The notes beneath the pieces are model-generated. The model saw only the letters and a program-made list of their open reading frames with translations. It was not told the origin of the DNA and made no database searches. 64,000 nucleotides of DNA from Cladocopium goreaui (Eukaryota; Sar; Dinophyceae; Suessiales; Symbiodiniaceae), in the NCBI GenBank assembly GCA_947184155.2, contig CAMXCT020006571.1, forward strand, positions 319,501 to 383,500, in the 5' to 3' direction. Position 1 is the first letter of the stretch. Each line of letters starts with the position of its first letter. The position numbers and the translations under genes are program-made. Shown here piece after piece: positions 1-64,000 of this stretch.

Positions 1-1426
1 TGAATGCGGTCCAAATTGTCCAAGCAATCCAAACTGATAAGGTGCTTGATCAAACGATTTGGCCGGCTGCCCACTCCAGGTTCGAACATAAAGGAAAAAT
101 CATTCTGGTAGTCAATGGTGTTGTCAAATGCCAGTATCTTATTGATGCAAGCGCATCGCTTCGTGTCCACTGCATCATTTCCACTGGGAAGGACCGTGCC
201 CTTCTGCCGCGGCATAGCTACCACTGCGACTGGGGTGGGCAATGCGCAAATCACAAAACATAGCTTGATCTGCAAACGCACCGGCGCAAGGACATCCTCA
301 TAGACACGTCTGACGGCCCACGGCCTCAGGGAGTTGAATGGACTTAATTTTCAATGATGATTATATGCGGTATGTTTATGTATTAACATATAATACATTA
401 AATATGTATGTATATGTCACGGCGCATGAATGATCTCCTGTTTGCCGGTGGGATTACATGTCATTTCCTCCTGATACTCTGGAAAAACCAATGAACAAAA
501 CGCACTCCTGACATCCCGTTTGCTCCAAACTGGCAATAATATGTTGCCGCAAAAGGAATTTTCATTAAACATGTTGAGCACAGATTGTGAACCCCCTTTT
601 GGATCCCTTGGGTGCTATCCCTCACATATGCTCCATGGCATGTTAACCTTTCCTGGTACCTAAGCAATTTTGCCAAACAACAACAAAAACTCCAAGCTGT
701 ACAGCATCAAGGCAACTTTACGACATCTACATACATATACATATATATATATACACATACAAACACGCAAACACACACACACACATTTTATATATTTTGC
801 ATGTAGAGTGCGTACACATGTATCTGTATACAAAAAAAGTGTGCGTGTGATATAAGTATATCATAGTGTAACATGTACATATATATATATATGTAACATG
901 TGCTAATTATACATCAAATATTATATATACGCTGTGTGTTATGCCTGACTGGGTGTGACCCGTAAGCAACCCCCAGCCACAGCTTGCGGCATGGACCTTC
1001 ACCGCCAACTACCCCATCCTGGTCCCTGAGAGCGCCTGGAGGTCGCGATGTCTCAGGCTTTCCTGGTGAGGCTGCAACAATACTTACATGTGCATCCCAC
1101 TAAGTGGTGAATAACCCGTATATAAGCCATATACCTATATAAGTGAGGATATTCCATATGGAGGATACTGGAGGTATAAGCCATTTACTAAATGGGATGC
1201 ACCCCCCAGCGCAACAAAGAACCATTGTTCATAGTTCAAATGATCTCTATTAACGCCCAGGTTGACAACATGAATTCAACATTGTATAATCATTAGTAAC
1301 CTCAGACTCCTGCAAGAAGAAGTGTACATACATAAATAGACTGAGAGAACAAATGCATGTCTGTGATGAAATTACAAAACAGAAGTGTATACATATATAT
1401 ATATATATACATGTACAAATGTACAT

Positions 1427-1479
<53 letters not shown>

Positions 1480-3900
1480 TACACATGTACATACACACAC
1501 GTAACAAATGTATAAAATATACAAGCATATGTTAAGTATATGTACATACATATTGATAATATATATATATGCATATACAGTCAAATAGCTGTGTTAGTTG
1601 TCTGCGCTTCAGTGAAGCTTCAGAAAACCACCAAATTGTGAGCAGCCACGGGGTAACACTTCAACACGTCGTGGATGTCACCCATCAGCCAAGCGTCGTG
1701 GTTCACCACGGCCATCGACCATGCAGAAGCACCCGCAAAACCTGAGCAGTTTCATGGGCTAATCTTGTACCTAAAATACCTTTGCAGAAACATGTTTTGG
1801 GGTAAAGTCACTACCTGCCAGAACCGTTCTGAAAATTTATAAATGTTTAATTGAAACTTATAGATGCGATCGTAATCCATGTGTGGTTTAAGATTTCCAC
1901 AACCCTCTAACTCTAATCAACTATTCCAAGGTTGATCAACGAATTGGCACAGCAGTTGGCACACCAGTTGGCTTCCAAGCAGGGAGCTGGCTCGGCCCCA
2001 AAAATACACCTGGACCAAATGTGCACATACCAAATAGAAATTGCAAACTCAATTAGTGCAAATACATGAACACATATCACATGCTACATATATATATATA
2101 CATATAGATATACTAAAGTTACTAAAGTTCAATGTATTTCAAATGCCTTATCCTTATCAGATCATATTTGTCAATCTCCATGCCTCGATGCTCCAAGCAA
2201 CTCTTGCCAATGGCATTTTGCACGATGAGATTTGCCTTCAAACTCTGCCTAGGTCAAAAAAACAGAGGGAAGCCGGGAAGCTCTGAAACAGAACGTGGAA
2301 AAGACACGTTTCGCTTCCACACATGTCCACACCATCCTCTGATATATCATATCTATCATACCTACATTTAGGTGGTGTGGTCGTGTAGGAAAAACATGTC
2401 CAGTTGAATTGTCAGGGTTCCCGTTTTCCAGAAATACATTCGTAAGTTTCTTGAAAGAGAAACATGGTTTCAATGGAACAACGACGACGACAAAAACAAC
2501 CACCACGACAACGACGAGCACCACCACCACCACCACCACAACAGCAATCTAAATTAAACTGTTGCGTACCTTTCATTCCAACTTCAGTGCTTGGTATCCC
2601 ACATGTTGTTGCTCGATCGAAACATCCCAAGACCAGTCGATCGGCCATCTGGAGCGAATTCCCCAGATCCAAACCATCATTGATCATTGCCAATCTTGGA
2701 TACCCGGCAAACAAACAAACTAATTTAGCTTAGCTGGCTACTTAGTTTTCCGCGTCAAGCAAGAGACATGTATATAATATCATATGATATTATATAATCA
2801 TATAATGTATATGTATATATAATGTGTTCTCTCTCTCTCTCTCTGCAGCGCCATCTCTTTCTCATAATTGGAACCTGAAACATTCACTTTAAACGGATCG
2901 AATGCCAGGTTTTAAGTCAGATGTGATCGTTTCAAGAAAAAAGTTGCCGTTCAAACTCTTCTGATATAATACTGTTCGAAATCGTTTCGAACAGTCGCAA
3001 TTCATGCTGAAATAGCACGTGTTCGAAAAGGTGTGTGCGTGTTCGAAAAGGTGTGTGCTCCATTGTTCGAGAACTTTGTGTTTTTGAAACATCAACTTTT
3101 ATACCAGCAACATGCACTTTTATACAAGCAACATCCACTTTTTCGCAAGCAAACAACCACTTTTTAATTTGACGTTTGGACTGGCTTGGTTCGGAAAAAA
3201 AACATGTTCGAACATCACTGTTGGAATTCCCCTGCTAACATGGACTCCGGCATTCTTTAGACAAAAAACGGTGGCCCACCTTGCACTACTGAAATGGCAC
3301 ATCTAAAGAATGCCTACCCAGGGTGCAAGGGGGTCTAAGACCATCTAAAAAATCATGGCCCAGGCAACCAACTACAAAAAAATACAAAATTTCAAAAACA
3401 ACTACAAATACAAATGCAGAACTCTAAAAAGTAGGGAGTCCATGTTAGCCATGTGGATGTCAACATGTATAAAAATACCACATGTGCCCAAAAATTCAAT
3501 CAGTTTGTCTATTCCCTCTCAAAATGCCCTCTCTAAAAAATCCTGACCCAGAAAGCCTTTGCAAAAAATGGGGAGTCCGGGTTAGCCATGTGGAAAAACC
3601 ACCTGTTTTAGCAAAAAAAAAATGCGACAACCCGGGTTGTCCCATTCTTCAGTGGAAATTCCAAGGGGGATGTTCGAACAGTGTCCGAACAGGGTCTCAC
3701 GTTCTCACCTTAGCCCACACCAATCGATGGTCGTTCATCAAAAAAAGGTCGTTCATCAAAAAATGGTCGTTCACCAAAAGTGTCCCCGAGCTGTAACTTG
3801 GTAACCCCCACGGGCCCCCATACAACAGTTATCTTTGTCATGAACCAATTTCGCAAACATTCTTAGTTCATCAACTCCATTCAAAAAACAAATCTACTAA
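1..3900. other. Repeat-rich non-coding stretch
   Basis: I see no convincing gene in this stretch. It contains TA/CA microsatellites (about 735-790 and 880-930), a GATA tract (about 1428-1478), CGA/CAC triplet runs (about 2475-2540), a CT run (about 2828-2845) and a TTCGAA-rich segment (2970-3700). Positions 990-1075 read as a short open plus-strand stretch with GC-rich third positions that could be a lone exon; this is weak. The longer open frames here are low-complexity readings of the repeats. Confidence 0.6.
2972..2994. repeat. Perfect 10-bp-arm palindrome (TTCGAA type)
   Basis: The arms CTGTTCGAAA and TTTCGAACAG are exact reverse complements separated by TCG. GTTCGAA/TTCGAAC motifs recur nearby at about 3023, 3042, 3064, 3206 and 3674, making a small cluster. 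Function is unknown. The motif resembles a tRNA B-box core, but no tRNA can be folded around it. Confidence 0.7.
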
Positions 3901-3944
3901 AATGTCAATTGTTCGTTCTTAAATCACCATTTTCCCGGTAAACT

Positions 3945-4075
3945 CACCACCTTTGCTCCGGTCGCCAGGTGACGTTGCCATGTCCTTGGCCAAGCTCAAG
4001 GCTCTGCGCCAGCGGTCGCCCAGCGAGCTGCTGTAGCTGATCACATCGGGTACGGCGCCGCGGCTGAAGAGACCT
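3945..4075 (-). CDS. PPR-type exon (fragment)
   Basis: The minus strand reads VPDVISYSSSLGDRWRRALS and continues LAKDM. This matches the dinoflagellate pentatricopeptide pattern (…DVISY…, then WRRAL.L…M), in which paired helices bind organellar RNA. A polypyrimidine-AG acceptor (TCTTCAG) precedes it and a GTGAGT-like donor follows near 3945. Only about one repeat is present and the conserved Ala/Cys of helix A is altered, so it may be a degenerate exon. It could belong to one gene with the PPR pieces at 8620-8878 and 10806-10868, which lie upstream on the same strand; that link is inference. Confidence 0.5.
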
Positions 4076-4199
4076 ACCGACCCTTGGGGCCATGGGTTTC
4101 TCCCATGGAAACCACCATGGGAAAACCAAAATCAACGGGGTTGATCTCCGAAATTTCGAAACAGCCTCCGAGAACAGCCAAAATACAAGCATGGTAAAT

Positions 4200-5105
4200 C
4201 GGAGAATGTCAAAATCCAGGCCAACATGTTCAATTTGCCACCTTTGTGGCTATCATGTACCTTTGGAGTGACACTTTAAGAATTGGGAAACCAAATCAAA
4301 TCAACAGAAAGTGAGATTGAGTCAGCAACACCGGGCATTCTGACCAGTGTTGTGTTTTTGCTTGGGATGTGGGAGGTACTAAACCACGATACAATGGGCA
4401 TTGATAGAGGTAAAAAATGGATTGGGACTCCGGACAATCAAAAATAGAACCTGGTAGAATCCAGTCAAAAAAGTTAATTAAACGTCAATTTACGTGTTTG
4501 CATCTGGTTTGGGGTTGCTGTCACGGTGGATATATCCAAATGATTCTATATGGGTTTGCATGGGTTTGCAGGCCAACTTATCAGATTATAAAGGACACAC
4601 CACGGACACAATGCTGTCTTTTTTTGGGACATAATTTTTGTCCAGTTTGGCAACAAACATTTGTAGACTATAGTTGCTCAGTGGATTTAAATGGGGTCTT
4701 GTCGAACCTTGGTTCAACAATTCCAGCCGGAAAAAAACAAATCACCAGCAGCAAATAAGGATCTCTCCTCATTTGAACCCAGATTTGGGTGTATCTTGGT
4801 GTATCTACTATGATCCAACCGGAGCCCATTGAAAGACCAACCCAAGCACCACTTGTCCCCACCTGCCAACCCTGCGATAGCCCAGGGCCAAGCCGTCGCA
4901 AGTGCAACCAGTGCTGCATTCACCGCTGGGAGCCCACCACTGAGCAGAGCGACAGAGGAACGCCATCCACCTACAAGGGCGGTCCAAAAACATGAGACAT
5001 GTCAGGCATTTCACATAAGTGGGAACAGCAACAATGTAGGACCCCAACTAATATAAACATAAATGTACATATGGCAATGGAAGTGTGTGTGTGTGTGAAA
5101 ATTAA

Positions 5106-5140
<35 letters not shown>

Positions 5141-5580
5141 TCGATGGATGGATGGATGGCGATGGATGGATGGATGGACGGACGGACGGACGGATGGATG
5201 GAAGGATTATTTATAGAACAGCGATCAAAAGTAAAATCTCACAAACAAAGTGTAGCCCTACATCACATCTGTATGTTTTTCTTTGCCACTTCAGCTCAGG
5301 CACCTCTCTCTTGGCCACGACCCTCATCCCACAATGTTTTGTAAGATCTCACTGGTGTTTTATTGCGCCAGTTATATATTTGGCATGTATCATGCAGTTA
5401 CGATCTGTATACATACAACCATACATATGTACTGCATATGAATATGAATATGAATATGAAAATGAATATGAATAAAAATAAATAAATAAATAAATATATA
5501 TATATATATGAATATAGATGCAGGATGATGATAATTACATCCAAGTGTAACTAGAAATCTTAGCAATCACATGGCGACAT
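4200..5580. other. Non-coding with GACA/GGAT microsatellites
   Basis: I found no supported gene. GACA repeats (5104-5142) run into GGAT/GGAC repeats (5143-5205). A GAATAT run (5438-5475) and a TAAA/TA run (5475-5510) follow. Confidence 0.6.
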
Positions 5581-7800
5581 CAGCAAGTTGGCCGGATCAG
5601 CCCGCCTGCACGCTGGCGCTCGCAAGCTGCGACCGCACTATGGCCTGAGGAGATTTCTCGCCGTCTGGACTGTCCGACCATGTTGTGAAACTTTGGATGT
5701 TTTTTTTTTAATGGAAAATCACCATTTATTTGAACTTCCAAGTAATCAGGAAATTTTGGATCATGAACTGTTTTCAAAGAAACAACAATCTGAACGGTCT
5801 TCGGAATGCCGAAGGGTACAGTAGCCCAGGGGTCGGCGGCAGGGGGCGGCAGCCCTTTATCCGGCCAGGGGCCCCCTGGCCGTGGCATAGCCGAAGGCGT
5901 TTCTCTCCTCTCCGTAGGAAAGAGGGGCCGCCGCCCCTTGCCGCAGACACCCCCGGCCGCCAAAAAGTCCCGCGTTTTACGGTGTTTCGTGCTCTTCCCA
6001 TTTTTTCCCATTTTTCGGCCTTTGTGGCTCAAGATGGGTCAACATGGGCCAACATAGGCCTCAAGATGGATCAACATAGCCCCAACATGGGGCAGCCCCC
6101 AAGATGGGCCACGATAGCGCCAAGATGGGCCAACATAGCCCCAAGATGGGCCAACATAGCCCAAAGATGGGCCCACATTGCCCTCAAGATAAGCCAACAT
6201 AGCCCCAAGATGGGCCAACATAGCCCCAAGATAGGCCACCGACCATCAAAATATCCTGCGTTTTACAACGTTTTTTTCCTGTTCCCATTTTTCGGATCTT
6301 TTGGCTCCATATGGATCAACATGAGGCCAACATAGGCCAACATATAGCCACAAGCTGGGCCAACATAGTTGGGCCCCTGGCCGGCCGCCCCTGCCGGCGA
6401 CCACCCGGTAGGGCCAAAATCCGGCCAGGCCCCCCCCTCGCCGTGTCCTTGCCAAAATATCCTGCGTTTTACAGTGTATTTTGCTGTTCTCCTTTTTTCC
6501 CATTTTTCGGATCTTGTGGCTCAAGATGGCTCAACATGGGCGAAGATAGGCCTCAAGATGGGTCAACATAGCCCCAAGATGGGCCAACATAGCCCCCAAG
6601 ATGGGCCAAGATAGCCCCAAGCTGGGCCAACATAGCCCCGCAGCGTCCACAGTGCCACAAGTGCCAAGCCTGCCACGCGAAGAGCCGCGGCGTCCACGGC
6701 GTCAACTGGGAACCAAGCGCGCCACCAGAGCCAGCCCAGTGCCATAATGCCACGCCTGCCACGCAGAATGCACGTCCATGTCGCCAAGTGCCACGCCTGC
6801 CACGCAGAATGCACGTCCATGTCGCCAAGTGCCACGCTTGCCACGCGAAGAGCCGCAGCGTCCACGGAGTCAACTGGGAACCAAACGCGCCACCAGAGCC
6901 AGCCCAGTGCCATAAGTGCCACGCCTGCCACGCAGAATGCACGTCCATGTCGCCAAGTGCCACGCCTGCCACGAGAAGAGCTGCGGCGTCCACGGCGTCA
7001 ACTGGGAACCAAGCGCGCCACCAGAGCCAGCCCAGTGCCATAAGTGCCAATTGGCAAGCCTGCCACGCAGAATGCACGTCCATGGTCAAGTTGTGTATGG
7101 ACAAGTTGTGTGTGGAGAAGTTGTTTGTGAGCAAGTTGTTTGTGGGCAAGTTGTGGGGGGAGCAAGTTGTGTGGACACAAGTTGTGTGTGAGTAAATAAG
7201 TTGTGTGTGAACAAGTTGTGTGGTGACAAGTTGTGTGGTGACAAGTTGTGTGGTGACAAGTTCTGGGGGGAGCAAGTTGTGTGTGTGAGCAAGTGTGGGC
7301 AAGTTGTGTGTGAGTAAGTTGTATGGTGACAAGTTGTGTGAGCAAGTTGTGTGTGGACAAGTTGTGTGGTGACAAGTTCTGTGAGCAAGTTGTGTGTGGT
7401 CAAGTTGTGTGTGGTCAAGTTGTGTGTGGTGAAGTTGTGCGTGGACAAGTTGTGTGGTGAGAAGTTGTGTGTGGACAAGTTGTGGGGGGAGCAAGTTGTG
7501 TGTGAGCAAGTGTGGGCAAGTTGTGTGTGTGGACAAGTTGTGTGGACACAAGTTGTGTGGACACAAGTTGTGTGGACACAAGTTGTGTGTGAGTAAATAA
7601 GTTGTGTGTGAACAAGTTGTGTGGTGACAAGTTCTGTGGTGACAAGTTGTCTGTGAGGAGGAGGCGGCGGGCGGCGGGCGGGAGCGGGAGCGGGGCCAGG
7701 CGGAAGTGCACAACCAAAAACAAGAACCCCACACAAAGATGTGGGGAAAAAAATGCCAGGAAAGAAAGATACCAAAAAATACAAATCAAGAACATAACAA
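5580..7800. repeat. Mosaic of four nested tandem-repeat families
   Basis: A block beginning with GCGTTTTAC and ending in a GGCTC(AAG) segment occurs three times (about 5965, 6255 and 6460). Each copy is followed by variable runs of a 22-bp unit built on CAAGATGGGCCAACATAG. From 6640 to 7075 a GC-rich unit containing GCCACGCCTGCCACGC repeats. From 7085 to 7650 a CAAGTTGTGTG unit repeats. At 7651-7760 a GAGGAGGCGG run ends in a CCCCACA…TGTGGGG hairpin and an A-rich tail. A perfect 9-bp-arm palindrome lies at 5863-5881. Long open frames across this region are repeat translations (QLVHTQL-like) and are not called as genes. Confidence 0.75.
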
Positions 7801-8620
7801 AATCTTAAATACACCCATCTTTCAAGTTCCATGATCTAAAACCCACCAAAACCTTCAAGGTCCCAGAAGTCCCTTGGTCAACCAGCCACTGATGTCATCC
7901 GGCCGCAACCCGCAAATCTCCATCCACTCCAGCATATGCACAGCCAACGGCCATCTGTCTGACACCTCGAGCCACGTATTTCCGATGTATCCAACACCAG
8001 GTATATCACAAGGTATACGTTGGGATGGGATTGGGCGTTTTTTGAATCATAGGGGATCCCCGAGTCACCAGTTTCAATACTAAGTCATGGTCATTCATGA
8101 CTTGGATGATTTGGGGTACCCCCATGACTTAGGAAACCAGCATTTCTTATGTGTTTGGTGTTTTCATGATTGTGGCGTTCTCAATCAAATCTGTGGAGCT
8201 AGAAAAACAAATGAAATGACTGCACCCCAAACATCCTCAAACCTTGAATAAATATCTAAAGAATCTAAAGAAGATCCATTCTTCACCAGGCTACCCATTA
8301 CTGGTTTGTGCATCAGCCTCCAATCCCAGCATTTGGCCAACTAAAAATTGATTGCTGGCAAAATCGTCATATGTTCTCATTTTGATGATTTTGATGAGTG
8401 CCAGTGCCTTCATCTTTATCGCACAAACTACCCTCCAGCAAACGAACATAGAATCATAGATATATATATATATGTTTATTTATTTATTTATTTATATATA
8501 GATATAGAATGATATAGATAATATTCCACGTCTTGTAAATCATTTCCTAGGGGAAGCCCTGGATTTCCGTACTGGTAGCTATGTTTACTGGGTACCACGT
8601 TCCTCGCCAATGGTGCTTTC
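7800..8620. other. Non-coding, no gene seen
   Basis: The only structures seen are a short palindrome at 8082-8103 (AAGTCATG…CATGACTT) and a TA/TTTA microsatellite at 8459-8505. Confidence 0.6.
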
Positions 8621-8878
8621 GCACCAACACACCAAAAAAGGACGCAGCCATGTGGCTGCGGAGATCAGCGTGTTGAAGGTGATGAGGTCTGCCTGGAAGC
8701 CCATCATGGCCCATCAATCCAGCCATCTTAGCCCCATGCTATGCCTGCTATGCATAGACCGACAGCTTCGCCTTAGCATAGCCCAGGCCTCTAGCTGGTC
8801 ATGTGTCATCTGCGCCAGTCCCAAGGCCACCCTCCAGCTGCGCGACCGAGCACAGCTGCGCAGGGCCACATTGAGGTC
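8620..8878 (-). pseudogene. PPR exon remnant with in-frame TGA
   Basis: The minus strand reads DLNVALRSCARSRSWRVALG followed by LAQM, then, after an extra 30-odd codons and an in-frame TGA at 8716-8714, GFQADLITFNTLISAA. Both halves are classic PPR helices (ALRSCARS.SWRVAL and DLITFNTLISAA). In an intact protein they should be separated by only a few residues. The insertion plus stop is either a short unconventional intron or pseudogenisation; I favour the latter. The exon is preceded by an AG|G acceptor at 8879. Confidence 0.55.
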
Positions 8879-8899
8879 CTTGACCGGGGCAGTCCCATG

Positions 8900-10800
8900 A
8901 AATCTGCCAGTCAAGTTCAGTCAAGTCAAAGATCTTCCAAGTCACTTACTACCCATTCGAGTTGCATGTACGACCTCGAGGGATCATCCTCAAACTTCTT
9001 AAACCCAATAAATCAGCTGGTAGGGGCTTTAAAGTGGCTTCCAGTTGTCACAAGCCGCAGCATCCGCGAACTTTGCAAACTTCTTGAGGGATCTCAGGAG
9101 TATACTGCAGTACTGATGCGTGATTTCAACACATCTGAAAGAGTTTGGGAATCATCATCCCAAATATGATAAACACATGTTGAACATAAACATTTTTTGA
9201 AAGCACAAAACATATTTTGTCAGCAAATCACTCAGTATAGTCTATAATTAGTTCTCATGGCCGTGGACATCTTCGACGATTCTGAAACCTTCAGGACCTC
9301 TCAGCTTTGGGTCCCCACAAGGCGCAACTTGCGCCTAAAACAAACGAGGAGAGTCAAAGGTGGTAGAGAATCTCTGCCCGGTGCTTGGTCGCAGCATCAC
9401 ATCCACCATTGGGCCGCTGGCGGCCCAAGCAGGCTGTGTCAGGTTGGATGCGCATCTAGTCCTGTTCAGCCCATCGGATGTCCAGCATGTGAAAACCAGT
9501 ATTGAGTCAGTATTGACTATAGTGTCCCCACCCGGAGCTTTTGCTGAAGCCGCCCATTCACGGCCTAGTTTGGACAACTAGTTCTCAGAGATTCCTATGG
9601 TTTGATATATCTCCATCGACAAAAAGATTTGCCAGGCTTATCTGTGAGATATCAACACATCCTCAGGAAACTAGCCCAAACAATCGAAAACATCATCCTG
9701 TTCGCCAACCATTCAAGCAAGTCCAAAGTCCATCCGGTTCAACCAAGACCCAAACGAGATGGTGCCCTCAAGTCATAAAATGGATTGAGGAGAGGTTGAG
9801 TTATGACCACAACTAACTACAGTCAGAATCATCGAAAAAACTAGTTAATCTAGTGCTAATCCAAGTTGGTTAACTATGGGACACCACCTAGTTGCTGCTG
9901 ATATATCCCATTAATTATATCCCCACTATTGTTGGCTAAACCAGCCATGAACTGTGGGGAACCACCTGGAACTGATGAAACAGCAGCTAGCGGAGCCTCT
10001 CTCTGATAGCATCACTGAGTGAATGTGCCGCCGGAGCTGCCACAGCACCATCACAGGGCTAGCGGCTAGCAGCATCCCCATCGCCATCTTCTTCCATTGT
10101 GCCAAATGCAGCTTTTTGAAAACAAACAACATGAGCTGTGTTCTATTGCAAAACAAATGCCTGTGCGGCTATCTATTGCTCAATATGTGCAGGAAAACGT
10201 GCACGATTGTACAGATGTATCTGAATCTTGCACGTTCAGAAACCATTTCCCTGCCCATTGAAACTGAAACCAGTCGTGAATTGAAATTACATTGTCCACG
10301 ATTCTCGACACTGGTGCAAGACAGTGAAAAATAGTGAAAGCTAGTTGCGGTCTTACATCGTTCTGTCCCGTTCAGTAGGCTCTAGACTCTATGCCAAACT
10401 GGAACTCCCTGCATGTCTAGTTGGAAAATAATCCGCGTCAAATTCTTCAATAGTCACCGGTCATTATGGGCAATTTTTCCGATGCCCCCCTCGAGTCAAT
10501 GCTGTCTATGGCGAGGCCTGCAGGATTCAGCAACGTCCTCCACGTGTTCAACAAGTGGTTCTCTGCTGCTTCGGATTGGGCTTGCCATGGCTTGCCCCAA
10601 ATCACCAATCTGAACTATGAGTTGAAACACGCAATTTTTATTTAAAAAAGTCCAAATGAAAGCAGTGAACCAAATAGAATGTTGACTTTCAAAGCTCCAT
10701 TTATCTGGGTAAATTACAATCATTCACTATTGCCCCTTGTTCGACATCATTTACCCAGATTTAAAGGAAAAGCCCTTGCCGTGTTTCCATAGGGCTGGGC
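8900..10800. other. Largely non-coding
   Basis: No assignable gene. The plus-strand segment 9360-9581 is open and of mixed composition, but it shows no recognisable family and no clear splice signals, so it is not called. Confidence 0.5.
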
Positions 10801-10805
10801 GGCAC

Positions 10806-10868
10806 CTGCTTCCCCTTCTCCAGCGCGCTAATGGCACTGTTGAAGACGATGACATTGGGTGTCAGGTC
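10806..10868 (-). CDS. PPR-type exon (fragment)
   Basis: An exon of exactly 21 codons with an AG|G acceptor and a CAG|GTGCCG donor encodes DLTPNVIVFNSAISALEKGK plus Q. This is a textbook dinoflagellate PPR helix pair (PNVI.FN.AISA.EKG). It is the 5'-most of three PPR pieces on the minus strand in this flank. Whether they form one functional gene cannot be shown from the sequence. Confidence 0.6.
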
Positions 10869-11312
10869 CTTGGCGGAAACTGATGATGATGATGATTATT
10901 ATTATCATGGTGATGATAACTATTATTGTTTGGTATTTATGTAAATGTATACATATATAGATAGATTATATATATATAGTATGATTATTAGTTACTGCTG
11001 GTGTTATGTATGTCAAAGAACAATACACTTGTACAGAACTAAAAGTACATAGGAATTTGGTTATTCTATAATATTGCTGGCATGAACTTGCGGCATTCGG
11101 AGCCTCAAATCCCTGTTGCTCTTTATAGCTACTGGCTGAGGTCCCAAACCTAGCGGCCACAACTGGATCAAACACCAAAACTATGCTTTCCATAGTCTAA
11201 TAGACTATTTTCACATACCGCAAGAGTGCATTACCCCTATAAAATCAACCATGAAATATGGGAGGATATTAAAATATAACGTAATCTATGTATATATATA
11301 TATATATATATA

Positions 11313-11350
11313 TTAGCATGTCGCTCTAACACGTTTTCTTTAGACCTTAT
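11313..11350 (+). repeat. Left terminal inverted repeat
   Basis: Starts TTAGCATG after a TA run (11291-11312) and contains CACGTTTT and TCTTTAGA, each matched in order by the reverse complement of 32846-32902. The first 25 bp match at about 21 positions. Confidence 0.8.
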
Positions 11351-11986
11351 TATCCCTAAGTATCCCCTTAACTATCCACTTAACTATCCCCTTAACTATC
11401 CCATTATTATACCTAATATCCCCTTAACTATCCACTTAACTATCCCCTTAACTATCCCATTATTATACCTAATATCCCCTTAACTATCCACTTAACTATC
11501 CCCTTAACTATCCCATTATTATACCTAATATCCGCTTAACTATCCACTTAACTATCCCCTTAACTATCCCATTATTATAACCTAATATCCCCTTAACGAT
11601 CCACATTAACTATCCCTTAACTATCCCATTTTTATACCTAATTCCCCTTAACTATCCACTTAAACTATCCCCTTAACATCCCATTAGTATACGCTAATAT
11701 CCCCTTAACTATCCACTTAACTATCCCCTTAACTATCCCATTATTATACCTAATATCCGCTTAACTATCCACTTAACTATCCCCTTAACTATCCCATTAT
11801 TATACCTAATATCCGCTTAACTATCCACTTAACTATCCCCTTAACTATCCCATTATTATACCTAATATCCCCTTAACTATCCACTTAACTATCCACTTAA
11901 CTATCCCCTTAACTATCCCATTATTATACCTAATATCCGCTTAACTATCCACTTAACTATCCCCTTAACTATCCCCTTCAAAGTTT
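11351..11986 (+). repeat. Left subterminal minisatellite, 56-bp unit
   Basis: The unit is three 12-bp subunits (TATCCCCTTAAC, TATCCACTTAAC, TATCCCCTTAAC) plus a 20-bp spacer TATCCCATTATTATACCTAA. About 11 units are present with small indels. The same 12-bp subunits appear on the opposite strand in the right array. This arrangement is typical of transposase-binding subterminal repeats; the binding role is inference. Confidence 0.85.
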
Positions 11987-12531
11987 CCGTACTATCTCCA
12001 AATTGTACCTTTGATTGTCCTGTTTTGTGGTGTTAATGAACCAAACGGCCCACAAAGTATCTTCAACACGATCTGCCATTTATCCCCAAATTTGGTGAAT
12101 GTATGGTAGAGCCCAGTCTAGTTAAGTTATTTCTTGATTTGGGGGAGGCAAGCAGCCCTCACCGACCATCTCATCACCTGTGCCAAAATGATCGGTCAAT
12201 CCGACCCGTACTATGTCAAAACATAGACTATATACTCTTGTTTCATCCTTACATTAAGGCTATAGGCTACTTATAGGGGGCAGTATAGATCAAGAGCATA
12301 TAGGCTAGGCTTTGAAAGTACGGAAACTCAAGCCAAGAAGTGGCAAGCATCGCATGATCTTTCTTTCTCTTGCTCACTTGTTTGATCTGCTTTCCTTGGT
12401 CCATCGGCTATTGCCAATTGCCTGCCATTCATTCATTGCGTCTTGCAATGCTTTCACTGTCACTGAGTCGCGCCGGCCAAACCCTCATCCGGCACGCAAT
12501 GATTCACCAAAATCACCATGCAGGTACTAAG
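11987..12531. other. Spacer between left array and gene 4
   Basis: No gene seen. This is the 3' flank of gene 4. No canonical AATAAA is evident just past its stop, as is usual in dinoflagellates. Confidence 0.5.
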
Positions 12532-15500
12532 TTACTTCCCTGCCGTCAGTGAATCCACTCGGCGCTTCAAATTGTCCTCGCACTTGATGCCTTTGGAACT
12601 TAAAAGATCCAGGCACCGTTTTGCAAGTCCGGTGCGCGTTTCACCTGGTTTCAGGTCACGCGTTAAACATTGTCCCAGGGTCATACTGCCCTGGAAATAA
12701 GTAAAATTTGCCAACACAATTCTTTCACCCTTTTTGGGTGGCCCCTGGTGGGCGCTACTTGAGAAGTTATGCAAATCACTCTGCGAAGCCACAACCATGG
12801 TCATCACCGAAGCGCTCAAAACGCTGTCTTTGGGCAACATGCGAATGGCGTCCAAAGCTGTCTTGATCTCTTCAGAGAGCGCTGCACTCTTGGATCCCAG
12901 CTGCAAGAGCAACACAGTGTTGTGGTCAGCCACCAACTTGGCAATCTGATCCCTGTCAAGGTCACCCTTGAACATGTCGGGGAAAGAATGCAAAGAGATC
13001 ATCTTCTGGAAGGATGTATCCAAAGCAGCCCATGCATTACCAAGTTCATTGTTGCATTGAGACAGCAACTGAGCCACAAAGGTACTCATTCGATCCATGA
13101 GCAACTTGAAGAAAATCATTTCCTTGTCGGTTTCGGTCATTTTGCTGGTCATGCTGGCAAAGGAACTTGCAGCTGATGCAAACCTTGCAAAATTGGCACT
13201 CATGTGAGACAGAACATGCATCTTGTAGATGGTCTTGCTCTGTTGCTTCATTTTGGCTGCCTCAAAATCACGGGTTACCAACTCACTGAAAGCCTGCAGC
13301 TCCTCAGCTTCTGCTAGCTTTTCTTTGAACATGACCATGTACTTCGACAAGTTCAAGAGGACCCCAGACAAGCAAACGAAGGAGACATGAACCTTCACGC
13401 TCGTCTCGGTGCCTGACTGGAGTGTGACCACATCGCCCATGCATGAGGTGTAGGTCAAACAGAACTTGGCATAGTCCAATCCGCTTTTTCCGTCCTGCCA
13501 GACTGGGACAGTGTCGAGCCCGATCCGATCATATCATCATCATAAGTTAAGTCATAGACTCAGTAGCATAAATTTATGTATAAAAGTTAAGTTATATTAT
13601 ATTATATTATATTATATCATATTATTATATTAAATTATATTATATTATATTAAATTATATTATAATATTATATTATATTATTTTATTTTATTATATATTT
13701 ATATTATATAATTATACATTAGTTATATATATAATATATATTATTATATATATAAAATTATATAATATTAATATATTATATTATTATATATTATATCATA
13801 TATATATTATATATTATATGATATAATATTCTATTATATCAATATATATTATATTTTGTTTTATTATATTATGTTATATCATATCTTATTATATTATAAA
13901 TTGTATTATATTATTATATTAAATTATTTTATCTTAAATGACATAGCATGATACTATGACATGATATAATTTACAGTACATACTGATATACTTTATTTGT
14001 ATAAGTTTTATAAATGCTATATGATATGTTATGATTATGATTCATATGATGATATGATGTCATAGTCATAGTCATGAGTCATAAGAAACATCATCAACGG
14101 TCTGAGTCATAAGTCATAACATAGTACATCATAATAAATTTAAATGACAAATGATAAATAATTATGCAACAGATTTTGATGCAAAGAAACAACTGTCTTG
14201 TAAGCAAAAGTTGTGTATTAAGAGTCCATAGTCATAGTCATAGTCATGGTCATAGTAGTCATTGGTTCATAAGTTTCATAAGTCAATGCTAAAGTCAGGA
14301 AGATTTGTTCGCATCATCACGGGGGAAAGAGTCATGGATCAAGTCTGAATTCTTTGATTTGGTTCTGTCAAAAACAAATTCCCAGCAGCCACCAATGAAA
14401 TCAAAAGTCCAAACCTTACCCCACGATTGCACTCCTTGTCGTCCTGATCCAGAGCTCCCACGATTGCAGTTTGCAAGACTGTGTCCAAGTTGACTTCTGC
14501 ATCAAGAATCCGAACCATGAAGCCGTGGAACGTAGAGGTGGCTTGTTCCATGAAACTGGCCACTGACTTCTCAATCAATGCAGTCACCTTGGAGAGGCTC
14601 ACAGCCCATGATGGCACAACTGCTTCCACCTGCTTGATCACAATCTGGTCTTTGAGTCCTTTGAACAAAGCGGTGACCCTGTCTTCAAACAGAAGCTCTT
14701 CTGTCGCAGAGCCGGCTGAGAGGGAACACAGCTTTGCAAGTGCTCCTTGCAAAAGACGGGAAATGGAACTGACAGCACCAAGCTTGCCGGCAATGTCAGA
14801 TGCAAGCTCCTTCCCCAACATCTTGCCCAAATGTACTTTGGGAAGGCCATGGTAGGATGATAGCTCCGCAAGCATCTGAAGGCACTCCGTGGTTTTGGAA
14901 TCAGAAAGCTTTCCAGTAGCCAAATCCTCCATGAAATCATCAAACTTGGGAAACTTCTTCTCAAACCTCAAAGTTGCAGCTTCAAGAAGAGCACCATGAA
15001 GTTGAGAGATATGCTGGTCAATGGCAGCCAAGTGGGTGGACGATGCATCTTTGGCACGATCTGAGGCATTGTCCTTGAAGCTGAAGAACTTGGCAGTCAT
15101 GTCAGCAACTTTTGCTTGCAATGGCACTGAAATTTCATACTCTCCATCGCGCTCTCTCACGATCGTGTCGCGACAGAAAGGCTTCATGCCTTGGGTAAAC
15201 TCAAAGACACCTTGAATCTCGGCCTGCAACGCTTGGTCTTTCCTGCTTTGGTTGATCAAGCCGGAGATTGTCTCAACAAGGAAGACACCCGCTGGGTAGA
15301 TTGTGAGGGCAGATTGGAAAGCTGTTTTGCCCTTGACCAACTGCAACCTTGCAGCTTCTGCTGCCTCCAACTCTGTACCGACAACGTCAGTCTCTGAGCA
15401 AACAACCCGCAGGAGCGTCAAAAGCCTTGCCACATCTTCTCTCAAAGGTGACTTCTCTGGGGCAGCTGAGTGGTAGATCTTGGAAGCGACAAAGCTATCA

Positions 15501-16796
15501 CACAAAGCGAGAATCCTCTTCATGGTTGGTAGCATGGCCTCAGACTTGCCAGCAGCATCAGACCTTAGAAAATGCCAATGGAGTGCTTGGAAATTGGAAG
15601 CATTCTTGAAACCTATCCACAAGTTACAAAATATCCCAATTCATGGCTGGGATAAATTAAAACTTGCAGCTGCGTATGCTGAAGCATGTGTGTTAAGAAG
15701 TTAAAGCTCCACAGGTCACAGGGTCCACATATACTAGACTATATTATTTTATATACTGATTGATATACTGTATAGTAACATGATGACATGTACTGTATGT
15801 AGTGAGCCGTAAGAGTTATCATTTGAGCTAGTCATGAGTTCATACATTTGTACATTAAAAATCTGGCAACAAAATTTTGACAGGGCACCCAGAAGGCGTG
15901 GGGACGCGGAGAAAACACTGGTTGATCACATGGGAGATGCAGCCTCCCTGAAATTCCCTCACGACGAGTCGTAGGGCATCCTCCGACAAATCTTTCGGGA
16001 GCACACAAGTGATGCCGTCGGGGTACTTGTCCTCGCAATCAGGGTTGAGGAAATCCATGACCTCCTGAAATTTGTCGTCCTCACACATTGCCACAGCTGT
16101 CCTTTGGCAAATTGCATTGTTGACTTGAGCAGGAAGAGTCACCTTGAGATCACGTAGAGCAGTGGCCCTCAGACTCAAGGTTGAAGGCGCAGCTTCCTTG
16201 TCTTGCAACGCCTCAATGAAGTCTGAGATTGTTTGCACCAGAGTCTTGCAATCCTTGAGTTGGTGCCAGACAGTCTCTGCACGGCAACCTGGACCTTGGC
16301 ATCTGATCATGTCAACAAAGAGGGCAGTGGATTCACCCAAGCGCGTCTCCAACTTCTCAAGTAATGAAGTGACTTTGGAAAGTGAGAGCTGCATCACTCC
16401 TCCCCGAGAATCTTCAACTTGAAATTTCAACTGGTTCGCTTGGAGCACCAAACCCTCGGACTTGTCGAGCTCACGAGTCTCCGCAGCGGCATTCTTCTTG
16501 GATTGGCCACCCACCTGAAAAGCAAAGACGGTGCCTGACGCTGCATCTGATCCTCCTGCGTCAGAAGCAGCACCAGAAGGGGCAGCGGCATTGGCAACAT
16601 TGGCATTGGTGGACTTCGAATCAACTGTTGTTGCGCGGCGGGCACGAGAAGTGCCGCTAGTGCCTCCAACCTTGGCTTTCTTCTTGGCCTGTGTCTCATC
16701 ATCAGAACCACCACCACCACCACCGAGGAAACTGATGTCTCCCCCCCAAAGCATCGACATAAGCTCATCATCCTCAGACCCTGTCTTTGCTGACAT
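12532..16796 (-). CDS. Element gene 4: 1002-residue helical protein with SAP-like tail
   Basis: I do not recognise the family. Three exons, 16796-15944, 15612-14420 and 13494-12532, join through one GC-AG and one GT-AG intron and sum to exactly 1003 codons including TAA. The start is MSAKTG. The N-terminus is acidic, then Gly-rich, then basic (KKKAKVGG, a possible nuclear signal), followed by an Ala/Ser linker. From about residue 110 onward it is predominantly helical, with a Cys cluster (CQGPGCRAE). The last 50 residues (about 950-1000; GETRTGLAKRCLDLLSSKGI, then NLKRR) resemble a SAP DNA-binding fold. The start codon lies 286 bp after the stop of gene 3. The exon 1 donor could instead be a GTGCCC site about 60 bp further on, but that breaks the frame. 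A structural or DNA-binding accessory protein of the element is inference. Confidence 0.8.
13520..14280. other. AT-rich intron of gene 4
   Basis: Almost entirely TATTA/TATAT low complexity. It shows the sharp exon/intron base-composition contrast characteristic of this element. Confidence 0.7.
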
Positions 16797-17082
16797 TTTC
16801 CTCAGCAGAGAGGGTGGTCTAGCTTGTCAAACAACAAAGTCAAATGGAATAAGGAATCATACCACATATTAAATTATAGTAGTATATTATATAATATAAA
16901 CATTATATATCATCTGAATCATATCAACATCAATATCAATGATAACATTCTGATCATTATCTTGATCGTAATCATAACATGTAACATATTATGTCAAGGA
17001 TCATTAGCTCATTATATTTATATTTTACCAAACCAGTGCGGACTGTAAGTTCAGAAGATGTTTGAACCCAAAAAGGCAACAT

Positions 17083-18832
17083 TTAATCAATCACACCGGG
17101 ACAAAGATTCAAAGCAATCTCGTCGTCCTTGCTCGACGCAGTGACTCGAAGCTTTTTGGAAGCTTGCTCAAATGCATCTGCCGCGGCATCGTCATCGGAT
17201 GAGCCACCCTCGGCAACCTTGGAAATCTGCCTGGCCGTTTTCGATGAAGTCGATGAAACTTCAATGGCACCTTAGTGGATGGCAAAAAACCTCTAAAGGG
17301 TACAGGAAGGAAACTACTGAAGATGGTAAACAAACATTAACATAACATAACAATCATTTGACAAACGTTGCTAAACTGAATATGAGGAGCCTATCACCCA
17401 TTCTTCCAAGATAATTCCCTTCACAGGACGGCCCTGGTGTTGGATCGTGGAAAGCTTTTTTGGAACTTCACGATCATGTTTTTTTAAGAGAGCCACGGGC
17501 CACATGTAGCCTAAGACCTGTTTCGTGTTGAACCCGGTCGTCTGCTCTGCGACCGTGTTGGTATCACCTGTCGGGCACACTATCTGAAACTATATTTATA
17601 AGTTATATGTTGTAACATCTAATACAATCTACCGTATATCTCATGTGAACCACATATATAATATATAGTATATTTTATTGAATTATATAAATATATAATA
17701 TAATATAATATATAATTTTAATATAATGTTATATATTCTAAATATACAAATATCTATTAAAATATTTATGTATATATATTATATAATATATAATATTATT
17801 ATATTATATAAATATAATATATATATAATTTATAAATATATAATAATAAAATTGTATAATAATATTATTATATAAATATATATTATTTTATTATATAATA
17901 TATTAAATAATATTATATTATTTTTATTAAATAAAATATAAATATAATATAGTCGTCTATCATAATTTTAAATATGGGACACGCGCCTAACACCGTACTA
18001 ATTCCACATTCTTAACCCCGCACAGCGTTATACTTAACCCCGAACCAGCAGTGCATCTTTAACCATGAACAACCACGAAACTCTCAAGAGTGACTGTGGT
18101 CAAACATAGTTGCGACGTAGCGCAGACCTTGACATGGAAAATACACAAAATTACTTTACTTCGAGTTATCCCCACCATGACAAAATATACGTTTTGTTAC
18201 TGGCAAATCTTCTGGCATTCTATCTGACATATCTTCTGGCATTCTACCTGGCATATCATATCTTCTGGCATATGTTCTGGCATATCTTCTGACACTCTAT
18301 CTGGCATACCTTCTGGCATTCTATCTGACATTCTGGCATTCTAGCTGGCATATCTTCTGGCATTTATCTGGCATATCTTCTGGTATTCTATCTGGCAGAT
18401 CTTCTGGCATTCTATCTGGCATATCTTCTGCCATTCTATCTGGCATATCTTCTGGCAATTTATCTGGCATATCTTCTGGCATTCTATCTGGCATATCTTC
18501 TGGCATTCTATCTGGCAAATCTTCTGGTGTTCTATCTGGCATATCTTCTGGCACTTTATCTGGCATACCTTCTGGCATTCTATCTGGCATATCTTCTGGC
18601 ATTCTATCTGGCAGACATTCTGGCACTTTATCTGGCATATCTTCTGGCATTCTTTCTGACATTCTATCTGGCGTTCTATCTGGCATATCTTCTGGCATTC
18701 TATCTGGCCGTTGAGGGCCAGCGGTGCTCACTGAGTTCGGACGGTCCCAGGTTGAGGTCCAGCTCACGACATGTTACATTTATCATTAATTTAAGTTTTA
18801 AATATACAATATTAATTGAAATTTCTATCATA

Positions 18833-18869
<37 letters not shown>

Positions 18870-19834
18870 ATATATATTATTATTATATTATATATATAAA
18901 TATTATATATTATATATTTATATACTATATATATTATATTATTATATTATATAATATATAATTTAATTATATATTATATTATATATTAAATTATTATATT
19001 AGATAATTTATATTTATATAGTCTAGTTTATAGTATCTTTGATATTAAAATTATTTTTAAATTATTATACATTTTATTTTATATTGTTTACATGCATATT
19101 ATTTATTTATATATATTATTATATAACTTAGTTATATCTTGATGTTATATTATATAATTATAAATTTATATTTTAGAATTATCTCATATAAATTATTATA
19201 TTATATATTATATTAAATTATATCAATAAATTATTATTATTATTATATAATTTATAATTATATAATAGATATTGAAAGACTATGACTATGATAGACTATG
19301 ACTCTGGCTATTATTTTACTATTGACTGTTACGTTACGACTATTACTGTACTATTATCCTATGCCCTATACTAAGACTATGACTAGACTACCGTATACCG
19401 CTGTATACCATGTATACAGTTTATATACAGTTTATATATAATATAATATAATATAATATATACAGTTTACCCAGTCCCAATACTAACCCAGTCCCAATAG
19501 ATTAAAGCTTTCTGTTTTGTAAACACACGCCTCGATTTCGAGCACGCCTTCCCCCCTCACGGCGTGTTGCACACCACTCCTTGAATTTCTCATCATACAC
19601 CTTCTGATTCGCGGTGTCCTGCAAGTACTTTTCCAAAGCCGACGCCGTCATGTCTGCGTACTCCTCTTCATTCTTGATGAAGTTTGCACATGGACGACAA
19701 TCTCTCGCATTGGTACACCTAGGCTTCAAAGTATCGTTCTTATCCAGATTCTTCACAAGGGGATTGGTATCCACGTGGAACCGCAACTTGCAAAACTTAC
19801 AAGCGGCATCGGCGACGGCTTTGCCTTTGCCCAT
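17083..19834 (-). CDS. Element gene 3: 226-residue Cys-rich protein
   Basis: No family recognised. Exons 19834-19531, 17579-17391 and 17270-17083 total 227 codons including TAA. Both introns have G|GC donors; the frame closes only with these. The start MGKGKAVADA follows a CAG acceptor-like site that could take a trans-spliced leader. Residues 12-50 hold CKFC, a His, a further Cys and CRPC, which could bind one or two zinc ions. The middle exon carries a short module (about residues 103-165) with KKLSTIQHQGRPVKGIILEE, and the C-terminus is acidic and ends GVID. The first intron (1.95 kb) contains a minisatellite element (18148-18770). Likely a small nuclear zinc-binding protein of the element; this is inference. 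Confidence 0.75.
18148..18770. repeat. Minisatellite element inside gene 3 intron
   Basis: Begins with a head similar to CTTCGAGTGATCCCCACCAT (18155-18180 region, shared with 33500-33536 and 58648-58687). It continues as a roughly 24-bp array of TCTGGCATATCTTCTGGCAT (about 18205-18710) and ends in a GAGGTCC/GAGGGCC-type segment. The array reads as (MPDRMPED)n or (AYLLAFYL)n depending on strand; neither is a gene. Confidence 0.7.
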
Positions 19835-20350
19835 TCTGGTAAAGTGCAAGAGCTGGAAAAGAATGCAACTGGTGGCACTCACGCACTTAACGAGTTGGCA
19901 CAAAATGCTTGGGAAAAAACAACGGGTGGAATAGACATTCATTCAACTTCAGCTTCAAACATACAAATTCTTGGAATGTAGATCTGGAAAGCTGTGACTT
20001 CAAACTTTGAGCGCTGATATGTGCATAACTACCCACTGAATCCCACTGACAAACACAGTGACAACAACTGGCAGCAACGATCCATTCTGAGTCATGCAGC
20101 ATCCATTGATCCATCCGCATCGGTTACCAATGAATCATTGAATATCATCATCATTGGTCATCAAATCAAACACTTGTCTTTTTCATTGGCCAACCATTCA
20201 GTCATCAAGAAAGATAGGCAAATTGACTGCAAATAAAACTCTGTCTCAAATGAATCATCATCAGAATCATAAGTATCAATAATGTCAATAAGTTAGTATA
20301 AGCTATATGATTAACTAGTCAGTACAATATCAGTATATAAATAGTATAGA

Positions 20351-21753
20351 TTAGTAATAGTAATAGTCATCACCATCGTCGATCTCACCATCTCCCAAAA
20401 TGGCGGTTCTGAATGCATCAGTTTCATCATCACCACAGCTGTCTGCGCCGGTGTGCAAATGCTTGAGCTTTGCAACGTGGCACTGCGTAGGCACACAGGG
20501 AAGCTGCAGACCGCTTACTTCTAAATACATTGACAAACAAAATCTGTATTGAACTGTGGTTCACGTGAACTGTTCTATTTCAGCGGTCCCATATCCAAAA
20601 TACCTACCCAACTCTTATCTCAGACTTGTCTTGTCTTTGGCCTTTGAATTTTCAAATGCAAAAGATGTCTCAACGCTCACCGATTCCGTGCTCGAATCAC
20701 ACACAGCCATCACCACCACTGGAAAACAATCGGGAGGACACAAAACAACCAACGGGAGGTACTGAGACATTCATGGCATATGCAGCACACCTACATGATT
20801 AAAAAGCAGTGGGCATGCTTGGCTATGCCTTTCCCATGCTGGCTACTACTCACTCGTTGTCGGAGTCCGTGTAGCAACCGACAGGCCCCGCTGCGGCACA
20901 GGTCTTGTTCCACTTGCGCCAGTCACGTGGCTTCGATTTCAAAGTGCATGTCCATCCACGGTTTTCCAGCTCTGACTTCCAGAACCTGCAGAAAAACCCT
21001 GGGGCCATCATAAAGATATAAATAAATTTAAGGGCTATGAGCTGTAGCCTGAAGATTACATTGCAAAGCTACAGACTATAGACTATAGACTATAGGCCAC
21101 CATCATCATCACCACCACCACCATCATCATCATGATGATCATCATCATCGTCTACGTCATACGCTTACAGTAACCGAAAATAACAACAATGCAGGAAATC
21201 AAAATTCTGAAGCATGCCATTGCCCCAAAAACAAAAACACTTCGTGTTCAAGAAACACTGACCATTTGCACGGTGGTGGGGATCGGTACGACTTGTTGTG
21301 GGCCTTGACCTCATCCCAATCGGAAGAAATCTTGCACATCACGTTCTCAAAGCGTGCCTTCTTCTCCTTGTTGGACATCTTGGCCGCGGCCGGCTTCTTC
21401 AGAACCATCTGGCAGCCAGAAGGCTTCTTCATAACTACCTGTGAACCCTTGGTGCACTTGGGCGGGGTGAGCTTCAGCATGGTCTTGCGCGTGGCCTTCA
21501 TGGGTGTCACAAATGAGGACGAACTTGCACGGCCAGACTTGTGTGATTTGGGTGTCTTCGGACTCATCACTTTCATAGGCAGCACAGGAGTCTTTGGGCT
21601 CTGCACTTTCATAGGAGTCTTAGGAGTCTTTGGAGAATTCAATCCTGGAGGGCTCCCCACGAAAGCACGCCCACGACGAAGGGCTGGGGTAGGAGAAAGA
21701 ACACGAGTGGTAGCCTGTGAGACCGGTGTAGAAGGTGAAGGAGACGACGACAT
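20351..21753 (-). CDS. Element gene 2: 261-residue basic S/T-P-rich protein
   Basis: No family recognised. Exons 21753-21263, 20985-20854 and 20513-20351 sum to 262 codons including TAA. The donors TG|GTCAGT and GA|GTGAGT are canonical; the third acceptor is chosen by frame (GTAAG|CGG). The N-terminal 100 residues are rich in SPKTP and TPMK repeats, then KKPAAAK. They look like CDK-type phosphorylation sites on a histone-H1-like or minor-groove-binding tail. The C-terminal half has Trp/Cys-rich sequence (CKWFWKSELENRGWTC…DWRKWNKTC, about residues 162-198), possibly a small metal- or DNA-binding fold, then an acidic end. The gene starts 908 bp after the gene 1 stop. DNA binding is inferred from composition only. 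Confidence 0.75.
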
Positions 21754-22660
21754 GGCTCAACTACCTAAATGACACCACAAATCAAATCTGACTAGACTGA
21801 AGGCCTGTGAGCGCAAATGCTAGATCATGGGGAGCCGTTTTGGTCTCTGCAATCTGCAACCCCAAAAACCTTAAGCAAAATCATCCCTCCATATGGCAAA
21901 AACATGTCTCCAAAATGCCAAAAAAATCACCTCCGGACTTGCCGAAAATCGACCCCCAAAAGCCGAAAACTATCCCCTTAACTGGACCCTTTGGGGGTCA
22001 ATTTTGGACCAATTTTGAGGTCAATTGTTGGACCAATTTTGAGGTCAATTTTTGACCAATTTTGGACCATCTGTTCAAGGATCAATTTGGGCTAGTCCCA
22101 AAACATGAAGATCTTTGTTGACAAAATGTAAAACGAGATCAATGAAGAGCCATTCTGGCAAAGAAGATGTTGTACCCTACATTTATCATTGATCATCATA
22201 TCAAAATTTTATTATATGAATCATGAATCATAGAATCATAAATCATAAATATAACATAATATAATAATATTATATAATATAATTATATATTTGATCTAAA
22301 TCTGAACATGGTTTAGAAGTAAAAGATGTGGTCGCTAAGAGTTGGCAAGTGTCCTAATCGCACCTTATCATTTTGGCTTGTCCCATAAGTCAGTAGTTAA
22401 CTACCATCACCATAACTTTGTAACATAACTTGCCATTGGCATCATATAGGATAGCCCAAAGATCTTTCAAAGCTAAATTAGATTTGATCTAATTAGATCT
22501 GCTTTCCCACCCCTCAAAAAAAATCCTGCGGTCGTTCAACGGCTGGCAGCATGTTGCCAAAAGCAGCCCTTTCAATGAATCCGGCCTGCATGTAATGTCT
22601 TGCAACATCTTGCAACTATGCAAAATGCATCGAACACTGAACGGTTCGTTTTGAGATGTG
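21754..22660. other. Spacer between genes 1 and 2
   Basis: No gene. A short GACCAATTTTGAGGTCAATT repeat lies at 21990-22075. One stray copy of the terminal-array motif (AACTATCCCCTTAACT) lies at 21968-21983. Confidence 0.6.
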
Positions 22661-25600
22661 TCATTTTTTGACTTTCATCCCGATACTGCGTTTTAATTCG
22701 ATCGCTAAATTCAAATGGTTGTCTTTGCTATTTCTTCTACCCTCGGCCAACCAGTCAAACAAAAGGTCAGCATCGCGTGCATTTGAAATCCAGCAAACGC
22801 ATTTTGAGTGGACAGAACAACTGGCACGTAGTGACTTCTGCCCTGACTTCTGATCCACAAGAAGGGTTACAGCACCCAAACGATCCAACTTGGATTGACA
22901 TTTCAAATTGACATGGGCAATGGTTCCAGAAGCCGCTAAATGGCTTACCTCCACAACTTTCCCATCGGGGTCAGCACACAGGATCTGTACATGTGTGTTT
23001 TTGACATCTGGTTTTTGTGAGACGCCCACATTCGCAGAAGATGCAGCGCCAGTTGCAGTTGAAGCTGGGCAGTCCTTGCAGCAACAAATTGGAAGGGGGG
23101 ACAACGGGTTACACAACTTAGGCCTTCATATGATTCATAATTTCATAATCAAACAATGTACATGATCAGGAAAAGCAGGATGACTATGACTATGATTCTG
23201 ATGATTAAGTCATAGCTCATCAGTACAAGTTAGGTATATGACTATATGACGATACGATATGATTATTATAATTATAATTTATAATTATAATTTATAATTT
23301 ATAATTATGATATATCATCAATAAATCAACATAATTTATAACATTGATACCATCAAGTCATTAGTAGTAATAATTTTAATCAAACATAATGCACAGTACA
23401 TTATCAGGTAACCGGGTATATGGTATACGGTATATCGGTATATAAGTCAGTATAAATATGTAACGTATATAAATAAGTTCAGTATACAACAACTGTAGCA
23501 GGGCCAAAAGAACATATAATAATAATAAATAACTCATAACTCATAAATTACATAGATGGTGTAGCCCTTCATAATATCAGTCAACAAACCGAACCATATC
23601 ATAAATTTACCTCATCTAAGATCTACGATCCCGAACCATTGAGGCGACACGGTTTCCCCAAACGTTGAGGCGTCAGATACAAACTTGCTAGTTTGGCAGT
23701 ATTTTTCCCAAAACACATGAGTCAGTAAATTCCAAACATAAAAAAAGTTTGCCACATACTCAAAGGGGTACAACAGTTACAACACGGCATCTACTGTGCA
23801 TCCCTATTTTTTAAATGAGTTGATGGCAGCTCAATATAGCTCAACCCTGTAAAACAACAAGCCCAGAATCTAAAGCTTCTGAACAACTTGCTGATGATGC
23901 AGACGTTTCTCCACCACCACGCTGATGACCCTGGCCTCCATCATTCTCGACAATTTCAACTTCTTCAAGATCACTCTCAGACTCGTCAGAACAGATATCA
24001 GCCTGAACCCAGTCTTGCACGTCAGTAGATTTGCTAACCTCACACTGCCCACGCGCATGTCGCAGCGCGGCTATGGCTTCTGGTGTCAGAAATGCGTTCA
24101 AACAGGGATCGTCCAAAATGGGATCTCCGACTGGCTTGACATGACCCGGTGAATCATCACCATGACTGTAGCTGTTCTGGTCACGGTTCTGCTTCTCCCT
24201 GCTTTGCCCTTTTCTACGCTTGGGCTGTTGCTCACATGATGCTCCCACATCTTCCAGCAAAGCCAGCAAATCAAAAGGATCTGGCTCATTAGTCTGAGTT
24301 TCCATCCCAGTACCGGCGTCCGGTTGAACATCCTGCCGCTCAACAGCCGGTGCGCACACAGGGGTTGCAATCATACCAGTGATAGTATCATCTGTCCCAA
24401 GAAGTTTGACCCTGCGTGGAAGAACATCTTCGTAAATCATCAGATGAGCTGTCACTTGTGAGGCATCCAATCGTGGATCTACCAGCACCGGCAAGTCCAA
24501 AAGAAATGCAGCAAATTGGTCGGATGTGAACATGCGCAAACGGCCTGCAAGTTCTGGCTGACGGGGGAAATGGTCAGAGCCCTCTGGCTCAATGTAAGCC
24601 AGCGTCTGAAGGTCCAGAATCATGCCAGCACAGCTGGAATCTGAATGGTTGAAAACATCATTGTCCCAATCAACTGGTTCTAAGCATGCAAAAACCTGAA
24701 CTGGTTGATGTGTCCCTAAGCGTGCTGAACATCCAGAAATGAACGCGTACTGGCGATAAACACCGCCCTCTGTGTCCACCACTTCAAAACGACAAAGGAC
24801 ATCCTTCTCAACCATGGCTTGTACGCCACCCATCCTGACAACGATCGAAACATATTGGAAAACTTTAGATATGAATATGAAGCAGTATGTGAATGAGAAC
24901 CCAACGTCTTGGAAGGGTCAGTCTATAGCCAAAAATATAAATATATTATATTATATTATATAACTACTTAGGCCATAATATAATAGACTATAATATATAA
25001 TGACTATAATATGTTCTTAGTGATTATTTTATTAATATATTAATATAATTTCATAATATAAAAAATAATAAATCATATAATGCTGATCAATGATCAATGA
25101 TGATAATAATTAATAACAATAACAGCTAATCATAACAACTACTAATAAGAATCATGACTTACTCATAGCCATCATTTTACAATCAAATCACATTGTATCA
25201 TTTCCTGCAAGCCTGTAAGCCTTTAAGCCTGTAAACCTACAGTACATATAATTTATATCATATCATATAGCCTTTATATAAGGCCGTGATAATTGGGGTA
25301 TTCATCCCGATTCATTTGATGATTGATTCAAATAGTTCAGGTACAGTGCACCACCTCCTCCCGTTAGTAATGCCAAATTACTATCTATATAATTATAATA
25401 ATTATATTATATTTCATAGTAATTAGTAAAGTATGGGATAGTAATTTGGCATTACTGACCGTTGGCTATTCATCACCATTTTCATACACACCAATGGGCC
25501 CGTACATCATGTTGTTGATACAGAGTCAACATGTTATTTTGTATGCTTTGCCTATTTCCCCATTATAAGTTAGGTTAAAAGAAACTGAACAAAATAGAAC

Positions 25601-28600
25601 GTATGAATGTCGAGTCTCTGCTGAACAATGAAATTGAAGAGTGCCAAAGTGTTGCAGTGAAGAGCTATCCGTTTTGGTTCGCCAAAATGGCGACACTGCT
25701 CACCACAATGCCCCTCGTGCAAAACTCTTTGAGGGAAAGTGTCTGTCTGATCTTGAGGTCGGGAGATGCTCTCAGCTTGACGCTGGAATGTTTTTGTTAC
25801 AGCTTTCCCAGTCAAACCCGATGCAACTTGAGACCTCCACACCTCATCTAGAGTTGACTCACCGATGGGAAAATCATGTTCCGATATCTTTCCCGCAGTT
25901 TTGCGCACATGTTGCTCAACAATTTCACGACAGTCTGCACCAGAAGCACCAGCAGTCGACAAAAACTCGCTAAGTTCCTTCACAGGAAGGATTTGCAAAT
26001 GCACCCCGTAATTGTTCTTTGTCGCTGGGACAAGCGCAGCTGGCTGTGCAGGAACATCTTCAGAAATTGAAATTGCATTCTCACCAGCACTCTTCTTCTT
26101 CTCAAGTTTCTTCAACATGCGTTTGGAAAGTGCATCTTGTTTTGAGTCCTGCGACATCCTCTCGTACAGTGATCTTTCCTGTGGACTTAGCTGAGCCCAC
26201 GCTTGTCTCACGTCATTCCAAGTGTCTTTGCTACACGGGTTGATTTTCTCAGCTTTGGAATGCATTTCAAGGTAATGCTTGCGATACAGTTCTAGTGCAG
26301 AAAGCCCCTTTGCAGTGGTTTGCTTGCTGCTCCATGATACACCGATGCCCCTGTTCTTGTGGCCCGCAACATCTTTGGAATCCCCCGCAACATCTTCATT
26401 TCCAAATTGAAGTTTTCGTGCTTCCTGCTGGATGCGAGCTGACTCCGCGTTAATAAATTTTGCGGAGATGCTGGAGAAGCTGTTACCTTGCAGAGCTCTG
26501 TTTTGCGAATGGAGCGCCTCAACATCTGCGATTGAGAGTTGTAGAGTCGATGCTGCAAAGAATAGCAACTTCTGGCAGTTGCCGAACACCAAGTCATCAG
26601 GCGATAAACCCATCTCCTTCAGGTCCCGACAGAGCCCGGGCGGATAGCAACATGTGTGTTTCTGTTGCCAGAATCCAAGAAATGTTTGCAATGTGTCCTG
26701 GTGTGCCTCGCGATCGCCACAAACTGTCACAGAGAATTGATCATCATTGAGGTACACAAAATGGCGCCGGTACACCCATGCGGCACCAAGCAGTAAAATC
26801 CGACGAATGAGACGGCACTTGTTCAAATTCACTTTGCAGAAATCACCATAGCAACCATATTCAGTACGTGGCCAAACCAAATTGAGACGTCCACCCCCAC
26901 TTGTAGACATGATCAAAGCACTGTAGTGTTGAAGTGCCTGAACCACAATGCTTGTCCTTGGATCCAAAAGTCTGAATAATGCTGGCCGATGGCCTGCCTT
27001 TAAACTGACAGCGAGGCATGATAACCAATGCCAAATCAGAAATCGCGTGGCTTCCATCGCCACAGATAGGAGCTGCACCATCCATTGTGAATCCTTGTTG
27101 GATAAAAACTCTTCAGAGCTCTTCAATCTTCTTCCGTTCACCGCGTGAAACGCCAGTGACTCTACAAGACGCGGGTCAGTTGTTCGATCTGCCTCGTTGA
27201 ATTCTTTGAATGCCATGTGCTTGTAGGCTTCACTGAAGACTCGCGAGAGCCAATTGTGGACAAGGCTTCCACTCAAGCAAAAATCCTCGGCTTTCAAAAT
27301 TTTGGCTGCCAAAAACTGGAAATAGGGAGGATATCAGGAAAGCATCTGAAGATATGTGCCAATGGGTAATGATTTATAATTTATAATATAATTTATAATA
27401 TAATATAATAATATAATAATATATAATATTATATTATTGTATTTTGTTATCATATTATACTATATTACGTTATATTACATTATGGTATTATATTTGGTAT
27501 TACATTAAATTATATCATTATATAATTATTATATAATATATGATATTTTGTTATATAAATATTATATATGATTATTTATATATGATGATTATATATTTTA
27601 CTTAACAATTGAAAATATATTATATATATAAATAATAATTTATGATATGATATTATTACAAATGATAATTACATGCTATGATAGTATCTTGTATATCTAA
27701 TATATAATACACATTATAATATATATTATTATATTATATATAAATAAATATACAGTATTATATAATATAATAATATAATGTATTATATATTATTTATATA
27801 TATATATTATATATATATAGTATGATTATATTTATTTATTTATATATATTTATAAATTATATATAATATATATATATATATTATATTATATTAAATATTA
27901 AATTATATCTATATTTATATATATAATATATAATAATTCATATTATATTATGATATTATTTATTATTCCAATTATGTTACATTATACGATGTTTTATAGT
28001 ATTACATCACACTATGTTTCTTTCGAATATTGTATTATATTATTGTTTATTATCACATCATATCATACTATTTTATTTTATATTTTTTAAATGTTAATGT
28101 TACTTTACTATTATTATATATAGATATTGTATTTGATTATTTCAAAGAACTATTAAACCATAATGTAATAGTTCTTTAAAATAATAAAATACAATATCAA
28201 AAAAATATCAAATGTAGATATTATAGATATAAATAAATATTTGTCATTTTTCAATATTGCAATATAAAAATCATATTATATAATATGTTATTTATTTATT
28301 ATTTTAGTATTCTATATTTATATAATGATTACTTTTAATAATATGTTATAGAAGTATACAGTATGTTCAGAGTATGTTTATATCAATATCATATCATGTT
28401 CATGTTGTATTCATAAATCATATATCATGTATCATATACCATTATATATAATATAAATTGTATCATATATTTAATTTATATATATATATATTATTTATAT
28501 ATCATATTATGCTCATTTGTCATATAATCATCGTATACATAATCATACAGTTGCTTTGAACATTTAATCATACAATGGAGTTTTTATATTGTAATAATCT

Positions 28601-30714
28601 GTTTTATATTGTATTATATTATCTTATCATATGGTTTTGGTATTTTATGTCATTCAAAATGATATTTATTATTTGTTTATGTAATGTTCAATTTTATAGT
28701 AAATAAATAGTATAAAACTAATATAATAAATGTGCGTGTTGTATTAAATGTCTCATATATTATATAATAGAATAGAATAGAATAATATCATATAATAGAA
28801 TTGAATATAATATGAATAATATGAATTATAATAATAGTTATAATATAATAATAATATATTATATTTATATTATTATATAATATAGTATCAATATCTATTT
28901 AAGCGTGTATCTGATTCTATCGTGAATGATTTAAAGTAATATAATATAGTATAGGGTAAGGGTCTGGTGTGTACAAGATATGATATGATATGGGTCCGGT
29001 AGTGTGTTTACAAATTATGATACTATATGATTTCCCAATGTTTATGAAGTCATATACACCGTACTGCCACTCACAGACCACACCAAATAAAATCAGAAAC
29101 TGTGAGGGAACCTTACTGTCAGTCGTGTCAAGCATCCAGGCATGGATAAAGTGTCGTCCACTTGTTCGGCGCTGGCACAGCCGGCATTGAAGATAGAAAC
29201 AGGTTCACTAGGGCGTCAGCGCATTTGCGCACAGCGTCAGGTCGGTCTTGGCAGTGGCGCTGGCCAGCAGGAAATGTTGCATGTGTGCAACGGTGGCAAG
29301 GCGTCTCAAGACTTGTGTTGCCGTTCCAAAATTGCAAGAAAGTTGCGAGTGCTCTTTCAAAAGCTGCTGACGTCTGCCCATCCTCCGATTCAATCTTGCG
29401 GTTGGTGCGTAAAAAGTCAACCAGCTCCAAAACAGAAGGATGATGCGATCCCTGTTCAACAAAATCTGGACCACCGTCCATGAGATCTTGCTCAAACACC
29501 AGATGTTCATTGACCCAATTGTAAAGAGACTGCTTTAGTCTCAGCCAATTTCCCAAGTTCCTGATGAACACCGAGAATCCATAAAGCCTTGATAAAATGT
29601 TGTGGCCAGCGGCTGACAGAAGTGCCACATTTATGAGCTGCGTTTGATGGTTCTGGCACTTCCCGTGAAGAATTGACATTCTCAAACTTTGCTCCAAGGT
29701 CTTGTTTTTTTGTATGAGATGTGCCACCAACCTCTCATTCGCATAGGCACCATCTGATTCAAGAATCTGGAGTTTGTGAAAAGTCAAACCAGCCAAGGTA
29801 TCCAGCAAGGACTGAACGCTCTTGTACATTGGATGATACCGCAGAGAATAGTACATGTGGTGTGCCCCACCCGCTAACAGAATCGCAGGCGGCATAACCA
29901 ATCTCAGAATCAAAGTGCTGCCGTCTTCCCAACTCAAGACAATGCGCTGTCGAGCGACCATAGTTTCCCATGAAGATGCCACACGTTTGGTGTCTTGATC
30001 CGCATTGACTGATGTCCAAACTGCGGTCTCATCCCACTTAAGGTGCCTGATGAGGAACGTTGGCGGCTTCGATTGCGCGAGCAAAATCAGTTTGCCAATC
30101 AAAGAGCACTGCTGCGCCAAATATATCGAACCCACAGACATCCCCATGAATCGAGCAGTGGATCTTGACACATCCAAGGACAAAGATATGTGGGTGTCTC
30201 TTCTAAAGCGCCCGTATGATGCCTCCAAGAATTCTGCCCAGGGAATCACTTTTTTGAAGCGATTGCCTTTCCGAGATCTTGCTGAAAGTTTGATAACCAC
30301 GCCAGATGAAGTCTTCTCAGCACGCACTGCAATGATCTTGCCATTCTTGCGAAACGTGGCATCGTCCAATAGCTCCGCGACACCTTGACGGAAGTCAGCT
30401 GCTCGACGTAATGTCTTGCAGTGCCGCATGTGCAGCGCCAGAATGTTTTGTTCCTTCTCGTCCCCATGTCGTCCGTTGCCCACTTTTCCCCTCATTGAGG
30501 GAAGAGTAACATTCACTTTCACATTGGAAACATTTTCTGAAGATGCAGCAGACGTAGATGTAGATGGTGGCTGTAAACCCTCCGAGCCTCCCTCTACACG
30601 GTCGACAGAACCTTCAGCCCCTTCTGATGAATCAAGCAAGGCGAGCAAATCAACTGAATGTTCAGCCTCCTGTGGTGAATCAAGGAGTGCGATCAAATCA
30701 AGTTCATCATCCAT
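22661..30714 (-). CDS. Element gene 1: 1517-residue DDE-like transposase with HMG-box-like segment
   Basis: Exons 30714-29137, 27315-25697, 24834-23892 and 23074-22661 total 1518 codons including TGA. Donors are CTG|GATGCT, CA|GTGTCG and TCA|GCAAGT. The start is ATG at 30714 (MDDELDLIALLDS); an upstream TTG is not a eukaryotic start. Seen: two LLALLD-type acidic repeats (residues 1-30); KWDET (Asp 228); LESDGAYAN (Asp 321); CQNH (Cys 353, His 356); VEALH (about 791) as a candidate catalytic Glu; and a stretch near 863-920 with W…LSPQERSLYERM typical of HMG boxes. Known: Asp…Asp-C-x2-H…Glu is the RNase-H-fold plan of several eukaryotic DDE transposase superfamilies. The third exon again has DLLALLED. 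Inference: the element's transposase. The second donor is the least certain; a strong GTGAGT at about 25852 would change the frame. Confidence 0.75.
25366..25456. repeat. 91-bp MITE-like inverted repeat in gene 1 intron
   Basis: The 20-bp arms (AGTAATGCCAAATTACTATC and its exact reverse complement) enclose a 51-bp AT-rich core. It sits in the second intron of gene 1. It could be a nested MITE or an RNA hairpin; no clear target duplication is visible. Confidence 0.7.
27316..29136. other. 1.8-kb AT-rich intron of gene 1
   Basis: Nearly pure A/T. It contains an imperfect hairpin with arms of about 33 bp at 28123-28198 (GATATTGTATTTGATTATTT paired with its near complement). Confidence 0.7.
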
Positions 30715-31899
30715 GGCCAAGCTTGAGTGTCATCAGATCTCCTAACATCTTTCGAGCAAAAAATGATACATCATCAATTCAAGCAATCCTGTTGGTGACC
30801 CGCAGGACATCAGACCTGTTGATCTAAACTTTATGTCATCATCATTTGAATCATATGAAATGACGTGATATGTTTCGGGTTCAAAAAAGATTGATAGATG
30901 CGATAAACAATGGTTCGCTCCGAGGACATGACTTATTACTATTATTTATTATGATTCATATGATATATGATTCATATGACTCATATGACTCATGATTTAT
31001 CATCGGTCCAAAAAATGAACCGTCATGGCCATGATGATGCTGATGTTTCACAACCCCAAAAAATAGTGATTCTCGAATCAACCCAAATCACACCAAATAA
31101 ACAGAAACGCCAGACAATTGAATTGACCACAGAGTGACTTGAGAATGGGTACAATTCATGGCGTTGTTGTTTAATTGGGCGTCCTGCCTCCCCTCCGGAA
31201 TTCATTCGGAAACCGCAAAGCTTTCAGGTAAAATATGGTGATCATCCCCGAACTCCGAACCATATGGTACGGTATATTTTTATATGATGATATGGTAAAG
31301 TTTGGATGCTGCACTTTGGATGTAAAGGCCCACAAAAAACAAATAACTCAAATAACACTTGACCATTACAAATCTTGCTGGTAATTAATACGTTGTATCT
31401 TGGCCAACTGTAATCTTAATTATGTCATTATGGATTATGAGTCTATGAGTGTTCTGAATCATGTTCTGAATCAATTTCCCCAAACCTAAGGCACCAATCT
31501 CCCCAAAATAATATCGTATTACCGTTTTAATAACAATAGTCAGAGTCTTAGTGTATTGTGACAGTTATTATTAGTTATAGTCATAGTTATCTATATCATG
31601 CCATGTCGAATCAATGATTTGGGTAAATGCCCTAAAGATGCAAATACCAGGTGTCAATGTCAAATAGTATGCATCAATTTCCCAAACGTAAGTTGTTAAT
31701 TTCCCACATGTTTAGTCGACAATATCCCCAATTGAGAGGTCAATCTCCCCAAAGTTAAGTGGACAACTTCCCCAAAGATACCTGACAATTACTCCAAAAA
31801 CGGCACTTTTTACTGGAACAACATACTCAAAGATAAAATTTTTAAGATGATACTTAAGGGTACAGTATAGCCGGTATAGCTGACTCCAAAGATGACACT
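30715..31899. other. 5' region of gene 1
   Basis: No gene seen. No TATA-box/initiator pair can be argued, as is usual for dinoflagellates. From about 31680 degenerate forms of the right-array motif appear. Confidence 0.5.
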
Positions 31900-32845
31900 T
31901 TTGAGTGGATAGTTGAGGGTTTAATTACTCCAAAGATTGCATTTTGAGGTGGATAGTTGAGTATATTATTATTATTTTGTTAGTTGAGTGGATAGTTACT
32001 CCACAGACAGCATTTTTAAAGGGATACTTAAGGGGATAGTTGCTCCGAATATTGCATTTTTAAGGGGATAGTTAAGTGGATAGTTACTCCAAAAATAGAA
32101 TTTTTAAGGGGATAGTTAAGTGGATACTTACTCCAAAAATAAAATTTTTAAGGGAATAGTTAAGTGGATAGTTTGCATTTTTAAGGGGATACTTAAGTGG
32201 ATATTTACTCCAAAGATAGCATTTTTTAAGGGGATAGTTAAGTGGATAGTTACTTCAAAAATAGAATTTTTAAGGGGATAGTTAAGTGGATAGTTTGCCT
32301 TTTTAAGGGGATACTTAAGTGGATATTTACTCCAAAGACAGCATTTTTAAGGGGATAGTTAAGTGGATAGTTACTTCAAAAATAGAATTTTTAAGGGGAT
32401 AGTTAAGTGGATAGTTTGCCTTTGTAAGGGGATAGTTAAGTGGATAGTTACTTCAAAAATAGAATTTTTAAGGGGATAGTTAAGTGGATAGTTTGCCTTT
32501 TTAAGGGGATACTTAAGTGGATATTTACTCCAAAGACAGCATTTTTAAGGGGATAGTTAAGTGGATAGTTACTTCAAAAATAGAATTTTTAAGGGGATAG
32601 TTAAGTGGATAGTTTGCCTTTGTAAGGGGATAGTTAAGTGGATAGTTACTTCAAAAATAGAATTTTTAAGGGGATAGTTAAGTGGATAGTTTGCCTTTTT
32701 AAGGGGATACTTAAGTGGATATTTACTCCAAAGACAGCATTTTTAAGGGGATAGTTAAGTGGATAGTTACTTCAAAAATAGAATTTTTAAGGGGATAGTT
32801 AAGTGGATAGTTACTCCAAAGTAAGAGAATAGTTAAGGGGATAGT
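31900..32845 (-). repeat. Right subterminal minisatellite, inverted relative to the left array
   Basis: Regular from about 32020. The repeating core is AAGGGGATAGTTAAGTGGAT, whose reverse complement contains the left-array subunits TATCCACTTAAC and TATCCCCTTAA. Spacers (TACTTCAAAAATAGAATTTT and TTTGCCTTTTT) differ from the left spacer. The shared 12-bp subunit with unrelated spacers suggests that the subunit, not the whole unit, is what is maintained. Confidence 0.85.
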
Positions 32846-32902
32846 TGCTAACATGAAGCCTCTAAAGAGACCCCCTCAAAACGTGATACAGCACCATGCT
32901 AA
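32846..32902 (-). repeat. Right terminal inverted repeat
   Basis: The reverse complement starts TTAGCATG, then CACGTTTT, a 9-bp insertion, TCTTTAGA, and leads into CTATCCCCTTAACTAT, matching the left end. A TA run follows at 32902-32915. Confidence 0.8.
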
Positions 32903-33363
32903 TATATATATATAATATATTCTGCACATATATTATATTTAACCCAATAAAGGTCTCGAGAAATGATGATTCAGCAACCCCAAGCCGCTCAATACCAAGT
33001 GGCTGCCAGGGTCATGTCTTTCAAACAAGCTAAAGTCATCTGCCACTGCTGTCCCTTCTCACAGGCGCCTGGAGCTGCACCATACCCGAGAAAGATGAAG
33101 TGACCCAAAATAAGTGGTCTAACTCCAACAATTTCACACATTGAAAATACATAAAGTATAATAATACTAAATAAAATATGACTGATTTCTGAGATTCAAT
33201 CTTGCGAATGATCAGTGTTAACCTACACATTGATTTTGGTACCTCAGCTCTTTAGCTGACTTAGCCATTAATGTTCATCATGATTGGCTCTCTGACCGCT
33301 CCCTTACCAATGGATACTAAACCAATTTTGATAATTTTGTGCAAGTGTTATGTCAGCCAGACC

Positions 33364-34906
33364 ATAGCTTATCCTAACTTTTTTAAAACTTGAAAAAAAC
33401 GCGAAAAAAAGCTAAAAAAGGAAAAACCAAAAAGCAAATCAGCAAAATCCAAAAAACGCAAAAGCAAAATAATAGGGGAAAAAAGGAAAAAGGAAAAAAA
33501 AAAAATACTTCACTGCGAATGATCCCCACCATGGCATATATAGCTACATACTCCACAGCTCTGGAAAGAAATATATAAATACGCAACCTGGCCGAAGGAC
33601 ACCAAAGAGCAGCATCTTCTGACATTCTATCTGGCATATCTTCTGACATTCTTTCTGACATTCTTTCTGGCACTCTATCTGGCATATATTCTGATATTAT
33701 TTCTGGCATATCTTGTGGCATATCTTATGACATTCTTTCTGGCATATCTTATGACATTCTTTCTGGCATATCTTCTGACATTCTTTCTGACATTCTATCT
33801 GGCATATCTTCTGACATTTTTTCTGGCATTCTATCTGGCATATCTTCTGACATTTTTTCTGGCATTCTATCTGGCATATTCTGACATTCTATCTGACATA
33901 TCTTCTGACATTCTCTCTGGCATATCTTCTGACATTCTGTCTGGCATATCTTCTGACATTCTTTCTCACATTCTTTCTGGCATTCTATCTGGCATATCTT
34001 CTGACATTTTATCTGACATCTTTTCTCACATTCTTCCCGTTGAGGTCCGGCAGTGCCCACTGCGATCTGGAAGTCGCGGTTGAGGTCCGGCAGTGCCCAC
34101 TGCGATCTGGAAGTCGCGGTTGAGGTCCGGCAGTGCCCACTGCGATCTGGAAGTCGCGGTTGAGGTCCGGCAGTGCCCACTGCGACCTGGAAGTCACGGT
34201 TGAGGTCCGGCAGTGCCCACTGGGATCTGGAGCTCGTGGTGGAGGTCCGGCAGTGCCCACTGGATCTGGAGCTCGCGGTGGAGGTCCGGCTGTGCCCACT
34301 GGGATCTGGACTGCGAGGAGGAGGCGGCGGGTGAGGAGGCGGAGGAGGAGGCGGAGGCGGAGGAGGAGAACAGCTCTGATAAAAGCTAACAACCCTCACC
34401 TGGCAGGTGGGGAAAAAAAGCAAAACAAAAAGCAAAAAAAGGAAGGAAAAACAAAAAGGAAAAAATGCAAAAAAAGTAAAAAACAAAAAGGAAGGAACGA
34501 CAAAAAGGAAGGAACGACAAAAAGGAAGAAAACAAAAGGAAAAAAACAAAACACAACACATACAATCAATTCTCAACAATCATGAATTGCATCAAATTCC
34601 ACCCATACTTATGTTCTCCTGAATTGCTTATTCGAATGAATTTTGAATTTGAAAAACTCATAGAGAGGTTGTGTTTCTAGTGTTTTTACATTGTTTTTCC
34701 TTTTGTTCTTTCTTTTTTTTTCTTTTTTGTTGCTTTTGTTTCTTTCCACCATGCTTTTCCCTTTTTTCCCTTTTTGACTTTCCATTTTTTCCCATTTATT
34801 TTGCTTCCTGTGTTTTTTCAGTTTTGAAGTTTTGCTTTTTTGATTTTCCATGTGTTTCTTTTTTTTGCTTTTTTTTTCAAGTTTAAAAATCATTAGAATA
34901 AGCTAT
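33364..34906. mobile_element. 1.54-kb inverted-repeat element carrying minisatellites
   Basis: The left edge (ATAGCTTATCCTAAC, then TTTTTTAAAACTTGAAAAAA) is matched by the reverse complement of the right edge (ATAGCTTATTCTAAT, then TTTTTAAACTTGAAAAAAAA). Both edges continue into A-rich or T-rich arms of about 110 bp. Inside are the CCCCACCAT head (about 33520), the TCTGGCATATCTTCTGACAT array (33610-34030), a 40-bp unit GTTGAGGTCCGGCAGTGCCC array (34038-34300), a GGAGGCGG run (34312-34370) and a hairpin tail CACCTGGCAGGTG (34395-34407). No coding capacity. Probably non-autonomous; mobility is inference. Confidence 0.6.
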
Positions 34907-36345
34907 AGAGGTGAACATAGTGCAAGTGTTGGAACTATTCCAGAATCACACGCAGCACACGCAACTTGCAATGTGGCGAAGCCAGTAATAAGCCCGCCTC
35001 CAGGCATGAATGGTATCTGCCGACCTAATTTTGAATATAAACACAAACCAACACCCCCATAGCACTCTCCAATGGGCGCTTTATTATTATTGTCAACCCT
35101 GGATCAATAAACATCAACAGACTCTGCTGAGTTATTGGGGCTGCCCCCAAGTAGACCGGCCATTTGTTCCTCCTGGTTGACCCTATTGGCTCGCTGCAGC
35201 ATTTTTAGGCTCCCCTGCTCACAACGGAGCCGTACCTTGTTTGGGAGCATCAGGACATCCCGGGACCCTCGGCTAAGTACATATTGTTTTTGAACCAATG
35301 GTTACCCTCCGGTAATCAAACATGCTGGATGGGAAATCCCCTGCAAATGAAGGCTTACTCATAGCTACGAGAAGGAAGATTATGCAAACATTTCGAGGCT
35401 TTTCAAGCACGACATGCTTGATGACCACGGAGGGTATAGGAAAGGGGAACCCAAGTTATGAGATATTATAATTTGGTTTTTGAACCCCATCTATAGCCAT
35501 AGATATTATTATTATGTATATATAATTATATATAATTATATATTCATTTGTTCAGCCATTGTAAGGTCCCAGTGTATTTGTATAACTTATAAACCGACTT
35601 CGCTATCCAGGTGGCCATGGTGGTTTGGCTTGTGGTTTGAGATCCTGGGGATAAAGAAATCATGTAGATGAATGTCCTTAGCCTTAGCACATCCTATCAT
35701 TCCTGATTCCTGTTGAATCTATGCAGTCCAAAAAACGACTTACACCTCTCTAGAAAACAACACCTTGCCCTTGTCAAAGTTCCGCTTCTGATTTGGATCT
35801 TAACACCCTTCTGGAGCAGAATGGACATATATATCTATAAAACCACCTGCATTCTCACCATCTGCTGCTTGCATGACGGATTGGGGAGAAGCTCCTACAG
35901 TTCGCAAACGGTTTCGAAGTAGAAAGGGGGCCTTAGTTTCTGGAATATAGTGCCCATGTTTAAACATGTTTAAACCATGTGTATGATCACGTTTGAACCC
36001 CCAATGTCGGGGTCGATTCCGATTCCGATTTTTTGGGCACGGTTGCAAAATGGTTTCCCACCCTGGTGGTATAATTCCATGGGCCTGTCTTAATAGCTTC
36101 TCTCCAGCTGTGAGGAATTCTGACACCATGCCAACTAAGATAAGTGCACCCCAACATGTTTTGTGTGAACCAGTAACGGTTAACACTCAAATGACACAGT
36201 ACATGTTTTTTTTTGAACCACACTCAAATGACCGAGTTATTGTAGTAAATACTACTGTATATAGTTCACCAACATTCACCAACCATGGCACATACCGATT
36301 CCCCAAGACCTGTCACTTACCAAGCACCTTTTTTTTGCGCGTCTT
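34907..36345. other. Sparse region with one possible exon
   Basis: Apart from the possible exon at 35104-35290 I see nothing assignable. A TA/TATAAT tract lies at 35505-35545. Confidence 0.5.
35104..35290 (-). CDS. Possible terminal exon, unknown protein
   Basis: The minus strand reads SRGSRDVLMLPNKVRLRCEQ, then LKMLQRANRVNQEEQMAGLL, ending SAESVDVY and a TGA at about 35104. The composition is polar and helix-like with few rare residues, unlike shadow frames. No domain is recognised and the partner exons are not found. Confidence 0.4.
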
Positions 36346-39300
36346 TCACGAGCTGTCGCTCTCGTAGGCCCCCAGAAGGCCACCCCCACAGTCCGTGCCC
36401 GCCGCTGTACTGGCGGCGTCCGTGGCAGCTTCGATGCATGGCCTTGTGGTGAGATTTCTTGGGGGCTGGTGGAATGGACGATGCTAAACCATGCAAGGTA
36501 CAGTTCACCCCTGTGGGTCAATTCTAGCTGTTCAAAGTATACACTCGAACACAGCCAGCCATGTCCAAATTGCTCATCACAAGCACGTTTTATCTGTACT
36601 TCATGGCAAAGTGCTGATACCAATATTGGCATCTCATGTGGTTACAAGACGTGTTGAAGCTAGCGTAAAAAAAAATATTTGCTTCACCAAGTCACTTCTT
36701 TGCGGCACTTTCACCTGATGCCGAGGGGGCTGACCAATGGTTAACTTCCATCACATAGGAAATTAATGGAAATTACATGCATTGGAAGGGATGGCATGCG
36801 TAAGCTGTGCCGTTCGCATGACATAACTCCGGTATCCGCAAAGGAATTATTCCCCTGTTGTAACCCATGCTTGACCTCTTAAGCCCATTCCGGCCATCTG
36901 CTGGCAAACATCACACCACTCGTTGATGATTTGACCTGTGGAACATGACTACATGGTTGCATCTACACAGCGTCCTATTTTCACAATGTGACTTTTCACA
37001 AAGGGGAGGCTATGGCCTAGGTTCTCAATGCCAGCCCTGGTTTCTGGACAGCAGGGTCCCAAAACTAATGACCCCCAGATACTTAATTATAAACTGTCTC
37101 AAGTCCTTACCATTCCTTGATTGGAGATACCGGGGCATGTTTTCCTTAACATGGCTCACTGCTTACATTGGTGGGTAGCTAGTTATATATATATATATAT
37201 GCATATACATAACATACTAATTAATTATACATATATTTATATACGGCCAGGCCCCTTGTGTTGCCCGGAAGTTTACAGGGACGTTCCCGGCAAATTTCAT
37301 GATGATGATGATGATGACGATGATGATGATGATGATTGAAGATCTTCAATGAATGGAAGAGTTTAACGGGGGTGGGAGAATTAAACCCTTATTGAAAATC
37401 TTCAATGAATGTAAGAGTTTAACGGGGGTGGGGGAATTAAACCCTTATTGAAGATCTTCAATGAATGGAAGAGTTCAACGGGGGTGGGAGAATTAAACCC
37501 TTATTGAAAATCTTCAATGAATGTAAGAGTTTAACGGGGGTGGGGGAGAATCTTCAATGACCCTTATTGAAAATCTTCAATGAATGTAAGAGTTTAACGG
37601 GGGTGGGAGAATTAAACCCTGATTGAAAATCTTCAATGAATGTAAGAGTTTAACGGGGGTGGGAGAATTTATATGAGATGTATAGTGTGAACAAAAAATC
37701 CTTGTAATTTACGCTATTCTGGGCTTGGGCAACACAAGGGGCCTGTGGGTATATATACCACTCGTGTGTTTTTATAGTACATAGTATGATGGTTTCAGGG
37801 TCTGATGAATCAGGGTTTATTTCGCCTGTCACGCTCTCGCTGGCCTTCCCGATCCTCTTCAGCCTTTCGCTTGACCTTCGACGGGAAAAACAACGTTGGA
37901 GGTCCATGTGAGGCCATATATTTACCAACATGAAGCAAGAAACTCATCCATTTCATCCACCAAGTTGGACAAGGGACCACCCAAAAGGAGTGACCACCCA
38001 AGAATCGTCCCTGAAAGTTGTTCCTATATGTTATCTTCATCGCCTTCTCAAGATTCTCAAGGAGTTCAGCAGAGCTGATGTCGATTAGGTTACCACTCCG
38101 CTAGGACCGCTAAGAGGAAAAGGAGTTTCAGCAACTGAGCCGGTGCACAAGCTGCTTCATTTACCCCGTCCAGTTTGCCGGGAGATCTGTCTAGAATCCC
38201 GACGATGGGATGCAACCCAGCAGGTCAGCCAGGGACATCTTCAGACTTCTTATAATGTTATTCATCAGTTATATTAAGTGATATTACCTGTAGTGATCAA
38301 TAACCTTGGTTAAATACAGTATATACAGTATATATAATATAAACCAGTTATGAAGCAGTTTATTCACAAGGGGTTATTCATCAGTTACCCAGTTAGGGGA
38401 TTTATACAATCTGTGGAATGCTTCCAAGTACTTGGTTTTGCCTTCACCGTGAATTTTGGCTTCGCTTTCGCCACTGCAGCACTAGCACGCTCCTAGCCGA
38501 GGATGAATCCCACAACCCCTTCTGAGGTACTGTGTTCCCTATAAGAAATGGGGAATTAAACCAACAAAAGGTTGCTCAAAGTTGGCAGGTAATCAGATAT
38601 GTTATCTAGTTGTTTTATGCAAAACAAACTATAGTCTTAAACTAGCAAGTTTGATCAAGTTTTTTGACATCACTATGGATTCATACGGGTCAACGTCAGA
38701 ACAATGGCCTTTTGAAACCCTTGCTAGTGGTGGATGGCCACACCCTTCAATGGGATCTTCTGGGCTCACCCCGCTCTCAAAGTTCAGCAGCAAAGCATGA
38801 TAACCCCATGCCCCTGCCGTATCAAATACCCACCAATATAGGCCAATCGGGCTTCGCCCTCCACGAGGTTCCCGGAACTATCCCAAGAACCGATGCTTTA
38901 ACCATGTTGAACCAAATGGTTGACTACTGACTACCCCCCCCAAAAAAAAACTACTGAACAACAGTGGTTTCCTGTGACGCAAAACCAAAAGTCCTCAATT
39001 CTCCAAATGAAGTTGTATTAAAATATGGTGCACATAAGTCGAGTGTGTATCATCATTATCATCATTATCATCATTATCATCATTTCCCCGAGCCCACTAC
39101 CAATTTCTGGCCGCCCCGCCTGCACTGCAGAAAGGATGGCTGAACCAGGCGTAGCACCTCAAATGCACGGAGAGGTAGAGTTTTGTGTTTCAAAAAAAGT
39201 ATGTATGTGCGTGTGCCCATATGTACACATATATTTGTATACATGCATCTATAATCATCTGTATACACACACACATCAAACACCATATCTACAGAACTGC

Positions 39301-42300
39301 AAAGATTATATTATGCACCTACATGCCGCAGGCACTTCTCACAGTGCGCCAGCCTAACCTGCAAAGGCCACTTTCACAAAACGTGATTAACTTCAGAAAC
39401 ACTCCTAAAACACAAGGTTTGGAAGCGAGGTCTCAAGCAAGGTCTGGGGGAATTTCATCTCTTCAGTGGAATCTGATCCCTTCATCAACGTGTCCAAAAC
39501 ACAACAAACCATAACAAACCCATTCACCCAGGTCTTTGCAGAAAACCTCCATTTCCCCATCATTTCATCCATAGCAGTTGCTGTGGCCAAAAGACTGGAA
39601 CTACTGGAGGCTTCAGCCTTTGCTGCCTCGGCCTCTTCCTTTTTGTCCTCGGAAAAGCGAACAAGAATGAGGAATCAGCCGATAGTCAACCATGCTAAAG
39701 AACACCGCGAAATGTCCTTTCTTCAGTTCTCCAGCGAAAGTAAATAAAGGATAACGGAACATATTTATTTATCTATTTATTTATTGAATTTATGTGTCTT
39801 ACTTATTTGCTTATCTATTTATATTATATATACAGTACATGATATATGCGAAAAAAAACTGTGCGGCTTTAAAGGTGCTGTCATGGGTGTTGCCACAGCA
39901 CTCTCGCAACCAGTGAGCTGCTCAAAACTGCACAAAGTTGTGCAGCATATTTGACATGTCTTTTTTAACAGCAGTAGCATCCCAAAAACCAGCTGAAAAC
40001 CTAGAGACCGCTTGAACAATCATCTAATTTTAGCATCTCTTGTGGCATAGAAGATGTTAAAATAATTCAAAATACACAGCAAACACCAATCACCAATCTA
40101 TTACCAACCATTCTGTCAGTCTGTCGACCCAAAGGGTGTCCTTCTCTTCTTTGAAGCCTTTCAACTCTTTCAGTTCAGCCTGCGACATCTCTTCCTCCTC
40201 CGTGTTTCGTTGAGAGTCCTCGCAATCCAACATGGCCAACAGTGAAGTGGAACAACCACGATTTAAACCTCCTGGGTTCGATCCATGTGTGGCTGGTGAT
40301 TCTACATAAACCAGATCATGCAAGGATGTCTTTTGGGAATAATAGAGGGATCGGTTTGGCATTCCAATGATCATCATCTTCTGTACTCATTGTCAAGCGG
40401 GGCCACCCCTCTAAAATCTGAAAAACAAATATTTATACGGTATCTACATTTAAATATACGGACTTTAAAATATACGAACAGGTCTTTTAGACTACTTCCG
40501 GGAAGGTTTTCCTTGGCCCGCCCGGCCATTTAAACAATTTTAAACATACGGAATCCAATTCATTTAAACATACGGTAACTACATTTAAATATACGAACTG
40601 GTATTTCATACTACCTCCGGGGCCTCGCAGTCTTGCCCGCCCTCCACATATTTAAATGTTGTTGCCGTATATACGTCTATATAGTAGTCAATGAGGTCAT
40701 ATTCCAAACAGTTCCTAAGTCACAAGGCCGACTAAAGATTCAAGCCGCGCTCCTGCTGGAACAAGTAATCCAAGGCGGACTGAATGCTCTGATCCCGATT
40801 GCCTAGCCTCACCACCAGCGCCCGGCGGAGACAAAGGGTGATTTGAAGTCTGCAGTCTTTTTTTGGGGGAAACAATTTGATGGTTTTCATGAGTCCAGCC
40901 TTCAAACATACCCAACTACAAACAAATGCCAATGGTTGCTCTTTGCAGAGGGGCCATATGCAACAGCAAACCAGGAAATTCCAACACAAGTTCATCAAGT
41001 TAGGGACAGCCGCAGCCATGGCATATCTTCCAGATTCAGATTCTTGTTTTAACAGCCCAATGGGCGGACGTATGCATGGCTATCTTAAAGCAGCCCTGAG
41101 CAAGGTAATTAGGCCTCAAAACAAATATGCACACTACTAACCCTCCAACTGTCATAGACCCTGAATCACCAACCCTTAGGGAAAATAGTCCTTCAACCCC
41201 CATACCTGCCAGGGTCGTGATGTTAGTTGATGGTGTATGTCTTGTAAAAGATCAAACATCTCCCCATGGTCGAAAATCAACCTGATCGGTTGCACGCCTC
41301 TTGTTCAGGGTGCGGATGGCATCAAGGTCCTGCTGGACCAAGCTGGACGGCTGCTTTGACCATGAGTTGCTCCAAATTCCGGAGGGGGCTTGTCCCAATT
41401 TGGCAAGGAAAACCTGTGAAACATGATGGACAAAATCAAGAACACATCATGATCAACCATCACTTTTCGGAGCCTATGGTACATAAATTGTCCCGTCGTG
41501 GGGAACAGGATGCTAAATCAAGGAAACAGAAACTTGAACCCCCCAACTTTGTTCCTGCAAATTGTCCTTTTGGTTGATGGTCACAAGGACATTGGTACTG
41601 AAGGTTGGATCAGGTTTCACAATCTTAACCTGGTTGGTGGTTTCAACTCCTCTGAAAAATATTAGTCAGTTGGGATTATTATTCCCAGTATATGGAAAAA
41701 TAAAAATGTTCCAAACCACCAACCAGTATCAACCAGTAACATGCTTGGGGTATGACAGTCAGCCACTGAAGTGAATTTCATTGCCAGCCATAGTCTACTG
41801 TTTCACGCGAGTCATCTAGGTCCTAGCCCAGCCTTTTCTTCGCAAATCAAAGGATACTGAAGGGGTGTTGGAAGATAGAAATCCCAAGCTGGTGACGTCC
41901 GAGTAAGACGAAAATCGCCCAACCACTAGGGAGTGTCATCTTCAACGACCATCCAACGGTGACGATACCTCCAAAATGGGGTACCCAACCTCTGTCCAAA
42001 ACACAGAAAACTCCACACCTGGAGGGTTCCATGACAATCTACCCTAGCTGATCAGGTCGATATTCTTTGGAGCCCAGGGGTTTACAGTTTAATTGCACAA
42101 ATCCTTGACTCTTTGTCCCTTCAAGAAAAACATCGCACCATTTCCTGAGACAGTTCCCAGTTGCACCTCTAAGCGTTGCATCTCCGACTGGACGTCCACA
42201 GCCTTCTGCTCCAGGGCCTTCATTTGATCCTGTGAACATGGTTGAAACAGCTTGAAAAGCCAGAAAGGTGGGAGATGGTGGGAGATGGTGGGAGGTTGCA

Positions 42301-44451
42301 TGATACCAACACCAGAAAATGTGATTTGATCTGCTTCACTTCGCTTTGATCGGAAACACGGCTTGTTTTTTTCAGCGTGGAACCATAATTTTACCATTGA
42401 CTTGTGAGTCACACCCACGCATCGACCCAGTCAGGCCTCATAGGCTGATACAGTGAAACATGGCCATGGACAACGCCCCCCTTTGTCTAGATATCCTTCA
42501 TCTTGACTGGTTCAATACCAGGGGAAAGGCCAGAGTCTGTAAATTTATCTATATCTACCACCCACCCATCTACCCACCTATATCTATATCTTTATCTCTC
42601 TCTCTCTCTATATATATAATAAATATATAAACATATAATATAATTATATCAAAAAAAATAAACGTTATACATATATATATATATCTCTCTCTCTCTCTCT
42701 GGCACAGCCCTTTTTACGATTGAACATTGACAGGTGAAGGAGCTGACTTCTGGGTCTGTCCCTCGCACCTGGGCAGCTTCCTGCTCCTTCTCCTGCTTCA
42801 ACTGCGCCTCCATAGCATCAGCGTCTTTCCAGGCCTCATAGGTACCTCGCTTTTTCCGATGTGTGAAGTGTCGTGGATTAACAGGGCAAGCATGGGAAAG
42901 CACAAAAAATCACCATGTGTCAGAGTCACAACATATCACAGCAATGTTTCACCGGATTAATGAAGGTGAACACACCGCTGGTTGTTTTTTTTAGCAGGTG
43001 GAGGGTTCTGCAGTGCAGACCGAGCAGCGCTTGCCACCAGACTCCATGGTGTAGTCGGAGTTTTTGGGATCCTTGGTGCGGGCTCTGTTGAACAGGTTGG
43101 TTATTGATGATTTTTGATGTCACGTGCGTCACCGGACACGAAGGAACAAGCTCGTCTCCAATTTAGCAATAAGATGCAATAAGATTCTATACAAATGTGT
43201 TTTTTGTCCGCAAGCCGTAAGGCAAGTCTAACTATCTATATATATATATATGACACAAGTTTCCATCTGAAGTAAGCTCACTTTCTGCCCCCACGGCCGC
43301 AGAAATCACATGGAACCTTTTGAAAAAGGCGTTGGCAACTGATCTTGGGGCTTGGAAGGCCAATAAACTTCTCGTTGCCAATCCACCATTCCAATCAACA
43401 CAGTCCAGGCTCGGTCTTGAAGGTAAACTCTGACCAGCAATGGCGACAACGACCATAGAAGCGGTACACCTGCGGCCATGGCAAGATTCCGTGGCCCTGA
43501 TCGGTAGTCCCTGGGAAGTGATCATGTCAAGGTCCCATAGTCGGCCTCAGGCTAGAAAAAACCAGCAAATATCAGCAAATTCCGCCATCAATGGGTTGAT
43601 TTAAGCAAAAACCTTCGGAGGCCCATGGATTTGACATCCGAATCGACGAATCAGGGTTTCCTGTCGCAATTTTCTACTCAACAAATTCAAGGATTCTGCC
43701 AGGTTTGGCATGGTTTCTGCGCTTTTCCCATGGTTTTTCCAACATTTGTTAAGCACACAAATATGTCGCACCTTCAGGCCCAGGTAGCTTTCTCCTTTGA
43801 TTTGCTCCGTTTTGGCCGTGAACTTGGTACCTCTGCAGCCAGAGCCATGAACAACGATCAGGTGCATTTGATAACACGTCCTACCCTTGAAGTTGCCAGT
43901 GGGATCTGTTCACCATCGTTTGAAGCTACACAAAAACGGTGCTTACAACATCTTACAACCATCTGATCATCTTTTCCCCCATCTCATCATCTCCGCCTGT
44001 GTAGTTGTACTCCTTGCAGCTGTCGCAAACCATGGTGAAGGGGAACATCATGCGAATGTTCATCATCTGCGGCCCTTTGGGCTTCAGTGCCTTGCTAGAA
44101 GGCTCTCATGGATCATCCCGCTGACTGAGTGGCTGGTCTCAACTACTATCAACAATTGTTGACATTCTGAGATGTACACCCATATTTATCCTCGAATATG
44201 GGGTCATCTGAAAAAAAATGCACCCACAAAAAGTCCAAGATGTTGTTCCATGATGTTCCATGTTCTTCCATCAGTTGAATCAGTTTGTCAATTAATTAAA
44301 TAATGGCCATAAATCTATCAAACATCTGTCCGTATCAACCTCGAGGGCCGCCCTGGCTGACATGCCCAGCCTTTACAGGCATCAACTTTGAAGCATCGAA
44401 GTCAGGAGGGTAGTACACCCCAGCTGTGAAGGTCCATCCTGGCAACGACAT
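36346..44451 (-). CDS. YJU2: YJU2/CCDC94 (CWC16)-like pre-mRNA splicing factor
   Basis: YJU2 joins the activated spliceosome and promotes step one of splicing. Exons 44451-44371, 44090-43997, 43830-43772, 43469-43406, 43082-43035, 42845-42769 and 42229 to about 42160 stay in frame. They give MSLPGW…VYYPPDFDASK, then MNIRMMFPFTMVCDSCKEYN, GTKFTAK…ESYLGLK, VYRFYGRCRHCWSEFTFK, KDPKNSDYTMESGG and a coiled coil (ALEQKAVDVQSEMQRLE). These match family landmarks in order: YYPPDFDP, RMMAPFNMRC.TC, K.KFNA, EAYLGL, FRFY.KC..C, DPENTDYTMEHG. The zinc pairs CDSC and CRHC are intact. Probable later exons lie at 40870-40745, 40218-40105 (EEEEMSQAELKELKG) and 39647-39528 (DKKEEAEAAKAEA), with a terminal exon at 36442-36346 ending GGLLGAYESDSS. 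Those last assignments are weaker. Several donors are GC, one apparently GA. Nuclear. Confidence 0.85.
37248..37745. mobile_element. 498-bp element with perfect 19-bp inverted ends and 56-bp internal repeats
   Basis: The ends CAGGCCCCTTGTGTTGCCC (37248-37266) and its exact reverse complement (37727-37745) are each flanked outside by TATATAC. Inside, after a GATGAT run (37300-37336), a 56-bp unit containing ATCTTCAATGAATG and TTTAACGGGGGTGGG repeats about six times (37337-37668). No open frame of note. A MITE-like non-autonomous element lying in a YJU2 intron; the TATATA flanks may be the target. Confidence 0.75.
37746..39527. other. Intronic or intergenic sequence
   Basis: No supported exon between the YJU2 pieces. 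A TCATTA run (39050-39083) and a CA/TA microsatellite (39190-39280) are the visible features. Confidence 0.5.
41630..41726. repeat. 97-bp MITE-like element
   Basis: The perfect 14-bp inverted ends CTGGTTGGTGGTTT and AAACCACCAACCAG surround a 69-bp AT-rich core that contains a smaller GGGATTATTATTCCC palindrome (41672-41686). It lies in a YJU2 intron. Confidence 0.7.
42540..42700. repeat. TATC/CT/TA microsatellites
   Basis: Runs of TATCTA, CTCTCT and TATATA in the intron between YJU2 exons 6 and 7. Confidence 0.8.
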
Positions 44452-45393
44452 GATGGAAACTGTTGGCGTAGGACAATTATATGAAACCATTGCATCACGA
44501 ACAAAGGGGTTCCAACATGTTCCAACTGGTCTATATAAATATATAATGATACACACACACATATATATATATATATATCATACATTATTCTACAGTGCCA
44601 ATCTACAAATACGATAAAATCCTATTTCCTGATAGGCCGCTCTTAGCGAGGGAACCCCTAACAGCTTCATGAACTCATGCAGCTTCCCAGACCCCAACTG
44701 CATCTACCAAGTGATTTTGAAGGTACTATGGCTGATCAATGAGCATGAGCTCACAATTTCCTGTACGGACGTTCCAATATGTTCCAATCCCTGGTTCCTT
44801 CTTGGTGGCGGATCTGTTCAATTTTGGCATCTGGAGCCTTGAGATTTTTTTTGGGTTTCCCGTTTCCCTCCGCAAACCCCCACCAAGGTCAGCGGACGGT
44901 CAGCGTTCATCCAAGTGACCTACAAAGGCACTCTTCATGAACTTCGCTGACATGGTACCGTCTGCCATGGCTTTTCAACAAGGGTCCCACACTGGCCACT
45001 GCCAGGAGCAAACTGTACAAGGGGGGGCCCTCACGGGGCTGAGGCTGGCTGAATACTGCATCCAAGGCCAAGGTCCAAATATGATGTGCATCGACCCAAT
45101 CGATGCCCGATTTTTTCAACAGGCCGGAGACCTCATGAAACCCAAAGCGCCAAACTTTTGGAATTTCGGCTTGACCTGCAACAACTTCTGGGAAATTCGG
45201 ACTTGTCGCAGCATGCTACTGAGAGTAGACCCGGCTATTGATATGCAAGACCTGACGCATATTATATATATATAAAGTTAATTTATATAGATCGATAGAA
45301 GCAAAAATTGGCATATGACAGAATGCAGTTCTAGACATAGATCACCAAGTACGAGCAGAACCATGGGTGAATCGCTGATCAACTCCCAGGCAA
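44452..45393. other. 5' flank of the YJU2-like gene
   Basis: No gene seen. A short open stretch at 44907-45119 on the minus strand has no recognisable family. Confidence 0.4.
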
Positions 45394-45537
45394 TCAGGGG
45401 CACAGCACCACATCGGGGAGGAGATGAATAGCCCTGCAATGCTGCAACAAGTGCAGGGCGGCCTGCATGCTCGTCTTCTCCAACAAATGGGTATGGGCCA
45501 CTTTTGTGTCAAAGAGACGTTTGATGCGTTTGTCAGT
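45394..45537 (-). CDS. Probable terminal exon, unknown helical protein
   Basis: After a TTTTCAG acceptor the minus strand encodes TDKRIKRLFDTKVAHTHLLE and KTSMQAALHLLQHCRAIHLL, ending PDVVLCP and TGA at 45396-45394. It is an amphipathic helical stretch and in frame throughout (48 codons with stop). The upstream exons and the family were not found. Confidence 0.45.
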   Translation of the reverse strand, partial: TDKRIKRLFDTKVAHTHLLEKTSMQAALHLLQHCRAIHLLPDVVLCP

Positions 45538-45539
45538 CT

Positions 45540-46485
45540 GAAAATAGGGTAACCCCATATCCGCTTGCTGCTCATCATCTTCACTGTTTGTTTTTGAGAT
45601 ATACCAACTGTTTAGACACACCCATATAGCAAAACAAACGGTATCTTCTTCTCAGGTCCAAACTAGTTTAGTGCGATAAATCCACAAGTAAAACAACCAT
45701 GAAGTGCATTGAAGTGCGGCAAAAGGAGGGTGGATATGGTTGGTGGGCATGGCTGGCGTATCCGTAAGTATGTGAGGGTCAAGCTCCGAGATCACCGAAG
45801 TCATGTGGGTTCTGATATGACTTCAATCTGTCATAAAACCGAATTTACAAATTGAGGGACGTTCCCAAAAAAAAATGTGTCTATTATGTGTATATATATA
45901 TATATACAAATGGCACCCCCACTACAGTTAACCAGCCACCTAGTTTGGAAGACATTTCTAGCAACATTTTGATACAACCGTTTTCCTTAAAACCAATCAT
46001 GATTTTATGTTTACCAAGCAGGTTCTTTCGGTCCATGTTCATCCCAAAACCCGAAATTGAAACTCTTTAGTTTCTACTCATCTCAGGTAATTTCTTACCA
46101 AACACGAAAGATAATCCCTTCCAAGAAATAAATAAATACATATATATATATATACATACGTGCACACTACATGTAAATATTATATCATATATCTATGGGT
46201 CAACTTTTCCTCCTCAAAACATATATGAGTTGCGGACAAAACTATTTACTCGCAATGGACATGGCTAAAGTGGGTGGTCCCCTATCCGTTGTGAAGGTTT
46301 GTGCTTCCGTGCTATATGGAAAAATAGGGTGTCGGTAAGTACGTCCCCTGTCGGTTGTGAAGGCTTTCGCACACATTTGAACATCCCAAGTCCACTCCAT
46401 ACTACTTCAGTGTTCCGCTAATTTTGTCTGTTACTCATATGCTCCGCATCCCTTCATGTCCCGCCTGCCACCGCCCCAAACGTTC
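45540..46485. other. Non-coding, no gene seen
   Basis: TA microsatellites occur at 45890-45906 and 46138-46156. Nothing else is assignable. Confidence 0.5.
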
Positions 46486-46489
46486 CAGC

Positions 46490-46590
46490 CCCGAGACCGC
46501 TGCGCTGGTTGCTACGAGGTCCGGTGCCATCCGGAGATCCTTTTCACAACGAAAACCGATGGAAAGGTCACCTGCAATATGGGGAGGTTT
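46490..46590 (+). CDS. Possible expansin-like (DPBB) exon fragment
   Basis: After a CAAACGTTCCAG acceptor the plus strand reads PRDRCAGCYEVRCHPEILFT, then TDGKVTCNM, with a GAG|GTTTAG-like donor. D.C.GCYEVRC resembles the CG.C(Y/F)E(I/V).C hallmark of the expansin double-psi beta-barrel. Only about 33 residues are visible, so this is tentative. It could be a relic. Confidence 0.35.
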
Positions 46591-46594
46591 AGGG

Positions 46595-48050
46595 CTTATG
46601 GGCCCCAAACACTAAGTTGGCTTATCACTGTCAGTTGATATCTGTAGTTAAATGGGGTTGTAAACCAACTTATAACTGGGGGATGGCCTTCTTGCTCTTC
46701 CTGTACCTGAGAGTTAGGCCCATTGTTTGGTCCATAGTTCAACTTTAAGTCAATGGGATTTTCAGGATAATGGTAGGTACCTCCAATTTAGGTTCGTGAA
46801 ATGGCCAATCAAGCGTGGGATTTAATTTTTTTGTTTGTTCGATTCTGTCATGTTCTAATTTTCCAAATCTTTGCTTACATTCACACAGTTTCACCTACCT
46901 GGACCCTAGCGCTGAACACCCTAAGAGCTATGGTTTCGGGAAAGGAAAATTTGGAAATAGCCAAAATTAGTTTGCGGCCAAGTAAATTGCCATACTTTTT
47001 GATATGAGAGGGTAAGAAAACGGAACATGTTTTTCTGGAATAGAGTTGGCCAAGGTAATTCCAATTCCGTAGGAGAAAAAAAATGACCCCAAAATATGCC
47101 ATGAGCATCCAAAGACCTGCATGCGCTCCCAGGGCCTGAAGTGACTGAAGCATCTGTAGGGACCTTTGCCATTGCAAACCTCCCGGGGCTGAAGTGGTCC
47201 CCACCCGACAACTCATCTTAGGTATCATCGCGGTTGACACCGCAATTTTTCCGGAACCTGCAAGAGGCCCCAAACAGTGAAACCATTCTACCAAATACCA
47301 GCAACAGTAGCTATGGAACAGTAACAGATCAGGTTAGACATTCTCGTAGCTGCAGCATCAGAAACTTGTTTTGGCACAGGAAACTACATCAGAACCTCAT
47401 GCCAGAAGCTCATACCAGGACATCTATAGGATAATTTCTCAGAAGATCTTCGGACAAGAACTTGCTATGAGCATCCCAGACGAACTTCCACACAAGCACC
47501 AACGCAAAGCATCCACAGAAAAGGAAAATTGTTTTCATATCGCTTGGAACAAGCTCATCACATAAAGACCTGCTCAGCACCACAACGAGAGCCGTCCGAA
47601 ACACACACACACACAAAAAAAAATAGGGGTTGCTTATGCACCTTAGCCTGGAGCCAAGGATTTAAGCCAAGATTTGGGATAGAATCCAGCTGGTCTGAGA
47701 CCAAAGGGCCCTGGATAGAATCCCTGGCTTGACCCCACGGTAAAAACAATGCAAAATATAAAAAAAACAGCAAAGGGTTTTGGAGATAAAATCCAAAGGC
47801 TTGAGATATCCCAACGAGTGATCAGAAAGAATATGTTAGAGATAGAATTCCTGGGCCCGAGAAGCACATGCCAAAAGTGTCTTCAAGATAAAAACCAAGG
47901 GCCCAAGATCCAAGCCAATGCCTGATGACAACGCCTGATGTTCCCGATTGCTGGATGATGCCAGCTCGTGCCGAGCGACGCGTGCCCCCCTTTTCCGTCT
48001 TTCCCAAATTGCTCCCGTTGTTCGGCCTCTATTGTCCCATTTTTGGTTTT
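46595..48050. other. No confident gene
   Basis: Mixed sequence with no supported exon. A CA run at 47601-47615 is the only repeat. Confidence 0.4.
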
Positions 48051-48054
48051 TCAG

Positions 48055-48651
48055 ATGAGTCCAGTCCAAAACCAACCAGAAGGCACATTCAGGGCAACTG
48101 CCATGGGTGAAACCATGGTTGTCGCAGCAGACAGAATTGGCTTGGTGCTTCAGATTGCGGACACCAAACTTGGAGCTGATGGAGTGCAAGTCACGCTGAC
48201 AGCGAAAGCACTTGAAGTAGTGAAACATGCCCATGAATGGACCAGCTGGCCCAAAGCCTTGCATGGGACCAAAGGATCTGCGAAGTTGACACGAGAGATT
48301 CCAGGAACATCAGGAAAGCAAAAGATGCGAAAGAAGACAGCAAAGAAGCAAAAGACCAACATGACCAACGCAGGCAAAGATGACAATGATGACAATGGCA
48401 CTGTGACCATCGATGACACGGATGATGAGGCCGCAGATCCCGCACCCAGCAGCCACCAGAAGATCTCCCAGAAAACCTTGAAGTCGACCATGCAGAAAAA
48501 TTTGGTCAAGCATATGCACGACAAGGTGAAGAAGCCAGTGGAGAAAGACTCGAAAACCATCCTCGTAACTTGGCCCCTTCAGATCCCTCAGGTCACAGTA
48601 CTTGGTCCCAGTCCTTGGGATGTGGCAAGATTTAAGGCCTGGCAGGGTTGA
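48055..48651 (+). CDS. Hypothetical Lys/Asp-rich protein or exon (198 residues)
   Basis: An open frame from ATG (directly after TTTTTCAG, a possible trans-splice or intron acceptor) to TGA. The N-terminal 70 residues are neutral (GETMVVAADRIGLVLQIADT). The middle is Lys-rich, then Asp-rich (KKTAKKQK, DDNDDN, DDTDDEAAD), and the end is again basic. No domain recognised. The opposite strand over 48060-48260 also stays open and shows CFRC and CPEC pairs, so strand choice is not certain. The sustained charged composition favours plus. Confidence 0.45.
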   Translation: MSPVQNQPEGTFRATAMGETMVVAADRIGLVLQIADTKLGADGVQVTLTAKALEVVKHAHEWTSWPKALHGTKGSAKLTREIPGTSGKQKMRKKTAKKQKTNMTNAGKDDNDDNGTVTIDDTDDEAADPAPSSHQKISQKTLKSTMQKNLVKHMHDKVKKPVEKDSKTILVTWPLQIPQVTVLGPSPWDVARFKAWQG

Positions 48652-48679
48652 AGCCATAGATATCATAGATATCATAAAT

Positions 48680-49486
48680 ATCATAGATCTTATTTCGCTA
48701 GTCCGCAAAACCTCAAGCCACTTGGATTCTAGCCCGAGATTCTTGGGTGATCGACGTTGAGCTTGGGTGACCCTCATGTGTTGTTGAGATATGTTTGGTT
48801 TTAGATGTTTAGGCTTTGATTTGAGGCTTTGATTGCACCCACCAATTCTGAACATTCTGAACACTTGCCACAACAATAGATTTTTAGCGTGTAATTCATA
48901 TCTTTGGCCCGCTCCTACTGGCTAAGGCCATACCGGAGAATTTCAATATCATAGATCTTATTTCGCTAGTCCGCAAAACTTCAAGCCACTTGGATTCTAG
49001 CCCGAGATTCTTGGGTGATCGACGTTGAGCTTGGGTGACCCTCATGTGTTGTTGAGATATGTTTGGTTTTAGATGTTTAGGCTTTGGTTTGAGGCTTTGA
49101 TTTCACCCACCAATTCTGAACATTCTGAACACTTGCCACAACAATAGATTTTTAGCGTGTAATTCATATCTTTGGCCCGCTCCTACTGGCTAAGGCCATA
49201 CCGGAGAATTTCAATATCATAGATCTTATTTCGCTAGTCCCCAAAACCTCAAGCCACTTGGATTCTAGCCCGAGATTCTTGGGTGATCGACGTTGAGCTT
49301 GGGTGACCCTCATGCGTTGTTTAGATATGTTTGGTTTTAGATGTTTAGGCTTTTATTTGAGGCTTTGATTTCACCCACCAATTCTGAACATTCTGAACAC
49401 TTGCCACAACAATAGATTTTTTAGCGTGTAATTGATATCTTTGGCCCGCTCCTACTGGCTAAGGCCATAGCGGAGAATTTCAACAG
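48680..49486. repeat. Three tandem 268-bp near-identical units
   Basis: Units start at 48680, 48948 and 49216 (ATCATAGATCTTATTTCGCT). Each ends in GAGAATTTCAA. They differ by only a few bases, so the duplication is recent. The array ends exactly at a CAACAG|G acceptor for the next exon, so it lies within an apparent intron, or between two genes. Confidence 0.9.
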
Positions 49487-49844
49487 GTTCAAAAAAGGCG
49501 ATGCCTTGATCAGGCAAGAGCTCCAACGATTTGTGGAACGCGACGCTGCGCAGCACCCTGACCGGCCACTTCTTGATGAGAATGGCTATGTCCGACTGCC
49601 AGCCAGTGAGGGTGCCAACAAGCAGCAAGATCCGCAAGTTGGCCAGAAGTGGAGTGCCATTCTAGAGATGGCCCCGGGGTACTTTAGCAATTTGTTCTTG
49701 CAAATTCGAGGGAAGGACTATGGCAAGGCGGTTTACAATGTGTTTTCCCGGATTCAGAGGCAAATGTCTACGCCGCCTCACTCCAGGAAGGAAGCTCCAT
49801 TGCTCTTAGAATTTTGTTTTTCCCCAGATAGCTGGAAACTATAG
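49487..49844 (+). CDS. Exon of unknown protein
   Basis: After the CAACAG acceptor the plus strand reads FKKGDALIRQELQRFVERDA, then HPDRPLLDENGYVRLPASEG and KDYGKAVYNVFSRIQRQM, ending at TAG (119 residues visible). Its composition is typical of a soluble globular protein. No family recognised. It may be the 3' exon of the gene at 48055-48651, but the phases I tried do not join cleanly. Confidence 0.5.
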
Positions 49845-49849
49845 GGATT

Positions 49850-51240
49850 CTTACTTCTCAAAGGTCAGGTCTTCGGTGGCGAATTGTGGCGAAGTTTGGC
49901 AAGGGTGCTATGCAGGGTGCAGTGCAGCTCTCCAGACTGCGGTGGCGAGGTCTGGCAAAGGTGCTTTGCAGGGTGCTGTGCAGGGTCTGTGTAGGCTATT
50001 AGGCTGCTTGGGCGGCTGCTGTCCAAACCATTGCCGGAAATAAAATCCAAGGTTTGAGGTTTTGGAATTCCCAAGATCACCAAGATGAAATCCCATGAGC
50101 TGAGACTTGGCATTTTATCAACTAGGACAAGGATGCCAAAGATAAAACCCAAGGTCTGACAAACAAGCATAGATATGATATATCATAGAAATAAAATCCC
50201 TTGGTCTAGCATCCAACATCTTCTCATTGTTTGAAGCCGTGCTCTGGATAAAATCCATGGGTCAAACATCAAATTTTCCCTGGCTGAAATCCCTAAAAAG
50301 GTTTGAAGACTTTAACTCGAGGCTCCAGCCTAGGGATTTCAGCCAGGCATACCAGACGGCTATCACAAAATGCCGAGAAGGTTTTACGCGAGCCATGTGA
50401 CAATTCGCATCGCCAAGCAACGTCTGACATGCCCAAATTGCCGAGAGGATTGCGCGAGCCATGTACAAATTCGCACCACACCACCACGAGAGCAATCTGA
50501 CCCACATAAGGTGATGAGAGGTTGCGCGAGCCATATGAACATTCGCACCATGCCACAACGAGAGCGATCTGACACACACACACGCACAAAGTCACGAGAA
50601 GCTTGCACGAGCCATATCAAAATTCGCACTGTGCCACAACGAGAGCGATCTGACCCACACAAAGTGATGAGAGAGTTGAAGGGTTTCAGCCACTTTTGCG
50701 TCGAGGTCTACAAAGTACCGCGCCTGCTACAAAAAATGAGTCCGTGGCAAAGCCAGCCAAGCACTTTGTGCGAGCCTGCACAATCGAAATTCACATGGAC
50801 ATCTCACAAGGGAACTTTTGTGCGAGAATGTGCGAGAAATTACATTAAAATGGGTGGAGATCAGATGGCGCACCCTGATCTAACCCCAGCCTTTATTATG
50901 GCTCCTTATATACCGTCACCCCTCAGTGTGGACACATTGTTTAGGTATGTCTTGCGCTCATCCAATTCTAGGAAGCTAGTTTGATTTAGTTTGCATACGG
51001 AATCTGAACACATTTGTTATAGGTTAAAGATTGAAAAACTACCAGCCCAGCTTTGGATTACAAGCGAAAGTAGGATCATCCCCAACTTGATCTAGTGGCT
51101 CCCCAACGCCATGGATCAAACTCGCCCCAAGACTCGAAACTCTTGCGTCATTGACACTATTTGAGAGTAGGATTTTCCTGTTCATCTTTGCGGGGGGGTT
51201 GCCTTTCAACGTATCCAATCATTCCAATCACATCCAATCA
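49850..51240. other. Non-coding with a tandem array of about 66 bp
   Basis: At about 50380-50670 a unit built on GCGCGAGCCATGT, AATTCGCACC and ACGAGAGCGATCTGACCCAC repeats about five times with divergence. The open frames over it are repeat readings. No gene otherwise. Confidence 0.6.
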
Positions 51241-51242
51241 TC

Positions 51243-51300
51243 ATGTGCCTCTGGCTAAAGCACTGATTGCAGCGCTGCATGCCACAGTATTGTGCCTGAC
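51243..51300 (-). pseudogene. PPR motif remnant
   Basis: The minus strand reads RHNTVACSAAISALARGT followed by a stop, matching the first helix of a dinoflagellate PPR repeat (NTV.YSAAISA…G). Neither a second helix nor splice signals are visible. Confidence 0.4.
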
Positions 51301-52084
51301 ATGTTGAGTCTGTTTGAAACTGGTGGATACCCAAAATCGGAGATTTAAGTTGTGTTCAAACAAAAGGGGGAAAAGGATGCCAGGCCAAACACTATGGAAT
51401 CCGGGTGTGCCCCATGTTTGGACAAATCCCTTAGGCCCTAGACAATTCCTGCATCCATCCATCTTAAATTCTCCTGGGGGGGGCTTGCTTCCAATCTCTT
51501 TAGCACAGCTTCACATCCATTCAGGCGATTCAAGGGGGCCATAGAAGAGTGAAAACAAAATCGAATAATTATCCAATCTACGACGTTGAACCCCGAGTCA
51601 AACGAATGGGGCATAGCAATTGGCATAAGTAAGGCCAGTGCATGGGTTGTAGAACGAAATCAATTCGATACATCGGGAACTGCATGGAACAAAATCCAGC
51701 TAGTCATTTACTGGCAAAAAAGAGAATGCCAGTGTGGGTTCTGAGATGCTCTAGCTAGCAGAAACTCGTCCCAGGGAAATCAAGTTTGGAACCTAAATCA
51801 GTTGTTCCGAATTCGCTATCTCTTCCTCACTACAATCAATTCCATTGAATCTTGTGCCCCTAATACCCCCCAACAACTGGCCCATTTAATATCATATTGG
51901 CACCTGGATGTGCCTCCCAAGTACCAATTTCTCCTGCACTGGTTCATGTTGTATGTATGTAAGCCAATTCTATATTGGTAAGCATATACCGTTTATATAT
52001 TTAATAAATATATATATATACACACTACTTGCACTGTATGTATATTAATATATATACATGTGGTATAATGTATACGTACATGTT

Positions 52085-52270
52085 TGCAAACAGCTTGGTG
52101 ATTCAACCTTTTTCTACCACCTGGAACAAATATTATGAGGCAATTGGGATTACCCCAGAAAAAGCGGACACATCCCGCCTGTCTGCCATGCTTTTCCACA
52201 GGGCCAGGGCTGCCCTTGGCGGGAAACTTCTGGCAACAAAAATGGACTTGAAACAACACAAAGGGATGTA
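52085..52270 (+). CDS. Possible exon, unknown protein
   Basis: The plus strand reads SLVIQPFSTTWNKYYEAIGI, then TPEKADTSRLSAMLFHRARA and LGGKLLATKMDLKQHKGM before a stop. A TTTGCAAACAG acceptor lies just upstream. It is protein-like but unassigned. Confidence 0.35.
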
Positions 52271-52513
52271 AACAAAAAAACAAAAACAAGTGGGTTTACT
52301 CACATGGGGCTCCTGGCAATCCACCAAAATATAGGAATTCGGGAATTCGTGACCTCTTATCTCCTTTTGTACAAAAAAATGGACTTGCAAAACCACTTAG
52401 AGGCAGCTCATGGGATTTCATTGGCGATTCAGGTGGGTCTATGTTGTTCCCATCGCAGGTTAGATTTTCAGAGAGGGGACAAATTTTGAATTTGCCAAAA
52501 CTTCTGTAGATTG

Positions 52514-52639
52514 TAGGCGCCGTGGTCCTGCAAAACCCTATGGTCACGAAACTGCGCGCACCTTTTGACGCCCTGCCGGATCTGGTCTTCGCCGGCCGTT
52601 TCAGTGGCAATGGTCCGGCGGAAAGTCGCCAAGCATGAA
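52514..52639 (+). CDS. Possible terminal exon, unknown protein
   Basis: After TTGTAG the plus strand encodes VVLQNPMVTKLRAPFDALPD and LVFAGRFSGNGPAESRQA, then TGA. Third positions are strongly GC, as in coding exons of this genome. May belong with 52085-52270. Confidence 0.4.
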
Positions 52640-52749
52640 TGATCGGAAAATACCTTGGGAAAATGACTTGGGTCAACTGAAGACACTGAAGGGTGTTCAA
52701 ACACCCGCTATGGCTGGATAGGCATGGATAGGCACATCGCAAAAATATG

Positions 52750-53493
52750 CTAAAGTGTTCACCATGGAAACTAGCCAGCTATAAATATATGAACCTGCTG
52801 CATAATCTAGCACGTTGCTACTGATGGAAATGTTTTGATCTCGTTCTAGTAGGGTTACTGTACTCTACTGATTATAGTAAGATTACCCGGCAAATGATAG
52901 TTTAGTACCATGCAGTGTCCAGCACCCCAAAAAGAACAAGAATCCTGCTCGCAAATAATTTGGGGGCATCGTAACGTAACGTTACAAGTCACTTAAACCT
53001 GAGCAAATGGCACCCCTCTCACATGAACTGATTGCTTCAAGACCGCAACAGGTGTTGAGGGCTCAGGGTGGGGGCAAATCTGAAGTGGTCAAGGTTTCTT
53101 TCTTGGAAAACAACACCGGAGATTTGCGATCATATGGCAAATGCAACGCAATACGAATCAAACCATCAGGTTTAAACTGGTTGAATAAGATAACATGACT
53201 AACATATGGTATTGTTTCATGAACGGGATTCTTGGATTCAAACCACATTGACAAGAAAAACTCTTTAATTTGTTTGAGGTGTCAACAATGATGAAAAGCA
53301 GGCGCCCACGTATGCATGTATACTGGATGTATAGGAAACTTTCCTATCCCAAGTTCACAAGACACATTTGTTATCGAAAGTTCTGGCAAGTCAATGTAAA
53401 ATGTAGTTATATATGCAAATATACCGAACCCCCAAAAAAGATCAAAACATGTATGTATATATATATATATATGCGTCCATGTCTATGTACGTG

Positions 53494-53525
<32 letters not shown>

Positions 53526-54300
53526 ACTAAGCACATTCATGTGCATACTGTAAATTTAAAAAATGTATATGTGAATATTGAATAAATTATACGTGAAATA
53601 ACGGGTATATGACAATATTTTTATGAACGCATCTCGCAACCAAAAATGATTCAAAACATGGGAAAGTCAAATCCTACGATTTGACTTTAAACAGTACTAA
53701 CAAAAACACAAAACATATTGAGAATATATACTACGTTGCTACAGCTTGTATATATATATATATAATAGTTTTCTTCAAAGAGATGCAGTACAAATCCCAT
53801 GCAAATTACGAACAGGATTGCGTTCCTTGTTTTGCAGTACTATGTGTATATATATATATATTATATTATGTTATATACATGTGGTACTTTGCTATTACCA
53901 TTTGTCGGGGTAATTTTCTATTATCGATACAATAATCCTACTACAGAAAATAAAATCGAATTCCATAGTTTGTAAGTGACTAAATAATACAATTACTACA
54001 ACCTTGGTCAAAAATTATCATAAGCCATCCAGAAATAGATGGTATTTGTTCCATTTCCAAATGGGTGGTTTATGACATTGTTTTCCCGCATTCACATAAT
54101 TTCATGTAATATCTACGACTAGCAATGTATAGTCAGCAATGTAGGTAACGATTAGTAACCACTATTAACTACCCATGATTACTAACTATTAACCACCCAT
54201 TATTAGGAAACACTATTAACCAGTAATTAATAGTGGTAACCATGATCACTAACTATTAACCACTAGGTTAACTAATTCCTACCCATTATTAACCATTAGT
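52750..54300. other. Non-coding, no gene seen
   Basis: TA microsatellites occur at 53455-53472, 53500-53524, 53748-53764 and 53847-53862. A loosely repeated TAACCA(C)TATTA segment lies at 54135-54305. Confidence 0.6.
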
Positions 54301-54314
54301 AACCACCCATGTCA

Positions 54315-54393
54315 TGATTCGAGCTGCACTCCGCCACTTCGAAGGCATCAATGATGCGCCTGCGGTCCGGCGCCGGGACCTGCAAGACGGTGG
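54315..54393 (-). CDS. Possible short exon
   Basis: After CTTGCAG the minus strand reads VPAPDRRRIIDAFEVAECSS with GC-rich third positions. No family recognised. Confidence 0.3.
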
Positions 54394-54624
54394 GCGAAGG
54401 ACGACGGTAGTAGTTATGTGGCATATATATATATAAATTACCAGATTAGTTGTGAGATCATATATATATATATATGTTAGCTATCCAAACAAAACAAAAT
54501 ATATTGCATTTCCTTAATTAACTAAGGAACATGTATTCAAATTTAGTAAAATATATAAATGTTACTTATGGAGATAATCAAAGGAAGTTTAGTGGGAGAA
54601 ACTTCCGTGTTACGGACTTTTAGA

Positions 54625-55370
54625 ATGTCAGGGAAAGAGTTAGTCAAAGAAAGAGTTAGTCAAAGAAAGAGTTAGTCAAAGAAACAGTTAGTCAAAGAAA
54701 GAGTTAGTCAAAGAAAGAGTTAGTCAAAGAAAGCGTTAGTCAAACGAAACAGTAGTCAAAGAAAGGGTTAGTCAAAGAACGAGTTAGTCAAAGAACAGTT
54801 AGTCAAAGAAAAGAGTGCGTCAAAGAAAGAGTTCGTAAAGAAACAGTTAGTCAAGAACAGTTAGTCAAAGAAACGTTAGTCACAAGAAAAGAGTTCGTAA
54901 CGAAAGAGTTAGTCCAAGGAAAGAGTTAGTCAAAAGAAGAGTTAGTCAAAGAAAACAGTTAGTCAAAGAAAGAGTTAGTCAAAGAAAGAGTTAGTCAAAG
55001 AACAGAGTTAGAAAGAAAGAGTTAGTTCAGGGAAAAGAGTTAGTCAAAGAAAGAGTAGTCAAAGAAACAGTAGTCAAAGAAAGAGTAGTCAAGAAAGAGT
55101 TAGGTCAGGAAGCGTTAGTCAAAAGAAAGAGTTAGTCAAAGAAACAGTTAGCAGAGAAAGAGTTAGTCAAAGAAAGAGTTAGTGAGGGAAAGAGTTAGTC
55201 AAAGAAAGAGTTAGTCAGGATATATGAGGTAGTCAAAGAAAGAGTTAGTCAGGATATATGAGGTAGTCAAAGAAAGAGTTAGTCAGGATATATGAGGTAG
55301 TCAAAGAAAGAGTTAGCAAAGAAAGCGTTCGTCAGGGAAAGGGTTAGTCACAGAAAGAGTTAGTTAGGGC
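54625..55370 (+). repeat. 16-bp minisatellite AAAGAGTTAGTCAAAG
   Basis: About 45 degenerate copies, many with single-base indels. A higher-order unit (GTCAGGATATATGAGGTA) appears three times near 55210-55300. Confidence 0.85.
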
Positions 55371-56730
55371 ATTGATTGTTCCCGCAATGCAAATGGGATT
55401 GCAAGTGGTGCTGGTGGATGAGTTGCCGATGGAGTTGTGAAGGAAGTCTCGCACGAAATGCGTTTTTGAGAGATAGCAGATGCACGAAACCCTATGTTTT
55501 TCCATACAATTGCCGTCTCCGAACCTCGATGACCTACCTCTGCGTTGCGACGGGTGCGAGACGGTCTGTGTGTGGTCGTCGGATCATGCTCGGATCATGG
55601 TCGATCGGTCGGATCGGTTCCGCATTGTAAATGGGGTTTCAACTGTTTTTCGTGCATGTGCGGTCGACAGAATTCCATTGTGATTTGCAACTGTAGGATC
55701 GTTCCCGCAATGTAAATGGGATTGCAAGTGGTGCTGGTGGATGAGTTGCCGATGGAATTCCATTGTGATTTGCAACTCTCGGATCGTTCCCTCACTGTAA
55801 ATGGGATTGCAAGTGGTGCTGGTGGAGGAGTTGCCGATGGAGTTTTGGAGGAAGTCTCGCACGAAATGCGTTTTTGAGAGATAGCAGATGCACGAAAGCC
55901 TATGTTTTTCCATACAAAGTGCGTCCCCGAACGTCGATGATCTACCTCTGCGGTGCGACGGGTGCGAGACGGTCTCGTGTGTGGTCGGATCATGCTCGGA
56001 TCATGCTCGGATCATTCTCGGATCGGTTCCGCATTGTAAATGGGGGTTCAACTGTTTTTCGTGCATGTGTGGTCGACAGAATTCCATTGTGATTTGCAAC
56101 TGTAGGATCGTTCCCGCAATGTAAATGGGGTTGCAAGTGGTGCTGGTGGATGAGTTGCCGATGGAATTCCATTGTGATTTGCAACTCTAGGATCGTTCCC
56201 TCACTGTAAATGGGATTGCAAGTGGTGCTGGTGGATGAGTTGCCGATGGAATTCCATTGTGCTTTGCAACTGTAGGATCGTTCCCGCAGTGTAAATGGCT
56301 GCGTCAAGGTTGCTTCGTGCTGTGGCTGCATTGGTAATACTATTGTCTTTTGCAGCTGGATCTCGTAAATCGTACTGGAGTGGCTGCATGAAGGCTGCCA
56401 CATGGATTTGTTAGCAGATTTTCTCCATTTTGGCGCTAGTGATTTTCCTTCTAAAAATCCTTTTAAAAAGTGCTTCAAAATCGTCTTTTTTTCGCTCTGG
56501 CGTCGAGATCCGGTTTTGGAGCTACAATTTCCGACGCCATTGCGCGTAGTTCTATTGTGTTTTGCAACTCAGTCTCCGCAGATCGCATTGGAATGGCTGC
56601 GTCAAGGTTGCTTCTTGCTTTGGCTGCATGCGTAATGTCTCTTGCAGCTGGATCTCGTAAATCCTATTGGAGTGGCTGCATGAAGGCTGCGACAGTGATT
56701 TGTTAGCAGATTTTCTCCATTTTGGCGCCC
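55371..56730. repeat. Compound tandem repeat field
   Basis: A unit of about 85 bp (GGATCGTTCCCGCAATGTAA … GGTGCTGGTGGATGAGTTGC … TTGTGATTTGCAACT) recurs about six times. A larger segment of about 200 bp (GAAGTCTCGCACGAAATGCG … GACGGTCT) occurs at about 55441 and 55850. A segment of about 110 bp (GGCTGCGTCAAGGTTGCTTC … CATGAAGGCTGC) occurs at about 56287 and 56597. Open frames here are repeat-derived. Confidence 0.75.
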
Positions 56731-57640
56731 GTGATTTTCTTCTAAAAATCCTTTTTGGCGCCAGTGATTTTCCATTCGTTCCTTCTAAAAATCACTGTCA
56801 TTTGACCTTGCGAACCGCAGAATGCCTCTGTCACTTGGTTTTGGTTTCTGTGTGCGTTGTTACGAACCGCACAAAAAACCATGATCGTATTGCATAATTA
56901 CATGTGAAACAAACATGCTGTCGTGGGAGCGGGTAAATGCAAGGTCTCACTAAGATCCTCTCAATGCTTTGTGCAGCATGGGTTGGATTTCTGTAGTTTG
57001 TTGAAAGTATGATTTTCTGGACCATTTCCTTTTTCAGACATCAGACCTCAAGCTGGGTGAGATGGTATGTTTCGTGTTTATTTGACCTCTGTTGAATGAG
57101 ATGGTTGGTTGGGGATCTACAATTTGGATGAGGAAGTGCGTTTCGTATTTCTTGGACCCTCGTTGGTACGTGTAATTGTTTCTTTACTTCGACTATGGTG
57201 AATTTCGATCTGTTATATTAACCTTATGATGTTGTCTGGTAGTGGTTGTGTTGTTTCAGCTCTGCAACGTTACCGCTGCCGTTTGTGTATGTGATCAAAT
57301 CTATCGGCAAGACCTAAATCATATTATGTCATGTTTTGAATCATCACATGTTTTTTTTAACGCATGCATCATGGAGTTTGCAAGGGACACCCGACGTGCG
57401 ACGTTACGGTCCGCGTTGGCTAACATATGTGTATAGCAGCATGTTGGATATAGGTAGAAAAATAATTTTCATAAGTATTGTTGATCGAGACCATTTCAAA
57501 TTTAATCACCTTTTTTTTAATTGTCTGTTGTAGTGGAGCGTGTGAATAAATCGATTCGGGGAGAACACGATCATATTATGTCATAGTTTTTTTTGTTGCA
57601 CGTAAGTTTAGAGCAGTTGGACGTGTGGGGCGTGAAGTGT
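56731..57640. other. Non-coding, no gene seen
   Basis: Nothing assignable. The duplicated TTTTGGCGCC…TTCTAAAAATC segment ends near 56795. Confidence 0.5.
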
Positions 57641-58312
57641 CGAGTGTGAAGTTTAAGTGTGGAGTGCGAAGAGCGCAGTGTGAAGTGTGAAGTGTGAGGT
57701 TTGGAGTGTGAAGGAAGCAGTGAGAAGTGTGAAGTGTGAAGTGTGAGTGAAGTGTGGAGTGAGAAGTGTGAAGTTTGGAGTGGGAAGGAAGCAGTGAGAA
57801 GTGAGAAGTGTGAAGTGTGGACTGTGAAGTGTGGAGTGTGAAGTGTGGAGTGTGAAGTGCGAAGTGAGAAGTGTGAAGTTAGGAGTGTGAAGGAAGCAGT
57901 GAGAAGTGAGAAGTGTGAAGTGCGAAGTGAGAAGTGTGAAGTGTGAATTTTGGAGTGTGAAGGAAGCAGTGAGAAGTGAGAAGTGTGAAATGTGGAGTGT
58001 GAAGTGTGAAATGCGAAGTGAGAAGTGTGGACTGTGAAGTGTGAAGTGTGGACTGTGAAGTACGAAGTGTGAAGTGTGGACTGTGAAGTGTGAAGTGTGA
58101 AGTGTGGACTGTGAAGTGTGAAGTGTGAAGTGTGGACTGTGAAGTGTGAAGTGTGCAGTGTGGAGTGTGAAGTGTGAAGTGTGAGGTTTGGAGTGTGAAG
58201 GAAGCAGTGAGAAGTGAGAAGTGTGGAGTGTGAAGTGTGGAGTGTGAAGTTTGAAGTTTGGAGTGCGAAGAGTGCAGTGTGCAGTGTGAGGTGTGGAGTG
58301 TCGAGGGAAGGA
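57640..58312 (+). repeat. GAAGTGTG satellite
   Basis: A 7-10-bp unit (GAAGTGTG / GGAGTGTG) runs for about 670 bp. A higher-order block (GTTTGGAGTGTGAAGGAAGC) occurs about five times. The reverse frame reads (SHFTLHT)n and is not a gene. Confidence 0.9.
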
Positions 58313-58499
58313 CACGGTCGGGACAGGGTGTCTTTGAACTATAGGTCATTTATGTTTGGGAAACTTCCGCCGCCGGCTTGCCCGGGTCTATGTTAACTCA
58401 CGCGCCCAAAACTAGAAATGTTAGTTTTTAAGAATTGATCGGGATTTCATGGACATCATGTCCCATTTTCTCTTTGTTGGGTCAAATTCCAACATATTT

Positions 58500-59281
58500 A
58501 AGAATTTAGATAGATAGATAGATAGGTAGATAGATAGATAGATAGACAGAGAGAGAGAGATAGATTAGATTAGATTAGATGAGATGAGATTAGATTAGAT
58601 TAATTAGATAGATAGATAGATAGATAGGTAGATAGATAGATAGGTAGAAAAATAAATTACTTTGCTTCGAGTGATCCCCACCATGACATTTCAAAACAGC
58701 TTGTTGACACCACTTTTGTCTGAAGCTTTTGTCACGGGACTTTTGCCCAACTAACTATCCCAATCATTTGTTTCACCTGGCAGGTCATTGTGCATGTCAG
58801 TCTGTCAAACAGGATATAAACACGTCAGTGGGCCATGTGAAGTAAACTCCAGAGCTCTCAACAGGTTTGCTTAAACATGACCAAACAGGCCAGTGGACCA
58901 CCTGAGCCAAACAAACAAACATGCCCAAACATGTCAGCACACCGCGTCTTCTGCACATTCTTTGTCCCATATCTTCCTACATGAGGTCCGGCAGGGAACA
59001 CTTGGCGTGGATACTCGCGGCTGAGGTCCGGCAGGGAACACTGGGCGTGGATGGTCGTGGTTGAGGTCCGGCAGGGAACACTGGGCGGGGATGGTCGTGG
59101 TTGAGGTCCGGCAGGGAACACTGGGCGTGGATGGTCGTGGTTGAGGTCCGACAGAGAACACTGTGCGTCGAGGGTCGCGGTTGAGCAGGAGGAGGAGGAG
59201 AGGAGAGGAGGAGAGGAGCAGGCAACTGACATAAAATCTAACAACCCTCACCTGGCAGGTGGGGAATAAAATAGATTAGAC

Positions 59282-59315
<34 letters not shown>

Positions 59316-59320
59316 GTACC
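58500..59320. repeat. Minisatellite element bracketed by GATA tracts
   Basis: A GATA tract (58507-58645) precedes the shared head CTTCGAGTGATCCCCACCAT (58664-58683). The GAGGTCCGGCAGGGAACACT array (58983-59165; unit about 60 bp) follows, then a GGAGGA run, the hairpin tail CACCTGGCAGGTG (59248-59260) and a second GATA tract (59276-59313). It shares head and tail with the 33364-34906 element. Confidence 0.7.
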
Positions 59321-59437
59321 TAGGAACCCAAATGAATGTTTTTTTTTGATCATACGGCCTCAACCATTTTTTTTGGTCATTACGGCTTACGGGTGTTTCC
59401 CAATTTGGGGGTTCAGCCATAATCACACACAATTGCT

Positions 59438-62212
59438 TCACCCCCTTTTTCTGTGCTTTGGACCATCAGCTTCAAGCGGGCCCGTCATCTCGGCGAAGCT
59501 TCTCTTCGTCGGCTGCTGAGTGTCAGGGTTCGGGCTGTTGACCCACGCTTTGTTTGCCATCACAAGATACCTTTGAAGTACTCTCAATCCAATTGCCCTG
59601 GGGGAAATGCGTCGGCTGACGCGACAGCATCTCCCCACAAAGTCCTGAAATGAGACATCCCCAGGGAACGGAAAATACAACAGTGATGACACATACTAGG
59701 ATAGGACCACATAACGACCAACATATCAAAATTCAAATAAATTCAAACTAGACTCCTCATCAGCCTGCACTGACTCCGCTAGGATGTTCAGTGTCCATTT
59801 GTTTTGGGCTCCAGATACCAAACGACGCCAGTGATGGTCCAACATGTGAAACTTAACATAGATCGGGAAGCGTGATTTTCGCTCAGTGAAGCACCTATAG
59901 GAAAGATTTGCATAGATACGTAACCACTTTCTTCCGTTGTTTCCAGCTGCAAGCGCTTCATTGGACGTCAGCCACAACCCAGACGAGTAACGAATTGAAA
60001 AAGTGTCGTTGGCCGCTTTGACAGCTTCAAGAATCATCAAAAAATACTCGTCCTCATTGAATTGATTAATCCTCCCTGTCAAGAACCATTCCACAAACCT
60101 GTGGTAGATATGCGTGCCAGCAAACTTTGACCAACCTCCTTCAGGTAAGACCTGGAAGCTTGTAAGGCCAATTCTCTCCGCAACAAATGGACCTGAATGA
60201 GGAAGGTTGCAACCCGGCCGTTTGGCCCACTGACGTAGGAGAACATCCAACTGGGAAATTTTGTCTTCCCTTGACCCCGGCAAAAGAAGCAAACATTCAG
60301 CCAGCACTGAAGCTATGAAAGTTTTACCTGCTCCTCCATGGTAGTTGTGCCAAACATCAGTCTTGAGATAGTCATGGGGACGATCGATACAATGAAACAA
60401 TTGCAGCACTGAAGGTCGTGTAACCCAAGGATCAACTGTAGCAACCACAGACCATTGAGCATCTATGTTGAAATCTTCAAAAGGCCCCCCTGGCTTTGTG
60501 CCAGCCAAACACATCCAACAAACCCCAGGAGGAGATTTGTTTTCCTCTGACCTGTGCGCCCTTTGCCAATGCCTCGTCAGGTCTCCAACGGTCCTCAAAA
60601 ACGGAAGATCCCCTTTCACACCTAAGCAAGCGATGTTCCATCTTTCCCCTGCGTAGGTAAACCCAATGTCTTGAAGTTTGAGGAGGTCATTGATCATCTT
60701 GTTGAGTACAGCCTGGAAATTCTCCTGAGTAAGGATAGGGGGCTGAGTGGGATTAAAATTAATGTCACAGGAAAGGACAACCAAAGGCAATCTAAGAGGA
60801 TAGAAAATGAATAATATCATAGTCCCAGAATCTGGTTTCGCCTTGTAATGTTTCTTTGGCATTGCAACAAACAGCATTCGACTGTTGAAAGAGCTGCCTT
60901 GAAGGTTGATACCCATCTTGAGTTGACGAAGAGATCTAATTGGATGTCTTTTGAGGAAAGGTTTGCTGCCACGACCAATGGCCCCTTGTAGGCTCAATAT
61001 CATGACACCCGATCGTTTGAATCCACGACCTTCATCACCATGAATGTAAACTGGAATTGTTCGTGATAGCGACAGCTTGTTTTCAGCAGCGGCTCGAAAG
61101 ACTCCATAATCTGGCCATTCAAGGCTGTAGCGCCGCCAAAACTCTAACAACATTGGTTGCACTTGTTCCATGGGTTGTTCCCCAAACAACTTGGACAAGT
61201 TGTTGGATTGAACCAAGTAGTCAATGGTGTCAAGCATACTGAGCACAGGGTAGCTATCACCACCATCCAAGTCAACCCAGGAAACCGGAATCTTCAACGC
61301 CAGGTTGTGCTTCTCAAACCTTGGTTGGGGCAGGGTTCAAAGTTAAAAAGTGCAAGTTGAAATGCAACCCAAAGCATCCCTAAAAAGAACAATTGCCGTA
61401 ATTTTTATATGGGATCATATGGAGTCAGCTTCAGCTACGTCACAGTTTATGGCATTCGTCTTCTGCTCTCTTAGTTGGCACACTTGCAAGACGGGAAGTG
61501 ATTGGGCAACTTGTAGATCCATAATGATCGACTGCGGCCTTGCTCATCTCAGCTACAGACTTGGCGGTGGCCTGGGCGATCAAAATCCAATCGCTGGGGG
61601 TACAATAAGCTAGAGATCTGAAAAGGGTCATGTGAAAGAGATCATGCGAAAGAGGTCATGTGAAAAAGATCATGCGAAAGAGATCATGTGAAAGGATTCA
61701 TGTGAAAGAGATCTGGTGAAGGAGATCATGTGAGAAAAAAAACTTTGAAGCAGGAGCTTTTGACCTTTTTCTTTGCCAGGGATCGCTAGCGTATGTCATG
61801 TAATTTTCAGCATCACGTAGGGCAATGGGAGCACCACGTGGGAACAACAGCGTGCACATTTAAGCAAATTTGCACAACAGCGCAAGCCATCCTGCATGGC
61901 CTAGCCATAACGAATTGGCAATTGAAAAAAGCCCACTCAGCTGCCACAGCTCACATTTTGATCGGTTTCATCACGGTTCACTTCCAAGTTGATGAATTTC
62001 CAATTGCTAATGACCGTATCCAGAACCTGTAGTTGCTCCAAATCACGGAGTCTTTGCCTTGCTTCAAAGGCATGCTTTTCAAAAGGCCGTTTGGGTCCTG
62101 CCACAAACCCCCAGGGCAAGTCTGGGTCGTGAACACCCAAAGCTTCAAATGAAGCCTTCAATGAGGCCAGAATTCTTTCCCTTTTCTCAACTACACGGGC
62201 TCGAGTATCCAT
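59438..62212 (-). CDS. 689-residue DDE-like protein, CACTA/TNP2-type motif order
   Basis: Exons 62212-62027, 61571-61444, 61319-59771 and 59644-59438 (CAG|GT, CT|GTGACG and TCA|GTGCAG donors; all AG|G acceptors) sum to exactly 690 codons with TGA. The start is MDTRARVVEK. Seen: VYIHGDEGRG (Asp 200), GVKGDLPFL (Asp 342), CWMC (Cys 372 and 375), DVWHNYHGGAGKTFIAS (Asp 426, His 429), a late VGRCCRVSRRIS motif and a basic tail PKHRKRG. Known: CACTA (TNP2-like) transposases have Asp, then Asp followed by a CP.C zinc pair, then D.MH. Inference: an RNase-H-fold transposase derivative; I recall similar HGDEG/D..H…G proteins as abundant in dinoflagellates. No terminal repeats were found around it, so it may be a domesticated or orphan copy. 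Confidence 0.75.
61620..61735 (+). repeat. GAAAGAGATCATGT minisatellite
   Basis: About seven copies of a 16-17-bp unit, just upstream of exon 2 of the 689-residue gene (within its first intron). Confidence 0.8.
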
Positions 62213-62219
62213 GGGGAGC

Positions 62220-62655
62220 TGACGACTAAACTATTCTGATTTTTTGTTTGTCTTTTGGGCCAAATCTCCAGAATGGTGGCTTGTCCAAAGTATCCAAATA
62301 TAATTCATAGTTTGATATAGTTTGTTTTTTTTTCACCCTTTCCCTCTTGGGTCCCCGGCACCATTTGCAATGCACGATGCTGCATGCTTTCCCATTGGTC
62401 CAACAGCACCTGGCATGGCCAAGGTGCTGATGCGATGGCAATGGGATCTACAGAAACAGTGGGAAGGCCAGGGATGGGTCTTTCTGGGCATGCTGCACTG
62501 CATGGATAAGATTTGTTGCTCATGGAATTCACGCTAGGCCCAGGTGAGCATGTTCAGGGTTGACTCCAATGCAACCACACGCTTGAAAGGGCTGTGAGAT
62601 CGATCCAAAGCAAATCATTTCAGAATTGCAAAACCCCATTTCATGAAGTTTGCCT
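62220..62655. other. Intergenic, possible plus-strand relic
   Basis: The plus-strand stretch 62400-62530 (MAKVLMRWQWDLQKQWEGQG) reads protein-like but has no clear splice context, so it is not called. Confidence 0.4.
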
Positions 62656-64000
62656 TTACTTGGCAGACTTGGCTTTCGCCTTGCTCTTTGCCTTCGACTT
62701 TGGCACCTTTGGTGCTGGCAACTCAGAATTGGTATCGTCGTTCTCAGACTTGCGCTTGGTCCGGGCAGATTTCAAAGCCGGCCTTAGGTATGACCATGTG
62801 GTGATATACCGTGATATGTGTATCAGACTTTATAAGATCGATTCTACTTCAAATATATATGATATAATATGAATGAATATACATATGCACATGTATGTTC
62901 ACACTGTTCTCACCAGAATTTTCTGGGGCGAATGCTGGGCTTGGACTTCTGCACGTGTAGCCTTGCTTCCCCTGGGACGGCAAAAAACATAAACCCCATG
63001 GTTCCACCACCCATAGAAATCCAGTTGTTCAGAGTGGTTTTAAATCAAGGCACAAGACTTCTGCGTATTCCAATTGCTTGTCAATGTTCTGAGCCAACCT
63101 CAAAGTGCCGGGGCTGATGGAATGTCAGTAATGTTTTTGCTATATACCATTTTATAACAATAGATTCAACATGATTGTGCCAAAGAAACGTATCAGACGG
63201 TTTTGTCTTCACTGCACGGTAGCGAGCCAGGCTTGTAGCCAATGCATCATAGTGAGTGTCCATGGCTTCATAGGCAGTCTTGAGGATCGACTTCACACTT
63301 AGGGTATGGCTTTAAATGAGATGATGCAAAGGTCACTCATGAAAACAAATACTGTTGATTCAAATTTGATTGTGTGATCATTGAACGCCAATCCTACCAA
63401 TACTAAAGTGGCCTGGGGTTCTCAACTTTTGACTCGATGTCTCGCAACTTGGCCGACTTTGCCAACAGAGCTTCCATGGACTTGGTCAACAGCACATGTG
63501 TTTCCTGCTCTGGGTCATCGATTGATAGACAAAAAAATGTAAATATACTTGCATGACAAGGGTTCCCCCTACGATAAACGGTCAGTCCTGCTTCTCCACA
63601 TCCGCATTAGGTGGCCTGGGCTCACTTCCTGGAGGGTCAGCGGCAGCCTCTTCCTCAGCTCCTCGATCCATGGCCGCGGGGTCCTCCAGGGACAGGGTCC
63701 TGAACTCAACGGGCCTGGCAGAACCACAGATTTCCTCCTCCTCTTTGGTTTGGGTATATCGCTTTGTCAACTCCCCGGACTCATCCACTTCGATGTAGTG
63801 CTGTTCGATCTTGGGATTATACTTCCATTTCCTGCCATGATTTTCCGGTAATCGGGCTATGATAACTTAAGATGCAATAAGTTGAAATCATATTGAAACA
63901 TCCATAGCCTTCGAAGCTTTGGTCGGTCAGCTGTGTAAGCGGTCACTGCGTCAATCTCGCACCTCAGGGGTGATTCAATGATGACATTCTTTTCAGGGCT
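62656..64000 (-). CDS. Partial gene, unknown protein with Lys/Ala basic tail
   Basis: The 3' part of a minus-strand gene that runs off the right edge. Exon-like blocks: 64000 to about 63947 (SPEKNVIIESPLRCEIDA), 63831-63626 (KWKYNPKIEQHYIEVDESGE … TKEEEEICG), 63509 to about 63430 (ETHVLLTKSMEALLAKSAKL), 63290-63213 (SILKTAYEAMDTHYDALATS), 62971 to about 62914 (EARLHVQKSKPSIRPRKF) and the terminal 62782-62656, ending KVPKSKAKSKAKAKSAK and TAA. Most blocks have AG acceptors and GT, GC or GA donors. The join between the fourth and fifth blocks is not resolved. Helical acidic middle, basic C-terminus suited to nucleic-acid or nuclear targeting. No family recognised. Confidence 0.6.

Follow-up and report, generated by a model that had tools for sequence, protein, structure and literature searches.

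Positions 11313-32902 of the analysed stretch of DNA (the window: 64,000 nucleotides of Cladocopium goreaui, assembly GCA_947184155.2, contig CAMXCT020006571.1, positions 319,501 to 383,500) were confirmed to be a DNA transposon of 21.6 kb. It is very probably a full-length, apparently autonomous cut-and-paste element of hAT-like character that constitutes a superfamily-level lineage of its own and carries four conserved accessory genes.

Host assembly and surroundings of the element

The host assembly searched comprises 1,165,616,438 bases (1.17 Gb) in 6,202 contigs, with the window at C5930:319501-383500; the dinoflagellate spliced leader had 81+91 exact matches in it, whereas its reversed control had 0, which marks the host as a dinoflagellate. 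Neither an Rfam nor a tRNA scan of the whole window gave a match. A short open frame at 8795-9169 on the + strand showed a weak match to a reverse-transcriptase thumb (E 0.00084, below cutoff) and is probably a retroelement fragment; for the open frame at 59726-61336 on the - strand (536 aa), Pfam gave nothing at E ≤ 0.1. Two minisatellites resemble each other in their 24-bp units: one at 18200-18708, within an intron of gene g5 (see below), and one at 33614-34036, just outside the right end of the element; arrays of 40-bp units with the common start GAGGTCCGGCAG are located about 25 kb apart at 34039-34310 and 58982-59185.

Termini, subterminal arrays and target sites

The element is bounded by 25-bp terminal inverted repeats, delimited by the end search and the genome-wide pattern: TTAGCATGTCGCTCTAACACGTTTT on the left (11313-11337, + strand) and TTAGCATGGTGCTGTATCACGTTTT, read on the - strand, on the right (32878-32902). 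In inverted orientation the two are identical at 21 of 25 positions, whereas no other place in the window comes closer than 9 mismatches. Internal to the repeats, repeat and 11-mer analysis revealed a left subterminal array of the TTAACTATCCAC / TTAACTATCCCC motif (11347-11978, + strand) and a right array of the same motif in inverted orientation (31981-32846, - strand); the arrays have 25 common 11-mers inverted and none direct, the flanks one common 11-mer. The motif TTAACTATCC occurs 31 times on the + and 14 times on the - strand of the window, and never outside the two end regions. Thus, the edges with matched inverted ends and the inverted minisatellites on one motif that an earlier note on this DNA had described were both substantiated; of the base composition peculiar to the element that it had also claimed, the AT-rich introns (down to 17% GC) bear witness, whereas many gene-bearing kilobases with 42-48% GC resemble much of the flanks, which leaves this a weak signal.

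With up to three mismatches, the 25-bp end pattern was found 324 times (160+164) in the assembly versus 14 times (6+8) for the reversed control and is, therefore, not due to chance; positions were available for the first 100 matches among the 324. The ends of the window element and the left ends of its relatives on contigs C5834, C3586 and C1184 start with TTAGCATG. As in the window element, the array 11-mers common to both ends of the C5834 element (14) are inverted only; the C1184 arrays have 51 common 11-mers in inverted and 22 in direct orientation, the latter because the array is near-palindromic. When the inner 900 bases of 33 end loci (L006-L038, several of which represent one insertion in duplicated contigs) were surveyed for five motifs, TTAACTATCC was present in 9, TAATTATTG in 16, TTAACTTTCTC in 4 and TATACTCCTTAA in 1, with none in 3 loci; the array motifs present inside these loci had 0 occurrences in the 900 bases outside. 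From this survey it follows that the terminal repeat is common to the subfamilies, whereas the subterminal array differs between them. Many of the examined end copies sit in short non-autonomous elements. The TAATTATTG-motif elements are the commonest group (16 of 33 loci); a full-length element with a TAATTATTG array was not seen. Within the left end of the C1184 element, the end sequence is repeated internally in inverted orientation (C1184:31464-32051, 588 bp span; L031, L040), an arrangement also present in C5045 (L041) and partly in C3818 (L042).

The setting of the window element is compatible with a duplication of TATATATA, on the left at 11305-11312 and on the right at 32903-32910; the register of this duplication is ambiguous because TATATATA lies inside a TA run, and its length of 8 bp was set by other copies. 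Two of these are full-length: C5834:306292-328036 (21.7 kb) with the exact 8-bp duplication ATTATATG and C1184:31464-51594 (20.1 kb) with GGTAAAAT on both sides. Among 17 distinct end pairs of short elements, the 8-bp duplication was exact in six (L010 AGTATATG, L017 GATATAGA, L024 TGTATAAC, L025 ACTATAGA, L034 GGTATATC, L037 TGTATATA), had one mismatch in two (L021, L029) and was absent in nine; the partner end carried 4-6 mismatches in five of these nine (L018, L023, L026, L027, L030), one was internal to C1184 (L031), and three had good ends (L006 group, L022, L032). For this count, the L006 group (five contigs) and L032/L033 were each taken as one insertion, extra rows joining the window right end or L029 to starts with 6 mismatches were excluded, and L027 was scored with its degraded rather than its better partner end. 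A duplication of TA or TTAA is ruled out by the exact 8-bp duplications at copies outside TA runs; accordingly, the setting next to TA runs given in the earlier note holds for the location of the window element but not for its duplication. The insertion sites favour NNTATANN: a TATA centre was present in 16 of 26 distinct octamers adjoining an end, compared with 1.3% per position in flanking DNA (27 rows from which a C1184 duplicate was removed; a single element contributes both of its ends, and for most octamers only one end was read).

Coding capacity

All genes of the element are on the - strand, in the order transposase, g2, g3, g4 and g5 from the right end. The transposase is encoded by two exons (29137-30714 and 25570-27285) with the splice site inferred by alignment. 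Exon 1 comprises two candidate catalytic aspartates, in KWDE (30033-30031) and ESD (29754-29752), followed by a CxxH motif (29658-29647); exon 2 contains the candidate catalytic glutamate (26520-26518) and an HMG-box-like region (about 26307-26110). In a 49-row transposase alignment the three acidic residues were invariant in all covering rows (33/33, 33/33 and 23/23), in agreement with the DDE character first noticed from the sequence, and the CxxH after the second D was nearly so (C in 32 of 33, H in 34 of 34 rows).

The predicted fold of a transposase relative consists of an RNase H core with a helical insertion, and its best match is Hermes. This match rests on a second aligner, since Foldseek against the PDB gave none at E ≤ 0.001 (best: Mos1, 0.022); the single-sequence fold of exon 1 (pLDDT 36.7) was useless. 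PDB sequence searches yielded no match for the 49-row alignment, two matches taken as chance for exon 1, and one weak match to an HMG protein for exon 2 (E 0.43), in keeping with what the fold showed later. No Pfam hAT family was matched at E ≤ 1 by the window ORFs, A1 (10 members) or 16 of 51 transposase homologues including P0013, nor at E ≤ 10 by A2 (3 members); BED was likewise without a match in the scans of the window ORFs, A1, A2 and the 16 of 51 homologues, in which a divergent BED zinc finger could be missed. In the P0013 cluster one UniRef name reads 'DUF659 domain-containin...'; hmmscan of P0013 gave no DUF659 match. The transposase exon 2 of the C5834 element is split over two overlapping frames.

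The accessory genes were delimited by open reading frames and tblastn and, for g5, by comparison with the C3586 and C5834 elements: g2 is a single exon for 330 aa (23841-24833); g3 is small with an uncertain 5' end (about 22661-23064); g4 (20850-21753) has two exons (21753-about 21262 and about 20987-20850) and an N-terminal part rich in S/T-P-K; g5 (12532-19834) is long and consists of at least six pieces with approximate edges (about 19834-19530, Cys-rich; 17583-17400; 17257-17104; 16799-15858; 15612-14421; 13494-12532). Since in both C3586 and C5834 the reading frame continues from the end of the Cys-rich part into the long part of g5, the two are regarded as one gene, and a count of six genes is ruled out; the Cys-rich start of the window g5 was matched to its relatives by eye. 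The earlier note was thus correct in assigning all genes to one strand and in joining conserved accessory genes to a DDE gene, whereas the four genes and three accessory genes that it counted become five and four by comparison with the two relatives.

The accessory proteins had no Pfam match above any cutoff. Sub-threshold matches were taken as chance, namely RamS and Phage_holin_3_3 in window ORFs, Helicase_C_4 in A1 members, DUF7648 in A2 members, and further TAF4, Cep57_MT_bd, sCache_2, Carot_N, Phage_CI_repr, AvrPiz-t, Remorin_N, DUF1571 and CDT1_C. In the protein database three relatives of a g5 exon were found, at 100%, 47% and 43%; the 47% relative and P0038, a relative of transposase exon 2, are both listed with a longest contig of 145,647 bases and may, therefore, lie on one contig of another assembly. 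On C3586 (L073 3942-4391 and 5974-6501) there are two divergent g4-like frames that are 63% identical over 108 codons; in C5834 a single g4-like frame was seen.

Conservation of the gene set in the assembly

In tblastn searches with the window proteins, the gene order (transposase, g2, g3, g4, long g5) was found to be kept in C5834 and C3586, at identities to the window (C5834 and C3586, respectively) of 44% and 43% for transposase exon 1, 32% and 30% for g2, 45% and 40% for g3, 28% and 36% for g4, and 29-55% for the g5 pieces found; the right end of the C3586 element was not found up to 36,500. Transposase exon 1 had 33 matches in the assembly, 12 of them near full length and all of these open: the window and eleven loci at 45-60% identity to it. 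At all 12, g2 is present downstream on the same strand (one internal stop at C6134); it also occurs at C5273, outside the listed transposase matches. The g5 exon was detected at 9 of the 12; its expected place is before the contig start at C5045 and C180 and beyond the end at C2281 (106,415 bases). It was also present at three transposase loci of greater divergence (C2181, C5649, C236) and, without a listed transposase, at C1072. Because C1184, C5045 and C3818 appear to represent a single element found on more than one contig, and likewise C461 and C2281, about nine independent lineages were counted.

Among the matches listed, a mismatch-free end in the right orientation is located 1.3-2.2 kb upstream at no fewer than five of the 12 transposase loci, window included, and degraded ends are present upstream at C461, C2281 and C180 (3, 3 and 5 mismatches); within the 1.5 kb upstream that were examined, no end in the right orientation was found at C3818, C6040, C6134 and C5951. 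The outcome that would have spoken against the transposon, genes never accompanied by these ends, is contradicted by these loci. Moreover, the mobility predicted in the earlier note is borne out by copies in one genome that share the window's ends and gene order, have different flanks and are bounded by exact target duplications.

Between C5834 and C3586, dN and dS were 0.29 and 2.77 for transposase exon 2, 0.37 and 1.56 for g2, 0.53 and 2.01 for g4, and 0.43 and 2.61 for the long part of g5; g3 and the other g5 pieces had dN 0.34-0.50 with saturated dS, as had transposase exon 1 of the window compared with C3586 (dN 0.54) and C1184 (dN 0.36). The comparison excludes C5834 transposase exon 1, window g4 and window g5. 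All ratios, rough because of the saturation of dS, are far below neutrality; the genes show purifying selection.

Relationship to known transposons

By its predicted fold the element is closest to hAT; most likely, sequence, termini and gene set separate it at the level of a superfamily. Its mode of work may resemble that of another group. The CACTA or En/Spm elements have 3-bp duplications, CACTA ends, subterminal units of about 12 bp and more than one protein. The element shares with them the arrays of about 12-bp units and the multiple proteins, and differs in its 8-bp duplication and TTAGCATG ends. A two-component mode as in maize En/Spm, in which one protein would bind the subterminal arrays and another cut, is suggested by arrays that vary between subfamilies next to a constant terminal repeat; on the other hand, the duplication is of 8 bp and not of 3 bp, and no CACTA match was obtained with Pfam, so that we give this mode somewhat less than an even chance. 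It is compatible with a hAT-like transposon.

That the element belongs to the hAT superfamily itself, as a divergent member with passenger genes, appears rather unlikely. Like Hermes, Ac, Tol2 and Kat1, it combines an 8-bp duplication with a CxxH after the second D and, as predicted, an RNase H core with helical insertion, for which Hermes is the best fold match; the UniRef name in the P0013 cluster points in the same direction, DUF659 being a hAT-linked domain. However, none of the window pieces, A1, A2 or scanned homologues matched a Pfam hAT model, the TTAGCATG termini depart from the terminal consensus of hAT elements, and a C-terminal HMG box, four accessory genes and a length of 20-22 kb set the element further apart. 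Mere passengers are unlikely, because the accessory genes have kept their order across deep divergence and are under selection. Subterminal repeats are reported to be important for hAT enzymes, and roles of such repeats and of CxxH are described for Kat1 (PMC4763223).

A separate lineage related to hAT by fold is also favoured over the other groups considered. The element has the 8-bp duplication in common with Zisupton of the Kyakuja-Dileera-Zisupton (KDZ) group; duplications of this length are made by Zisupton and by a Dileera family, and an additional gene may be present in KDZ elements (PMC12730594). In the Pfam scans of window ORFs, A1, A2 and 16 of 51 homologues there was no KDZ match, nor any TET/JBP match. 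Dada elements have a DDE enzyme with DxxH/CxxH that their authors linked to hAT, P, MuDR and Kolobok, and the Dada paper lends support on CxxH and on long duplications (PMC3706591); the element resembles Dada in its DDE with CxxH, but Dada shows 6-7 bp duplications in small RNA genes and no terminal inverted repeats. The P element structure was a weaker fold match than Hermes, and P has other ends and another gene set. The piggyBac and Tc1-mariner elements duplicate TTAA or TA, unlike the 8 bp, favouring NNTATANN, of the present element.

An integrated virus or virus-like element of Polinton or Teratorn type, which size and several genes might suggest, is very improbable. Polinton or Maverick elements encode DNA polymerase B, packaging ATPase and capsid proteins; at Pfam sensitivity, none of these was matched by the nine window ORFs or the other pieces scanned, in line with the earlier note's rejection of a Polinton. 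Furthermore, no viral structure was matched at E ≤ 0.001, and no transposase relative was confirmed in viral contigs (34 pattern matches in viral and 95 in prokaryote contigs all failed in tblastn). A host gene cluster lying by chance between two unrelated short elements with common ends, conceivable in so far as many examined ends belong to short elements and end pairs are hence common, is refuted in practice: one gene order recurs on many contigs, ends lie upstream of transposase loci in fixed orientation, and the exact 8-bp duplications bounding C5834 and C1184, 20-22 kb apart, would have to be coincidence.

Proposed mechanism and significance

For a hAT-like transposon of separate lineage the following mechanism can be proposed: The transposase, with its predicted hAT-like RNase H core, helical insertion and CxxH, would synapse the terminal repeats, which its C-terminal HMG box could bend, cut the ends in the manner of hAT enzymes and integrate with a stagger of 8 bp. 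The proteins of each subfamily probably tell their own ends by binding to the subterminal arrays, with the Cys-rich start of g5 as the first candidate for a putative array binder; g2, g3 and g4 probably serve as helpers or regulators, either of the complex itself or of the way it reaches chromatin.

Among titles and abstract openings of the dinoflagellate and transposon literature, with subscription papers and Repbase outside this scope, no description of a multi-gene element like this one was found, nor does the consulted part of the review PMC11453091 describe one. Five genes have here been kept together, under selection, over a divergence at which synonymous sites are mostly saturated; for most cut-and-paste transposons, the known requirement is one or two proteins. 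It is an evenly balanced proposition that the element represents a new superfamily of DNA transposons of eukaryotes, seen to date in dinoflagellates only, that operates as a five-protein machine made up of a Hermes-like DDE transposase with HMG box and of four proteins that belong to no known family. The genes would be inherited together in a constant order over very great divergence because none of the proteins can be spared, perhaps for gaining access to DNA within the permanently condensed dinoflagellate chromosome, and the constant terminal repeat with its fast-changing arrays would serve as an identity tag that keeps the subfamilies apart. The element also extends the CxxH transposases by a branch that is placed by fold comparison and not by Pfam sequence models. 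Dinoflagellate genomes are very large; since the element offers open reading frames, ends that are defined, a target site that is preferred and derivatives that are short, it makes transposition in these algae testable.
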